DNA of 64,000 nucleotides from Collybia mongolica (taxonomy: Eukaryota; Basidiomycota; Agaricomycetes; Agaricales; Clitocybaceae): positions 5,704,001 to 5,768,000 of the forward strand of contig JAAXNY010000001.1 of NCBI GenBank assembly GCA_013420905.1. Direction: 5' to 3'. Shown here one piece after another: positions 1 through 64,000 of the stretch (the stretch's first letter is position 1; every line of letters begins with the position of its first letter). The notes under the pieces are model-generated. The model was not told the origin of the DNA. It was given only the letters and a program-made list of their open reading frames with translations, and did no database searches. A program made the translations under genes and the position numbers.

Positions 1-1
1 C

Positions 2-715
2 CATTCAGACTCTATCATAGGTGTTGCATTCTCACCAGATGGCTCCAGGCTGGCCTCTGGCTCTGATGACAAAACTGTCAAGCTTTGGGATGGGCTCACA
101 GGAGGTCACATTGCAACTCTGGAGGGTCATTCAGATGCAGTTTATAGGATTGCATTCTCACCTGACAGCTCCAGGCTGGCCTCTGGCTCTTTAGACAATA
201 CTGTCAAGCTTTGGGATGGGCTCACAGGAGGTCACATTGCAACTCTGGAGGGCCATTCTGACTTGATCACAAGTGTTGAATTCTCACCAGACAGCTTCAG
301 GCTGGCCTCTGGCTCTAAAGACACAACTGTCAAGCTTTGGGATGGGCTCACAGGAGGTCACATTGCAACTCTGGAGGGCCATTCTGCCCGAATTAGAAGT
401 CTTAAGTTTGGCTTCCCTTACTTGGTCATTTCAGAAGATCACTATGGAGTTACCAAGTATTGGAATTGGTCCACTGGTGACCCAATGTTATATTCTAGTC
501 ATCCTCTCCAGCTCATGACTCATTTGCCACCCATTCTATACACTCTGAAGAACAATACTATCCAGCATGTTGCAAGCCCTACTATGGTCCTCCAACTCCC
601 TTCTGAATTCCATCATCCATTTCGTTATACATTCTGTTCTCACTCTTTAGCTATGGGATATGAAAATGGAAGGGTTATCATCATACATCTTCCCTCACTA
701 CCCTATGTAGTCTAG
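2..715 (+). CDS. WD40-repeat protein, C-terminal part (5' end outside window)
   Basis: The frame is open from base 2 to a TAG at 713-715 (237 residues visible). It starts inside a run of WD40 repeats. Four near-identical units of 42 residues (126 nt) can be read; each has the pattern LEGHS..V..(A/I)FSPD..RLASGS.D.TVKLWDGLTGGHIAT. A non-repeat tail of about 110 residues follows. A closely similar tail occurs in the pseudogene at 28.9-30.3 kb, where it follows a linker typical of agaricomycete NACHT-WD40 (NLR-like) proteins. I therefore infer that this is the ligand-sensing C-terminus of such a protein, but no NACHT domain is visible here. The DNA repeats are almost identical, which suggests recent unit amplification or gene conversion. 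Confidence 0.8.
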   Translation, partial: HSDSIIGVAFSPDGSRLASGSDDKTVKLWDGLTGGHIATLEGHSDAVYRIAFSPDSSRLASGSLDNTVKLWDGLTGGHIATLEGHSDLITSVEFSPDSFRLASGSKDTTVKLWDGLTGGHIATLEGHSARIRSLKFGFPYLVISEDHYGVTKYWNWSTGDPMLYSSHPLQLMTHLPPILYTLKNNTIQHVASPTMVLQLPSEFHHPFRYTFCSHSLAMGYENGRVIIIHLPSLPYVV

Positions 716-1085
716 TTTCATTTGTATCCAAGTTTCCATACCCAAAGTTATGCAAATAGTCAGATATTCCAATCTGTAGCACTCCTTTGCATAACAGGAC
801 AAGTGCCCCTAAGCAATACTGACATAAAAGCAATAGATAATTGACCACATAAGTACAAGTCATTTGTATATCAAAGAACAAAGTGTATGGTGTTGGATAT
901 ATACATATGTGGTACAATATTGGGATCACTAGAGCACCGATGTATATTATTTCCACAGATGACTGAGAAAATGGGTTTGAATCGACGCGACGCGCCGGAT
1001 CACGTGATACCACACATTCCGGTTTCGGGTGTCCATGTACCAAATTGTCCCAGCTAGTGGCTCCACGTTGCCATGCAGACCTTAT
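716..1085 (+). repeat. Downstream flank of the WD40 gene, duplicated at 30.34-30.73 kb
   Basis: The roughly 370 bp after the stop align clearly with 30335-30730, after the second WD40 locus. Shared landmarks include the block with GTACAAGTCATTTGTATAT, the GGATATATACATATG motif and the TTCCACAGATGACTG motif. The duplication therefore includes non-coding DNA beyond the gene. This copy keeps CpG sites (CGACGCGACGCG) where the other copy has TG or CA. Confidence 0.7.
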
Positions 1086-1567
1086 CGCGCTTGTCGGTCC
1101 ATATGGCGCAGGGTTATGGCTCAACTTTGAATTAGTGCCCGACGAAGACCAACGTCAAATGGGAAAGAAACGGGTGGAAGGACGGGTAGGAGAGGGCGTG
1201 GCGTGGCATGGCATCAATTCAAGCAGCATTGACATCGAACGGCGGGGAAGGTGGGGGCAAAGAAGAAGGTGGCAGCAACGTGCGACGCGCCAATGTCGAA
1301 CCATCGAACCACGGATGCAATTCGGCAAGCTTTCGAAACTCTCTCGTTCCTGAGGGGGACGATCCCGAATTCTTAATCCCCGCTCCAAGCACCATTCCAA
1401 TCACGCGCTGCCATCAAATTACGTCCTGGAATGGGGGGGAAGCAGGGAAGGACGGCACGAGGCGTCCCTCTCGTGTATCCTGAAATTTTCTTGCGATGTG
1501 GCGTGTCCCTCCGGTTCCCACTCCTCTCTCCCCTCCCCCTCTTCGAATCCTCTGAACGCCGTTGTCG

Positions 1568-3392
1568 ATGTCGACGAGCAGCTGGTCCGCGTCTTCGCCC
1601 GTGCACGACATGCATATGGACATCGAGTCCGAGTCCGTCTCGTCCCTGGAGCGTGAATTCGTGAGTGCCCAGTCTCGTAACCACGTTGTGGGGCGATTTT
1701 GCATCGTACGTACTCGCTGACGCCCTACTCCGCAGTGCAGCAACTTTGCGTGCTGCGGCGAGGTGCACGCCGACTTGCACGCGCTCATCGCGCACCACGA
1801 GGCTGCGCCCGCCCATGCCCACCCGCACGTCCGCCTGAGGCTCCGGCTCGCTGCAGCGCCACCACGCCCGACTGCACCCGTGGCGCAGCCCCTGCCCCAC
1901 AATGACGGGCCTACCACAACCCCGCCTTCGCCCTCCTCTTCCTCCTCTTCCTCTTCCTTTTCCTCCTCATCATCATCATCCTCGACATGCTCCTCGCAGC
2001 CCGACTCCCCCATCACGCCCTTCGACTCCCCCCTCCACCCCAGCACCGCGCCAGACCCAAAAGACACCGCACAGGTGCTCCCAGACGACCTCCTCCCGGA
2101 CCTCGAGTACCCCACGTACGAGCACTGCTACAGCGCGGCCATCGCCTCCGACAGCACACACGCCAGCGCCCTCTTCTCGCGCCCTGACGCGCCAGACCCC
2201 GACGCCAACCCGTTCGTCCCCACCCTCGCCCTCGTCCCTGCCACCACGGCCCACCTCCAACTGCAGCCGGAGCCCACGCACCCGCTGTCGCCCCTCCCTG
2301 GTCCCCCAGCGGCGTTCGTCCTCTCGTCCTGCTTCGCACGCGCGCCGTCCGTCGCGAGTGGGTGCTCCAGCTCCGCGGAGTCGCCCTCCCCGTCACCGTC
2401 GCCGTCACCCATGCCGCTGCCCACGCAAGGCCCGGCCGTGCGGCCGCGAGCGGGCACGAAGCGCAAGGCGGAGGGGGAGCATGGGGTGTACGGGGGTGCG
2501 GGGGTGAGTATGGGTGCGGGGCGGGGTGTGTCCCATGGAGTTGGAGCTGGGCCGTATGCGGGTTCTGTGTTGGGATATGGGGTGGGTGCGGGGCTGGGTG
2601 GGGGCGTGAAGCGTAGGGAACGGGGGAGGGCGAAGGAGAGGGGGGGTGCGGGTGGGCGGGCGAGGGTGAGGGGGCGCGAGAAACTGTTTGCGTGTCCGGT
2701 GGGTATCCGTTTTTCTTCTCTTCATTCCCCATTCCCCCATCCTTTGTTCTTTGTCTTTAATGTACGACAAATTACTAACATCCACCCTCCACCCCCAGAC
2801 ACCCGGGTGCACGAAATCGTACCTGAACCCGAACGGGCTCAAGTACCACCTTGACAAGGGCACGTGTGTCCTCGAGGCGGACGCCCCGCGCGCGGCCACG
2901 ACGCCTGAGGCAGTGGATGTGTACCCCGTCGTCAAGGAGCCCATGGGTGGGTGCCCCGGCCCCAGCCCTGGCCCTGGCCCCGGCGCGGACGCACACACGA
3001 ACGCCACCACGTCTGGCCCCGCCTCTGCATTGTCGGACCTCGGGATGCAGTACCCGTCCTCCCCGCCCATACCCACACCGATGGTGCCAACGACGGAGCC
3101 GACGCAGCCACAAACGACCCGTGTCCCCGCTGACCAACCGGTGCGTATGGTGTACCAGCCGCAGCCTGTGCTTGCGCGCCAGCGCGCTGCGCCACTTTTG
3201 CAGGTGCAGGGGGGGCAGGGTGTGAAGCAGAGGCGAGCGCTACAGCAGCAGCAGCAGATGGACCGGGCGCGGCCCCGACTGCGGGGTCAGCCCCCGCAGC
3301 CCCAGACGCAGGCGGTGTATCGTGCGGTGTATATGCCGCAGGCGCAGGCGCAGTCTCAGGTGCAGACGCAGATGCAGCGGGGGTACCGTTAG
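1568..3392 (+). CDS. SFP1-like C2H2 zinc-finger transcriptional regulator
   Basis: My model has three exons: 1568-1660, 1736-2698 and 2799-3392 (549 aa). Both introns are GT-AG; the second has a TACTAAC-type branch site. The first ATG in frame opens exon 1. A first finger spans the exon 1/2 joint (CSNFACCGEVHADLHALIAHH). A second finger is completed only by splicing exon 2 to exon 3 (FACPTPGCTKSYLNPNGLKY, then H-x5-C). This finger resembles the one in fungal SFP1-type regulators, which act in the nucleus on ribosome-biogenesis and growth genes. The middle is Ser/Pro/Gly-rich low complexity and the tail is Gln-rich, as expected for activation regions. I infer the assignment from the finger motifs only. 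Exon 1 and its start are less certain than exons 2 and 3. Confidence 0.75.
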
Positions 3393-4417
3393 GTGCTGGG
3401 GTGGTCTGGGTGTGTCGCACTTCGCTTCACCTTTGGCTATTCACTGTTCCAAACACGATACACCTCGTACCTGCACCCGTACTCATCGCTCCGTACTCTG
3501 CTCTCTGCTCTCTACTCTCCAAGTAACCACGTCCCCCCCCCCCCCGTGCCCAGCGCACACCTACCCTCGTTATAAACTGATCGTCGCCACCGCGTGCCGA
3601 GTGCATGCATATAGTACATATTCTCTCCGCGTCATACCATATATCATATCAAAATAAATCGTTATCGCTACCGTACCCGTACCATACCCCCCTGCATCCC
3701 TTGCTTGCCTTCCCGCCTGCCGTACATATCCTAGCCCCCCCACCCCCGTATATTGCCCCATATATTGCCCCCCCCGTATTCCCTGCGTAGATTACACGAG
3801 CGCTGTTGTACCCGAACCGTTGTCGTAGAGTACTGCGGCCGCTTGTGAATTGCTGATTCGTGCTTGGCCTGTGGTTAGCGCATTGGCGTTTTTGAAACCC
3901 ATCGACTCTGTACTGGCTTCGTCATCTTGGCGTTCCCACCCCCGCCTTGGATGAGAAGTCAGCACCGCACGTCATCGCGTTCATGCCTTGGCCGTGTACG
4001 TCATCAGAGTCACCAGTGTCATGCCTGCCTCGCCCATGATCTCTGTCCATCGCCTCCGCCCCCACACCCGGGCTTTCCCCTTGTTTAGTAGCCTGTCGCT
4101 GCATTCCCTGGCTGTGACCGACGCTTACCAAGGAACAACCAAACCCAGCTTTTCAGAAGTTGGTTCTTATATGCATATCCTCTAAGTTTCCCTCCCTCCC
4201 TGTCTCTTCGTTACCTCATCCTACATGCTCCTCGCTTACCCAAACATCATTCTCTCAACACCAGTTATCATCCCCATCTGTCCAACCCAGCCTACGCCGT
4301 CCCCAGACTCCCACCAAGATGCACCTGCATCGAGTGAGCTCAAGTACCACCCCGATGGGGGCACTGCACCCTCAAGCTGGCCTTCTGGCACATATAGCAA
4401 TGGCGATGGAGGGTGAT
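3393..4417. other. Intergenic region with C-rich runs and a zinc-finger-like remnant
   Basis: No gene is supported. A C run lies near 3535-3545, and ATATA-rich DNA at 3600-3660 may be the 3' end of the zinc-finger gene. At about 4328-4370 a short stretch reads GELKYHPDGGT-like sequence. It resembles NGLKYHLDKGT of the SFP1-like finger at DNA level (shared CTCAAGTACCACC), so a decayed partial duplicate is possible. Confidence 0.4.
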
Positions 4418-4419
4418 TA

Positions 4420-4517
4420 CAGCACTTCCCGAAAACCTTGGCAATGACATTGTTTTTTTTCTGAGATTGAAACGTCATCCCAAAATGGAAATCAGCATGT
4501 GGAGATGTGTAAATGTG
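4420..4517 (+). repeat. Left terminal inverted repeat of the Tc1/IS630-type element
   Basis: It matches 7556-7653 in reverse complement with scattered mismatches. It includes a T-run of 8-10 bases, then CTGAGATTGAAAC and CATCCCAAAATGGAAAT. Confidence 0.85.
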
Positions 4518-4576
4518 TCTCAAGCAAGTTTGGACAGCTTCACCCAAACCTTTAGTTCTAGTACTACATTTTATCA

Positions 4577-6272
4577 TGCCTCTTAACTGTGTAACACAAG
4601 AAATCCTTGATGAAATCATGTCAGATTCAAATGATTCAGGTGGGTTCAGCGTATTCATTAGACATTGTAATAATTTGTATATTCCTCAATTATTAATGGC
4701 TTTCTCAGTATCGCAGTTCATGATTTTGACTCTTGAAGATGAAGCCGAGAAAGCAAAACTCAAGAACAAACAAAAACCATGGTCAGCAAGAAAGAAAATG
4801 TCAATACCCAAGCCTACCCCTGTGAAACAATCATCTCAAATGCAAGGCATCCCCAGATGGCCATCCAGATAAAAGTGATGAGTTGGAGGATGCTAGTAAG
4901 AAGACTAAAGCTGCCAAATCCTCGAAATGCAAGAAGAAAAAGAAAGTAGATGTCAGTGACTCGGAAAACGATGAACCTGAAAGAGCTATGGAACCAATTA
5001 CTGTGTATGTTCATGTTGTTACACAGCCCTGTTGCCCAAAGGGAAAACCTACCATTAAGAAATCGGGACCCTTTTTTCTCAAGCCCAATGCAACAACCTT
5101 CCCACAGTTCATCACTCTGGTTGCGAGGACTGCCGACATTCTCTCTTCAAGTGTGATTGTCAATAAGTTGGAATGGATATTTGACACACCCAAGAATGAC
5201 CTAACTAAGCTACTATTGTCTGATGCTGGTTATAAGGTAATGCTCAAGATGCATATGAAGAAGGTTGAGACACCTGCAATTATAGTTTGCATGCCTCCTG
5301 GAAAGTGCCTACAGGTACTGTGTCACCATATCCTGTTACACTGATCATCAGAGTACATCATTTATCTCCTCTAGGTTGACTACAATGATGATATGGCTGA
5401 CTATGACAAGGATGCAGGCCTCATTGGCAACTCTATTTGTACTCAGAAGGTACATTGTATGAGTCTTTTGCCTTTCAATCTTCTAAACCATCATATACCA
5501 CAAAAAAATCTAATGAAGTCATTGGCTGCATATCTTGACCAGCCAAAGGGGAAGTACAAGATTGTAGACAACCCTCAGTTCCCCACAATGCATATATACT
5601 CAAAAGATGGTTGCTTTTGGGAACTGAACAAGGTACAGCTGCAATTATGGGCCAAATGCTTGGTACATGTTGAATATCCGAGCTGTCAATGCTACTAATG
5701 AGGTAAACCAGCAAGTTAATGAGGCAACACTCAAGGAACCCCCCAATTCTGTATATTTTTCCAAGTCTCAGCGAATCAAGAAAGTTCCTGGCAATGAACT
5801 GCCCAGTGCTGGTATATCACCCTCTGTGATACAAGCATCTCCAGTATACTATCCTTACCAAGCCACTCAATACCCACCAATGCCCAGTTTCTACCCACCA
5901 CCACCTCTTCAACTGCCCAACTTGCTTTACACCTTCCTACAAGCCCTACAGCACCCACAACCTATGCTTTTTCCACCACCCACCAACACATGGGCTCCTC
6001 AACTTCCTGTCAATGACCCCCCTTCAATGTCACCATGAAAATTCAAACTACCATGACCCTGTTTGCTTGAGGAATTTTGCTTCATATATGATATCTCCAA
6101 CTGTGATGTGATGCACCTGGACAAACTTGAAGTTATCCCTGGTGACCAAGTTGTTGAGAAGCTGGGAGAGAAGCATTGGGAAGCTGTGGGTTTTACCAAG
6201 CTGTTGTGGGGAAGGTTCCTCAAAGCTCACACTGAGTTTATTACTGCCACAAAAATTAGTACCTGGGTTTGA
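4577..6272 (+). pseudogene. Second (cargo) gene of the transposon, multi-exon hypothetical protein, broken
   Basis: Pieces of one protein can be followed on the plus strand. They start near MPLNCVTQEILDEIMSDS (4577), then a Lys-rich stretch with KSSKCKKKKKVDVSDSEND, a globular part (4985-5320), DKDAGLIGNSICTQK (5405-5450), a segment ending in WELNKVQLQLWAK (5520-5660), a Pro/Tyr-rich linker (5790-6035) and a C-terminus LEEFCFIYDIS...PGD...VGFTKLLWGRFL (6067-6245). A likely intron lies at 4640-4709 (GT..AG). A frameshift near 4865 and stops between pieces break it. The last motif resembles a conserved-hypothetical family that I associate with agaricomycete genomes. Function is unknown; position between the TIRs makes it cargo. 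Confidence 0.6.
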
Positions 6273-6570
6273 TGTGTTGTGATTTTTGTGTCTCCTGCTC
6301 AATACTTATCATGCTATATGTGTTGTTTCATTATTCTGCTCCTGTACATTGACATGTGCTTTGCTAGTTCAAATCGTAGCTATTGCTCAAATATATACCC
6401 TGTGTGTTGAAACCAACCCTGTGCTAAGTCACCTGTTATGCAGGCACAAGCCTCAAGAATAGCCATCTCAGAATCTTCTTCTCTAATGATTGCACCATGA
6501 TGACATAAGTGTGCCTTCACTAGTGGAGCAAAGATGATTAGTAGTGTCATAGGAAATCTTAGTAGATTAT

Positions 6571-7600
6571 ATATAAGTGCTAAAAGGTTTCTTAATGGGG
6601 TTTAAATTAGGTGAATAGGGTGGGAGATAGAATATCAAACAGCCTGTAAGCAGTGATTGAGTAAAGATTTGTTGAGAGAGATAACCCAGCAGCTTACCAG
6701 CAGCTTGGACAAGGTCCACAAGATCATCACTGTGATGGATTCTACAGTTATCAAGAACCAGTATGCTTTGTGATCCTGGCCAAGCATTCATCTGTGGAAG
6801 CTAACAGTGGAGGGATGTATTGATGTGTAGTAGACAGTAGTATATGAATGTAGCTCACCACCTGCTCCTGGACAAAGTCATAGAAATCAGTGGTATTCAG
6901 AGAGCCAACTACAACTTGAGTGGTGATATATCCATCATTTGCTGTAATTGCAGCCACCAGTGAATAGTGTTTGCCACAAACAAAGTTAGCAATTAGTGGT
7001 GCCCTTCTCCAATTGGTGCCATCCCATAATGCCACTCAGTATCATGATCATTCTTGCTGACTTCATCAACACACACAAATTCTTCAGCAGTACCTCCAGA
7101 GTAGTCTTGGATATCTCATCTAAATTCAGCTTGGAGGATTTTGTCACATTCCTTTGCCAGTTTATGGAGTAGTTTTTGAGATAAGCCAGCATCACTGATA
7201 TTACGCTGAAGTACTGATTTCGAGATTGCAACATTGTGATGGGTTGCAAGCCACCAGATAAGTTCATCAAGATATGTATTGGAATCCACTTGATATATTT
7301 CTTTGACAGCAGTAAGAACTTGTTGAATTATAATGTGCCTGCAACCACGAAGAGGAGAGGGAGGTTTAGTAACTGTGCCGAGGTCAGCAAAAAGTGATTT
7401 CCATTGCAGGAGGCTGTGAGGGGAGATGCCAAGTGCATTGCATATGTCTTCTTTTTCCCATCCACATTCCCAGAGCTGTAAAGTGCATTCTTTGATGTTG
7501 CAGCTTATCTGATGGTATACGATAGCAAAGTAAATGTAGTTTAGAACCAAGGAGTGCACATTAATGTGTCTCCACACACCAATTTCCATTTTGGGATGAT
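6571..7600 (-). pseudogene. DDE transposase (Tc1/IS630-like), broken
   Basis: The N-terminal part reads through a helix-turn-helix region (LWECGWEKEDICNALGISPHS) to LHKLAKECDKILQAEF near 7120, where the frame breaks. Later pieces in other frames give FVCVDE (first Asp region, about 7070), HYSLVAAITANDGYI (about 6960), LVLDNCRIHHSDDLVDLV (second Asp, about 6740) and FYLPPYSPNLNPIKKPFS (about 6590). In active family members the last motif has an acidic residue after NPI; here it is Lys, so catalysis should be lost even if the frames were restored. Confidence 0.8.
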
Positions 7601-7653
7601 GTTTCAATCTCAGAAAAAAAAAACATCATTGCCAAGGTTTTTGGGAAGCACTG
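7556..7653 (-). repeat. Right terminal inverted repeat of the Tc1/IS630-type element
   Basis: Reverse-complement partner of 4420-4517. The transposase reading frame begins within this repeat (MEIGVW...), so the N-terminal codons are mirrored at the left end. Confidence 0.85.
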
Positions 7654-7655
7654 TA

Positions 7656-8097
7656 ATTGATTTCCCAATTTTCTAATATCTGATATGGATCCAAGTGAGG
7701 TTTATTGATTGGTATTGTGTTTTTGTTGCAATATCCTGATCCTGATGTTCCAGATAGCTACCTCCCTGTTTGCTACATCACAGATCAATTTTGGCCTCAA
7801 ATACATAGATGACACAGCAACAGGATCAACACCAGTATGGTGGCTTCTCAGTCACTCAACCCATCAATTCATTTACCCAACCCTCTCTTTAAGCCACTTG
7901 GTTGTCTGCTGCTGCATCCTCTTCACCTTCCACTATCCCCAAAGATTCCAACCTTTGTCATTCCAAAATTCATGCCCTGATCCTCCAAAGAAGTTGCTGC
8001 CTTGCCCACATCTTCAGCGTACAAGATGCCATCATACCCACATTGCACCTACTGCCATCATGCAACTGAGACTGATCAAACACAGTATCCATCCCGT
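7656..8097. other. Non-coding stretch, nothing recognised
   Basis: AT-rich to mixed sequence with short open frames only. I see no domain, repeat boundary or RNA gene. Confidence 0.4.
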
Positions 8098-8301
8098 TGA
8101 AAGGGGGCTCCTGGGCTATAAGTGTGCTGATGCTATGCAATGTAATCTCTTACACACACACACACCAAATCTGACAATCAATACACAAATGGTAGGAATT
8201 GCCTGTTTGAGTTCAGGTTCAAGTGCTTGGAAGCACTAAGCTTTGAATAGTACTATCAAGGCCTTTTCTACTGTTCTTTTGACAGGTTTGATTCAGACAA
8301 C
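8098..8301 (-). repeat. Fragment of the gypsy LTR (U5 end), reversed
   Basis: It begins TGAAAGGGGGCTCCTGGG, the reverse complement of the 3' end of the intact LTR at 15253. It runs through the CA-repeat tract and the AAGCACTAAGCTTTGAATAG block, then stops at a junction with another repeat. Several CpG sites of the young LTR are TG or CA here. Confidence 0.8.
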
Positions 8302-8893
8302 CCCTGCTGTCTACTCTTGGCCATTACTGGCAATGGTTGAAAATTGTTGATGGGTGCCACATTGCCTGTTAGCCTTGTTGTCAACCACCAACACTACATC
8401 CCCAGCTGCCCCTCCCATCACCTCCCTGCCATATGATTGTGCACAATACTGCCAAATACAATGCCAGGTCCCACCACTATGGATACCACCACCCTCTCTC
8501 ATACCCACCCCTCTCAGTGAAAATAACAATTGCAAATTCACAACAATAAGAGCTGCAACAAGAACTACAGAGGCACCTGCCACATTACCAGTGACTGCCT
8601 GCCCACATCTGCTAGTGAGCAGCTAGCATGGCAGACATGGGTGGTGCAGTGGTGTATTCCATATAGTGAAACCATCACCTGGTGGCTGGGTATGCACCCC
8701 TGGATGTGCTGTCTAGACCAAGTAGTGCAAATCACCCCTGTGCCCTAACCAGATGTGTGTAAGGTGAGTCCATATGTGCCCCACATCTAGTTGCTCAGAT
8801 ATACCTTGTTCTATTGTATATGCACCTATATGCTGCTGTATACCTTGAGACTACCTTGGTGTAATTCTATCTACCTTGTGATATGTTCTTATT
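8302..8893. repeat. Dispersed repeat R1, copy 1
   Basis: About 570 bp are shared in reverse orientation with 36355-36920. Landmarks are the ends CCCCTGCTG and CTACCTTGGTGTAATTCTAT, and the block with GAAAATAACAATTGCAAATT. A diverged partial relative lies near 42690-42905. No coding capacity is shared, so this is probably a non-autonomous element or a fragment of one. Confidence 0.65.
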
Positions 8894-8904
8894 TCTTTTC
8901 TGTA

Positions 8905-9060
8905 CTTTACAGTCCCCCACATGTCCTTGTGGACTCCGCGAAAAATCCGTGCGGACTCCGCACAGACACCATATAAATAATATAAATCAGTACAAACTGC
9001 AAAAGTCCGTACAAGTCCGCACGGAGTCCGCGCGGACTCCGTGCGGACTCTATATAAATT
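8905..9060. repeat. GTCCGCAC-rich repeat with a perfect 36-bp palindrome
   Basis: The core at 9014-9049 is a perfect palindrome: AGTCCGCACGGAGTCCGC followed directly by its reverse complement. Related GAGTCCGCAC/GGACTCCGCG words occur on both sides. The outer motif CACATGTCCTTGTGGACTC is shared with 30757-30775. Similar tails are found at 28690-28885 and 37190-37310. Confidence 0.8.
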
Positions 9061-9158
9061 TGCCCATTTATGTCCTACTAACACACACCAATACTAGTAA
9101 CCACTCATTTATATACTACTAACACATATAATACTAGTAACTACACATAAAACTATAT
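9061..9158. repeat. Short tandem motif ACTACTAACACA...ATACTAGTAACTAC
   Basis: Two to three imperfect copies of a unit of about 40 bp (TACTAACACACACCAATACTAGTAACCACTCATTTATA) appear next to the 3' end of the transposase gene. No function is visible. Confidence 0.4.
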
Positions 9159-11288
9159 TTATTCAACATCCCCATCTACAACCTCTGCAGCCATATCAAT
9201 GTTTGGCTGTACTTCTGTTTCTTCATCTTCATCTTCTTCCTGCTCCTCCTGTTGTACCTGGGGTGGTGAATCTCTACTTGCTTGCTTTTCAATCACATAT
9301 CTTGTGTGGTAAAACATCATGGCATGCAAGAACCAGTCAAAATTACTAGGCTTAAGCCTCCTAACCATGCATTTAATTGTTCACATGCCTGTAATATTGT
9401 AATAAGCATGACTGCATTTAAAGCTCACACATTAACATACCTGTGTATTGAAGGCTCTCTTGTAATAAGGATTTCCATCCTTATCATGGGCTACTACAAC
9501 TAAATTTGGTGCAGAACCATTTTTTGGAGCAGGGTTACACCACTTTTGGCATAAGTAATCTTCAGCACGATGGTTTATATAGTGGTATGCATCAACAATA
9601 AAACGAGTTGTTGATTTCCACACCCCATCCCAGCTCCCATTTGCAACAGCAGTGCGGAGAACAAGGCAAGCTTTATCAATGCAGATATATGCTGGTCTTG
9701 ACTCTTCAGTAGGATAAACCTTCTCCAAAAATTCTAAGATTTTTGTAGGTGACTCTGATTTATCAAATTTGGTCCATGCAACAACAACACCACAGGGAGC
9801 ACAAATTGTTTCAACACAGTAGTAACGTGATGCTGTGAAGTAGTTACTTCTTTCACTTTCTGGAGTATGTTCATCATGTGCTTGTCTGAATGGTACTGCA
9901 GCAGTCTGCCAAGGTAGATTTTCAGCTGGCCTATTGATTGCCCTTCTTTCACCAGCATATGTCTGCCTACTGTGGTTGGCAATATGTCTGGCCCATAGGT
10001 GCTGGTGTTCCCTACATGCATGAGTGCCATTGACATTGGGGTTTTGGCAATTCCGAACATGACATCTGTCCCCATATTCTACTAGATGTGTGGCACAAAA
10101 TACCCCACCTCGCAAATTAACAACTTCAGATGTACAGCCATCAATTGCACATTTCTGTGGGCCTGTAACCATCCCATCCACAACTCTTAGTTTTACCTCA
10201 AGACAGTCAATATCCATAGTATTATCAGCTTGCCCAGGTTCAGGTGCATCAGGATCAGGGAGTATCTGTTCTCTATTTCCAGTGAACCTTGGAACTGCTC
10301 TAGTATTCTGATCAATGCCAACAAGGGCAGCAGCATCATCTCCATTAATTAGCTCTGCTGTTCTTTTATATGGCTGTGAACATTCACTACAAGCATGATC
10401 ACTGGCAATTCCAATAATTCCATCTTCACCTAGTTCTTTAAATGCTTGTTTTGTGAGTTCATTGGTAGATAAGCCTTCCTGAACCTCTAGATTCATATTA
10501 GCTGCACCTGCAATAGATCTGATAGACTCTTGTACAAATGATCCCCATATTTGATGGCGTGATACTTTATTTGCATTAACTGAGGCACCTCTCCAGAAAC
10601 TATTGTTCCAGTATTCTGCATAAGCTGATGATGAAGCATGAAAACTATACATGCCATTAACAACACCACCCGAGAATATGCAATCCACCCAGAGATTTGA
10701 ACCAACTTTTATGAACTTTGCTGAATTGAGGTATATCCGCATAAACTTTCCATTTTCATGGTCAGGTGGCAATCGCTCATGATCTGCAAGATACAATGTT
10801 TTACATTGTGGACATTGCCCTGTCAAGACCTGGACATTTTCATGAATAGTTGTTCCTTTTATTAATGTGACTCTTGGAATATCTCTAGAACGTGAGATTT
10901 GCAAAAGTGACCAAGGATCACATGTTGTGGTTTCACAGACAACTGAATATGGACAAATAACTTGAGCTGATTCAAATGATTTATATGATATAGGTTTCAG
11001 CTTTCCCAGATATTTGCCTTTGCTATTATATGGATATAGAGTCAACACAATAGCAAGGTGATCCAGCTTCATTCCAATATCAGTGACAATATTTTGTTCT
11101 GTTGTTCTGCGTCTTCTTGACCTGATCTCAGTTGTCTGGAAAAGTTCATCACTGTCATTCCCCATCTTTTCATGCAGTGCATGAGCTAAGGCTCGAATCC
11201 ATCCAGATATGGGAGATTTAATTTCTGTACTATATATAGGATTTTTTTGTCTTGCATGTAAGCTCAGAACATCTGTATTGTCTGTCAT
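9159..11288 (-). pseudogene. KDZ-type transposase-like protein with CxC5/CxC6 cysteine clusters, 3' end frameshifted
   Basis: Exon 1 is 11288-9441 (616 codons, no stop). A GT-AG intron (9440-9389) leads to exon 2 starting at 9388 with ACEQLNAW. The frame then breaks near 9366 and the homologous sequence continues in another frame (RRLKPSNFDWFLHAMMFYHT) to 9159. A Cys-rich region with CPQCKTLYLADHE and LWVDCIFSGGVVNGMYSFHA matches what is known as CxC5. HACSECSQPYKR and CAIDGCTSEV...CATH...CHVRNC...CREH match CxC6-type clusters of KDZ transposons. The RNase H-like part includes YICIDKACLVLRTA and RFIVDAYHYINHRAEDYLC. The usual longer N-terminus is replaced by unrecognised sequence at 11285-11600. 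Family recall is from motifs only. Confidence 0.75.
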
Positions 11289-11648
11289 GGTAAATAAGAC
11301 CAGTAGAACAGATGACAGTGATACTGTATTGTTGGATTGAAGTTGTTTAGGATAAAATCACTGAACACTTTAAAAGAGACATCTGGAAATGGAACTTTTT
11401 CAGATGTAGCTGATGCCAATGGCAAATAACCCAGTCCCATAATTAGCCAGAGTAAGATTGGAAGATTCCAGATAATAAGAGCCAAGTTCCAAAAAAATAA
11501 GAACACTCCAGAGAAATGCCAGATAATCAGATCCAAGTCCCAGAAAAATAAGAACATTCTTAAGAACACTCCAGATAGCAGCTGTAGACTGTAAAAAGAA
11601 CCAACAAGAAAACAGAATAGTCAGAATAATACTCTAATACACATTTAT
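11289..11648. other. Spacer with short internal repeats upstream of the KDZ gene
   Basis: Roughly 50-bp units containing CCAGATAATCAGATCCAAGTCCCAG-type words repeat two to three times (11468-11570). The frame upstream of the KDZ start stays open here on the minus strand but reads as repetitive hydrophobic sequence, so I do not extend the gene. Confidence 0.4.
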
Positions 11649-12219
11649 TTACTTGACTTGCTTAGATTTCTTTCCCCCCTTTTTTCCACCTGAGCCCTTA
11701 TCCTTTGAATCCTTTCCTCCTTTCTTAGAACTCCCCTCCCCTTTCTCTTGCTCTTTGCCTTTCTTCTTCTTCTCAGACTTCTTTTTAGAATTCTCCTCCT
11801 CCAAATGCCTCTTCTTTTCCAGGTCCAACCATTTAGCCAGATCTTTAAAGTTGTAGTTCACCTTGTGATAGCCCCAGACCTCTTTGTTGAATACTGAATC
11901 ACTTCCAGACTTTTCCAGCCACTCAACCATTTCAGGGAATTGAATGACATCCCCAAACATAGTAAAATGGTCATGAAAGTGGGACTTAGAGACAAAAAGC
12001 TCAATTAGAGCTCTTCCAGTCAGTACTGGCCCAGTCCATTTCTTAGTCTCCACAAACTCCTTGTAAGCGGAGCAGGCACCTAGATAGCCTTTCCACTTAG
12101 CAAAAGAACTACAAAGACCCCAGTCCTGATGACTAGCAAGATGTGCAGACACCCCTAGCTTAGCTAAGATAGCTGCCTTGAGTGGATCTACTGAGTCAGA
12201 GCCAGAAGCAAAACCAGAA

Positions 12220-12262
<43 letters not shown>

Positions 12263-13474
12263 CAGAGTTAACAGTACTAGAGAATGGATCAGGGCTTGGA
12301 GCACGTGTAACAGTTCTAGAACCTGGAGGATCAGAAGCAATAGAGTATGGAGTAGATGAGTGGCAACTTGTAGATGGATTATCAGACTCCTGAATGGAGT
12401 AATTAGAAATAAAGTTTAGTTAGTTAGGAAATGATATAACAAGTGCATAAAAAACTTACAATATAAAAGTCAAGAGTTTGTTTTCCATTTTTGGCCACCC
12501 AGACAGCTTCATCATTTTTTCTGAGTGCTGTTTCATACCTTCCCTTTATAGCCCAGCCAGTCTCTTCAAATACAAAAATGCATTGGTTTTGTTCTGTTAC
12601 TATATGGTCAAAAAGAAATTAGGTTATTAAAATTGAATATACTTACTACGAAATGGTGATAGAAGATTGGATAAGGTCTCTAGAACTGGTCCAAGAGTTG
12701 AGGTTACATCATGTTTAAAAAAGGTTGGTAAACCTTGTCTTTCTCTGTTGGTATAGACCTGAACATGGCCTTGTTGAGATATAACTGGGAAATTGTCCAT
12801 AGAGCCAAGCTCCTGCAGGTCTGCATGGTTCAAGGCATTCCCTTGTGCCCTCCCCCTAATAATCCCCCCAGTTGTGCGAGAAGCACCATAAAATTTGGGT
12901 GGACTAATTGGAGGGCTAGACATATGGATATCTCCCTCTATTTATATTGATAAAAGTCAATGATTATTTTTATTTTCAATTTCTAAATACAAAGTTTACC
13001 TGTATCTGTGTTGGGTCCCATAGCTAGTAAAGTAGATGTAAAAGATGTATAGTATGGAATGAGTAGGTATAGCCTACCATCAGTACCTTCATCCTCACCC
13101 TTCTCATCACCCCAGCCTTCTGCATTGTCCTGGGTGGCTTCTTGAATAGTGTCAGGGATTGGGGTGGAGGCCTTGCCGTCGTCATTACCGGCCATGGTGG
13201 TGTGGGGTGGCGCTTGCTTGCTGCTGGCCTTCTCCTTGTCATTGCTGTCATGTGCTCCATCATTGTGCGGTTTGCCTTTGTCCGTGCCTTTGTCCGCACC
13301 TTCATCGTCGTTTTCGTCGTTGTCCTTGTTGTCCTCATTTTCGTTGTAGTCGTCCGCTTCTCCGTTGTTGTTGCTGCTGCTGCTGTTGCTGTCATTGCTG
13401 CTGGCCTCGTCGTTGCTGTTGCCGCTGCTATCTTCGTCGTTGTCGTTGTCGTTGTTGCCTTCCTCGGGTATCAT
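11649..13474 (-). CDS. Four-exon gene, acidic N-terminus and Lys-rich C-terminus, unknown function
   Basis: Exons are 13474-13000, 12937-12647, 12599-12460 and 12389-11649. All introns are GT-AG (52-70 bp) and every joint keeps frame, giving 548 aa. The first 150 residues are Asn/Asp/Glu/Ser-rich (NNDNDNDEDSS type). The middle has TEQNQCIFVFEETGWAIKG (exon 3) and a (Gly-Ser)n run. A globular part follows (WGLCSSFAKWKGYLGACSA, FGDVIQFPEMVEWLEK). The tail is KKGGKDSKDKGSGGKKG-like. I do not recognise the family. It lies 361 bp upstream of the KDZ gene on the same strand. Fragments of its low-complexity start recur at 32.25-32.6 and 42.02-42.24 kb. Upstream exons may have been cut off by the LTR element, so the start is uncertain. 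Confidence 0.65.
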
Positions 13475-14036
13475 CTTGATATCTGAGCGTCACAGACGCC
13501 CAGTTGTCGTTCGGGTGACTTCGCCCTGTACTGGCAGCGTGGGTGTGGTGGCCGATCACGCACAAGGTGGGGGCGCGATGCTGGCGGTTCCTGCATCAAG
13601 CGCACAGTCGGTCCTGGGATGGAGAATTAGTAACAGGGGGATGCGATTATAATAAAAATTGAACGCACGCGGTTAGGTGCGCTGGGGCACCTTGGGCATT
13701 GGCGGCCGCATCCTCCTCATTTCGGGTTCCTGACGTTTTCCTGGAGGGGGGGACAGTCTGTGTGGTGAGCGCATAAGGAAACGAGATTCTCTAACCTCCC
13801 TCCGCCCCTCGGGGCGCCCTTTCCGCGCCGTCCCCTCGTTCCGCATCCTTTTCCACCGTTTCCCCCACTTCCCTCAGCCTCATTGTTTGCCGTTTGTGCG
13901 TCTCTGGGCGCTTTGGGTGCTTGAGGGGCTTTTGCTTTTGTTTTGGTCTTCTTGGCTGCAGCAGCAGTTTTGTTGGCACTTGATAATGCGTGCTTGCGAG
14001 ATTTTGATGGAGGAGGCAACGAGCGGCGTAAGCCGC
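13475..14036 (-). pseudogene. Interrupted 5' coding region split by the LTR element
   Basis: On the minus strand the bases just left of the LTR continue a frame read as GLRRSLPPPSKSRKHALSSA, followed by an Ala/Lys-rich stretch and a Gly/Arg-rich end near 13795. Across the insertion, 28274-28264 reads ATG TGC AGC GG in the matching frame with an ACC before the ATG. The retrotransposon therefore seems to have landed three codons after a start codon. The region 13672-13745 also resembles 32546-32620. It may be the first exon of the gene at 11649-13474, but I could not connect them with certainty. Confidence 0.45.
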
Positions 14037-15253
14037 TGATAGGGCCCGAAATTGTTTGCACTTATAAAGTCAACAAGTAAGGCTATTAGTGTCATTTCTA
14101 ATAACCAAGTAAGCAGTAATAAAGGATTAGAGTCGAGCTCCGAGACGGCTAATCAGAGTGAACTAGTCTAATGGATAATACACTATCAGTACAGAGGACT
14201 ATGAGTACGGTCTATTATTAGTCCTATTCACCATGCCCGGTTACAACCTCGGTGTCTTAGTTCATAAGTAACCGTTGTAGTATGATATCATTAGTCCGGG
14301 GATCATCATTAATAGGAGAAGTAATTGTAAATTCGGGACTTGCACAACCCGATCCTAGTCAGGGGTACTTGGTGTTAACTACCGGAAGTGACGGGACACC
14401 GTGAATAGCAACCAGGACAATCAGGAGGAGTAAACGACAGTGCCGCGCTGTTTTAAATAACAGAGCGCGCGGTCGGGACTTGATAAGAGTTTAGCCAGCT
14501 CTTTCAATATTTGATAAGTAACCAGTAAACGACATAATTGGCACGCATGGCGCGCGCGCCAAGTTGTAGTAGACGCGTCAGTATTGAATACAGATTCTTG
14601 GCGCGCGGGAGCGCGGTTCCGTGTAAAATTTACAATTCCATATGATATTTAGTTTGTACATTATAAATAGACTGTAGATGAGTAGCGCTAAGGCAAGGAA
14701 TCTTGCCCCCACTTCGCGCTACTATAGAGTATACAAATCACATTTGTTAAAAACACTATTGCGTGCCCGAATTAAGGATCAGATTGCTTCAACGTGTCTT
14801 GATTGGAATTGATTGAAGAACTACAGAATTAAAGAGACTTAGTTCACTTGGAACTTAGTATCGTATTGTCCGTTGGAATTACTAGGCACTTGGCCTTAGT
14901 GCACTTGGCACTGTATTGTTTGATAAGTCGCTTGGACTTACAGATCCGTTTGGGATCATTAATAATTGAACGTACACTTGGTACCCAGTCTATTGGATCG
15001 AGAAATATTATAAATATACCTAGCAGGTTTATAAACCTGTGTTGAAGCTTTTGTCTGAATCAAACCCGTTGGGAGATCATTGAAAAGGGCTTTGGCTAGT
15101 ACTATTCAAAGCTTAGTGCTTCTAAGCACTTGAACCCGAACTCAAAACAGGCGATTCCTACTGTTCGTGTGTTGATTGTTAAGTTTGGTGTGTGTGTGTA
15201 AGGGATTACATTTCATAGCATCAGCGCACTTATAGCCCAGGAGCCCCCTTTCA
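14037..15253 (+). repeat. 5' LTR
   Basis: It starts TGATAGGGCCCGAAATTG and ends GGAGCCCCCTTTCA. A TATAAATAG box at 14662-14670 is the likely sense promoter. GCGCGC words are frequent. A (GT)n tract lies near the end (about 15189-15200). A 65-codon open frame inside is not a gene. Confidence 0.95.
14662..14670 (+). promoter_or_regulatory. TATA box in the 5' LTR
   Basis: TATAAATAG lies mid-LTR, as expected for the U3 promoter of the genomic RNA. The same box is in the 3' LTR at 27672-27680 and in several old LTR copies. Confidence 0.6.
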
Positions 15254-15255
15254 TC

Positions 15256-15272
15256 TGGAGCCCACCGCGAGG
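15256..15272 (+). promoter_or_regulatory. Primer binding site
   Basis: TGGAGCCCACCGCGAGG starts two bases after the LTR. TGG at this place pairs with the CCA end of a tRNA, and GCCCACC plus GCGAG fit an acceptor stem and a T-stem. I cannot say which tRNA. Confidence 0.7.
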
Positions 15273-15709
15273 GTTCAGAGTTTTTGAATAGTCTAAAGAG
15301 AGCATCTTTCTTTGAAAAATATTATACCAAGACGAGTAACGTCGTCTACAAATTGAAGTAGAGCGGAGAAAGTTTAGTCAATCTGTCTCAAGAGCCACGC
15401 CCACAAGCCAGCTCGTCAAACAGACTAACTAATCAGCCACTTGCAAGACAAGTAGCTACAAAAACGCGGCAGACTAAAAATTCGCAAAACGCTGGAGTAA
15501 CAGAGTCGTTACCACCTCCTAGGCGAGCGCGCACACGAGGATCTTCACAACCAGCCTTTGGATCTTCAGGACCAAGGCAAGTATTTAGAACTCCAGAGCC
15601 CTTAGGAAACATATCGACTACTAGTAGACCAGTAGCGCGCGGAAGATTGTCCGTAGTAAACCCAGTAGCAAACCCGAACTCGTTAGCTACTCAGAACCGT
15701 TCAGTAATC
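15273..15709 (+). other. Leader between primer binding site and gag start codon
   Basis: The gag frame is open from 15362, but the first in-frame ATG is at 15710. The leader encodes Arg/Pro/Ser-rich sequence if read. It may be 5' UTR or extra gag sequence with a non-ATG start. Confidence 0.5.
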
Positions 15710-17221
15710 ATGACTGAACCCCCTCGTAAATATATGCCCCAACCAGGCGTCCGTGATGCACCAGTATTCAAAGGAAAAGAGCCCACGGGTTTAATCCGGT
15801 TTCTGGAGCGAATGGAGGTCCTATGGAAGGAGTGTAACATTACAAATGATGAAGAAAAGAAGTTAATGTTGGGAAAATACGCAGACCTACAATCAGAGAA
15901 TGAGTGGAGGGCATTAGACCACTATAAGACAGGCACTTGGACGGATTTCAAGACAGAGTTGATCTCTAGTTATCCGGAAGCACTCGATCAAGTAGAAGGA
16001 TCAGTAGCCAAGTTAGAGGCAGTGTGTCGCGCCAACCCACGTATTGGAGTAACCGATGAGGCCGCGCTGAAAAAGCTGAAGCGTGAATTCAAAGCAGAAT
16101 CTATTAAACTCTTGGGAGTTAGGCCACCTATTATCTCTAACCGTGAATTAGTTACCAAGTTCTTGGGATGTCTAGACGAAGTCTTCAGATCCCAAGTACA
16201 AGGAAGGCTAACCCTGCTAGGGAATAATCAGTCTAATGCTACACAGGCAGGACAAGCCGTTGCTACAAACAACCGAGCAGATCCTAATACTATTGCCGAA
16301 GCCGCCGCACTCGCGCGACGAAAAGGGGATCAGTACGATCTGGAGGAAGTTATAGCAACTGCAATCAGCATTTCTGAAGGTGTAGCCAACATGAATATTC
16401 CAGACACAAATAGATCGTTTATAACGTCCGTAACAGCAACAGCAGCGCCCAAAATCAAAGTAGAGATGGATGAAATAAAACAACAAATAGTTAATTTGTT
16501 AGACCGTCTCCAAGTAAATGAGAAGAATACGAGGAGTGGATTCGAGGATGTAATGAAAGCGCTTCAACAAGCAACTGTTCAGAACCATGCCACGAATAGC
16601 GCACCCCAGCAGCATCAGTATCAGAATCAGTACGGAAAGCCTAAAGAAGGACAACCGCAAAGACCAAATGCGTATAAATGTCACTACTGTTTTACACCCG
16701 GACACTTCATAATGGCCTGTCCCGAGAAACAGAAACATTTTGAGGAAGGGAAAATAAAAACCAACGCAAATGGAGGAGTATGCTTACCAGACGGATCATA
16801 TATTCCAAGAGAACCAGAAACGGTATCATTGAAAGATAAAGTGGAACACTTCCATTCAAAGAAGGTAGCGGCCCTTTATTACGGAGATGTCACAGAAGGA
16901 CCCGCTCCAGGAGTATTGTCCGTTATGCAGTCACATAATGCAGTAGACAATAGTAACGACATTGGAACCTTGAAAGCCATAATGGCACAAATGGCACAAT
17001 TTCAAGCGCAACAAATGTTAGGACAACAGAGCGCGCAAACCGCGCTGCCAGTAGCGCCTCAGATGCAGAAACAGGAATATATAAATAATAACTATAATCC
17101 TACGGCAAAGAGCGCGCCGAACCCTGACATAGTAGCCTTACAAGCACAAATGAGTACTTTATTAGGGCAGGTAGCAGAACTCAATAACCAAAACAAGGTT
17201 AAAGAGTCGGGTTTCAATTAG
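15710..17221 (+). CDS. gag: Gag polyprotein (capsid and nucleocapsid)
   Basis: From the first ATG (MTEPPRKYMPQPG) to TAG at 17219-17221 it is 503 aa. The N-terminal half has the helical look of retrotransposon capsids (LIRFLERMEVLWKECNITND, WRALDHYKTGTWTDFKTELI). A zinc knuckle CHYCFTPGHFIMAC (C-x2-C-x4-H-x4-C) sits at about residues 323-336 and should bind the genomic RNA in the particle. The C-terminus is Gln/Asn-rich. A slippery heptamer lies four bases before the stop, so a fraction of ribosomes probably continue into the protease frame. Confidence 0.9.
   Translation: MTEPPRKYMPQPGVRDAPVFKGKEPTGLIRFLERMEVLWKECNITNDEEKKLMLGKYADLQSENEWRALDHYKTGTWTDFKTELISSYPEALDQVEGSVAKLEAVCRANPRIGVTDEAALKKLKREFKAESIKLLGVRPPIISNRELVTKFLGCLDEVFRSQVQGRLTLLGNNQSNATQAGQAVATNNRADPNTIAEAAALARRKGDQYDLEEVIATAISISEGVANMNIPDTNRSFITSVTATAAPKIKVEMDEIKQQIVNLLDRLQVNEKNTRSGFEDVMKALQQATVQNHATNSAPQQHQYQNQYGKPKEGQPQRPNAYKCHYCFTPGHFIMACPEKQKHFEEGKIKTNANGGVCLPDGSYIPREPETVSLKDKVEHFHSKKVAALYYGDVTEGPAPGVLSVMQSHNAVDNSNDIGTLKAIMAQMAQFQAQQMLGQQSAQTALPVAPQMQKQEYINNNYNPTAKSAPNPDIVALQAQMSTLLGQVAELNNQNKVKESGFN
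17209..17215 (+). promoter_or_regulatory. Probable -1 ribosomal frameshift site, G GGT TTC
   Basis: In the gag frame the codons read TCG GGT TTC AAT TAG, so GGGTTTC fits the canonical X XXY YYZ pattern. After a -1 slip, reading continues CAA TTA GGT CCG ATG, which is exactly the open protease frame. I did not identify a downstream pseudoknot by eye. Confidence 0.75.
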
Positions 17222-17226
17222 GTCCG

Positions 17227-18432
17227 ATGAAGGAGGCTAAGGAACACGCTAGACCTACGACTAGGTCGCGTTCCAAGAGACAGCCAGAGGACCGAAGTAA
17301 AAATAGAAATAGTCGTCAAGAAAGTAACAATTCAGAGAGTAGTCAGGATAGTAGTGAAGAGGAGTTGGTAGCGCCGTCTCCTAGTAAAAAGAAAGTAAAA
17401 TTTGTTGAACCATCAGTAAAGTCCCCAGTACGAAAAGAATTACCCTACATCGATGTGCCCGTGGTACCCTACATACCCCGGAGAACGGAACGCAACCCTG
17501 AACCAGTTGATCCGCTACCTAATTTTAACACTAAGCGCGGTCCGACTTATGAAACTAAGTCCCCGATAGAAGTAAAATTAAAAGGTGGCGATATAATTGC
17601 TAAAGTGTTAGACAACCCTATCACATTGACCACGGGAGAGTTAATGGGCTCGTCAAAAACCATTAGAGATGGAATAAAGAATATTGTAACTGCCAGACGT
17701 AAGTCCCTTACCCAAAGGGACGCTAACTTGCAAATAAACGGAATAGATGAGGAAGACGTCTTACCCTTTGGAGGGGACTGGGAACTTGATGATAACTACT
17801 TACGGCATGACACGCTACCAGTAGAGTCAATCCCATTCCAGTCTTTCTTCATCTCAGAGTATGACCGCGGCGGAATACCTAAGGGATCTATAATATGCGG
17901 GGACCCAGTCCTACAGTATTTAGAATCTTTACCAGCCGGGGAAGAGCCCAAACAGTTGTATGTAGCAAAAGAATCGGCCTCTTTGCGCGCAGTATATCCA
18001 GTAATAAATGGGGTAGGAACGGAGGAATCTTTATTAGATGGGGGATCCCAAATAGTATCAATGGCTAAACAAACGGCTTTAGACTTGGATATTTCATGGG
18101 ATCCGGACGTTGTCATACACATGCAGAGTGCTAATAAACAAGTGGAGAAAACAGCGGGATTAGCGCGCAATGTCCCTTTCTTGTTTAATGACATGGCCAT
18201 CTACCTCCAAGTACATATTATAAATTCACCCGCATACAAAGTATTGCTCGGGAGACCGTTTGATACGCTCACGGAAAGTCAGATCAAAAATGCTCGGGAC
18301 GGGGGACAAGTAGTCACTATCACGGACCCTAACACGGGACGAAGGTGTACTATTCCTACCCATGCAAAGGGATCACCGCCTAAGCTGTTGAAAAGACAAC
18401 CGGAGCAGGATTTTCGGCCTTCAATGAATTAA
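17227..18432 (+). CDS. pro: Protease ORF with basic N-terminal extension
   Basis: The ATG at 17227 is six bases past the gag stop, but the frame is already open from the slippery site. The first 75 residues are rich in Arg/Lys/Ser/Glu ([16 protein letters not shown]). The retropepsin core follows: the active-site motif is DGGS (LLDGGSQIV, about residue 270) where DTGS or DSGS is usual, and LLGRPF (about 340) fits the distal Gly motif. It should cut Gag and Pol inside the particle as a homodimer. The last 49 nt overlap the pol frame. Confidence 0.85.
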
Positions 18433-21400
18433 TCCAAAGTGATCAAGGAGAGCTAGCCGTAGAAATTGCTGAAGATGAGGACGGGAACTTTATTATAACG
18501 GGTTATAGACACCCTACTGATAAGCGGAATTTTGGTCACAAAGAACTTAGAGATGTCTTTTTGTCTAGAAGTGATGTAAACATGAATAGTACAGTACCTG
18601 AACGCGAATTACTAGCCACGTACTTGGCTTCCGTAGATGAGCGCGATGGACCAGTAATAAACTACGAGCAGAACAGTAGGGACCCAGCAAGCACACCCAC
18701 TAGACCGCTGACATACGCTCAAGAACAGCCCATGATCAATAAAGCTTTAAGTAAATTAAAGCAGTGGCAAATTGGCACAAACGAGCGCGGTCTTGGAACG
18801 GCAACAAGTGAAAAGTGTAATATTGAGACCATGGATCAGCTAGTAGGAAAGAAGTATAAACCAGTACATTTGAAAACAAAACCAACACTGGCGGACCTGC
18901 CTGATAAATTTAGAATTATCAGAGATATAAAGGGCGACCCTTTAGCAGCCCTACCAGTTCTAACGCCTAACCCACCTCCGTTTAAACCAACCGGGAGGTA
19001 CACTGAGGAAAGGCGCGCGGAATTCCAAAGAGTACACGAAGAAGAAAGCTTCTTAAAACCTAAAGAGATGGATATAATCCACGACTTTATGTGCAAACAT
19101 AATGATGGTTTTGCTTGGAATGATAGTGAGCGCGGTAGTTTTAAGAAGGAATATTTTCCTCCCGTCGAAATACCAGTAGTCCCACATACGCCGTGGACAG
19201 AGAGGAACATTAGAATCCCACCAGGAATCTATGAAGATGTTTGTAAAATCATCAAGACAAAAATTGATGCAGGAGTCTATGAGAGATCCAATTCATCATA
19301 CAGGTCTAGATGGTTTACCGTATTAAAGAAAGGCCCAGGAAAGAAGCTTAGAATTGTACATAGTCTAGAACCACTGAATGCAGTCACAATAGCGCACTCG
19401 GGTCTACCACCCGCTACCGAAGAACTAGCAGAACACTTCGCAGGGCGCGCTTGTGGCGGAATGATGGATCTATATGTAGGATACGATGAGAGGCCTTTAG
19501 CAGAAACCTCGCGCGATCTAACCACGTTCCAAACACCATTTGGCGCGCTGAGATTAGTAACACTCCCTATGGGATGGACGAATTCTGTTCCAATATTTCA
19601 TGACGATGTCACGTACATCCTACAGGATGAGGTACCACATGTCACAATACCCTATATTGATGATGTACCCGTGCGCGGTCCAGCAACGCGTTACGAACTA
19701 CCGGACGGAACAGAAGAAGAGCTACCTGGTGCTCCAGGTGTTAGGCGCTTCTTCTGGGAACATATGCAAAATGTAAATTGCGTCGTACAGAGAATGAAGT
19801 ATTCTGGAGGAACATTTTCAGGATATAAGTCTATGTTATGCGCAAGTGAAATTCTAGTGGTAGGACATAGATGTACATATGAAGGACGGAAACCTACTAC
19901 AGATAGAATCGGTGTAGTTGAAAGATGGGGACCATGCAAAGATGTCAGTGAAGTACGCGCTTACATGGGAACTATTGGTGTATGCAGGAATTTCATTAAA
20001 GACTTCGCCCGTATAGGTCAACCAATTCAAAAGTTAACTAGGAGTAGTGAACCTTGGATATGGGGGCCTGAGCAAGAAGAAGCGCAGCAGCTATTATTAG
20101 ACGCACTTAAAAATAGCCCCGCGCTCCGTCCAATTAATTACACCTGGAATACGCCAGTAGTACTGTCAGTAGATACGTCATGGAAAGCTGTAGGCTACTA
20201 TATCTACCAGGAAGACCCTGATATACCTGGAAGAAAGCACTATGCTAGATTTGACTCGATAACTCTGAATGAGCGCGAAGCGCGCTTCTCACAACCCAAA
20301 CGAGAGCTATTCGGATTAATGAGAGTTCTAATGGCATGTTATTATTGGTTTATTGGAGTACGAAATTTGGTAGTGGAAACGGATGCAAAGTACATTAAGG
20401 GGATGTTATCAAACCCAAGTTTAGGACCTAATGCAACGGTAAATAGGTGGATCGATAGGATACTTATGTTCCACTTTACTTTGGTTCATAAAGCTGGTAA
20501 AGGCTTTGGCCCAGACGGTCTGTCAAGACGCGACGCGCGGCTAGGGGATCCTGTCTACCCGGACCCAGACGATGGTTACGACGAACCCTCAGGTCCTTTA
20601 AGGTTTATCAACCCAACGGAAGGATTGGATGACCCTTTGGAACTGTCAGACTTTAAAGAGGAGATCGACACGCGCGGCGGATATCTATTCCAACTTGCAA
20701 AGGAAATCTCTGATTTTGAAGTGGAAGTAAACAATGCCTGGGCTGGTGAAGCAGCATTTATCGGAGAAGTAAAACAGCACTTAGGTTTAGGACGGTTCGG
20801 TATTCAAAGAGAAGCTTATCTAAAGCAACTTGTAAATACTACTGTCATACCCAATGAAAAGTTTAAATACGACCCTAATGTAAGGGAAGTATATGATGAG
20901 TCTAAACGGACACCTACGGCACAGGAACAGGATAAAAACCTACCTTTAATAAAAGAATGGTTAAAAAGACCACAAAAGAGACCAAAAGGAATGACAGATC
21001 GCGCCTACCTAAAGTTTGCAAGGCAGGCGTCTAATTTCTTTTTGGATCCAGAAGGCAGGATGTATAGGAAAAATATCGATAGCGCGCACCAGCTTGTTGT
21101 TGATAAAAATCACCGAACATATATGATGAAGGCGTCACACGATTCTGTTGGACATAGGGGTTTCTATGCAACAAAATCTTTAATAGATAAAAGATTTTGG
21201 TGGCCAGAAATGGAACGCGATGTATCATGGTATGTGAAGTCATGTCACATCTGTCAGACAAGGCTTTTAACTTTGTTGAGAATCCCTCCTGTTATAACCC
21301 ACACACCGTCTATATTCCAAGTATTACATGCGGACACCATGTATATGAGCCCATCGTCTAACGGTTATAAATACATTGTCCAAGGAAGATGTGCGCTGTC

Positions 21401-22427
21401 TTCATGGATGGAAGGCGCGCCCCTCAAATCTGAGGACGGCAAGACCTTGGGAAGGTGGCTGTTCGAAGAAGTAATTTGTAGATGGGGTTCTCTAACGGAA
21501 ATTGTAACGGATAATGGTCCTGCCTTTGTCGCAGCCAAAGCGTGGCTGGAATCCAAGTATGGTATTACAGGAATAAGTATATCACCATACAATTCCAAAG
21601 GAAATGGGATCGCCGAGCGCGCACATTGGGATGTGCGTCAAGCTGTCTTCAAAGCTACAGGTGGTGATGTAAAGAAGTGGTACTACTTCTTCCACCATGT
21701 AATGTGGGCTGACAGGATTACTATACGGAGAGGGACGGGTTGCTCCCCCTATTTTATGATTACGGGCGCGCACCCAACCTTACCGTTAGATATCATTGAA
21801 GCCACTTGGTTAGTAAAGTTACCAGGAAAAATATTGACTACAGAGGAACTCATTGGGTTTAGAGCGCAGGCTCTAGCTAAGCACGTCCAGCATGTGGCCG
21901 ATATGAGGAAACGTATCAATATAGAAAAACGAAGGAGACTATTACAGTATGAGAAGGATCACAGCGCGACCATCAGAGACTATGATTTCAAACCAGGAAG
22001 TTTAGTACTAGTTAGAAATACCGAGGTCGAAAGTTCGCTCGATAAAAAGCTGAAGCCACGGTACCTGGGACCAATGATAGTCCTGAGACGAAACCGCGGG
22101 GGAGCCTATATTGTTTGTGAAATGGATGGATCGGTGTGGCAACATAAAGTGGGGGCGTTTAGGGTTATTCCCTATTTTGCTAGGAGTACAATTGAACTGC
22201 CGGATAATCTGCAAGATCTAATAGACATCTCTAGCGAAACATTAAATGCTTTAGTGGAATCGAAAGATCCCGCTAATAGACAAGTTTATAAGGAGCGTGA
22301 CTATACCTTTGACAGAGTCCAATTGGATCAGTCCGATTCAGAGTCAAGCTCTAGTGAAAACACTGAAGAAGGGATAGCGCCGGCGCTACCACAAACTACT
22401 ATGTCACACCGGAAGTTGCATAAGTGA
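18384..22427 (+). CDS. pol: Pol: reverse transcriptase, RNase H and integrase
   Basis: The frame opens at 18384 inside the protease end and stops at 22425-22427 (1,347 codons). The first ATG is late (18582), so entry from the protease frame by a further -1 shift is likely, although I find no canonical heptamer in the overlap. RT shows [10 protein letters not shown] and the catalytic YIDDVPV (19652). RNase H shows [14 protein letters not shown] and VETDAKY (D-E-D). Integrase has an H-x4-H...C-x2-C zinc domain (SHDSVGHRG...CHICQ) and catalytic [14 protein letters not shown] and GIAERAHW with the last Asp-Glu spacing close to 35. The C-terminus is acidic and lacks an evident chromodomain. Confidence 0.95.
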
Positions 22428-22573
22428 TAAATCAGTATGAAAACAGAAGCAGTAAAGACAGTGTAAGCAACGAAGCTAAGTAGTAAGGACAGTGTTAAAC
22501 CGAGTAAAGACAGTAATACAAAGGAGCGTGGGGAGGGACACCATAACTAAGGAGGAAGTTAATTGGACTACCC
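22428..22573. other. Spacer between pol and the convergent antisense gene
   Basis: 146 bp with repeated AGTAAAGACAGT-type words (22440-22520). It must hold 3' ends of the pol message and of the antisense gene, but no clear signal is visible. Confidence 0.4.
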
Positions 22574-23951
22574 TCAAGCAGATATGAAGTCGTCTTCAAC
22601 CTCGGGCAAGGGCACATCAGCCGGAGCTACCTCCTCTTTATCATTGTCATCCTGGTCATGGACTTTGGTAGCGCTTGCAGTGGCAGCCTCGTCAGAGCCT
22701 CCCTCCAGAGCGGCCTCGTTCATTAGACCGTTGAGGCGAGTAACCTCGTCCATAGTGGCGTCACGACGCTTCAATAAGAAGGACACTGTATGACTGATCT
22801 CCTCCAACTCAGCGCGGTAGTTTAAAAGCATCCTACCGAGGGCTTGCTTGGTGTGTGACAAGGGATCGCCCGCGTCAGCAATCAAGCGCGCCCGCGCTAA
22901 GACTACATCGTGCTCCTTGGAGGGACGGAAGTCAATAAAGACACGAGTATCTGATACACAGTCAGTATAAAAATAGAACCATCTATTATTAGAAAATGTA
23001 CCCTCAGCAGATGCCTTTGGATCTTCATCCGGGGTGTCCTGCCTCGTACGCTTTTTGGGACGAAGAGTGCTGCCGCGGTTGAGCTCAGAACGCTTACCGT
23101 CCTGTAGGAATAAGAAACAAAGTAATAGACAGAGCAAAAACAAGAATGGGTACCTTGATGGCAGCCTTTTCAGCCTTAGTCCTTTTGACACGGGGAACCT
23201 TAATGTTCTCCTTCTCCTTGCGACTACGGGTGATTGGTCCTTCACTAAGGAGACGACTAGTCACTGGCCCAGAGACAGTAGCGCTAGCCGTAGCGCCGGA
23301 ATCAATGACCATATTCTTGAGTAAAGAAGAGACGCCATTGAGTATGTCGCGCACTGACAGCGCGGTAGCTAAAAAGAAACATACCGAGTCAGTACCAGAC
23401 ATTTCAATGTCACCGTCATATTCACCGCCAGCAATGACCTCGCCTGGAATAGCGGGACTATCCGCATCACCACCAGTAGCAGGGACCTAGTACCAGAAAA
23501 CCATGGTTTAAGAACAGTACAGTGCAAGATAAGGTAAAAAGCGCGCACCGCGGTTTGAGACAGGTGCTCGGTGCGGACCTTTTCACGGTGACGGTGAATA
23601 GCGGCAGTAAGAGTCACAATGTTGCGGTAGACGGGCTCTTGAAGTAACTCGGGGTATACATGTTGTAGTCCCTGGAATGCTTTACGGACGCCAAAGATAA
23701 CATTCTGCCAGGACCGCTCCGTCAAAACCATTTTGGACTCAGTCAGGAGTAGCTGTAAATTGTAAAAGTTGTTACGATAACGGCGTATATAAGTTAATTG
23801 GTAAAAAGTGTACCGCGGTTTCGCCTAACTTCCGGACGCTGACCCTTTGTTCAACAAGGGTGTCCATTGATAAACGAGCTTGAAAGGTGTGCCACTGAGC
23901 TTGGACCATCTTGAAGTTCTCGATATCTTGATAGTTGGGGGGGCTAGTCAT
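22574..23951 (-). CDS. Antisense accessory gene B of the LTR element, four exons, 400 aa, unknown function
   Basis: Exons are 23951-23814, 23752-23549, 23486-23154 and 23101-22574. Introns of 52-62 bp are all GT-AG and in phase 0. The start is MTSPPNYQDIENFKMVQAQW. Two basic stretches look like nuclear signals (RVKRTKAEKAAIK at the exon 3 end, PKKRTRQD in exon 4). The C-terminal exon has a helical region (KQALGRMLLNYRAELEEISH) and a very acidic end. There is no match to gag, env or known enzymes that I recognise. It lies tail-to-tail with pol and downstream of gene A on the same strand. That all four exons are intact argues for selection or very recent capture. Confidence 0.8.
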
Positions 23952-24646
23952 AATGATGCAGAGGAAATTGATTCTTCGAACCAGAACGTTGTAAAGAGAG
24001 TATAATAGAGTTGGGCGATGTCTTGGGACAAAAAGCACAGCCAGTGCCCTTTTTATACCTCTACGACTAGAGAAGTGCTACCCAGTCTCTCATTCGTTGC
24101 GCGCGTTCTATCCCCAGAAAAATCTATACATTTCAACTGAACAGGTCCGAGACGCGTGCCTAATTGAAATGCTGGGCCCAATTAAAAAAAAAGGAGCTCC
24201 GTAAAAATTCATGTGGAGCGCGGCAGTGTCCGCATGACAACTGGGACAGTTGTTATCAGTGTTGAGGGGGAGATGGGTATAAGCAAAATCGAATTGGAAA
24301 AACCTTACCAAGGTTACAAGGATTGAAATAGATTGTCTATAAAAAGTCAGTGATTGCGCCACGGTTTTTAATGATCGAGAGAATTGCACCAGAATTAAAC
24401 CGTACTATTTATAACTTAAGTAGCCGGGGCAAGGGCGGAAGCTTTCTTATGAAGACAATAGAACCACAGCCAAATCAATAGCATTGTTTATAGTCCGAGG
24501 GACTGTATGTAAGACAAAGTGTTGGACTTCAATTAATAAAATTGAAGCCCAACGAAAGGCGGGGGAATAAGTGATATGTAAGGGCACTAGGGCCCGGGAA
24601 AACACATATAGAAAGAAAACGTAGGTGGGGGGGGGGCGCGGCGCGG
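23952..24646. other. Spacer between the two antisense genes
   Basis: About 700 bp, fairly AT-rich with an A-run at 24184-24192 and a G-run at 24626-24636. It probably contains the promoter of gene B (minus strand, near 24000-24060) and the terminator of gene A. A 93-codon open frame on the minus strand (24389-24108) has no supporting feature. Confidence 0.4.
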
Positions 24647-26596
24647 CTACTCCTCCTCGCTGTCAGGCACGGACGCAGAAGATCTTGACGACGAAGAACT
24701 GTCATCAACCTCTACTTCTTCTTCCAAGGGCGGCCAAGGGAGATTCTGGAAGTCCGCGTAGAAGAGGAGGGCGCTCTCCGTGGCTGGCGTAGTCAGCAAG
24801 AGGTTTTGAAGGCCCTCCAGGCCTTCCTCCTCGTACAACCTACCAATGGTGCCAACTATGCGCGCCAACAAGGAGTCGCGCATTTCAAGCGCGCGGTTAG
24901 CGGCCTGAATGACCTCCGCGGCAAGGGTGTCCGCGTCGCCGAGCTGAGCATAGGCTTCAGCAACCGCTAGTAGAATAAGTAAAATCAGTAGTAAACAAAA
25001 AGACGGAAAGAAGATGGCTTACTAGAAATGCCCGCACCAAGCATGGGCCCCAGATCCTCACGGAGCCTAGCACGCTTCTGGGGAGTGAGGCTGAAGCTGC
25101 ACTTCCCCTTCTTGGCGGTGGCGCATTCCACGCACGGTTTACCCCAACCGTTGAAGGTGCACTCAATGTCGCCGCGGGTGGCGCACATCGTGCAAGGATA
25201 GCCCACCTAGTAAAAATGATCAGTAACAAGAAATAAAGTAGTAATAAACATACGGAAGAGCGCCGCGGCGCAAGGTCAGCCAGCAGGGAGGTAATGGGGG
25301 ACTGTAGCGGCGTCAGCTCCCGGTTGGGAACCAGCGCGTGCTTGCGGCGTGTCGCCTGTGCCCTATCCCTAGAGCGAGTGGTCTTACGCGACCGACGAGG
25401 AGAAGGGGCCGCGGGAGGCAACAACTCCGCGAACCCCTCTTGAGCCAACTGGCGGGCGATCTCATCATCGAAGAGCCGAAGTTCAGGGACTTCAACCTTC
25501 ACCAGCGGCTGCCCAGAGGACTAAGGAGATAAAGATGAGTAAAAGTAAATGACTTCAAGAGAGAAAAGAGACATACCGGGCCTGCTTCCGAGGGACGCGG
25601 CGCGGAAGCACTGCCAGTCCCCTGGGCGCGCGACATGTCGGACTAGAATTTTGAAATCAAGTCAGCAATAATGTGAAACTCGTAAAGTAAAGGATATACC
25701 TGGGGAACCGCACGGCCTTTGCCCTTGGACCCAGCTGTACGCTTCCGCTTGAGGGGCTATTAAAATAAGTCAACTACCGAAGAAAAGTAATAAAAAGCAG
25801 TAATAAACGAACCGCGGGTACCAAGACCGGGGAGCGCGCCGGCAAGGGCGCGGCGGACCAACTGTCCCGGTACTGATGGTAACGGCGCGGTGCGCCAACC
25901 ATGCGAGGAGGGACGAGGAAAGTATCCTGAAAGATACTTTCACCATTGTCGCGCTCGAAGCGCGACCCCACCTGGTCCAGGACTTGCTCCACAGTGGGAG
26001 CCTGGCCCTAAAGTAAAAGGTAGTCAGCTTGACAAGGGCAGGCAGAGTAAAGAAGTAAACAAGTCACTTACCAGAAGAATGGAATTGTGGCCCAGGTCAG
26101 TCGATATGACCGTGCGCCAGGAAGACCACGAAGCCTCGCGCGCGTCGACTGGGATGCGCATCACTTGAAGGTGAAGCGCGCGCAGGAGGAGAATAGCCGG
26201 ATATGGCAGCGAAAAACGCGCGCCACGGACCACGCCAGTGATGGCATCCTGAGACCAGTAAATAAGTAAAAGGTTTTAATAAGTAAAAGATGGGCGTACG
26301 ATGAGCATGGAGCAGTGATCGACGAAGTCAATCAACTCGTCGAGGTCAAGGGGGCCCTGATGGTCCATACGGGGCGCGAGTTCCTCGGCCATAATAATCC
26401 ACCCTTGCTCCATGGCGACAAAGACATCGCCCTCGGCATCTTCAAGGAGGTCGGAAAATGAGGGGACCGGCTGGTCCACATAGACCATAGTGGGGGAACG
26501 GCCCTCAGTCGGTAGAATCGCGGCAGAGAGCGAGAGAGACAGCGCGGAAGGCGAGCGCAGAGCACGAGCCATGGCGGAAGTAGAAGTGGAAGACAT
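24647..26596 (-). CDS. Antisense accessory gene A of the LTR element, eight exons, 520 aa, Zn2Cys6-like cluster
   Basis: Exons are 26596-26300, 26248-26072, 26007-25813, 25756-25700, 25642-25577, 25520-25254, 25206-25023 and 24966-24647. All seven introns (47-64 bp) are GT-AG and frame is kept throughout. The start is MSSTSTSAMARALRSPSALS. A basic region (RRSRKTTRSRDRAQATRRK) in exon 6 precedes a cysteine cluster at residues 358-389: C-x2-C-x7-C-x8-C-x2-C-x7-C. This is close to the fungal Zn(II)2Cys6 DNA-binding pattern (usually x6 in the first loop). The tail is Glu/Ser-rich. I infer a nuclear nucleic-acid-binding role, perhaps in regulating or targeting the element; that is not shown. Confidence 0.82.
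25117..25195 (-). other. Zn2Cys6-like cysteine cluster in gene A (domain span within exon 7)
   Basis: Key residues are C358, C361, C369, C378, C381 and C389. The second half reads GKPCVECATAKKGKC, with Lys after the fifth Cys as in DNA-contacting loops of binuclear clusters. Confidence 0.6.
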
Positions 26597-27036
26597 TTCT
26601 GTTTGAAAAGGTTGGAGCGTTTGAGCGATGCAGATAGCAAAGAGATTTAGAAATGGGCTATAAAGTCCAAATTGTCTAAAACTTAGCAAGGACGCGAGCT
26701 TTTTAAAACGCACAACCCTGCATTGCGAAGCTCTAAAGAACAAACAGGAGTACCGATCTCTTGCTGAAGTGTCAGAAACATAACGAGAAAAATGTCCAGA
26801 TGACTGAAATATCTGTAAAGCGATGTCCAAATGTCAAGTACTCTCTCAGGAGACGTATATAACTGTCACGATCCTGATGGGAAGTAAACCTCTGGGCTCG
26901 ATCCCAACATCGCGCGCCTACCTGTCTAAAAGCGGAACCGTTGTAACATTGTACTGAAAGATTAGACGCGTGCAGACCCGAAGTATTGGACCAACCTGCC
27001 GGCAAAGAGAGACTGAGGACAGTCTACATTTGTGGT
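26597..27036 (-). promoter_or_regulatory. Probable antisense promoter region of gene A
   Basis: 440 bp without a supported gene between the gene A start and the polypurine tract. It must drive minus-strand transcription if gene A is expressed. I see no clear TATA box close to the start. Confidence 0.35.
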
Positions 27037-27046
27037 ATGGGGGAGA
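27037..27046 (+). promoter_or_regulatory. Polypurine tract
   Basis: ATGGGGGAGA lies directly before the TG of the 3' LTR, the place where plus-strand DNA synthesis is primed. Confidence 0.75.
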
Positions 27047-28263
27047 TGATAGGGCCCGAAATTGTTTGCACTTATAAAGTCAACAAGTAAGGCTATTAGT
27101 GTCATTTCTAATAACCAAGTAAGCAGTAATAAAGGATTAGAGTCGAGCTCCGAGACGGCTAATCAGAGTGAACTAGTCTAATGGATAATACACTATCAGT
27201 ACAGAGGACTATGAGTACGGTCTATTATTAGTCCTATTCACCATGCCCGGTTACAACCTCGGTGTCTTAGTTCATAAGTAACCGTTGTAGTATGATATCA
27301 TTAGTCCGGGGATCATCATTAATAGGAGAAGTAATTGTAAATTCGGGACTTGCACAACCCGATCCTAGTCAGGGGTACTTGGTGTTAACTACCGGAAGTG
27401 ACGGGACACCGTGAATAGCAACCAGGACAATCAGGAGGAGTAAACGACAGTGCCGCGCTGTTTTAAATAACAGAGCGCGCGGTCGGGACTTGATAAGAGT
27501 TTAGCCAGCTCTTTCAATATTTGATAAGTAACCAGTAAACGACATAATTGGCACGCATGGCGCGCGCGCCAAGTTGTAGTAGACGCGTCAGTATTGAATA
27601 CAGATTCTTGGCGCGCGGGAGCGCGGTTCCGTGTAAAATTTACAATTCCATATGATATTTAGTTTGTACATTATAAATAGACTGTAGATGAGTAGCGCTA
27701 AGGCAAGGAATCTTGCCCCCACTTCGCGCTACTATAGAGTATACAAATCACATTTGTTAAAAACACTATTGCGTGCCCGAATTAAGGATCAGATTGCTTC
27801 AACGTGTCTTGATTGGAATTGATTGAAGAACTACAGAATTAAAGAGACTTAGTTCACTTGGAACTTAGTATCGTATTGTCCGTTGGAATTACTAGGCACT
27901 TGGCCTTAGTGCACTTGGCACTGTATTGTTTGATAAGTCGCTTGGACTTACAGATCCGTTTGGGATCATTAATAATTGAACGTACACTTGGTACCCAGTC
28001 TATTGGATCGAGAAATATTATAAATATACCTAGCAGGTTTATAAACCTGTGTTGAAGCTTTTGTCTGAATCAAACCCGTTGGGAGATCATTGAAAAGGGC
28101 TTTGGCTAGTACTATTCAAAGCTTAGTGCTTCTAAGCACTTGAACCCGAACTCAAAACAGGCGATTCCTACTGTTCGTGTGTTGATTGTTAAGTTTGGTG
28201 TGTGTGTGTAAGGGATTACATTTCATAGCATCAGCGCACTTATAGCCCAGGAGCCCCCTTTCA
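27047..28263 (+). repeat. 3' LTR
   Basis: Same length as the 5' LTR and identical wherever I compared them. It contains the TATAAATAG box at 27672-27680 and ends CCCCCTTTCA before the CCGC target duplication. Confidence 0.95.
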
Positions 28264-28501
28264 CCGCTGCACATGGTGGATCCCATAGAGCGTGTCGTTG
28301 CTGGCATACCAGCATCGGGCGTTGGTTCGTTGGTCGGCATTGGGCAATGTTGGGTGCGTTGGCAGTTGGTGCATTGGCGGTCGTTGATGTGGTTGAAGAT
28401 AATCAACGAAGACGTGGCAACAGTAATGTGACCGTGGCATGTGCCCGTAATCATGTGACTGAAACACGTAGACTTGAGGCCGTGTATCTTTCAGCTATGA
28501 A
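28264..28501. other. Right flank of the LTR element (host DNA)
   Basis: It contains the ATG (minus strand, 28274-28272) of the gene split by the insertion, and GTTGG/CATTGG-rich sequence that is probably its promoter side. Confidence 0.45.
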
Positions 28502-28885
28502 TGCCAGTCTGGCCTAACGGTTATGAATGTCAAAAATATTATGTAATGCTTCTGCCTGTGCACGTTCAAATCTCATTGGGTGCAAATTTTTCAGCACTGT
28601 TATATTAGGTCATTCAGTTACATAATTTGAGTCAATAAAAATTACATTAATAATCTGATTAGAAATAATATTAGTCAGCATCTGGCTGTGCGGACTCTGC
28701 CAGCTGTCCAGCTGTGCTTGTCCATGTGTCTGCGTGAAATCACGTGGATTGACGCAGACTCGGCGCAGATGCGGACTATCATCTGACTGAGCGTCCTGCC
28801 AAATGAGTCTGTGCAGAGTCCGTGTGTCTGCATGGAGTCCGCACAGAGTCCGCACGGGTTATGTGGCTTAGTGTAAAGACCTCCA
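28502..28885 (+). repeat. tRNA-derived SINE-like element with GTCCGCAC tail
   Basis: A pol III A-box match (TGGCCTAACGG, 28510-28520) and a B-box match (GTTCAAATC, 28564-28572) are spaced about as in a long-variable-arm tRNA. An AT-rich middle follows, then a tail with repeated GAGTCCGCAC/GGACTC words ending ATGTGGCTTAGTGTAAAG. A second copy is at 36950-37310. Confidence 0.55.
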
Positions 28886-28889
28886 TGCT

Positions 28890-30334
28890 GTGCAGATGTC
28901 AATTTCTATATTAATCCACATGAGCATCATGCTAAACTTGCAGAGCTCTGTTTTTCACTCATGGAGAAACACCTTCATCAGGATATGCATGGCTTTGAAG
29001 GCCTGGATAAATTTGAAGCCAATACTGAAATGGGAGATAAAAGAACAAAGAATGTAACCTATGAACTAAAGTATGCTTGCATGTATTGGGCAGCCCACCT
29101 GAGGAAATATGGCTATCATAGCTCAGAAAGGCCGCTTCCATTACTCAATAAGTTTGCTTTTACTCATCTACTACATTGGATTGAGGTTCTTAGCCTGGTT
29201 GGAAAAGTTGCATATCCAGTATTGAATGTTGCACACCAGGTATTAGTGAGTTAGCCTTTCAATTCTTAAAAGCCTATCTGATGCAGCTGTTCAGATACAG
29301 TGGAAAGTCTCAGGGATGTCCAAACTAATGGAAATACTTAGGGATGGGTGTTGATGTGTTGCTAAGTTCTATGAGACTCTTAAAGTATCTGGGGGTCACA
29401 TCTATTATTCTGCTTTGCCTTTTATGCCAGTAGAAAGTCAGATCTACAAGGCTTATAAAGGGTCTGTCAGAGATATAGCAACTGTATTGCAAGGGGATAA
29501 AGAGTGGAATCCTCTGCTAGCTTCTCTGGAGGGCCATTCAGATGAAGTTTATTGTATTGCATTCTCACCTGATGGCTCCAGGTTGGCTTCTGGCTCTTCT
29601 GACAGAACTGCCAAGCTTTGGGATGGGCTCACAGGAGCTCACACTGCAACTCTGGAGGGCCATTCAGAACTGTTACATTCTCACCTGATGGCTCCAGGCT
29701 GGCCTCTGGCTCTTATGACAAGACTGTCAAGCTTTGGGATGGGTTCACAGGAGCTTATATTGCGACTCTGAAGGGCCATTCAGACCGTGTCAGAACTGTT
29801 GCATTCTCACCTGATGGATCCAGGCTGGCCTCTGGCTCCTATGTTGTCAAGATTTGGGATGGATTCACAGGAGCTCACATTGCAACTCTGGGGGGCCATT
29901 ATGACTTGATCAGAAGTGTTACATTCTTTCCTGATGAATATGGCTTCTCTTATTTGCTCATTTCAAAAGATTTCAGTGGAGTCATCAAGTACTGGAATTA
30001 TTCCACTGGTGATCCTATGTTACTTTCTGGTCCTACTCCCCAGCTCTCTTCTTCAACTATCCAACCTGATGTTCCTGGTAGTGCTATTCCCCCTATTACC
30101 CCTTTATACTCTATGGCAACTAGCACAGCAGACCTGACTGGTTTGCTACCCATTCCATATACTCTGAAAAACAATACTATTCAGCATGTTGCAAGCTCTA
30201 CTACACTCCTCCAACTTCCTTCTGAATTTCATGGTCCACTTGACCATGCATTCTATTCTCACTCTTTAGCTATGGGATATATAAATGGAAGGGTTATCAT
30301 CATACATCTTCCCTCACTACCCTATGTAGTCTAG
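28890..30334 (+). pseudogene. NACHT-WD40 (NLR-like) protein, 5'-truncated and frameshifted
   Basis: Sequence begins inside the linker of the family (HHAKLAELCFSLMEKHL), then YACMYWAAHLRKYG and LLNKFAFTHLLHWIEVLSLV. A likely intron starts at 29240. The next part has a stop or frame break near 29355 before HIYYSALPFMP. WD40 repeats follow from 29530. About 14 bases are missing near 29674, which shifts the frame. The C-terminal tail resembles that of the gene at 2-715. No NACHT domain is present upstream, where a SINE-like repeat ends. Confidence 0.8.
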
Positions 30335-30735
30335 TTCACTTGGCTCCAAGTTTTCATAGCCAGATTTATATAAATAGTCAGATACATTCCAATCTATAGC
30401 AGTCCCCTGCATGACAGAACAAGTGCCCTGAGCAATACTGATATAAAAATACATCATTCCCCTCAAATTCATTTTTTGTGCAAGTACAAGTCATTTGTAT
30501 ATCCCTACAAAGAACAAAGCAGAGGGTTGGATATATACATATGTCATATGTCATTGGAATCACTAGAGCATAAATTAATATTAGTTCCACAGATGACTGG
30601 GAGATTGCATGTGAATTGATGTGATGTGACACATTCCACATTTTGGGTGTCCATGTACCAACATCATCCCAGCACCCCTTCCAATCCCTGGCCATGCACT
30701 AGTGGCTCCACATTGCCATACAGTCCCCATTTCAC
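30335..30735 (+). repeat. Downstream flank duplicate of 716-1085
   Basis: Same motif order as the flank of the first WD40 gene. CG dinucleotides of that copy are TG or CA here (TGATGTGATGTGACA). Confidence 0.7.
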
Positions 30736-30737
30736 TC

Positions 30738-30845
30738 TGTACTTTACACTGAGCCACATGTCCTTGTGGACTCTGCATGGACTGCACAGACTCACACAGA
30801 CTCCATGTGGACTCCACAGAGTCCATGCAGACTCACTTACTTTCT
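30738..30845 (-). repeat. GTCCGCAC-type repeat tail, CpG-decayed copy
   Basis: ACTTTACACTGAGCCACATG followed by GTCCTTGTGGACTCTGCATG is the reverse complement of the SINE tail end. GGACTC and GAGTCC words alternate after it. Confidence 0.6.
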
Positions 30846-31028
30846 TTTACTATTAGTGTACAGTACTTACTGTCTTTCTTATAACATGATAACAAATACT
30901 ATATATTGATAATAAATACAACATTATAGTAATCTAATATGGGTAGGGGCCCCTGCTGCCCCCACTGCCCCTGTTGCCCTTGTCACCATTGTTTTCCACT
31001 CCAGGTTGTGCAGGATGGGCCCCCACAG
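30846..31028. other. Short spacer, nothing recognised
   Basis: AT-rich, then a C-rich stretch with GCCCCTGCTGCCCCC at 30948-30962. Confidence 0.35.
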
Positions 31029-32244
31029 TGAAAGGGGGCTCCTGGGCTATAAGTGCGCTGATGCTATGAAATGTAATCCCTTACACACACACACCAAACC
31101 TAACAATCAACACACGAACAGTAGGAATCGCCTGTTTTGAGTTCGGGTTCAAGTGCTTAGAAGCACTAAGCTTTGAATAGTACTAGCCAAAGCCCTTTCC
31201 AATGATCTCTCAACGGGTTTGATTTAGACAAAAGCTTCAACACAGGTTCAAAAACCTGCTAGGTATATTTATAATATCTCTCGATCCAATAGACTGAGTA
31301 CCAAGTGTACGTTCAATTATTAATGATCCCAAGCGGATCTATAAGTCCAAGCGACTTATCAAACAATACAGTGCCAAGTGCACTAAGGCCAAGTGCCTAG
31401 TAATTCCAATGGACAATACGGTACTAAGTTCCAAGTGAACTAAGTTTCTTTAATTCTGTGGTTCTTCAATCAATTCCAATCAAGACACGTTGAAGCAATC
31501 TGATCCTTAATTCAGGCACGCAATAGTGTTTTAACAAATGTGATTTGTATACTCTATAGTAGCACGAAGTGGGGGCAAGATTCCTTGCCTTAGCACTACT
31601 CATCTACAGTCTATTTATAGTGTACAAACTAAATATCATACGGAATTGTAAATTTTACACGGAACCGCGCTCCCGCGCGCCAAGGATCTGTATTCAATGC
31701 TGATGCGTCCTCTACAACTTGGCACGCGCGCCATGCGTGCCAATTATGCCGTTTACTGGTTACTTATCAAATATTGAAAGAGCTGGCTAAACTCTTATCA
31801 AGTCACGACTGCGCGCTTTGTTATTTAAAACAGCGCGGCACTGTCATTTACTCCTCCTGATTGTCCCAGTTGCTATTCACGGGGTCCCGTTGCTTCTGGT
31901 AGTTAACACCAAGTACCCCTGACTAGGATCGGGTTGTGCAAGTCCCGAATTTACAATTACTTCTCCTATTAATGATGATCCCCGGACTAATGATATCATA
32001 CTACAATGGTTACTTATGAACTAAGACACCGAGGTTGTAACCGGGCATGGTGAATAGGACTAATAATAGACCGTACTCATAGTCCTCTGTACTGATAGTG
32101 TATTATCCATTAGACTAGTTCACTCTGATTAGCCGTCTTGGAGCTCGACTCTAATCCTTTATTACCGTTTACTTGGTTATTAGAAATGATACTAATAGCC
32201 TTACTTGTCGACTTTATAAGTGCAAACAATTTCGGGCCCTATCA
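31029..32244 (-). repeat. Near full-length gypsy LTR, reversed, without target duplication
   Basis: It starts TGAAAGGGGGCTCC and ends GGGCCCTATCA, so both LTR ends are present (1,216 bp). Flanks CACAG and ATGGC do not match, so it is not a simple solo LTR with preserved duplication. Divergence from the young LTR is moderate. Confidence 0.85.
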
Positions 32245-32600
32245 ATGGCATTGTCAGTGGCCTGGGTAGTGGCAGTGGCGGCACTGGCATGATCCAGCAC
32301 TGGCCGTTTTTCTTGCTGTCATCCCCATCATTCTTAGTTGTCATCCTTGTGGTGGTGGTTGTCATCTTTGTCCTCATTCTAGTTGTTGTCCTTCATTGTT
32401 GTTGTCATGCCTTTGTTGGTACAGCTGCTGCTGCTGCTGTTGCCATCATGGCTGCAGGTCTTGTTGTCATGGTTGCTGCTGCTGCTGCTGCCTCCATTGT
32501 TGTTGTTGTTGTTGCTGTTGTTATTGTTGTTGTTGTTGTCATCTTCCAGGTGCGCCAGGGCACCCTGGGTGTTGGCAGCCATGTCCTTCTCATCTCAGGT
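32245..32600 (-). pseudogene. Fragment related to the start of the gene at 11649-13474
   Basis: The minus strand reads an Asn/Ser-rich start (AHLEDDNNNNNNNSNNNNNN). The DNA block GTTGTTGTTGCTGCTG and the GCTGCAGGTCTTGTTG motif recur at 42.02-42.24 kb and, more weakly, at 13.37-13.43 kb. No intact frame leads to the rest of that gene. Confidence 0.45.
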
Positions 32601-34099
32601 TCCTGAAGTGGGAGGGGACACCCTCAAAAATCAGATCAATGGTGATCTGAAGTCCCCTATCACGGAGGTGTGGTCTAACCTTGACCTCTCATCCCAGGAT
32701 CTGGACCCTGTCCACCCTCTCAACTGCCCTGGCTCTCACCCCAAGGATGTATATCCGAGGTGTATTGTCTATGATATTGTTTCCCCTCCGTCAAAGGCGG
32801 ATAAGGAACACAAAAAGTTTATGGAAGATCATTCCACATCCCTCAAGGGGGCTGTAGACGTGGCCTCCCATTCTCCTAACCACATCTGTATCATTACAGA
32901 TGCGTCAACTCCCCCACTCCCTCTTCAGTCAGTCTCAGCTTACCAGGCATGGCATGAGGGCGATCTATACGAGGACTGGGCTGTGGCTGGTCTCTCCACA
33001 TCTGATGGTGCCGAACTGCGAGCAATTGCAGAGGGCATTACTCAAGCCAGGGAAATCAGACTCGATGATGTACATCAGATACACGTCTTTTCTGATTCTA
33101 CAAATGCGCTCCATCTGTGCATGGATGCATCTCACCACTCTGGACAACACTCATCCCTTGCCATCTGTTGCATGCTGGTGCCTTGGCTCCAACACAAACC
33201 TGGTAACTCTGTCCACTTTCACCACATCACACCCAGTGTGGAGATAGAGGACCACCAACTGGCACACATCCTCACCACCTCAACACGCATCGAGGCAGGG
33301 GGGGCGCCAGTTATATCTGCTGACTTTGCTAGGAGCGGGGCAGTCACATGCATGCTTGACAACTGGAAGTCCTTATTCCAGTCCTCAAAGTACATTGGCA
33401 AGAAATTCCTCCCTCTCTATGAGAAGAAGGACACCCCACTCACTCCAACCCATGTCAATAGTGGGCCCTAGATGCATAAGACTAGACACAGTCATGGTCT
33501 CACCGCACACTTAACACGCTGCGTAACTGGACATGCCCCCATAGGGACATTCCGATCTTGGTTCTTCCCCGAAGAGCCCACAGCCTGTAGGTGCAGATTC
33601 CCTATGGAATCTGTGCCACATGTACTTTGCCACTGCCTGTCTCACACACGGGAAACACCCCCAAAACAACAGCTGCTGTACAAGTGGCTGGTGGATTTCC
33701 TTGAAGCAAACAAGACTGCATTTCCATTTGATGTTCCTTAGTCCAACTCAGGCTGGGGGCGGTACACTGTGTTAGGTGGATTTGTGTTATGAGGTGCGCC
33801 TCGCGTTTCTTCCGGACCGGGATAATCAGTGGACTTGATCCACTTCCTGCTGCGGTGCACCGCAGTGGGGGGCCAACCCCCTGGTGTAGCTTGACCCTTA
33901 CCGGTCTGCGTAAAATGGGTCTTTGACCCGCGATACTCCTGGGGTGACTTCAGCCACCCTGGGACACCTCGGCTTGACAGTGCTTTGTCTTTTGTCCCCT
34001 CCACCCTTCATCCCATAATTACTTTGCAAAGTGAGCAACGCATGTATTAGGTACAATCGCTATATAAAATGTTGAAACAAAAAAAAAAAAAAAGAAAAA
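32601..34099 (+). mobile_element. 5'-truncated LINE (non-LTR retrotransposon), RNase H part and 3' end
   Basis: The open frame contains RNase H motifs ITDAS, GAELRAIAEG and VFSDSTNALHL. A TAG at 33469-33471 interrupts it and may be a TGG to TAG change. The same frame continues with TGHAPIGTF and CRCRFPMESVPHVLCHC to 33741. A 3' UTR follows and ends in an A-run at 34079-34099. The reverse transcriptase is missing, as is usual for truncated copies. Confidence 0.8.
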
Positions 34100-34510
34100 G
34101 GCTAAGCAAGTGGCTTTAGACTTGGACATTCCTTGGGATCCAGACATTGTCATACAAATGCAGAGTGCTAATGAACAAGTAGAGAAAACTGCAGGCCTAG
34201 TGTGCAATGTCCCTTTCTTGATTAATGACATGGCCATTTACCTCCAAGTACATATCATAAATTCACCTGCATACAAAGTATTACTAGGGAGACCATTTGA
34301 CATGCTCATGGAAAGTCAGATCAGAAATGCTAGAGATGGGGGACAAGTAGTCACTATCACTGACCCTAACATGGGACAAAGGTGTACTATCCCTACCCAT
34401 GCTAAAGGATCACCACCTACGTTCTTGAAAAGACAACTGGAACAGGATTTTTGGCCTTCAATGAATCAATCCAAAGTGATCAAGGAGAGCTAGCCATAGA
34501 AGTTGCTGAA
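34100..34510 (+). pseudogene. Gypsy protease fragment
   Basis: It matches 18064-18480 of the intact element ([30 protein letters not shown]). It begins directly after the LINE A-run. Many CpG sites of the young copy are changed (for example GCGCGCAAT to GTGTGCAAT). Confidence 0.85.
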
Positions 34511-34872
34511 GATGAGAACAGAGATTTTATTATGAGTCCTTATGTTTACATAAGTAACTTGTTCATCATCCTGGGTTTGCAGGGAGAATTCAGCATACCC
34601 AACAAGATCCAGTGTTGTTTTTCCCACAGTTAGTAAGTTTGAAGTATTCCGAGATTTCATTAGAACATGATCAGTAAACATTTTGAAGTACATCAGTAAG
34701 ACTTTGTAGTCATGGAAATATTTTTCTAACTGTGGGAATCAAATTAGCCGACGTGCGGATTTTGAGCAAAAAAGGCAACTGCTAACATGGGCTGCATTTA
34801 ATAATATAAATTCGAGTTAATTGGTCTTTTTCTTGGGATATCTCAAGAATTAATTAATAACTGTCCACTGCA
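34511..34872. other. Non-coding stretch, nothing recognised
   Basis: AT-rich. It contains CTAACTGTGGGAA and TTTTGAGCAAAA words that recur loosely near 40560-40600. Confidence 0.35.
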
Positions 34873-34942
34873 TAATCATGCTTACGTTTGCCAACTATGC
34901 TGTTAGAGCTAACAGCATAGTTGGCAAACATAAGCATGATTA
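34873..34942. repeat. Long hairpin, 34-bp arms with a 2-nt spacer
   Basis: The left arm TAATCATGCTTACGTTTGCC... ends in CTGTTAG, then AG, then CTAACAG... to ...CATAAGCATGATTA. Only one mismatch (C/T) was found in 34 bp. Confidence 0.85.
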
Positions 34943-34971
34943 CAAGAGGCTTGTTCCACTTCGGGTCAAAC

Positions 34972-35905
34972 TTTTCCCACAATACAAAATATTGCATATC
35001 TCCATAATGACAAGACCTATGGACACAATTTAGATTGCTACTACTAGATATGGTGAAGGGCTACCCAATTGGTATATTTATATGTGTTTGTATGTGTTTG
35101 TACACCATCAAATATCATGATCAAAAGTAGCTCTCTTACTACAAGCATGTTACAAATGAATATCAAGTTTGTGTATGACTTTGCCACACAGCTAGCCAAA
35201 CAAACAATACTGTCAAAGTTCCCACACTATAAATCATTGCATATCTCAACAACAACAAGGCCTATGGATGTAATTTAAATTGCTAGTGTTAGATATAATG
35301 AAGTACTACCTCATATATATGTTTGCATGTGTTTATATTTGTTTATATTATTCTAAACATTATCAACATCATTTTTCTTGCTATATATTACAAATGATTA
35401 CTGGTCTGTATATCACTTCACCACACATCTGGCTAAACAAACAATAATACTAAAAAAATTTCCTACAATATAGATGATGCATATCTCAGCAAATACAAAG
35501 CTGATGGACATGCTACTACTAGGCATTGTAAGGAATACTTTATGTGTATGTTTATATGTGTTTGTAGTTGTTTGTCCCTTCCAAATCTCATTATCAACAA
35601 CAGCCTTTTTACCACATATTACAAATGAATATGATCTGTATATTACTTTGCCAACATCTGGCCAAACAAACAATATTAATGAAGTTCCCACAATATAGAT
35701 AATGCATATCTCAGCAAATACAAGGCTAACAGACACAATTGAAATTGCTACTGCTCCTAGATCTATGGAGGGGGTACACCAGGAAATGTATATTTATATT
35801 TGTTTGTACCTTTCCAAATTTGATTATAACCTCTTGTTATATCGATTTGAACATCACATTTATATATTACTTGGCCATAAGCATAGCCAAACAAGTCAAT
35901 GTGGA
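34972..35905 (+). repeat. Diverged tandem repeat, four units of about 220-245 bp
   Basis: Units start at about 34972, 35219, 35459 and 35686 with TTCC(C/T)ACAATAT and GCATATCTCAGCAAATACAA. Each has a TATATGTGTTTGTA-type block, TATTACAAATGA and an end block GCCAAACAAACAATA. Units differ by many substitutions. No coding frame runs through. Confidence 0.75.
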
Positions 35906-36354
35906 TGCTCCTGGAATCTATAATGCTCAATATCTTGACAATAGCTAGCTATATGAGTATGGTTAAATATAGTATGTGATAACACAAAAACAAAAAACAC
36001 TTAACGGGCATATGTACATTTGTTTGAAGTTTGTCTGATGATGATATTTCTATTTTTAGCATATCTAATAAGTTCTTGATTAACCCAGGATGCAAGGCTA
36101 GAAAAAAATTGTTAAATGTTGAATAGTTGATATACATTTCAATACTGTGGAAACTTGGTTCTATTATAGGCATTTGCATTGATATTACTTCCTTATATCA
36201 CACAATTGGGTAGTCCAATCTATAAATAGGTACATTGGATGAATACTGTAGGTGTACCAGAAGTCTATATCAGCCTACTAGAGCTGTGTGAATAGTACAG
36301 GGGTAAAGTGTCAGTAAGAAGTAAACTAATATTTGTAAAAGGAATAAGAATATA
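35906..36354. other. AT-rich spacer, nothing recognised
   Basis: No gene. Its right part (36270-36354) loosely matches 42690-42780 and may belong to repeat R1. Confidence 0.35.
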
Positions 36355-36920
36355 TTGCAATGTAGACAGAATTACGCCAAGGTAGTCTCAAGGTATACAG
36401 CAGCATATAGGTGTATATACAATAGAACAAGGCATATCTGAGCAACCAGATGTGGGGCACATATGCACTCACCTTACACACATCTGGTTAGGGCACAGGG
36501 GTGATTGGCACTACTTGGTCTAGAGGGGTGCACACCCAGCCACCAGGTGGTGGTTCTACCATATGGAATACACCACTGCACCACCCATGTCCACCATGCT
36601 AGCTGCTCACTAGCAGATGTGGGCAGGCAGTCACTAGTGATATGGCAGGTGCCTCTGTAGTTCTTGTTGCAGCTCTTATTGTTGTGATTTTGCAGTTGTT
36701 ATTTTCACTGAGAGGTGGGTATGAGAGAGGGTGGTGGTATCCATAGCAGTGGGACCTGGCATTGTATTTGGCAGTATTGTGCACAATCATATGGCAGGGA
36801 GGTGATGGGAGGGGCAGCTGGGGATGTAGTGGTGAAGGTTGACAACAAGGCTGACAGGTAATGTGGCACCCATCAACAATATTCAGCTATTGCCAGTAAT
36901 GGCCAAGAGTGGGCAGCAGG
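36355..36920. repeat. Dispersed repeat R1, copy 2 (inverted relative to copy 1)
   Basis: Reverse complement of 8302-8893. It runs from GACAGAATTACGCCAAGGTA to AGTGGGCAGCAGGGGG. Confidence 0.65.
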
Positions 36921-36949
36921 GGGTCATTATAATAACAAGCACCTTGGAC

Positions 36950-37310
36950 TGGCAAGCTCATATTGCTAAATGGTTAATCTGCATGTTTTATGCACATGAC
37001 ATGTAACCTTGAGGCCTTGTATTTGACTCCCCAAAATATTGCATTTTTGTGCATTAAATAAGCAATGGTAACTATAATTAAGTAAGCAATCTGGACAGTC
37101 TGCATGGATTTCATGGGGGGTTGTTCCAAGCTGGGTCTGAGCATCCAAGTAACAGCATGGATTTATGGACTTAGCTTTGACTTGGCTCAGATGCAGACTG
37201 TCAAATAAGCAGGGCTCCCTGCCAAACAGGGTCTGAGTCAGTCTGCAGACACCTGCATTTGTCTGTGTGGTCTGTGTGGCTCATGTGGCTCAGTGTAAAG
37301 TCCCCAGAGA
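36950..37310 (+). repeat. tRNA-derived SINE-like element, second copy
   Basis: A-box-like TTGCTAAATGG (36963-36973) and B-box-like TATTTGACTCCCC (37020-37032) are followed by a tail ending ATGTGGCTCAGTGTAAAGT. CpG sites in the tail are gone compared with 28690-28885. Confidence 0.5.
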
Positions 37311-37718
37311 AGCTACTGAGTTGGTTGTATATTTGGAATATACAAATATGGGTCTACATTTTCAAGTTTGTTAATTTTTTCACACAGTCCATCTCTGAGA
37401 GTCTGAGTCCCCACTTTACCGGCTGACTTGTTTTTAAGGAAAATGCCTAGATATATATTGTTAGCTTTTATTAATGGATATTTGTATAGGATCTATAAAC
37501 ACCAACCTCTATTGGCAATTCATATGCAGTTGCTTATATCATACACCATGGGTATGGGTGAAGTTGTAAGGGGATCACTTGTTTGACCACATCTAGCCAT
37601 CAGAATCACTATTGCACAGCTTGCATAGCCTCACTGTTATATCCATTATTCTGACACACACTGCTTTAACCCCTTGACGGATAGTAGTTTACTCTGGACT
37701 GACATATCACAGATGGAT
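37311..37718. other. Spacer, nothing recognised
   Basis: AT-rich with no supported frame. Confidence 0.35.
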
Positions 37719-37968
37719 TGTTGCATCAGTAGAGTTACTGATATCAGATTCTGTTGTTATTTGAGACATAGGCACAATGTACTGTATATAAGGTGCCCCT
37801 TCCTCACCATGGAAGGGCACCTGTGCAATAGACTTGGGCTGGGTTCTCTACTCATAGTCAAGCCTCTAGTGCTCTATGCTCATCCCTTCCCTGCATGGTT
37901 GTTCATACTGTGTATACTGCTCCCTGTCTGAGCCTCTTGGCAACATGACCCCTTACAGAAGTGCAACA
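37719..37968 (+). repeat. Possible solo LTR of a Ty1/copia-type element, 250 bp
   Basis: It starts TGTTGCA and ends TGCAACA, the inverted ends usual for copia LTRs. A TATATAAGGTGCCCC stretch follows the expected TATA position. The flanks show no convincing 5-bp duplication. Confidence 0.5.
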
Positions 37969-38237
37969 AGTATTTGGCAAGCTCAAATGTGTGGTCATAT
38001 TACACCTTCATGTTATGTATCCATCAGGCCTTCCATGATGTCAAGCTACTCCCTGTACCCTACAATCTAATTCTAGGACAATGCCTGACAAGTGTTCCAG
38101 AACCAAACTTATCAATGACAAAAAGTAATATAAAGTTGAATAGATTCTGGATAGCTAGTTCTATTGCAACAACCTGGTTCTAGAAATATAAAGAAAAGTT
38201 AATCAAAAAAAAAACATAAGGACTTGTATCTGCCAGT
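37969..38237. other. Spacer, nothing recognised
   Basis: Mixed sequence with an A-run at 38206-38215, right before the gypsy fragment. Confidence 0.35.
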
Positions 38238-38714
38238 AATGGCCCTCTACCTCAAGTATTGTAGGACTGGGTTGCCACATATTATAGATCCCTTAGGTAT
38301 TCCACCATGGTCATACTCTGAAATGAAGAAAGACTGGAATGGGATTGACTCCACCAGTAGTGTCATGCCTGAGGTAGTTATCATCAAATTCCCAGTCCCC
38401 CCCAAAGGGTAAGGTGTCTTCCTCATCTGTTTCATTTATTTGCAAGTTAGCATCCCTTTGGGTGAGGGATTTATGTCTTGCAGTTACAATACTCTTTATT
38501 CCATCTCTAATGGCTTTTGATGAGCCCATTAACTCTCCTGTGGTCAATGTGATAGGATTGTCTAACACCTTTGCAATTATATCGCCACCTTGAATTTTTA
38601 CTTTTATCAGGGACTTAGTTTCATAAGCTGGACTGCACTTGGTATTAAAAATAGGTAGTGGATCAACTGGTTCAGGGTTGCTTTCCATTCTCTGGGGTAT
38701 GTATGGTACCGCAG
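38238..38714 (-). pseudogene. Gypsy protease-ORF fragment (part 1), reversed
   Basis: The minus strand matches about 17455-17920 of the intact element ([30 protein letters not shown]). Stops and a frameshift near 38360 break it. It continues beyond a solo LTR at 39947. Confidence 0.85.
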
Positions 38715-39946
38715 TGATAGGGCCCAAAATTGTTTGCACTTGTAAAGTCAACAAGTAAGGCTATTAGTATCATTTCTAATAACCAAGTAAATGGTAATAG
38801 AGGATTAGAGTTGAGCTCTGAGATGGCTAATCAGAGTGAACTAGTCTAATGGTTAATACACTATCAGTACAGAGGACTATGAGTATGGACTATTATTAGT
38901 TCTATTCACCATGCCCAGTTACAACCTTGGTATCTTAAATCATAAGTAACCATTGTAGTATGATACCATTAGTCCAGGGATCACCATTAATAGGAGAAGT
39001 ATGTAATTGTAAATTCAGGACTTGCACAACCCAAGTCTAATCAGGGGCACTTGGTGTTAACTACTGGAAGAGACAGGACACTGTAAATAACAACTGGAAC
39101 AATCAGGAGAAGTAAAAGACAGTGCCACACTGTTTTAAAAATAACCAAATGCACTGTCAAGCATTGATAAGAGTTTAGCCAGCTCTTTCAATATTGGCCA
39201 AGTAATAAATAACAACATAATTGGCATGTATGGCATGTGTGCCAAGTTGTAGAGGATGAGTCAGCATTAAATACAGACCCTTGGCGCAGGAGGGCCTTGT
39301 TCCATATAAAATTACAATTCTTTATAATATTTAGTTTGTACACTATAAATAGACTGTAGATAAGTAGCGCAGAGGCAAGGAATCTTACCCCCACTTCAAG
39401 CTACTATAGGATATACAAATCATATTTGTTGAAACACTATTGCACACACAAATTAAGGATTGGATTGCTTCAATTGTCTTGATTAGAATTGTCTCAAAGC
39501 ATTTGGCTAAAGAGATCACAGAATTGAAGAGCTCAGTTCATTTTGAACTTAGTACTTGTATTGTCTGTTGGAATTATTAGGCACTTGGCCTTTGGTGCAC
39601 TTGGCACTGTTGTTTTAAAAGTCACTTGGACTTATAGATCCACTTGGGATCATTAATAATTGAACATACACTTGGTACTCAGTCTATTGGATCAAAAGAT
39701 ATTATAAGAATATACCTAAGGTCTTAACACTTGTGTTAGGGCTTTGTCCTAATCAAACCCGTCGAGAGATCAGTGAAAAGAGCCTTGACTAGTACTATTA
39801 AAACTAGCTTTCAAGCACTCAAACCCAAACTCAAAACAGGCAATTCCTACTGTTTGTGTGTTGATTATTAGATTTGGTGTGTGTGTGTGTGTAAGAGATT
39901 ACACTTCATAGCATCAGCACACTTATAGCCCAGGAACCCCCTTTCA
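38715..39946 (+). repeat. Solo gypsy LTR with 4-bp target duplication GCAG
   Basis: TGATAGGGCCCAAAATTG to CCCCCTTTCA (1,232 bp). GCAG flanks both sides (38711-38714 and 39947-39950). It is strongly CpG-depleted relative to the young LTR (GTCGAGCTCCGAGACGG became GTTGAGCTCTGAGATGG). Confidence 0.9.
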
Positions 39947-40080
39947 GCAGGCACATCAATGTAGGGCATCTCTTTTCATAAGGGTGACTTTGCTGATGTT
40001 TCAACAATTTTCACTTTCTTTTTCCTAGGAGGCAGTGCTACTGGCTCCTCCTCACTACTTGGGTGGAGTGGGCCAACACA
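39947..40080 (-). pseudogene. Gypsy protease-ORF fragment (part 2), reversed
   Basis: The reverse complement gives the sequence just upstream of part 1 in the intact element (CCTACATTGATGTGCC, then the Lys-rich AAAAAGAAAGTGAAAATTG). The solo LTR therefore inserted into this older fragment. Confidence 0.8.
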
Positions 40081-40944
40081 CTGTGTGGCAGGTACTTGTT
40101 CCTTATTTCTTTTCTTAGGAGAAATAAGTCCATTCCACATTCAGGAAGTTGTAAAAATGACTAGAAACAATGTAGATGATAGTTTATGGAGGTCATGTGA
40201 CCATGGGAAAAGCTTACAAAGTAAACAAGCAATGCCTATCCACAAAACCCAATGCCATAGCTTGCCTGGCTATGGAGAAAACACAAAAACCATCAGAACT
40301 AACTTTTTCCCAGGATCATGGACACTAAATAAGCATTCAGATTGTTGTCATGTATTTGGTATACTTATGTGGTGGAATAGATCATGTGATATGTGTCAAT
40401 AAATAGAGAATTCAATCTAATTTGTATTTCAGGTAAATATAGTTGTAGTTGTTGATTATTCCAATGTTTAGTGTAATTTCCCACAAGGGTCATTGTTGTT
40501 ATAAGATGTTTGTTCACCCCTGACATAACACACAGACCTTCAAAACTAGCTGAATCTGGACATTTCTAAAATTTTGCTCAAAATGGACTGTGGGAAAAAT
40601 GTGCTCAACAAGGAAATTGTAGAGCCATGTTTGTACATTCCAAACATATAAAAACAAAGTTAATAGCTTTACTGGTTATGGAGAAAAACACAAAATAAAT
40701 TTTGAAACACAACACTTTGAAATATTAGATATGCATAATTTTGATGGCATCATCAAAAGCATTATGTAAGCATCCCAAATACATGCAAATTATGTTGCAA
40801 TACTTTGTATTTGTGGAGAAATGCTGTAAAAAGCCATAAGAGAAGAAAAATCCCATTATAGAAATATTTTCCCACAGTGTTGAAATATGAATCAATGAAT
40901 GAATCAACTTTTTGCCCGAAAACTGGGTTGATAAAGAACTCGTA
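40081..40944. other. Non-coding stretch, nothing recognised
   Basis: AT-rich, with loosely repeated words GGTTATGGAGAAAA/GGCTATGGAGAAAA at 40268 and 40673 that suggest a decayed tandem repeat. It ends in a (CA)n tract that belongs to the next LTR. Confidence 0.35.
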
Positions 40945-42022
40945 ACACACACACACACACCAAATCTAACAATCGACACACAAACAGTAGGAATCGCCTG
41001 TTTTGAGTTCAGGTTTGAGTGCTTGAAAGCACTAAGTTTTAATAGTACTAGTCAAGGCCTTTTTCACAGATCTCTCTCTCAACAGGTTTGATTTGGACAA
41101 AGTCTTAACACAAGTGTTAAGACCTTAGGTATATTTTTATAATATCTTTCAATCCAATGGACTGAGTACCAAGTGTACATTCAATTATTAACAACTTCAA
41201 ATGAACTGAGCTCTTCAATTCTGTGATCTCTTTAGCCAAATGCTTCAAGACAATTCTAATCAAGACAATTGAAGCAATCCAATCCTTAATTTGTGCACAC
41301 AATAGTGTTTTAACAAATATGATTTGTATATCCTATAGTAGTGCGAAGTGGGGGCAAGATTCCTTGCCTTTGCACTACTTATCTACAGTCTATTTATAGT
41401 GTACAAACTAAATATTATAAAGAATTGTAATTTTATATGGAACAATGCCCTCCCGCACCAAGGGGCTTGTATTTAATACTAACTCATCCTCTACAACTTG
41501 GCACACACACCATATGTGCCAATTACATTGTTATTTATTACTTGGCCAATATTGAAAGAGCTGGCTAAACTCTTATCAACGCTTGACAGTGCACTTGGTT
41601 ATTTAAAACAGCGCGGCACTGTCTTTTACTTCTCCTGATTGTTCTGGTTGTTATTTACAGTGTCCCGTTTCTTCCAGTAGTTAACACCAAGTGCCCCTGA
41701 TTAGGCTTGGGTTGTGCAAGTCCTGAATTTACAATTACTTCTCCTCTTAATGATGATCCCCAGACTAATGATATCATACTACAATGGTTACTTATGAATT
41801 AAGATACCAAGGTTGTAACCAGGCATGGTGAATAGGACTAATAATAGGCCATACTCATAGTCCTCTGTACTGATAGTGTATTATACATTAGACTAGTTCA
41901 CTCTGATTAGCCGTCTCAGAGCTTGACTCTAATCCTCTATTACTGTTTACTTGGTTATTAGAAATGATACTAATAGCTTTACTTGTTGACTTTACAAGTG
42001 CAAACAATTTTGGGCCCTATCA
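40945..42022 (-). repeat. Gypsy LTR, reversed, truncated and internally deleted
   Basis: It begins in the CA tract (the outermost 60 bp are missing) and ends GGGCCCTATCA. A deletion of about 80-100 bp lies near 41192 compared with the intact LTR. CpG loss is strong. Confidence 0.85.
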
Positions 42023-42240
42023 ACAAGGCCTGCAGCAATGACAGCAACAGCAGCAGCAGCAGCAGCACCAACAACAGTGCAACAACCACCACCACCACTG
42101 CAAGGATGATAATGATAACTACAGGGGATGACCATGACAACAGGGACAACAGCAAGAAAAGCGGCCAGTGCTGCCACCACTGAAACCCAGGCCACTGACA
42201 ATGTTGCAGGGGCTGATGAGGACAACAGGAGAGAAATACA
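42023..42240 (+). pseudogene. Asn/Ser-rich gene fragment, same family as 32245-32600
   Basis: The plus strand reads CSNDSNSSSSSSTNNS. The reverse complement aligns with 32250-32480 (shared CATTGTCAGTGGCCTGGG and GCAGGCCTTGTTG). The LTR joins directly at its left end. Confidence 0.5.
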
Positions 42241-43246
42241 AAAAATCAGCTACAGATGTTTTCTAAGGCCTTGTGCTTGCTTTCCGTGTCCAGAATGTTC
42301 CATTTTTGTGTGCAGACCATGAGCAAACACAAAACATATATTCTTGTGGATCAACCACAGAGATGGCACCCAGGACAGTAGGAATTTGAAACTGGAGAAA
42401 TGAGGGAATATTCATGCCTTTATTCAGAAGGATTTTATCCTTTACTGCTATAGGAATGTCTTCCATGATGCTTTGTGTGTATGGTGAGTTTTTTTATTTT
42501 TAATTTAAAAAAGATTTATAAGCATTCTCATTTTGATACATACATTGCTTTCCACCACAAATTGATGTATCCCACTTGCAATTCATTTCTTGATACTACA
42601 GCTTTACATGCCCTCAAAGATTAAAGTTTTCAAGACTGCTGAAAAGAACTTTGGTCACAGGTCACACCACCTGCCAAATTGATTGAAATAGTACAGTATA
42701 TCAGCTCAATAGGGCCATGCAAATGATATGGAGAAGCATCAGTGGGGAGGTAAGCTACTAGCTGCAAAAGGGGTTAGTAAGGATGTGTCACAAGGTAGGT
42801 AGGGTTACTCCAAGATAAGCTCAAGGCATATGGCTGCATATGGGAGGTACATATGATGATGCAAGGTGTATCCAAGTAACTAGGTGCAGAGCAAGCATGC
42901 ACTCTCCTCTTACACCCCCAAATCTAGATCCCAGTCCCGAACCTGTTACTTCCTCTGTCCTCGACATGATGCTGATGATCATTCCAACTCATCTCGACGT
43001 GGACATAGAAACGGTTATGATAAAAACAGTACCCCCTAACAGGATACCATCAAATTGGACTAGACTATTTATACATTTGGATCTGCTGGATGGGTCGGTA
43101 GATATACAACGTGATTGGACGTGAAACGAAAACAAAAAGCGAAGCGAAGCGGAGTGGGTACCAAGACCCCTGAAGGATGATGGTGATGAAGACGAAGACG
43201 AAGGAAGTCGAAAAACAAGAACAGATAAACAGATGTTTTAAAAAAC
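42241..43246. other. Spacer with an R1-like remnant
   Basis: 42690-42905 resembles repeat R1 (CAAGGTAGGTAGGGTTACTCCAAG). From 42905 the base composition rises in CpG, marking the edge of the decayed repeat block. 43083-43246 is the downstream region of the Ras gene. Confidence 0.45.
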
Positions 43247-44300
43247 TCATAGCACGACGCAGCCAGAGAAACAGCCCGGGTACTGCTCCGTAAATTCGAA
43301 TGCGGCAGGAACGCTTTTCTGGTACTTTGTTTCCTAAAAGCCAAAAAAAAACAAAAGTATTTTATTAACCGGCGGCGGAGGGGAGGGAGGCACAGCACGT
43401 ACCATATTTTGTCTCCGGACCTCCCGCACGCACTCCGCGAATGCCTCGTCGACATGGATCCGGTGCTTCGCGGACGTCTCGACGAGACTGCACCCAAATA
43501 GGCTCGCCAGCTCGTGGCCCTCTTTGCATCCCAAAAAAATAACATCACTTTTCAGCACTTTACCAACCAGACGGGTAACAAGGAAAAAAAAGAGTGGGAA
43601 ACAACAGCACAGACACGCACCACTCCTGCTAACCTGCCGCTCGTACTCCAGATCGCACTTGTTCGCGACGAGCACGATGGGGACCGCGTACTGGTCCTTG
43701 ACACGCATGATCTCGCGGTGGAACATGCGGAGCTCCTCGAAAGACCTGCGCGAGGTGACGGAGTACACGAGGAGGAAGCCTTCGCCCGAGGTGATGTACG
43801 ACTCGCGCATCGACCTAACGGGGGGGCACCAGTCAGTCCGTGCCGCTCGATAGCTGTGCTGCGGGCAAGAAGGGCGCGCGACGTACTGGTATTCCTCCTC
43901 CCCCGCGGTATCGAGCACGTCGAGCATCACGACCTCGTCATCGACCATATAGGGCTTGCGATACGTGTCTGCGCAACCACCTCGCGTTAGTCCCGGTTCG
44001 CTTCCGCGTAGCATGCGGCTCACCTTCAATCGTGGGGTCCCACTCGTCGACGAACTTGCGCTGAATGAACTGGATCGTCAGTGCGGACTTGCCGACGGCT
44101 GGGAGGTGCGGTGAGTATGGGTGCGGGTGCGGGTGCGGGTGCGGGTGGTGGTGGGTGGGAGTTACTCACCGCCTGATCCGAGGACGACGACCTGGTACGC
44201 TCTCACGAGACGGGCCTTGAACTTGGACGATATCCAAATCAGCATCGGCGCGTTCCCCACTGCGCAGGCGTGTCAACGGTGGGCGTACCTTGTCTGACAT
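43247..44300 (-). CDS. Ras-family small GTPase (paralog 1), seven exons, 204 aa
   Basis: Exons are 44300-44289, 44215-44170, 44098-44024, 43968-43887, 43814-43621, 43521-43403 and 43333-43247. Motifs in order: P-loop GSGAVGKSA, effector region WDPTIEDTYRK, switch [20 protein letters not shown], and the C-terminal prenylation box CVVL with an upstream Cys ([10 protein letters not shown]). It should cycle between GTP and GDP at the membrane as a signalling switch. Switch II carries Glu where Gln61 is usual, and Ala replaces Gly13. The second exon's acceptor (AAG) is the least certain joint. Exons 1-6 have exactly the same lengths as in the Ras gene at 60694-61729. Confidence 0.85.
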
Positions 44301-46623
44301 GATTTGTGTTCAGGAGCGGCAAGGATCGAGGGCGGGAGGGGGTGGGTGGTAAGACGAGAGAGAGAGAAGAGAAGGGGGGGGAGGGGTGGGGGGGGACTGC
44401 TGTTCAACAGCTACACCATGATCCCCTGCTGAAGCTTAAATGCAGATAAAAGTATCAATAGGGCAGGCGATGTACGTGTTCCGCTACTCGGTTGAGCCCC
44501 ATCACGAACGCCATATATACATGACATGATGTGGCGAGATTGGTATTGGGGTTGTCGCGCGCGATAACACCCATCGGCCATGGGTTGCCCTGATGAGTCC
44601 GGTGCTGTGCAAAGGGGATCAAGCAATACACCTTCCTCACACCTTTTTCAGCATCTGGCTAAAAACAGACCAGAACGTTCTGACAAATCATGGTCCTATT
44701 AATATTGACGCGGGGCGATGTTTCCGAGTTTGAGTAGACAACTTGGCATGTTTTTTACATGTTATGACACCGACCCCAGGCCCGGCCCAGCCCGCCTTGT
44801 CAAGCAGGCTCAGACATCGTATCCGTTCACCGCCTCCCAATCTCAGAGATACCTCTAGCGGGGCATGGGCGGCACACAGCACGCGCCATCGATCTTCCCC
44901 GCCCCTAGCTGCATCTCATCATCCAGAACCAGAACTAGAACCCACCAGCGCTGCGCACGGAACTCGTGGTGGGGAGGGGGCGTCGAGGAGCTGATGAGGC
45001 CTGACAAAACCATGATGGGCGGGCGGTGAGTATCACGAATCACAGATTTAGATGGTGAAAAGGCACCTGGATCGTGATTTTGGGCAAGCGGATGTATGCA
45101 CTGCTGATGTGAACTTAATTGAACGAAATGAGGGCCGGCGTAGGGTTCATCGAAACGTGGGATAAGTTGAAGATAAGCAGAAGGCTGTTATCGCAAGCCG
45201 TTTGGGGTGAATCAGCATTTGTGTTTGCAGTCAGAATTGTCGTCCCAACACTCGAAGAGCAAGGGAACAGAGTAAACTTTTCCCGAGTAGCATGATGTTA
45301 AATGGATCCCCCATGGTCCCGCAGATCCCGGTATGTGTATATCTACTTCGGGCGTCAACAGTCTCTAGCGACTTCTGACCCGCCCCTTTCATTTCATTCC
45401 CCTCCCCATCCGATCACGAGCATAAGCGCGTTCAGTTCTCGGATGATATATATGGTTTAGAGAGGAACGAAAGAGAGGAGGAACGGGGGAGGCCGAAAGG
45501 AATGATCACGGGGCCCGCCATGTGTAACCAACGTGGGCGGGTGCTAGTTCAAATCAATCTCCTAAAGCATGCTTGGTGACGTCCACTGGCGTGGATTGAT
45601 CCTGGCGGGTGAATTGGGTACTTTCCCGGCGGCTCACAGCGCCCATTTCGCGCTGCAAGCTTATAGTTGCGGTTCCCCTTTAGTGTTCAAAGGTGGTTGA
45701 ATATAGAGTTGTAATGTATGCTGTACAGCAAATGACGCCATCTCCATTTGCAGAACGCATGTAAACGGATGTCACATATGGAGGAACCTGGAAGGCCATG
45801 ATAAAGAATTGGTAAAGTCGGAGAGTCAATAGTACAGACGTACCACATTTCGAACTATGGACATGCTGAGAAGAACCTCTCAAGGAATCATCGACTAAGC
45901 ACAGTTTTGGGGCCACGAAAGGCTCCTTGACGATGCTCATTCCCGGATCTTCATACCAGTTCGTATGAATAGATGATCATGGAGAGCTGTGTATGTATAA
46001 GCATTCCTGAGTCGTATGAGGGCACCGCAATGACAATATGAGAGAACATACACTGGGATAATGACAGTTTTAACGGTCTTAGAGGTGGCTCAGGTGGGGC
46101 CCGGTACTCAAAGTCTCCAGGAAAAAAAGTCGTTGGGCGACCCGAGACCAAAGCTTATAATATCCTTCCACCCTATGCTCGGGTACGCAAATGCACCAGG
46201 TTTGGCAACCAAAACGGGTCGGACAACTCACAGGAGAAAACGCCAAACTCTACTCAAACTCTTGACTTCGATCGAGACGCACTCAAAATCCCCCCTGCCT
46301 CATATTCCAATACCCCAGCACCGCGCAGTTTCTAGAGCAACTTGATACCATCATACGAACTGACCGATTATCGGCACAAAGGGAAGGCGTTCCATTACTG
46401 CATCTCGGGTGCAAGATGTGAATATGAGCAGCAGGAGTCACTAGTCAATGGTCATAGCAGTGTGAGGAGGTCCAGGGCTATGTACGTAGTTCACACGACA
46501 CAATTAGCAACTGCCCATCGGAGCTCCAACATTTGTACATGTGTGTAGCACTATTCTAGGTATGTAATCTAATGTAGACAAAGTAGAATTTTGAGATGCG
46601 GCCATTTTATAACTGCTTGTTTT
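44301..46623. other. Intergenic region, 2.3 kb
   Basis: The first 100 bp are purine-rich on the plus strand (pyrimidine-rich towards the Ras gene, as in many fungal promoters). Short open frames at 44743-44994, 45680-45940 (with a possible intron at 45788-45842) and 46061-46345 have no family features. I do not call a gene. Confidence 0.4.
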
Positions 46624-47872
46624 CTATGTCTCAGCTCGAGGGTTAATATCGACGATAAGTTGGCAGTTTGTATCCATTTTTTGAGTACGTGCTTCAAGGC
46701 CACTGGCAGAGCGACTTATTATATTCGACGATACCGATACTGTGACCGCAGGCGCGAAATCTATCGCAGTCGAGGCTACATCCCCTCTTCCTGTTACCAT
46801 AGTAGTCTCCTGGCCACGTTGGTTGACCCGAATCAAAATAAGATTGAACGCGATTCCAACGATTTGAATGTCCTGTACAAAAGGCAGTTAGTCGGGTTGG
46901 GACAAAAACAGTGAAAGACTGCTGATTTTCGTACCACTGCACTTGTAATATATATGGAGTTGCTGCCCGTTATATGAGTTAGAAAGGTGGCGATGGAGGT
47001 GATGGTATAAAGGAGTCCTGATTCAATTATAGCCTTCATAGCAGTCTGCAGGCGGCTGAGGTGCGGGGTTGCATATAATGGCGTCAACGTATTTTTTCCT
47101 CTGCTTTCGCTTTCGACATGCCAGATGCGTAGCACAATCACGGCTAGTCACGTTAAATTCGGAATCATGTTTAAGCGCAAAAAAGACATACACGTTGCGT
47201 AGATGTTGACAGAGATTGTCGAGACCCAAAAACCAACGGCCAGCTGAGAAGAAAACCGGCTCCCATTGAGTCGAGAGGTTTTGTCTCCTTGCTTGTCTCC
47301 CTGCAATTTCCCCTCTGAAATCATGGCTATGATTGAGCTGACCACCATCCCGAGAAAAAATAATATCGGCAATAGTACGGCTCGTAGTGATTTGCTGCAC
47401 ACGACCCAGCAACGATATATCTGAAATAACATTTTAAGCACTCCAGACGGCCTTCACTTAGATCAGTGATTACCAGTACACCGTCTGCAATGACCATCTG
47501 GAGCTGGAAGCTCGAGAGCTATAAATGTTGAGGAAGATCTCGGAACTCGGAGATGGACGCAAGTACCTCCAATATATTGAGCCAATCCTGGCCGAGCTGC
47601 TCAATCCCACCAGGGCCAATACAACCACGACTGAGGAACGCTAGGATGCGGAGAAGGCCCAGAGCAAGGTTCAAGGTGGAGAGGATGAAGATTGAAAGGG
47701 CCACCGCTAGTGTGAACCGCTGACGCTGGAACCGGGATAACCATGGTACTTCTGGGTGGGACGCGACGATACTCTGAATGCTAACGGCGAATGTTATCAG
47801 ATAAATGCCATAGAATATACACTCAATGAATACGGCCACAATCTGAGCAACGTTGCTTGGAATTTGGGGCAT
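46624..47872 (-). CDS. Seven-transmembrane protein, tandem family member 1, 345 aa
   Basis: Exons are 47872-47567, 47518-47474, 47420-47192, 47143-46935 and 46872-46624. All introns are GT-AG and frame is kept. Hydrophobic helices can be placed at VAQIVAVFIECIFYGIYL, LAVALSIFILSTLNLALGLL, the exon 2/3 joint, AVLLPILFFLGMVVSSII, VGFWVSTISVNIYATSVIVL, ESGLLYTITSIATFLTH and QIVGIAFNLILIRV: seven in all. The C-terminal tail is polar. Agaricomycetes have large families of such unassigned 7-TM proteins; no ligand or function is known to me. A paralog follows at 48936-50172. Confidence 0.75.
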
Positions 47873-48935
47873 TGGAACTAGAGTCGTTGGCCTTAAGCTT
47901 GGCTCGCTGGCTTTAAGCTTGACTTGTCTGGGTTCTGCGAAGGGCCGATACCGATGGATCATATACACCACTGCATCCCAGGGGCATTCATCAATGGATT
48001 TCATCGTGATACTAAACATAGTTACTAGATCACTGCTACGCATAGCATCATGAGTCCATTAGTATGCGCTTAAGTATACAAATAGCTCACCAATGAAATC
48101 TTATTCGGCAGGCTTCAACAGTCGACTGACCACTTTCTGGTCGTAAACCAAATGGTTCCTTGCAACTCCATGACCACTGGGCCTCGCTCCAGTTCGGGCT
48201 GAATCGGGCATTGTGATGAGCTGGACCCAGTAATTAGACAGGCCCACAGAGACATCTCGTAAATGAACGAGATTGCGACGTGATGCATTCCTAATGGTCA
48301 ATCCACTCGCCCAGCCAATCATGATCATGGTGCATGATGACAGAATCAAAGCAAGTGAATTCAAATCCCGCGGAGTTGCAAAACGTCTCTAAAGACTAAT
48401 AGCGCAGTTATTTTCCATACCGATGAGCACTGCGTTGTAAGTCTTCATGACTTTATACCAAATCTATTCAATGTTTTGTGGTATTAGGCCCGTAGCATCG
48501 ACGGACCAGCGTTGATGGCAATGCTAGTGCGCACATGTGATACCGGGATCCTTCAAATAAGTTTGATATGCGAGGCGTTCGCGCAACGAGAATTTTTGAT
48601 ATATACAAGTGCTCGCCGTTTTTTTTTGGCCGACTGATTTCTGCCCTTATACCGAAAAAGTAGATTCCTATCATGCGTTTTTCCCACACCCGCTACTCAT
48701 GAAACAGATTGGAGGCAAAAATATACGAGGACGGAGGTGAGCATCCGAACTTCCACGAACTATGTTCTATTATAATCCATAGGCCCAAACATCCGTCATT
48801 GTATTACCCCTGCACAGCGGTCAATATTGAGCATTGTTCGCGCATATTGATCTTGGAACACAGGAATTCCAAAAAACAATCAGTTAAGGCTCGATACGTG
48901 TGGAATAATCTCAAAATTCTGAATTTGAATTACTA
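47873..48935. other. Intergenic region between the two 7-TM genes
   Basis: It should hold the promoter of member 1. An 87-codon minus-strand frame at 48364-48101 has no support. A T-run lies at 48619-48627. Confidence 0.4.
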
Positions 48936-50172
48936 CTAAAATTTAGTACCTACATCCGCAGCTCGAGTGACACTTCCAATAATACCCTTGGATTCGAGGC
49001 CGAATTGATCAGTAGCGCCAGACCGACTTGTTAAAACGTTGTTCGAGTCCATGACCCTAGGCGCGAAGTCTATTGCAGTGGAGGCCGCATTCCCTGACCC
49101 TGTTACGACAGTAGTGCCTTCTCTAAGGTTGTTGACGCGAATAAGAATGAGATTGAATGCGATTCCAACAGTTTGAATGAACTGCACAAAAAGATGGTCA
49201 GTTTGGGGAGAAAACGAAGACTGGAAATTTTCCGCACTATTGCAGTTAGGATGAATGTGGAGTTACTGCCTACGACGACAGTAATAAAGTTGACGATGGA
49301 GACGACAGTGTAGAGGAGTCCGGATTCAATAACGGCCTTCATGACAGTTTGCAAACGACTGGGATGAGGGGTTATATATAATGGCGCCAACGTGTTTTTT
49401 CCTCGGCTTTCGCTTTCGACACGCCAGATGCGTAGCACAATCAAGGCTAGTCAAGGTCAATTCAGAATCATGTGCCAGGCAAGAAAAAGTAGACATACAC
49501 GTTGCGTAGATGTTTATAGCAATTGTCGAAACCCAAAATCCAATTAATAACTGCAATAGTTGAGCTCCATTGATACGAGAGGTTTTGCCACTTTGCAACG
49601 TTCCCTCTTCAACCATGATGACTGCCGTGCAACCCACTACACTGAGGTAGAAGATGGTCGGCAACACCAGTATTCGCAGTGACTTGTCATATACTATCCA
49701 GCACCGGTATATCTGGAATTACGGTGAGAACCCAGGAAGGTTCGCTCTAAATTAAAAAAAAGTCACCAATACGGCATCCGCGACCATCGTCTGGAGATGG
49801 ACAGTGAGGGGCTATAAATAAAGTTGAGAAAACGTGAAAATTAGGCCATCAAATAGGTGGAAGCACCTTTGTTATATTAATCCAGTCTTCACCAATCTGT
49901 GCAACCGCTCCAGATCCGACGAAATCATGGTTGAGGAGTGCCACTATGCGGACAAGCCCCAGGGCAAGGTTCAAGGTCGAGATAATGAATATCAAAAAAA
50001 TGATGATTAATGTGGACTTTTGATGCTTGAATCGAGAAACCCAGAATAACTCTGGACGGGATAAGGCGATGTTTTGGATGCAGGCAGCGAACGTGACGAG
50101 GTAGATGCCATAGAATATGCACTCGACGAACACGGCTATAACCTGGGCAAGGTCGGTCGGGATTTGCGCCAT
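48936..50172 (-). CDS. Seven-transmembrane protein, tandem family member 2, 339 aa
   Basis: Exons are 50172-49867, 49811-49767, 49712-49499, 49446-49238 and 49181-48936. Exons 1, 2 and 4 have the same lengths as in member 1; exon 3 is 15 nt shorter and exon 5 is 3 nt shorter. The N-terminus MAQIPTDLAQVIAVFVECIF parallels MPQIPSNVAQIVAVFIECIF. The shared WHVESESRGKNTL/WRVESESRGKNTL loop is the most conserved part. Intact, so both members are probably functional. Confidence 0.75.
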
Positions 50173-51239
50173 TGGAAGCAGAGATCTTGGTACTCGACTT
50201 GCTGAGAACCTGGGCCCCGGGGAAGTTGCGAAGGTTTTATACCGAAGAATTCTACCACGTTCCAAGCATTCACCAACAAACCTCACGTTTGTGTGCCATA
50301 AGGAAACTCCACGGCAATGCTGATTTGCACATAATGTGGGACTCACCTTGACACAATCGCGACGGTCTGTCGGTCGTTATCAGGTACCACATTACCGTTG
50401 AGTCCTGATATATTTGCGAAGAAATGACCCTTTCAGGCTATAAGAAGAAAGTCGTGGAGTAATTCGTGCTTTACATGTGAGTACGCTCCAACAAAAATGA
50501 CAGCTTGGATTTTCACTTCCTTAATTTGTGTAATCAGTCTTGAATCTGTCTGCAAAAGTGAATGGAGTAAAGTTCCGGCGGAATCGCATGGGAAAAGCGG
50601 CGAAGTTGTCGTTAAGGGGCGTGACCTTGGGTTTGCTAATAATGGTTTGCTTGGTCTCCTACAAGCCTTGGGAGTCGATGTTAAATTAATCATTAGGTGG
50701 TGTGTTCCTCGGCTAGATCAGCTGGTTAAAAATAACATATGATGTGATCCTCGGGCGAAGTTCATTGTAGCAGGCAATACCGGCATCCATTATTTATCAA
50801 TGCTTTCTCATGCCCATCAAGTCATGTTGTATAAATAAAGAGTGGTCATTAGCATGTCTCATGGAATCCATTCAAAACACCCACTCATGACAATTTGTCG
50901 ATTGTTGTAAGTACCACTTGACCGTTGTTTAGTACGTCTGCGAGGAAATGGCCCCTTCAGGCCATGAGAAGGGGATTGTGACATAATTACATATGAGTAC
51001 AGCTCCACACAACACGACAGATAGGATTTTCACTTCCGTAGATTAATCAACCTCGATCCTCTCTGCAAAATTATGTGGTAGAATTCGGGCTTGTTGCATG
51101 GGAAAGCAGCGAAAGGAATGCAGCTTTGAGTCAAACACATCTCGCGGATCACTATCAACAACCTTGAATTTGATGTTAAATTGTTCAGCAGGCGGTGTTC
51201 CTCTGTCAGAGTGACTCACTAAAATAACATTTGATGTGA
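50173..51239. repeat. Spacer containing two copies of a repeated block of about 330 bp
   Basis: 50420-50760 and 50935-51245 share CCTTTCAGGC...ATGAGAAG, GATTTTCACTTCC, GCATGGGAAA and the end block AATAACAT.TGATGTGATCCTCG. A third, weaker copy lies at 52255-52410. The tandem duplication of the 7-TM locus therefore includes flanking DNA. An 81-codon plus-strand frame at 50497-50742 is not conserved in the second copy. Confidence 0.55.
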
Positions 51240-52110
51240 TCCTCGGCGCGTTTCATGTTGCAGTTGAGGTTGTTTTTATTACCTTCCCCAGGTGGTTGAA
51301 TGCGGATCCAATGATTTGGAATGCCTATAAAAAAAATGGTCGGTTTAGGGTGTAAATTAACGGCCAGTCGTTTTTTTTTACCACTGCAGTTGTAAGGAAT
51401 GTTGAGTTGCTGCCCCTAGCAGGGCTGATAAAGGTGCCGATTAGGATGATAGTGTAGAGGAGCCCAGATTCAATAACAGCCTGCAGGCGGCTGAGGTGTG
51501 GGGTTATGTATAATGGCGCTAACGTGTTTTAAAAAATCGTCGAGACCCAAAAACAGATATTTTACCTACCATATCCGGTTTCAGTCGACAGGAGAAGTTT
51601 TTCCGCCCTGCCACGTTCCCTTTGCAACGATAGCGAGTTTTGGACAAGACGCTATGCCGAGACGATCGACATCACTACGACTCGTGGGATGTTGCCATAT
51701 ACTATCCAGCAATGGTATATCTGTAGTCAGGGTGAGAGTCCAGGAAAAACAATAATTACCAATATGCGATCGGCAGTCATCATCCCGACCTGGACACTGA
51801 GGGGCTGAAGATGGTGAGAAATATGTGAAAATTGGATAATTATATGGATGTAGGTACCTCAAGTATATTAAGCCAGTCTTGGCCAGTTGCCCCACTGCTC
51901 CAGATCCAACAAATTGAGCGCTAGGATGCAAACAAGTGCTGGAGCAAAATTCACAGCAGAGATGATGAAGATTGAAGGACAACGGATAGCGTGGACCATT
52001 GGTGCTCTAATTGAAACGTCTGTGATTGCTCTGGACAAGGTAATGCGATACCCCAAAGGCTAGCAGCAGGCGTGACAAAGTAAATGGTTTTATACCAAAA
52101 AACATACGTT
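51240..52110 (-). pseudogene. Seven-transmembrane family member 3, decayed
   Basis: Pieces align with members 1 and 2: the exon 4/5 region at 51265-51500, the exon 3 start near 51715, exon 2 near 51760-51805 and the end of exon 1 near 51865-51990. Frameshifts, lost segments and a missing start make it non-functional. Confidence 0.65.
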
Positions 52111-53377
52111 CGATTTGCATTCATGCCATGACTCTCGAGAAACCGTCGTCTATAACTGTTTTGACTTATGTAGAATATTTTAGAATCCGCAACATAAAGG
52201 ACTCAACTTGACAAAGTTGGCAATCTGTCAATCAAAAGCACCTCTGGATTCTTGGGCAGGATGTTTGTGAAGAAATAACCACTCTAGGCCACACGAAGGA
52301 AGACGTGAGGCGATTGGTGTCTCGAGGTTGATCAATTCAGATCAAAGCCCTATAAGGATAAAACTGCTTCTTAAATTCTCACTTCGTTAAGACAGCCTGT
52401 ATGCGGGTGCAAACCAGGTGAGAATTCCGGTGGTACCGTATGGACAACGAAGTAAATTAGTCTGGGATTCCTCCACATGATGGAACCCTCAGTCAGCCTC
52501 AAGTTCCAATATGCACGATGAGTGGCAATGGTACATGACGCGTGTGATGCATGGATGGAATAGGGTGTGGGAGCTTCAGATGACAGAATGATGGGAATAT
52601 AAAGGCGAGTGTTTTTGCCGACTGCATTGCGGGAAGGGCCCCTAAATGTACAGTCCATGTCGTTGGTGGGCGTCAGATGCAACGCACATATAACACTCCT
52701 ACTTGCTCTATGATCTTTTGCCTCCTGTACGATATTAGTGTTTGAAGGTGGGACATGATGAATCCGAAAATTCCACTGCCCGGCGTGGATTTGGATCTCA
52801 AGAAGTGGTTTGTTTAAACTCGGGCGCAAATCCCCTGAGCAGGAGGGTTGAACGACCAGTGGAAGCTAGCAGGACGAGCGTCAATGTTCCTTTGTTCGCA
52901 GATGAGGCACGGTCCAAGGACCTTCGAACCTCCGAGAAGGAGGGTACGATGAGAGGTTCCCATTCAGGTAATCGTCGCAACTTGTCACGAGCAGCGTCCC
53001 CGTCATAAAATTGGTATGGAAAGCTCGACGAAAGCCGCTGAATGCTTTGACTATTACAGGCAATACCGTCATTTATCGGCCTGTTAATAGGAGAGAATCA
53101 GACTTTTCACTTAAATGACCCAGGAGCGGAACGATGGTGTCTCCATACTTTGTAACATTTCATTTCTGCAACCACTTCCTATTTGGCCAACGCTGTAGTC
53201 GTTCACGGTTCTATTGGCGGTGTGTGTGTGTGTGTGTGATGATAAGCAATGTCGAAAGTAACGAAACAATTTTAAAAAGTTGGGTTAACGTGAGTGGTTG
53301 GACGAGGAGGGGTTGTGATCGAATTTTTTTTTTTTTTTCCCTCAACAATTTTATATACCGCCATACGCTAGTACTAC
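52111..53377. other. Intergenic region, 1.3 kb
   Basis: It holds the third block of the 7-TM flanking repeat (52255-52410), a (GT)n tract at 53219-53237 and a T-run at 53325-53338. Open frames at 52371-52829 (minus) and 52742-53008 (plus) overlap and lack family features. Confidence 0.4.
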
Positions 53378-53616
53378 TAGTGGGGGTGGGCAATTCCCGG
53401 TAAGTGTGACGCACGTCACAGACGCGAGATAATCACGCTGTGATGCCAAACCTTGATACATTGCGTTTGTGAGCGGCACCACTTCCAGATGATAGAAATT
53501 TCAGTGTAAATATAGCTTATAGTACTCTCTTAACATCCTGATGTGATATATTTTTCCTGGAGGAGTGTAAAAGTATGAGAACCAACCACTTGCCTGCCAA
53601 ATGGTGCCATTCATAT

Positions 53617-53926
53617 AGGGCAAAACTCATATCTCAATCTCCTCCTTCAATTCTCATCCAATTGTTTTGGTCCAAGGGTCAAAGTAGCACTATTGTTTGA
53701 GCTCTACAAGCTCATTAGAAGGGATTTTAAATTTTTTATCCCCTTCCTTTAAGAAAGCCTATTTTTAGTGGTAAAATAGGACATCCTGGGTGAAGGAGGA
53801 AGAATATTTAACATATCTTTTAATGGGTTTGTAGAGCTCAAAAAGTAGTGCCATTTTGCCCCTTGGACCAAAGCAATTGGATGAGAATTGAAGGAGGAGA
53901 TTAGGATACAAGTTTTACCTCTGGTT
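53617..53926. repeat. Foldback (MITE-like) repeat with arms of about 105 bp
   Basis: 53620-53722 and 53820-53926 are imperfect inverted repeats (shared CCTCCTTCAATTCTCATCCA, then TTTTGGTCCAAGGG and GAGCTCTACAA) around a 95-bp centre. No coding capacity. Confidence 0.75.
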
Positions 53927-54143
53927 TCGCTGGGTCACATGGTGTCACAGAGTGTGATCACAGCCTTAGGATGCCCCACCAATGCCTCATGGTACAAACT
54001 CATCCACTCTTAAACCCCCACCTTCTACTCTGCTTGCCCTACCTTCCTGGTGAGCCTATCCTCAGGTAAGTATGAGTTATATAGGCTATAGCATCTAGTG
54101 AAAGTGACATCATCATTAGCTATAGTTACACATTGATTAGAAT

Positions 54144-54990
54144 ATGCCAAAAGCCAACTTGAAGAAGCAAGCTCAGGCAATGCTAGAGAGGGCTGCTCAT
54201 GCAAGATTAAAGGCTCATGAGTATCATGAGCATCACCTGGTAGTGGAAGCCCTCCAACAGGCTGAACAGTATAATGCAAAGCTAGAGAAGAGCTGGCTGG
54301 AGAATAGAGAAACTGAGGCATCTCACTACTGCTCTTGCAACAGCCAATAGGAAACTGGCTGAGACCTTTCAGAAGCTCCTTGGTGCTGAAAGTAAGGCTG
54401 ATAAGTGGTATAAAGCTCTATGTGCTGAGAGACAAACACAAAAGTGTAATGAGGTTAAGAAAGCCTCACTTCAGCAGCAGTTGAATACACAGTATAAATC
54501 AACTGCCCAGAGCACACAGGAAAAGGCAGTTCTCATATCAAATGCACTCTCTACTGTAGAGTCTCTTATGAAACTTGAGAAAGAAAATATCAAGCTGCAG
54601 TAGGAACTGTCTTCTTTATTGGATTTATTGGAATGTTCAGCATCTGAACAACAACAATATCAGGACAAAAACACTATGGTGCAACAAGGATTCAAGAAAT
54701 GTCATTCAAAACTTCAGAAACTCAGAAAACAAGTTGGATCAAACAAGAAATCTTTGAAGGAGAAATCAACTTTCAGCCTACTGCACAAAGGTGTATATAC
54801 TGAACAGGCTCAAAACTTGATCCAACTTCTTGTTAAAGCTGGCTGCTCAAAGAACAGTGTTGGTGAAGTCATTCATGCTGTTTAAGCTGCTGGGGCTACA
54901 AATATCAAAACTCTACCAAGCAACACACAAGCTGATAGTATGAGAAAAGCACTTGAGAAGGCTGTAGACAAGAAAGGAGGCTGAAGACAT
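54144..54990 (+). pseudogene. Coiled-coil protein gene, broken
   Basis: It starts MPKANLKKQAQAMLERAAHA, then shifts frame near 54315. A long Lys/Glu/Gln-rich coiled coil continues with a TAG at 54601. A C-terminal motif KGVYTEQAQNLIQLLVKAGC...VGEVIHAV is followed by TAA. This end motif recalls a coiled-coil family that is widespread in agaricomycetes. Function unknown. Confidence 0.55.
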
Positions 54991-55050
54991 GGCTATCAAT
55001 GAAACAGATCCAGTAGAAGGAGGGGAGAGTGCTTGTAAAGATTTATTTTT

Positions 55051-58000
55051 CAGTGTTGGCTGAAGGGGTGAAGGCCTTCAGATTGGTTGCCCTTCAGAAG
55101 GGCTTAAGCAAACCCTTCAAATGGTAGGAATTTTGTGAAGGGCTTCGTGAAGGGCTTCACATACCACGTGACTTTTAAATACCCATGATGTTCGGTAGAG
55201 CTGTAAATGGAAAAAAATTCCCAACGACACGTACCCTGGTCCCGTAGATGGCACCTCAACAACAGCCCCTTTGGGATCACTTCCATTGCGGTGAGAAGCA
55301 AAACAGAACACATTTTCATACATACTGTAAAGGCTGTGTAATTCATTATCAGCTCCTGCAAGACAATTCCGATGAAGAACTTGATGCGGCATTCCAATTC
55401 AAGGCAAACCAAAAGAAGTTCCAGGAAGGTAAGTAACCAGCTTGTGAGAACGAAATATAGGCATGACTGATCCTGGAAATAAAGCCTGTACAGCTGCTGG
55501 AAGTATACGAGGCAAGAAAACAGCGTTTATTGCTCACATTCTGTGGAGCCGTGGTATTGAGTCATGTGCCCATGCTTTGGATGCAGCAAAGGCGGAAGCG
55601 GCAAGACAAAGATCAGGAATAGCCAACACAACTACAGAAGCTGGCCCTTCAACTCAGAAATGGCCCCAGTCAGACTCAGTACCACATCCAACACAGAAGA
55701 AATTGAAGCAGGCACCATTAAAGACTTTCTGTGGTGTTGATATGCCTTTCAGCAAAGAAGAGACAGGCGCAGTCCAAGCACAGGTTCTTCAAGCTGTTGT
55801 CTTGGCTAATCTGTCTTTCAGGGCAATGGAGAACCCTGAGATGCTCAAGCTCTTCGGCATGCTTCAAACTGCTGCTCCCGAAATAATACCATCGAGAAAG
55901 GTGATTGGTGGTCAGTTACTCAATGAAGCTGCTTCTGTTGTTAATGCTGGCATGCATAAGACCCTTCATGGAAGGGAGGTTGGAGTTGTGTATGTTTCTG
56001 CTGCATTTCGAGATAGCTTGATCACTAAACATGTTCTGTAGAGCTGATGGATGGAGATCATTGACAAAAGATGCAGTTGACGGTGTTTGTGTCAATGTTG
56101 ATTTCACAGTGAGTACTTCTGAAAAGTGTGGAAAGTACCCACTGAGCCACTCACCTTTTATTTTAGTCACACACACTTGAACTAATACTTTCAACTGCGA
56201 AAGATAAAACTGGCCCTGGACAATGTCTACAATTCAAAGACATCATTGATTGTATTGAGAAGAAGTATGGATGTACTGTCATCTACCTCTCAACTGATGC
56301 AGATGGAGGTAGTAACAAGGGTCACAAGCTGCTTGGGAAGAAACGGCCATATCTAATTGTTCCATCATGTTGGGCTCACCAGGTACTGCACCTTCTCTCT
56401 TGTACATCTTTTGTAGGTGTCCTGAACTCCAAAATTAGTTCCAGTTACTTCTGGGTGATTATTTTGTTGTTTCGCCCTATGCTGTTGAGGTTGGGGCATC
56501 TGCAACAGTATTGATTGGGTGGATCAACAACCATGGAAAGGTTTGTATGATTTTTGACGAAGCACAGTGCCAAATCAGCAAGGACAGAAATGGGGGGCAT
56601 GTTCAAGTTCTGTCCTATCTTGTGGCAAACATGACTCGATGGACAACACACTTTATTGCCTTTGCTCACCTCAGCTTGCTTAAAGGACCATTACAGCTTG
56701 CAGTGATTATGCATTGTGAAGCTATTATTGCAGCACAAGCTGGAGCCATGAAGTACACAGAGAAGGCTCAGCTAATGGAACAAGCAGTTAAATGCTGTGA
56801 TTTAATTGGAAGCCATGAGTTCTGGGTAGGTTTGGAGACTGTCATTGGGGATATTGAGCCGATCTGTTATGGGACAAACATCAACCAAAGTGATTCCACA
56901 CAAGCCAACCAGGTTTTACTCACATTAGCAGGGATGTTTCTATGTTTTGATGACCACCCCAAGCCTGAAATTGCAACTGGTATGGTTGAACGACTTGAGA
57001 AACAATGGAAGGCCTGCGATCAGCCTTTATTTATATTGGCACTGATTCTGAACCCATACGAGGGGCTGTCATGCTTTGGGTCTCGTTCAAACCTCAATTA
57101 TTTCAAATGTAACAATCTCCTCCTTTCAGTATGTTCTCTTTTGCCTGGCTTCCAGCAGTTAATAAAATTTAACTAGCTGTACCAGCGTATGAAAGCCCGT
57201 CCTTCAAATGGTGACACAGCTGAGATGAAAGGTGCAAAAGAACAAATGGTTTCCGGGGCATTCATGCAATACCTTTCTGGAGCAGGGCCATTTGCTGATT
57301 GGGAAGCTGAACATGAAGTCTTTGCAGGATTTATGGTATGTATCTCTATGCAAACGTAATAGCACCAGTATTTTAATCATGTTGTTTACCAGGGAAAAGA
57401 TCCCATAGCCATTTGGAAGGCTTTTGAGGGATCAGCTGATGTGCAGGAGCTGGCATCGTTTGCAATCACACTCCTTACAATTGTAGTGAACCAAGCAGGC
57501 TGTGAACGGCTGTTCTCAGACTTAAAGATCAAGCAGACCCAGCGACAAAATCATCTAGGATTGAAGAAACTCAAGAAGATGACCATGGTATTGTCATTTC
57601 TACTGAACATGTGTAATATATACTTACAATTTTGACTCAGGTTGGTGCTAATATCACTGCAGAACATAAAAAACTCAGTCTCCTCAAAAAGCATGGCAAG
57701 CGAAAGAACCATCGTTCGGTTGCAGCTCTCTTGGATGTCCCATGGTATAGTGATCTCCTAGAAGACCTTAATGATGAGGATGATACTGAAAGGGGTCAAG
57801 GGTTGGTTACAACTGAGGCGGGATGGAGGACTGAGATGGCAAAATGGGTTGGTGGTCAACGAGATACTGATAATGTGTCTGATGCAGGTTCTGAACCTGA
57901 TGATGATCTCCCTGTTGCACTAACCCCTTGTATCCCAGCTCCGCGTGATACAAAATGGGCCCCCTGCACCCTTTGGACACTGTTTGAAGGCGAGGTCATT

Positions 58001-58331
58001 GCACCAAGGTTGAAGGAAGTACTGGATACAGAATTTATGATTGAGGCAGCATATATGGAGGCTCTTGCAGACCAGAAAGAGGATGAATATCCTGATGATG
58101 GTGCACTAGAAGGTTCAGGTGATGACTATGAGTAAAATATTATATAAATCTTGTTGTATCTCATCCAAGTTATGTTCAATAATGTTGAAACTTAGACAGT
58201 TGAGATCAGAAAGGAAAAATGGAGGTTTTTTGATATTAAGGCCTTCAATGTGAAGGGCAACCAGGGCTTCAACCTTCATGAAGCCTTCAGATCACTTGAG
58301 ATTGATGTGAAGGCCTTCAGGGCCAACACTG
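55051..58331 (+). mobile_element. hAT DNA transposon, 3,281 bp, nested
   Basis: The ends are CAGTGTTGGC and GCCAACACTG. The 8-bp TTATTTTT occurs directly outside both ends (55043-55050 and 58332-58339), the target duplication size known for hAT. GAAGGCCTTCA/GAAGGGCTT words repeat within about 130 bp of each end and are likely transposase binding sites. The transposase gene lies between. Confidence 0.9.
55248..58135 (+). pseudogene. hAT transposase, multi-exon, with frame breaks
   Basis: A BED-like zinc finger opens the protein (LWDHFHCGEKQNRTHFHTYC). An intron at 55431-55462 leads to TDPGNKACTAAGS. CRADGWRSLTKDAVDGVCVN (56040-56100) needs a frame change relative to the previous exon. The core has IIDCIEKKYGC...LSTDADGGSNKGHKL and WTTHFIAFAHLSLLK. 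A TAG at 57174-57176 interrupts before LYQRMKARP. The C-terminal hAT dimerisation region is FAITLLTIVVNQAGCERLFS at 57460. The downstream acidic tail ends at 58135. Probably recently inactivated, though an alternative splice pattern could rescue some breaks. Confidence 0.75.
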
Positions 58332-58550
58332 TTATTTTTTGCAGAAAATTGAGGGTTAGGTGAGATATATTTACATGTATTCACAGCATATATACATTAC
58401 ATATATTTTGGGACAAGAATAAAGGTTATAGTGGCTCAGGAGTGGGGGAAACAGGTGAGGAAACAGAGTGTATCAAGATTTGTGATGTTTTTGGTCACAG
58501 GCCATGACGTCACGCTTCCAAACAGTAACAGGGATTGCCCACCCCCACTA

Positions 58551-60255
58551 GTACAGATGCGGTCACGTGTAAACGTAATTAGATAACCGGATAGGAATAT
58601 GGCGCATAAAGGCCATCATATGTGGCAGGATTGGATTGCCCTCCCATTCCCGGGACAAGCGCTCCGGGTATTGGTCTGTGTGAGGGTACTGGGTAATAGA
58701 CCCGTAAGGGACTAAGGACAAGAGTCGTTGCAGAGGGGACTGCCCCCCCCCACTTCTTAATCTGTTTAATAAGTGGTCAGCGTGGCTGCTTTCTCGCACC
58801 TGGTTCACAGAGGGGTACACCCCTCCGAAGGTTTCCCAAGGGAAGCCCGACTTAGTCCTGAGGGACCAGGCCCATGTGTGTATGCTTGCCCTAAGGTGTT
58901 TGACCTGGTATTGAGGATACCATTTAACAAGCACCCACTTATCTCCAGGTACTCCTGCTCTATTCTATGTGTGGTTCCCAGAAGACCCCAAAGGCAGCTG
59001 GGTTGTCATGTAGGAAGTTGCTAACCCATACAAGGGTTAGTTTCCTTCCAGGGCGTTCTGCCCGCTCATAGGGTGGGCAGTACCTGAACATGTGATCAAC
59101 AGTCTCCTTTCCGAGGCCGCAGTTACACATGTATGTCTCCTTCTCTTTAAGGAAGTGTTGCCTGTAAGCACCAATTGGTGCATGCCCAGTGAGGGCCCAT
59201 GCCAGCCAGATGGTCTTGCTAGTCTCCGTGGAGATTTTTCCTATCCAAGTCCCCCCTTTCAGGTGGCTTGGAGTTAGTTGCTTTCCATGTTCATGGAGGT
59301 GCAGGAAGTTTGCTCCTATGTACTCCTTCTGCTTGGCCAAAACACTCCAAACATCCATCATATGTAGGACAGCGTTTGCTCTTGCTTTCGCAAGGGTAGT
59401 GTGCTTAATTTCCCCATGGGCCACCTCTAAGTTCATGGCAGCCTCATGGGCATAAAGGTGTTCCCTGACTTCACATGCTTTTGGCATGTGATGTAGTGTG
59501 ATGGTGGCATTTGGCTTGATATTTAACCATAAGGTGAGCTTTGATGTCACGTTGACAGCTGATTTGTGGGCCATGTGGTGCGACAGGTCTAAGACCAGTT
59601 TAATTGCATTCACAGAGTCCGAGAAGACATCTATTTTAGATGTGTCTAGGTTTGGGATACTGAAGGCTTCGTCTATCCCTCTGGAGATAGCAAAGGCCTC
59701 TGCATTGTCTGATGTGGCATCTCCACATGGGGCAGCACCACTGTAAAGGGACCCACCTCCCCATACTCTCCAAGCACCAGTGGCTTGGCAGTCTGGGTGG
59801 TGTGAGACTGATCCATCGCATATGATGGCAATATGCCCCGGGGTGCGTTTAGCATCATTGATCCGGTTGGTTAGTACCAAGCCAAACTCCCTGAATGCAG
59901 CCTTCCTCTCCTCTTTCTTGCCTGTCGGCTTTGGAGAATATTCAATGGTGACCCTCTCTGCAGCCCAGTCCACAATATGGTGGCTGAATTTCACAAGGGG
60001 GAATATGGGGGATGTGTCATTGCTACAGTCCTTTAGATGGGAATATGAGTCCATAATCCCTGATTTGATTTTCCGGCGCTTGGCAGGTGACATGCAGCTG
60101 ATTAACAAATGTGCTTGCCTGTCGACCAGGTTCTGGACAGCGTGTCCTTTGGACAAAGTCCTTATGCAGTAGTGGCTTCTTTCAACCAACTTATGTATAT
60201 GTAAGTGGATGGGAGGTAGCCCTCCGAGGGTCTCGGACGCCCCGGTTGTGATCGA
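58551..60255 (-). mobile_element. 5'-truncated LINE, RNase H and zinc-knuckle C-terminus
   Basis: The minus-strand frame runs from about 60255 to TAG/TGA at 58960, with the 3' UTR to about 58551. It begins inside the thumb/connection region (ITTGASETLGGLPPIHLH). RNase H motifs are ICDGS, NAEAFAISRG and VFSDSVNAIKL. The C-terminus has CNCGLGKETVDHMFRYC (a C-x-C-x8-H-x4-C pattern) as in Tad-type fungal LINEs. No stop interrupts these 430 codons, so this copy is younger than the one at 32.6 kb. Confidence 0.75.
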
Positions 60256-60693
60256 TACCGCATATATTGAACATGATCCGAGTCACGATTCTAGTTCAAT
60301 TACACCGCCACAACCCATAGAAGGAACGATCGACTTCCTTCGGCTTTGGTCTATCTACCACAACCGTGGGTCAAACCTCAACTCGAATGTCCTTCCTCTT
60401 CGTCAGTCAAACTAATATAATTAAGCAATCTCTCGAGTGAGCCTTTGAAGTAGACCAGTAGTAAACCAGATAATCTATATTATAAATACAAAGGTTATAA
60501 AGACAACGTAATCCGCAGTTTGTGCAGTTTCTACTACATAGTGTTATATATACAATCGAGTCCTTTGGCAAGTCTGTATATAACCTTAAGATAAGCTCCT
60601 TTAAACAAGGGTAGGCCTGATAGATAAGGAATAAGAGAGATGTGAGCGAGCAACGCCGGAATGAGAGATAGGAATACAGATGTATTAGGATCT
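60256..60693. other. Intergenic region downstream of Ras paralog 2
   Basis: AT-rich with no supported gene. A short plus-strand frame ending at 60415 crosses the LINE junction and is not credible. Confidence 0.4.
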
Positions 60694-61729
60694 TCATAGC
60701 ACGACACATCCAGAGCAACAATTCCCATGTTCCTCCCCTTGCTCTGTATGGTCATATGCGCCAGGAACACCTCCTACCACTTTGTAGTTCCCGGGTCTGC
60801 CGTTCTTTAATTCCTAAAAAAAAGGTTGAGCCCCTTGATGGCACAAATCAGTAAGGGGAGATACCTTGTTGTGTCTTCGGATCTCTCTGACGCATTCTCC
60901 GAACGCCTCGTCGACATTGATTCGATGCTTGGCGGACGTCTCAATGAAAGGGCATCCAAAAAGGTTCGCCAAATCGCGACCCTCTACAACAAGTCGTCAG
61001 ACGAGATATCAGCTGAAAACAGAGTCCACAGGAACTTCACCTTTTCTGCTGACTTCCCGTTCAAACTCAAGATCACACTTGTTCGCGACCAGGACCATGG
61101 GAACTGCATCCTGATCTTTAACTCGCAATATTTGTTGGTAGAATGTTCGGATCTCGTCAAAAGATGTTCGCGCGGCGACGGAATAGACCAGGAGGAACCC
61201 TTCGCCTGAAATCATGTATGATTCTCGCATAGCTCTGTGAAAGGGATGTCACTCAAAGTTCGATGTCTGGAGTCTGCTTCCATGCTCAGTGTCTCCATGA
61301 CTAAAATATAGGAGGCAACGGAATCATAGAACTAAGAATAGAACGCACTCATATTCTTCCTGTCCTGCAGTATCAAGGATATCAAGCAATGCAACTTCGT
61401 CATCAATCATACATTGCTTGCGGTACGAATCTATTCAGACAAGGTTAGAAGCCATCCACTCCACATATATCCTAAGTGACACTCACCTTCAATTGTAGGA
61501 TCCCAACCAGAAATGAATTGGCTTTGGATCAATTGGATTGTCAATGCGGATTTTCCAACGGCTATGATAATATGGTTAAGATTGGACAAATAACATTATT
61601 AGGGGCTCTACTCACCACCTCCGCCCACGACTACAAGCTTATACTCCCTCAAAAACTGAGCCTGGACGCCATGTCAGTGCCGGGATTATTTCGCATGAAG
61701 TCTGGCACAATTTGTACCTTGGATGCCAT
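60694..61729 (-). CDS. Ras-family small GTPase (paralog 2), seven exons, 215 aa
   Basis: Exons are 61729-61718, 61661-61616, 61561-61487, 61430-61349, 61234-61041, 60983-60865 and 60813-60694. The start MASK is followed by [20 protein letters not shown]. Motifs: P-loop GGGAVGKS, WDPTIEDSYRK, switch [13 protein letters not shown] with the normal Gln61, NKCD, ETSAK, and a C-terminal CVVL box after EHGNCCSG. Ala replaces Gly13. Two Cys before the CAAX box could be palmitoylated. It should act at the plasma membrane in growth signalling. Confidence 0.9.
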
Positions 61730-63632
61730 CTTGTTTGTACAACGAATGAATGGTGGAAGTGGGGGACTGGTTGCGACGAGAACTGTTCAAGAGGTGTGTG
61801 TGTGGGGAGGGGGGGAAGCGTTTGAGAGGTAACGCATAATCCCCTTCTAAATAGGCCGCAGATTCCAAAAAGGACGTTCCATCATCATCACACGTCCGCG
61901 ATCTGTCACTAACTCAATTCTCCTCGATCTTTCTCCCCTAAACAACGGCAAAGCAGTGCACGTCTTTGTGATTGTACCATGTTCGTGACGTAGAATGGCT
62001 CAAAGGAGTACGCAGTACCCAATCTCTTCTGTGCAAGACTTCAGTAGAGGCAGTACCTGTTCTAACGGCTATTCACGTACCTTTCCAACTACACCGATAT
62101 TTTTTGATCATCGCGGCGTTGACAGCAGTGTGATAGGTACATCAGTCAGTATCACTCCAATCTCCGGTGCGCCGGATCACCAACCGGGACGAAGGGCAGC
62201 ACCAGTTGGCAATGTGGCGACGGATCGTCAGCATGAGTATCGCAAGGATATGGATATAAGGGAACCGTTGACCATCGAGCGGCGGGTTGGTGATTCAGGT
62301 GCTTCATGTGTACCGCAATAGACAATGTCGGCCTGTTGTGCGAGGGTCCGGTCAAAAATTAAATGTGGGATGACTAAGTCACTGCCGCTGAGGAATCCCT
62401 TATACAACTTTCATCTTTTGATTAGTCAGCTTTAGGAGACTAGAAACCCCTCAAGAGAAGCGGTCCCTTGAGAAAGTTTATGCGAGAGAAAGACCGATGG
62501 AGTTGTTGAGTAATCGTTGATCGACGCCTGCGCAATGCCTAAAAAGAGTCAAAAAAAAGACAGGGAACGAAGCATGCCAAGATTTACTCATTGTTATCCC
62601 GTAGCACATGCTCGAAGTCCTAAGGCTAAGTTAGTTAAAACTATGGTTCATTGAAATTTTTGCCTTACTCGCATAATTAAGCATCATTTGCGTTGAGTTA
62701 TATCATCACTAGCGCATTTACCGTTCTTCCTCAGCATCACCGTTTCTCCTCTCGTATAAGATGTGCCGGTGTTGCCCGTATCTTCCAGATTTGATATATT
62801 TAATCGGGCAGTTGGGACCTAGGGAGGACAAGGTTGGGATGGGATGGGTCGGGTGCTAAGGACTGTGGGAAAGGCACGTGCGCCGACCGCCGCGTTTCGA
62901 ACCTCCTCCGTTGTACATACCGAATCGTGCTCGCAGCTCCCACTGACTGGTAAGGTTTTCTTTACACGTAAAGCTTGAAGACCCCTCGCATTATGGTGTT
63001 TCAAGGTAAGCTTTTTTTCACCCTTTTTATACATTTTTTTGGCTCAACCTTGCTTCAACTTTTATGAGAAAAGGTAACTTGTTTGTCCCCTGTTGCAACA
63101 GGGAGGAAAGAAAAAAACTCGGAAAAATTGGAAACAAAATAAGTTGGAGAAAAAGTCGTGCATCGACCCACAATTTTTTCACTTTTTATTTAGTTGCGTC
63201 CAACTTTCTGTTCAATCTTTGTTTCAACTTTTTTCAAAGTTGGAGGAAAAGTTGAAACGAAAAAAGCTGAAAAAAAGCTTACTGTGAAACCCCCTATTAT
63301 TACTTTCCAAGGAAAAGTGCAAAATGTATTTTTATCTCCGAGCAGGTATCTTGATGAAGAATTGAGAAAACGATCGAAGTGATTAGTGCATCAAGAAACG
63401 ATGAGAATCTATGCAAAGGTTCCGAGGCCGGTGGAGGGCCAAAGTTCAGGAGGCAACTTTAATAGTTAACGGTTCCTGATGTCGTTGAAAAGACTGGTAA
63501 AAATATCCCGGAGGCTGATGCCCGATACCCAAATGTACGTCAGTTCGGCTTCGAATAAGTATCTCAACCAAACCGTACTCGAAGTTTTCGCCATCATCCA
63601 ATTACATTCCAAAATCAAGGACCGATGCGTGC
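61730..63632. other. Intergenic region, 1.9 kb, with a possible MITE
   Basis: A 108-codon plus-strand frame (61995-62321) has no recognisable domain. 62985-63300 carries inverted ends (GTAAGCTTTTTTTCA and TGAAAAAAAGCTTAC) around T/A-rich DNA with repeated TTTCAACTTTT words, and may be a MITE. Confidence 0.45.
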
Positions 63633-64000
63633 TTAGAGCATGACACATCCGTTGCAACAACCATTGCTGTGCTGAATACCCTCATGTTGGACATCTGGAG
63701 ACAACGTGGGCTCGATACTTTGTTCCTTTTTGACGATGATATCAAGGTCAAACATCCGAAAATTATCACCGACTCACCTTGCAAGTTTTTTTGACTTCAC
63801 GAACAAGTTCATAAAAGGCTTCATTGACGTTCTTTCCTGTTTTTGCCGATGCTTCAAAAAAATAACATCCAAATTCTTTCGCTAACTCTTCGCCTTCTAA
63901 GATACAAAAAAATCATCATCGCATTCCCGGAAAAGCTGGCGAGGCGACTCACCAGCTTTATTTACTTGGCGTTGGTGGATAACATCAGATTTATTGGCAA
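63633..64000 (-). CDS. Ras-family small GTPase (paralog 3), 3' part; 5' end beyond window
   Basis: Exons seen are >64000-63953, 63896-63778 and 63725-63633. Motifs: NKSD, EASAK (in FEASAKTGKNVNEAF) and the C-terminal CVML box after GCCNG. The 119-nt middle exon has the same length as the matching exon of the other two Ras genes. It has a longer, Ser/His-rich hypervariable end and more divergent sequence (Ala instead of Thr before SAK). Confidence 0.85.

Follow-up and report, generated by a model that had tools for sequence, protein, structure and literature searches.

Retrotransposons are expected to shed introns with every RNA cycle. The window analysed here, a stretch of 64,000 nt from the Collybia mongolica genome (contig JAAXNY010000001.1, positions 5,704,001 to 5,768,000), contains an LTR retrotransposon with two multi-exon genes on its antisense strand, and raises the question of whose genes these are, how their introns were kept and what their products may do. 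All coordinates are those of the window. The host element consists of the following features:

14037..28263, plus strand: complete Ty3/gypsy-type LTR retrotransposon (paired LTRs, flanking CCGC, Pfam domains)
14037..15253, plus strand: 5' LTR (100% match to the 3' LTR)
15256..15272, plus strand: primer binding site (PBS), complementary to the tRNA-Lys 3' end plus CCA
15362..17221, plus strand: gag ORF, stop to stop, with a CCHC knuckle (zf-CCHC_2, E 8.5e-6, 25.9 bits, cutoff 27)
17203..18432, plus strand: protease ORF, stop to stop, overlapping gag and pol (gag-asp_proteas, E 0.013, below cutoff)
18384..22427, plus strand: pol ORF, stop to stop, with reverse transcriptase (RT), RNase H and integrase (Pfam)
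27047..28263, plus strand: 3' LTR (100% match to the 5' LTR)

The two LTRs are identical across 1217 bp and CCGC, a candidate target site duplication (TSD), flanks the element on either side, which bears out the preliminary description of the element as young. The complement of the PBS is the end of three tRNA-Lys genes called by ARAGORN with introns allowed (none was called in bacterial mode), and the sequence GGGGGAGA, as expected of the polypurine tract (PPT) in the Ty3/gypsy class, precedes the 3' LTR. In pol, the RNase H and integrase zinc-binding domains scored above their Pfam cutoffs, and RT and rve below. The element thus has the LTRs, TSD, PBS, PPT, gag and PR-RT-RH-INT order of Ty3/gypsy elements, the order being read with PR, RT and rve matches below the Pfam cutoffs. 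Pol has 7 Pfam matches at E ≤ 1 and none of them is a chromodomain, so the element was not classed as a chromovirus.

Between pol and the 3' LTR, gene A was rebuilt and compared between copies:

24647..26596, minus strand: gene A, encoding 520 aa in 8 exons, with a six-cysteine cluster in its protein
26596-26300, 26248-26072, 26007-25813, 25756-25700, minus strand: exons 1-4 of A
25642-25577, 25520-25254, 25206-25023, 24966-24647, minus strand: exons 5-8 of A
25099..25194, minus strand: six-cysteine cluster of A, in exon 7 (C-x2-C-x7-C-x8-C-x2-C-x7-C)

The model of 8 exons and 520 aa that had been proposed for this gene was recovered unchanged, stop-free and with every intron bounded by GT and AG. 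A phase-0 intron lies 4 residues ahead of the first cysteine of the cluster. With its six cysteines, two CxxC halves and basic residues before the last cysteine, the cluster is like Zn2Cys6 (GAL4-type) domains. The Zn2Cys6 consensus has x6 spacing after the first CxxC, whereas A has C-x7-C at this place. No Pfam family was matched by A at E ≤ 1, Zn_clus (PF00172) included, and exon 7 searched separately at E ≤ 10 gave no Zn_clus match with HMMER, whose filters discard most weak matches. Sequence searches of the PDB with A and the S cluster (gene S is described below) reached a best E of 0.43. Among 7996 candidates from 5.8 billion proteins, none matched A at E ≤ 1e-3, perhaps because each exon of a fungal gene was predicted as a short ORF of its own that fell outside the length limits; pol, in contrast, had 983 relatives in the protein collection (120 listed). 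A profile of A exon 1 built from three sequences found one protein, P0121, 97% identical, among 58 candidates. IMG/VR, scanned with A and pol, gave no match.

Gene B lies between A and pol and was likewise rebuilt and compared between copies:

22574..23951, minus strand: gene B, encoding 383 aa in 5 exons, with a basic central region and no matching Pfam family
23951-23814, 23752-23549, 23486-23154, 23101-23002, 22950-22574, minus strand: exons of B
22951..23001, minus strand: fourth intron of B, 51 nt, overlooked in the earlier model (disrupted in other copies)
24047..24057, minus strand: TATAAAAAGGG (TATA) box, candidate own promoter, at roughly 0.1 kb upstream of the start codon of B

B had been described as an antisense gene of 4 exons and 400 aa. 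Its orientation, its GT..AG boundaries and its stop-free frame with the introns given all held; the exon count and length did not. In 11/28 other copies the stretch 23001-22951 is interrupted by an in-frame TAA, and in 1/28 by a 1-nt deletion; these 12/28 disrupted copies rule out the longer model in favour of 5 exons and 383 aa: that the 51-nt intron can be read through in the window copy is a matter of chance. A further intron near 23384 was also considered and was rejected: the copies holding that stretch have no indel there, and no new in-frame stop was noticed in them. Pfam, scanned with the 400-aa reading, returned no family for B at E ≤ 1. The TATAAAAAGGG box is kept in all 27 of the other aligned copies holding the stretch, one of them with an additional A.

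The element family occupies about 90-110 places in the genome, fragments counted. Among 91 places matching B, 83 are antisense behind pol, none is on the same strand and 8 have no integrase match, so that B is antisense to the nearest integrase in 83/83 places with one within 3 kb; conversely, 27/110 integrase places have no B within 3 kb. Most copies therefore have coding sequence antisense to gag-pol in the space that separates pol from the 3' LTR, the arrangement termed aORF-3R.

For the comparison, 31 copies were fetched, with young ones over-represented. A was intact in 22/28 copies and broken in 6/28; the same numbers were obtained for B under the 5-exon model, counted where half or more of its CDS is present. 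GT..AG was kept in 307/307 introns examined. In the 22 intact copies of A, a single indel event (12 nt) fell in exons and 26 in introns; the corresponding counts in the 22 intact copies of B were 0 and 5. The dN/dS comparison between copies that the preliminary description had proposed gave ratios well below 1 in divergent copies for both genes: 0.14-0.26 for A in 14 divergent copies (0.33 in L013 and L034) and 0.19-0.31 for B in six, with 0.02-0.22 for the 3' part of pol in six. The partial copy L039 gave 0.55 for B, not significant by permutation (271/2000). Near-identical copies gave scattered ratios from few changes (0 to 0.86 for A, 0 to 1.15 for pol). Between A and its counterpart in L026, 19 nonsynonymous changes were observed against 43.8 expected in context-matched permutations, 0/2000 of which were as low. 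Judged by these codon changes, purifying selection acts on the coding frames of A and B with a strength of the order of that on pol.

Two sister gypsy families, with about 47% integrase identity, both carry a spliced antisense six-cysteine gene behind pol:

L041, antisense behind pol: gene S, 3 exons encoding 506 aa
L042 and L043, antisense behind pol: gene T, 3 exons encoding 677 aa

S and T are homologues (BLASTP 4.5e-9 and 4.6e-5), each has a phase-0 intron 5 residues ahead of the first cysteine, and the match tables place 7 S and 6 T places on the strand opposite to their integrase in all cases. A has the same combination of antisense position behind pol, six-cysteine cluster and intron shortly ahead of it. 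No significant similarity was found between A and S (hhalign probability 0.4%), and A reached a best E of 0.82 when run by tblastn on the T loci, whereas S matched them at E 0.002-0.02. Profile comparisons of B with S and with A gave no match, neither the S loci nor the T loci contained anything that matched B, and Pfam gave no useful match for S. The T copies L042 and L043 differ at 11 nonsynonymous and 10 synonymous codons, with little sign of constraint. At L040, the S model stops after 85 aa and about 0.5 kb of extra DNA lies inside the gene relative to L041. A possible fourth family has a decayed distant relative of the antisense six-cysteine gene beside it. A common origin of A with S and T is suggested by the cysteine pattern, the preceding intron and the position, at a sequence similarity that is not significant. 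We give an even chance to the broader proposal that a non-chromoviral fungal gypsy clade ancestrally carries an antisense, multi-intron six-cysteine regulator, that the antisense position allows spliceosomal introns to be kept indefinitely and that one lineage added B as a second spliced gene.

In the reading that we consider probable, the retrotransposon has A and B as its own accessory genes, which are antisense to gag-pol, spliced by the host, and probable regulators. The preliminary description had them as host-type genes being moved by the element. That they are captured host genes, maintained for a host function and not for the element's, would suit their short introns, TATA box and own start and stop codons. 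No homologue of A or B outside the element family was recognised in the genome among the matches listed, however, and a search with the zinc exon at E ≤ 10 gave 110 matches of graded identity that all appear to be copies or fragments of the element, a judgement by identity that includes places with no integrase match within 6.5 kb (24/108) or no B match within 4.5 kb (26/108); 2 places share the strand of their paired integrase, and 1 lies on the strand opposite to its paired B. As the antisense arrangement is also common to two sister families and the constraint on A and B is of pol's order, host cargo is unlikely. Functionless leftovers of decay or chance would account for the six broken copies of each gene and for the higher N:S ratios in old copies, but are extremely unlikely given that each gene is intact in most copies of a sample weighted to young ones and that nonsynonymous changes between subfamilies are in strong deficit.

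Two further readings keep a function for the region. The antisense RNA, and not the protein, could matter by regulating the element through double-stranded RNA, as is mentioned as one possibility for plant antisense ORFs in the text available from PMC7264820. Codon-level constraint, the scarcity of indels in exons specifically and the conservation of splice sites are not predicted by this reading, and we regard it as quite unlikely. Regulation by antisense RNA may act in addition to the proteins. The position between pol and the 3' LTR is that of env, as had been pointed out, and A and B could be env-like or particle-associated structural proteins that are antisense by happenstance. The position stands, but such a role is very unlikely: none of the 19-residue windows in A, B, S and T exceeds KD 1.6, leaving no candidate transmembrane stretch, and the antisense orientation blocks expression from genomic RNA.

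In the accessory-gene reading, the sense genomic RNA would carry the complements of the introns of A and B, which would thereby escape splicing and survive reverse transcription. Antisense protection of this kind, already put forward in the preliminary description, predicts that introns are kept in all copies, and all those examined fit. Transcription of B probably depends on its own TATA box; that of A is probably driven from the DNA that separates its ATG from the 3' LTR. The cysteine pattern and basic stretches of A, which has no Pfam match, suggest nucleic-acid binding; A would probably be a zinc-cluster-type nuclear protein controlling the element, with LTR transcription, the balance of sense and antisense or integration targeting as proposed points of control, and B probably a partner or second regulator. 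We infer, from sequence features, that the two may regulate or target the element, as had been suggested. The model resembles HBZ in HTLV-1 or gene23 in maize Grande.

Antisense additional ORFs are known from the plant gypsy elements Grande (gene23), RIRE2, Retand and PvRetro13; in the text available from these sources, the Grande gene is reported to have its own promoter and a nuclear protein, DNA binding is proposed for the TRP28 domain of Retand, and the word "intron" occurs 0 times in either main text that describes the ORFs (PMC7264820, PMC11963269). The Collybia element differs in having two genes, 11 introns in total, a six-cysteine cluster and no Transposase_28 match (TRP28, PF04195), as no Pfam family was found for A or B at E ≤ 1. 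Further genes or ORFs are carried by LTR elements of bdelloid rotifers and by Terminons, for which the text available describes no multi-intron antisense pairs (PMC5408684, PMC6431247). The A/B pair is a variation on the known antisense accessory genes of plants and Boty. Boty is an ascomycete element. Boty-like gypsy elements of Botrytis cinerea have an additional antisense gene, brtn, in the accounts available (PMC8365987, PMC7264820). It is one gene as described there, compared with two here, and is likened here by description. HBZ, of which a spliced form exists, is a bZIP protein of an infectious retrovirus, whereas A has a cysteine cluster and a putative regulator role. The accessible account of HBZ in HTLV-1 presents an antisense regulator transcribed from the 3' LTR (PMC3736048). 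The suggestion that a spliced pair in a fungal element might be new is narrowed by brtn, a single antisense gene already known in a fungal element; no fungal element with a spliced antisense gene pair was found among the literature matches listed, from a scope that excluded most subscription journals.

The role of antisense accessory proteins is left open for plant elements in the text available (PMC7264820, PMC11963269), and this high-copy family offers many natural replicates for testing it. Such genes would be hidden by repeat-masking, or annotated repeatedly as host genes. A lineage that keeps 11 introns in two genes under selection has found a way round intron shedding.

The window copy is a Ty3/gypsy-type LTR retrotransposon whose gag, protease and pol are three overlapping ORFs, with a primer site matching tRNA-Lys and GGGGGAGA preceding the 3' LTR. 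Short introns, and WD40-like repeats adjoining the element, suggest that the source is probably fungal. The element and its surroundings were annotated as follows:

14037-28263, plus strand: element, with identical 1217-bp LTRs and CCGC at both flanks
17203-17221, plus strand: gag/protease ORF overlap, -1 frame; GGGTTTC at 17209 lies in slippery-heptamer register
18384-18432, plus strand: protease/pol ORF overlap, -1 frame, containing no slippery heptamer of that sort
26596-24647, minus strand: gene A
23951-22574, minus strand: gene B
31028-32244, 38712-39946, 41199-42022 and 8092-8300, various orientations: further LTR copies or fragments, ~83-97% identical, from this family or a relative of it
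29355-30673 and 1-1054: stretches of WD40-like repeats, judged by eye, flanking the element on either side, with 77-83% DNA similarity to each other
53619-53919: self-complementary stretch, 301 bp at 78%
34873-34942: self-complementary stretch, 70 bp at 94%
9014-9049: self-complementary stretch, 36 bp, perfect

Gene A was rebuilt as claimed in the preliminary description (8 exons, 520 aa, minus strand, between pol and the 3' LTR). For gene B, the proposed 4 exons and 400 aa could also be rebuilt without a stop, but other copies show an intron in the last 'exon': there, the stretch 23001-22951 starts with GT and ends with AG, and of 28 copies, 11 have a TAA in frame within it and one has a deletion of 1 nt. 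The four-exon model was therefore dropped in favour of 5 exons and 383 aa. The A protein has basic stretches and a cysteine cluster, and the B protein a basic middle region; neither gave a Pfam match. Neither has a candidate membrane segment, so an env role is unlikely.

Copies were fetched from the 45.97-Mb assembly (26 contigs): the 20 topping the B match list and 11 picked for divergence or truncation, a sample of 31 that leans to young copies. At least half of the gene was present in 28 of 31 copies for A and likewise for B; each gene was intact in 22 of its 28, and both were intact in 18 of the 31. Intact A copies showed one indel event in exons (12 nt) and 26 in introns, many of the latter with lengths not divisible by three, and several common to copies through shared descent; for intact B copies the events numbered 0 and 5. 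GT..AG was kept in 307/307 introns examined, a set limited to introns >20 nt in the copy concerned and to genes retaining half or more of their CDS; one B intron was gone along with a truncated copy end.

NG86 ratios were calculated with the window copy as reference. The dN/dS comparison proposed in the preliminary description gave values well below 1 for A in 14 divergent copies (0.14-0.26); two truncated copies (L013 and L034) gave 0.33, and near-identical copies, with a handful of changes each, scattered from 0 to 0.86. For B, the seven L026-type copies gave 0.04-0.13 on few changes; six copies of greater divergence gave 0.19-0.31, and the partial copy L039 gave 0.55. For the pol 3' part, six divergent copies fell at 0.02-0.22, and near-identical ones, on 1-5 changes, ranged from 0 to 1.15. 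Because CpG sites can mutate fast, the observed changes were redistributed, in 13 of the 31 copies, over sites matching in base and CpG state (2000 permutations). For A, none was as low as observed in each of the nine copies with >50 changes; the near-identical L010 and L011 gave 150 and 14. For B, the counts were 0 (L036, L031, L029), 1 (L037), 3 (L035), 10 (L032), 12 (L009 and L026) and 51 (L011), and 271 in partial L039, which is not significant. Judged by these copy-wise ratios, A and B are under constraint of the same order as pol, and the sequence comparisons establish both as coding genes of the element.

Copy L031 differs from the window copy at 30-36% of CpG sites and 6-13% of other sites, which suggests methylation-linked decay of old copies; the CpG excess is weaker in L036, and none is clear in L026.

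The family is abundant: a 1-kb element piece gave at least 40 DNA matches at 96-100% (40 of 116 candidates scored) and the zinc exon (A exon 7, carrying the six-cysteine cluster) gave 110 rows, counts that take in fragments and are lower bounds. Placement was scored on 91 B places (from 206 matches listed), 110 of 139 integrase rows (at least 84% identity; rows from sister families were left out, as were weak ones and second pieces that were short) and 108 of the 110 for the zinc exon, all but two partial ones at 68-73%. Among the matches listed, 83 of 91 B places had an integrase within 3 kb (8 had none), and in all 83 B lay on the opposite strand, on the expected side; 27 of 110 integrase places lacked B within 3 kb. 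Zinc-exon places had B within 4.5 kb on the same strand in 81/108 cases, on the opposite strand in 1 and not at all in 26; an integrase within 6.5 kb was antisense in 82/108, on the same strand in 2 and absent in 24.

Divergence from the window copy, taken in 300-nt blocks over 22400-26900 in 14 copies (L009, L010, L016, L018-L022, L025-L027, L033, L036, L037), changed in block-wise jumps: blocks that differ by 2-10%, within A or immediately past its stop, stand next to almost identical sequence. Across 26600-25101, which takes in most of A, five copies (L026, L009, L018, L025, L027) were 2-8% different, and four of the five were also 7-10% different at 24800-24501; L020, L021 and L033 were 7-8% different at 24800-24501, 3-4% in the next block and at most 1.7% elsewhere. 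The pol 3' part of these eight copies was 99.7-99.9% identical to the window copy. Block jumps beside near-identical pol indicate recombination between co-replicating subfamilies, for which template switching would be the simplest route; on this pattern, A variants evidently move as modules.

Two further families, integrase relatives at 47-48% identity, were sampled by two copies each (S, L040 and L041; T, L042 and L043), and in each family an antisense gene follows immediately after pol:

L041 3136-1463, minus strand: gene S, 3 exons, 506 aa; interrupted in L040
L042 3513-1370, minus strand: gene T, 3 exons, 677 aa; open in L043 too
Cluster of A: C-x2-C-x7-C-x8-C-x2-C-x7-C
Cluster of S: C-x2-C-x7-C-x8-C-x2-C-x6-C
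Cluster of T: C-x2-C-x7-C-x7-C-x2-C-x6-C

Homology between S and T shows at either end (BLASTP E 4.5e-9 and 4.6e-5), with hhalign giving 95% across the first ~100 residues, and they share two phase 0 introns at corresponding places, the last 5 residues ahead of the first cysteine; intron 6 of A, also phase 0, lies 4 residues ahead. A's cysteine pattern occurs once in the window, apart from a poly-cysteine repeat reading at 32429-32539, and in none of 100 mononucleotide-shuffled windows. A has no significant similarity to S or T, which counts against a common origin. S matches came from 7 places, two of them with a stop, and T matches from 6; as judged by reading the match lists, every one lies on the strand opposite its integrase row. 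Of the seven T-type integrase rows, the one at C16:22794 was without a T match. A distant relative of T with stops (G000:C9:2063734-2064105; 31%, E 3e-10) adjoins a 34% integrase copy at C9:2065038, a locus that possibly represents a fourth family. In L044, a far more distant gypsy copy (26% integrase, E 2e-5; chromodomain-like stretch by eye) that serves as a weak control, its LTRs not being located, the six-cysteine pattern was absent and the first 1.9 kb behind pol held no antisense ORF of 100 aa.

Plant elements with additional ORFs lying antisense in the stretch from pol to the 3' LTR form an established class, and such ORFs have been reported in Boty of Botrytis (PMC7264820, PMC11963269 and PMC8365987). 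The window element differs from these in its multi-exon structure and two genes, in the codon-level selection demonstrated from copies, and in its sister families, where a cysteine-cluster gene sits at the corresponding position; a literature search covering few subscription journals listed no such multi-exon two-gene antisense arrangement among its matches. A and B would be expressed, and may act in the nucleus and in regulation. The reading as a whole, including a regulatory, nucleic-acid-binding role for A, is considered rather probable.
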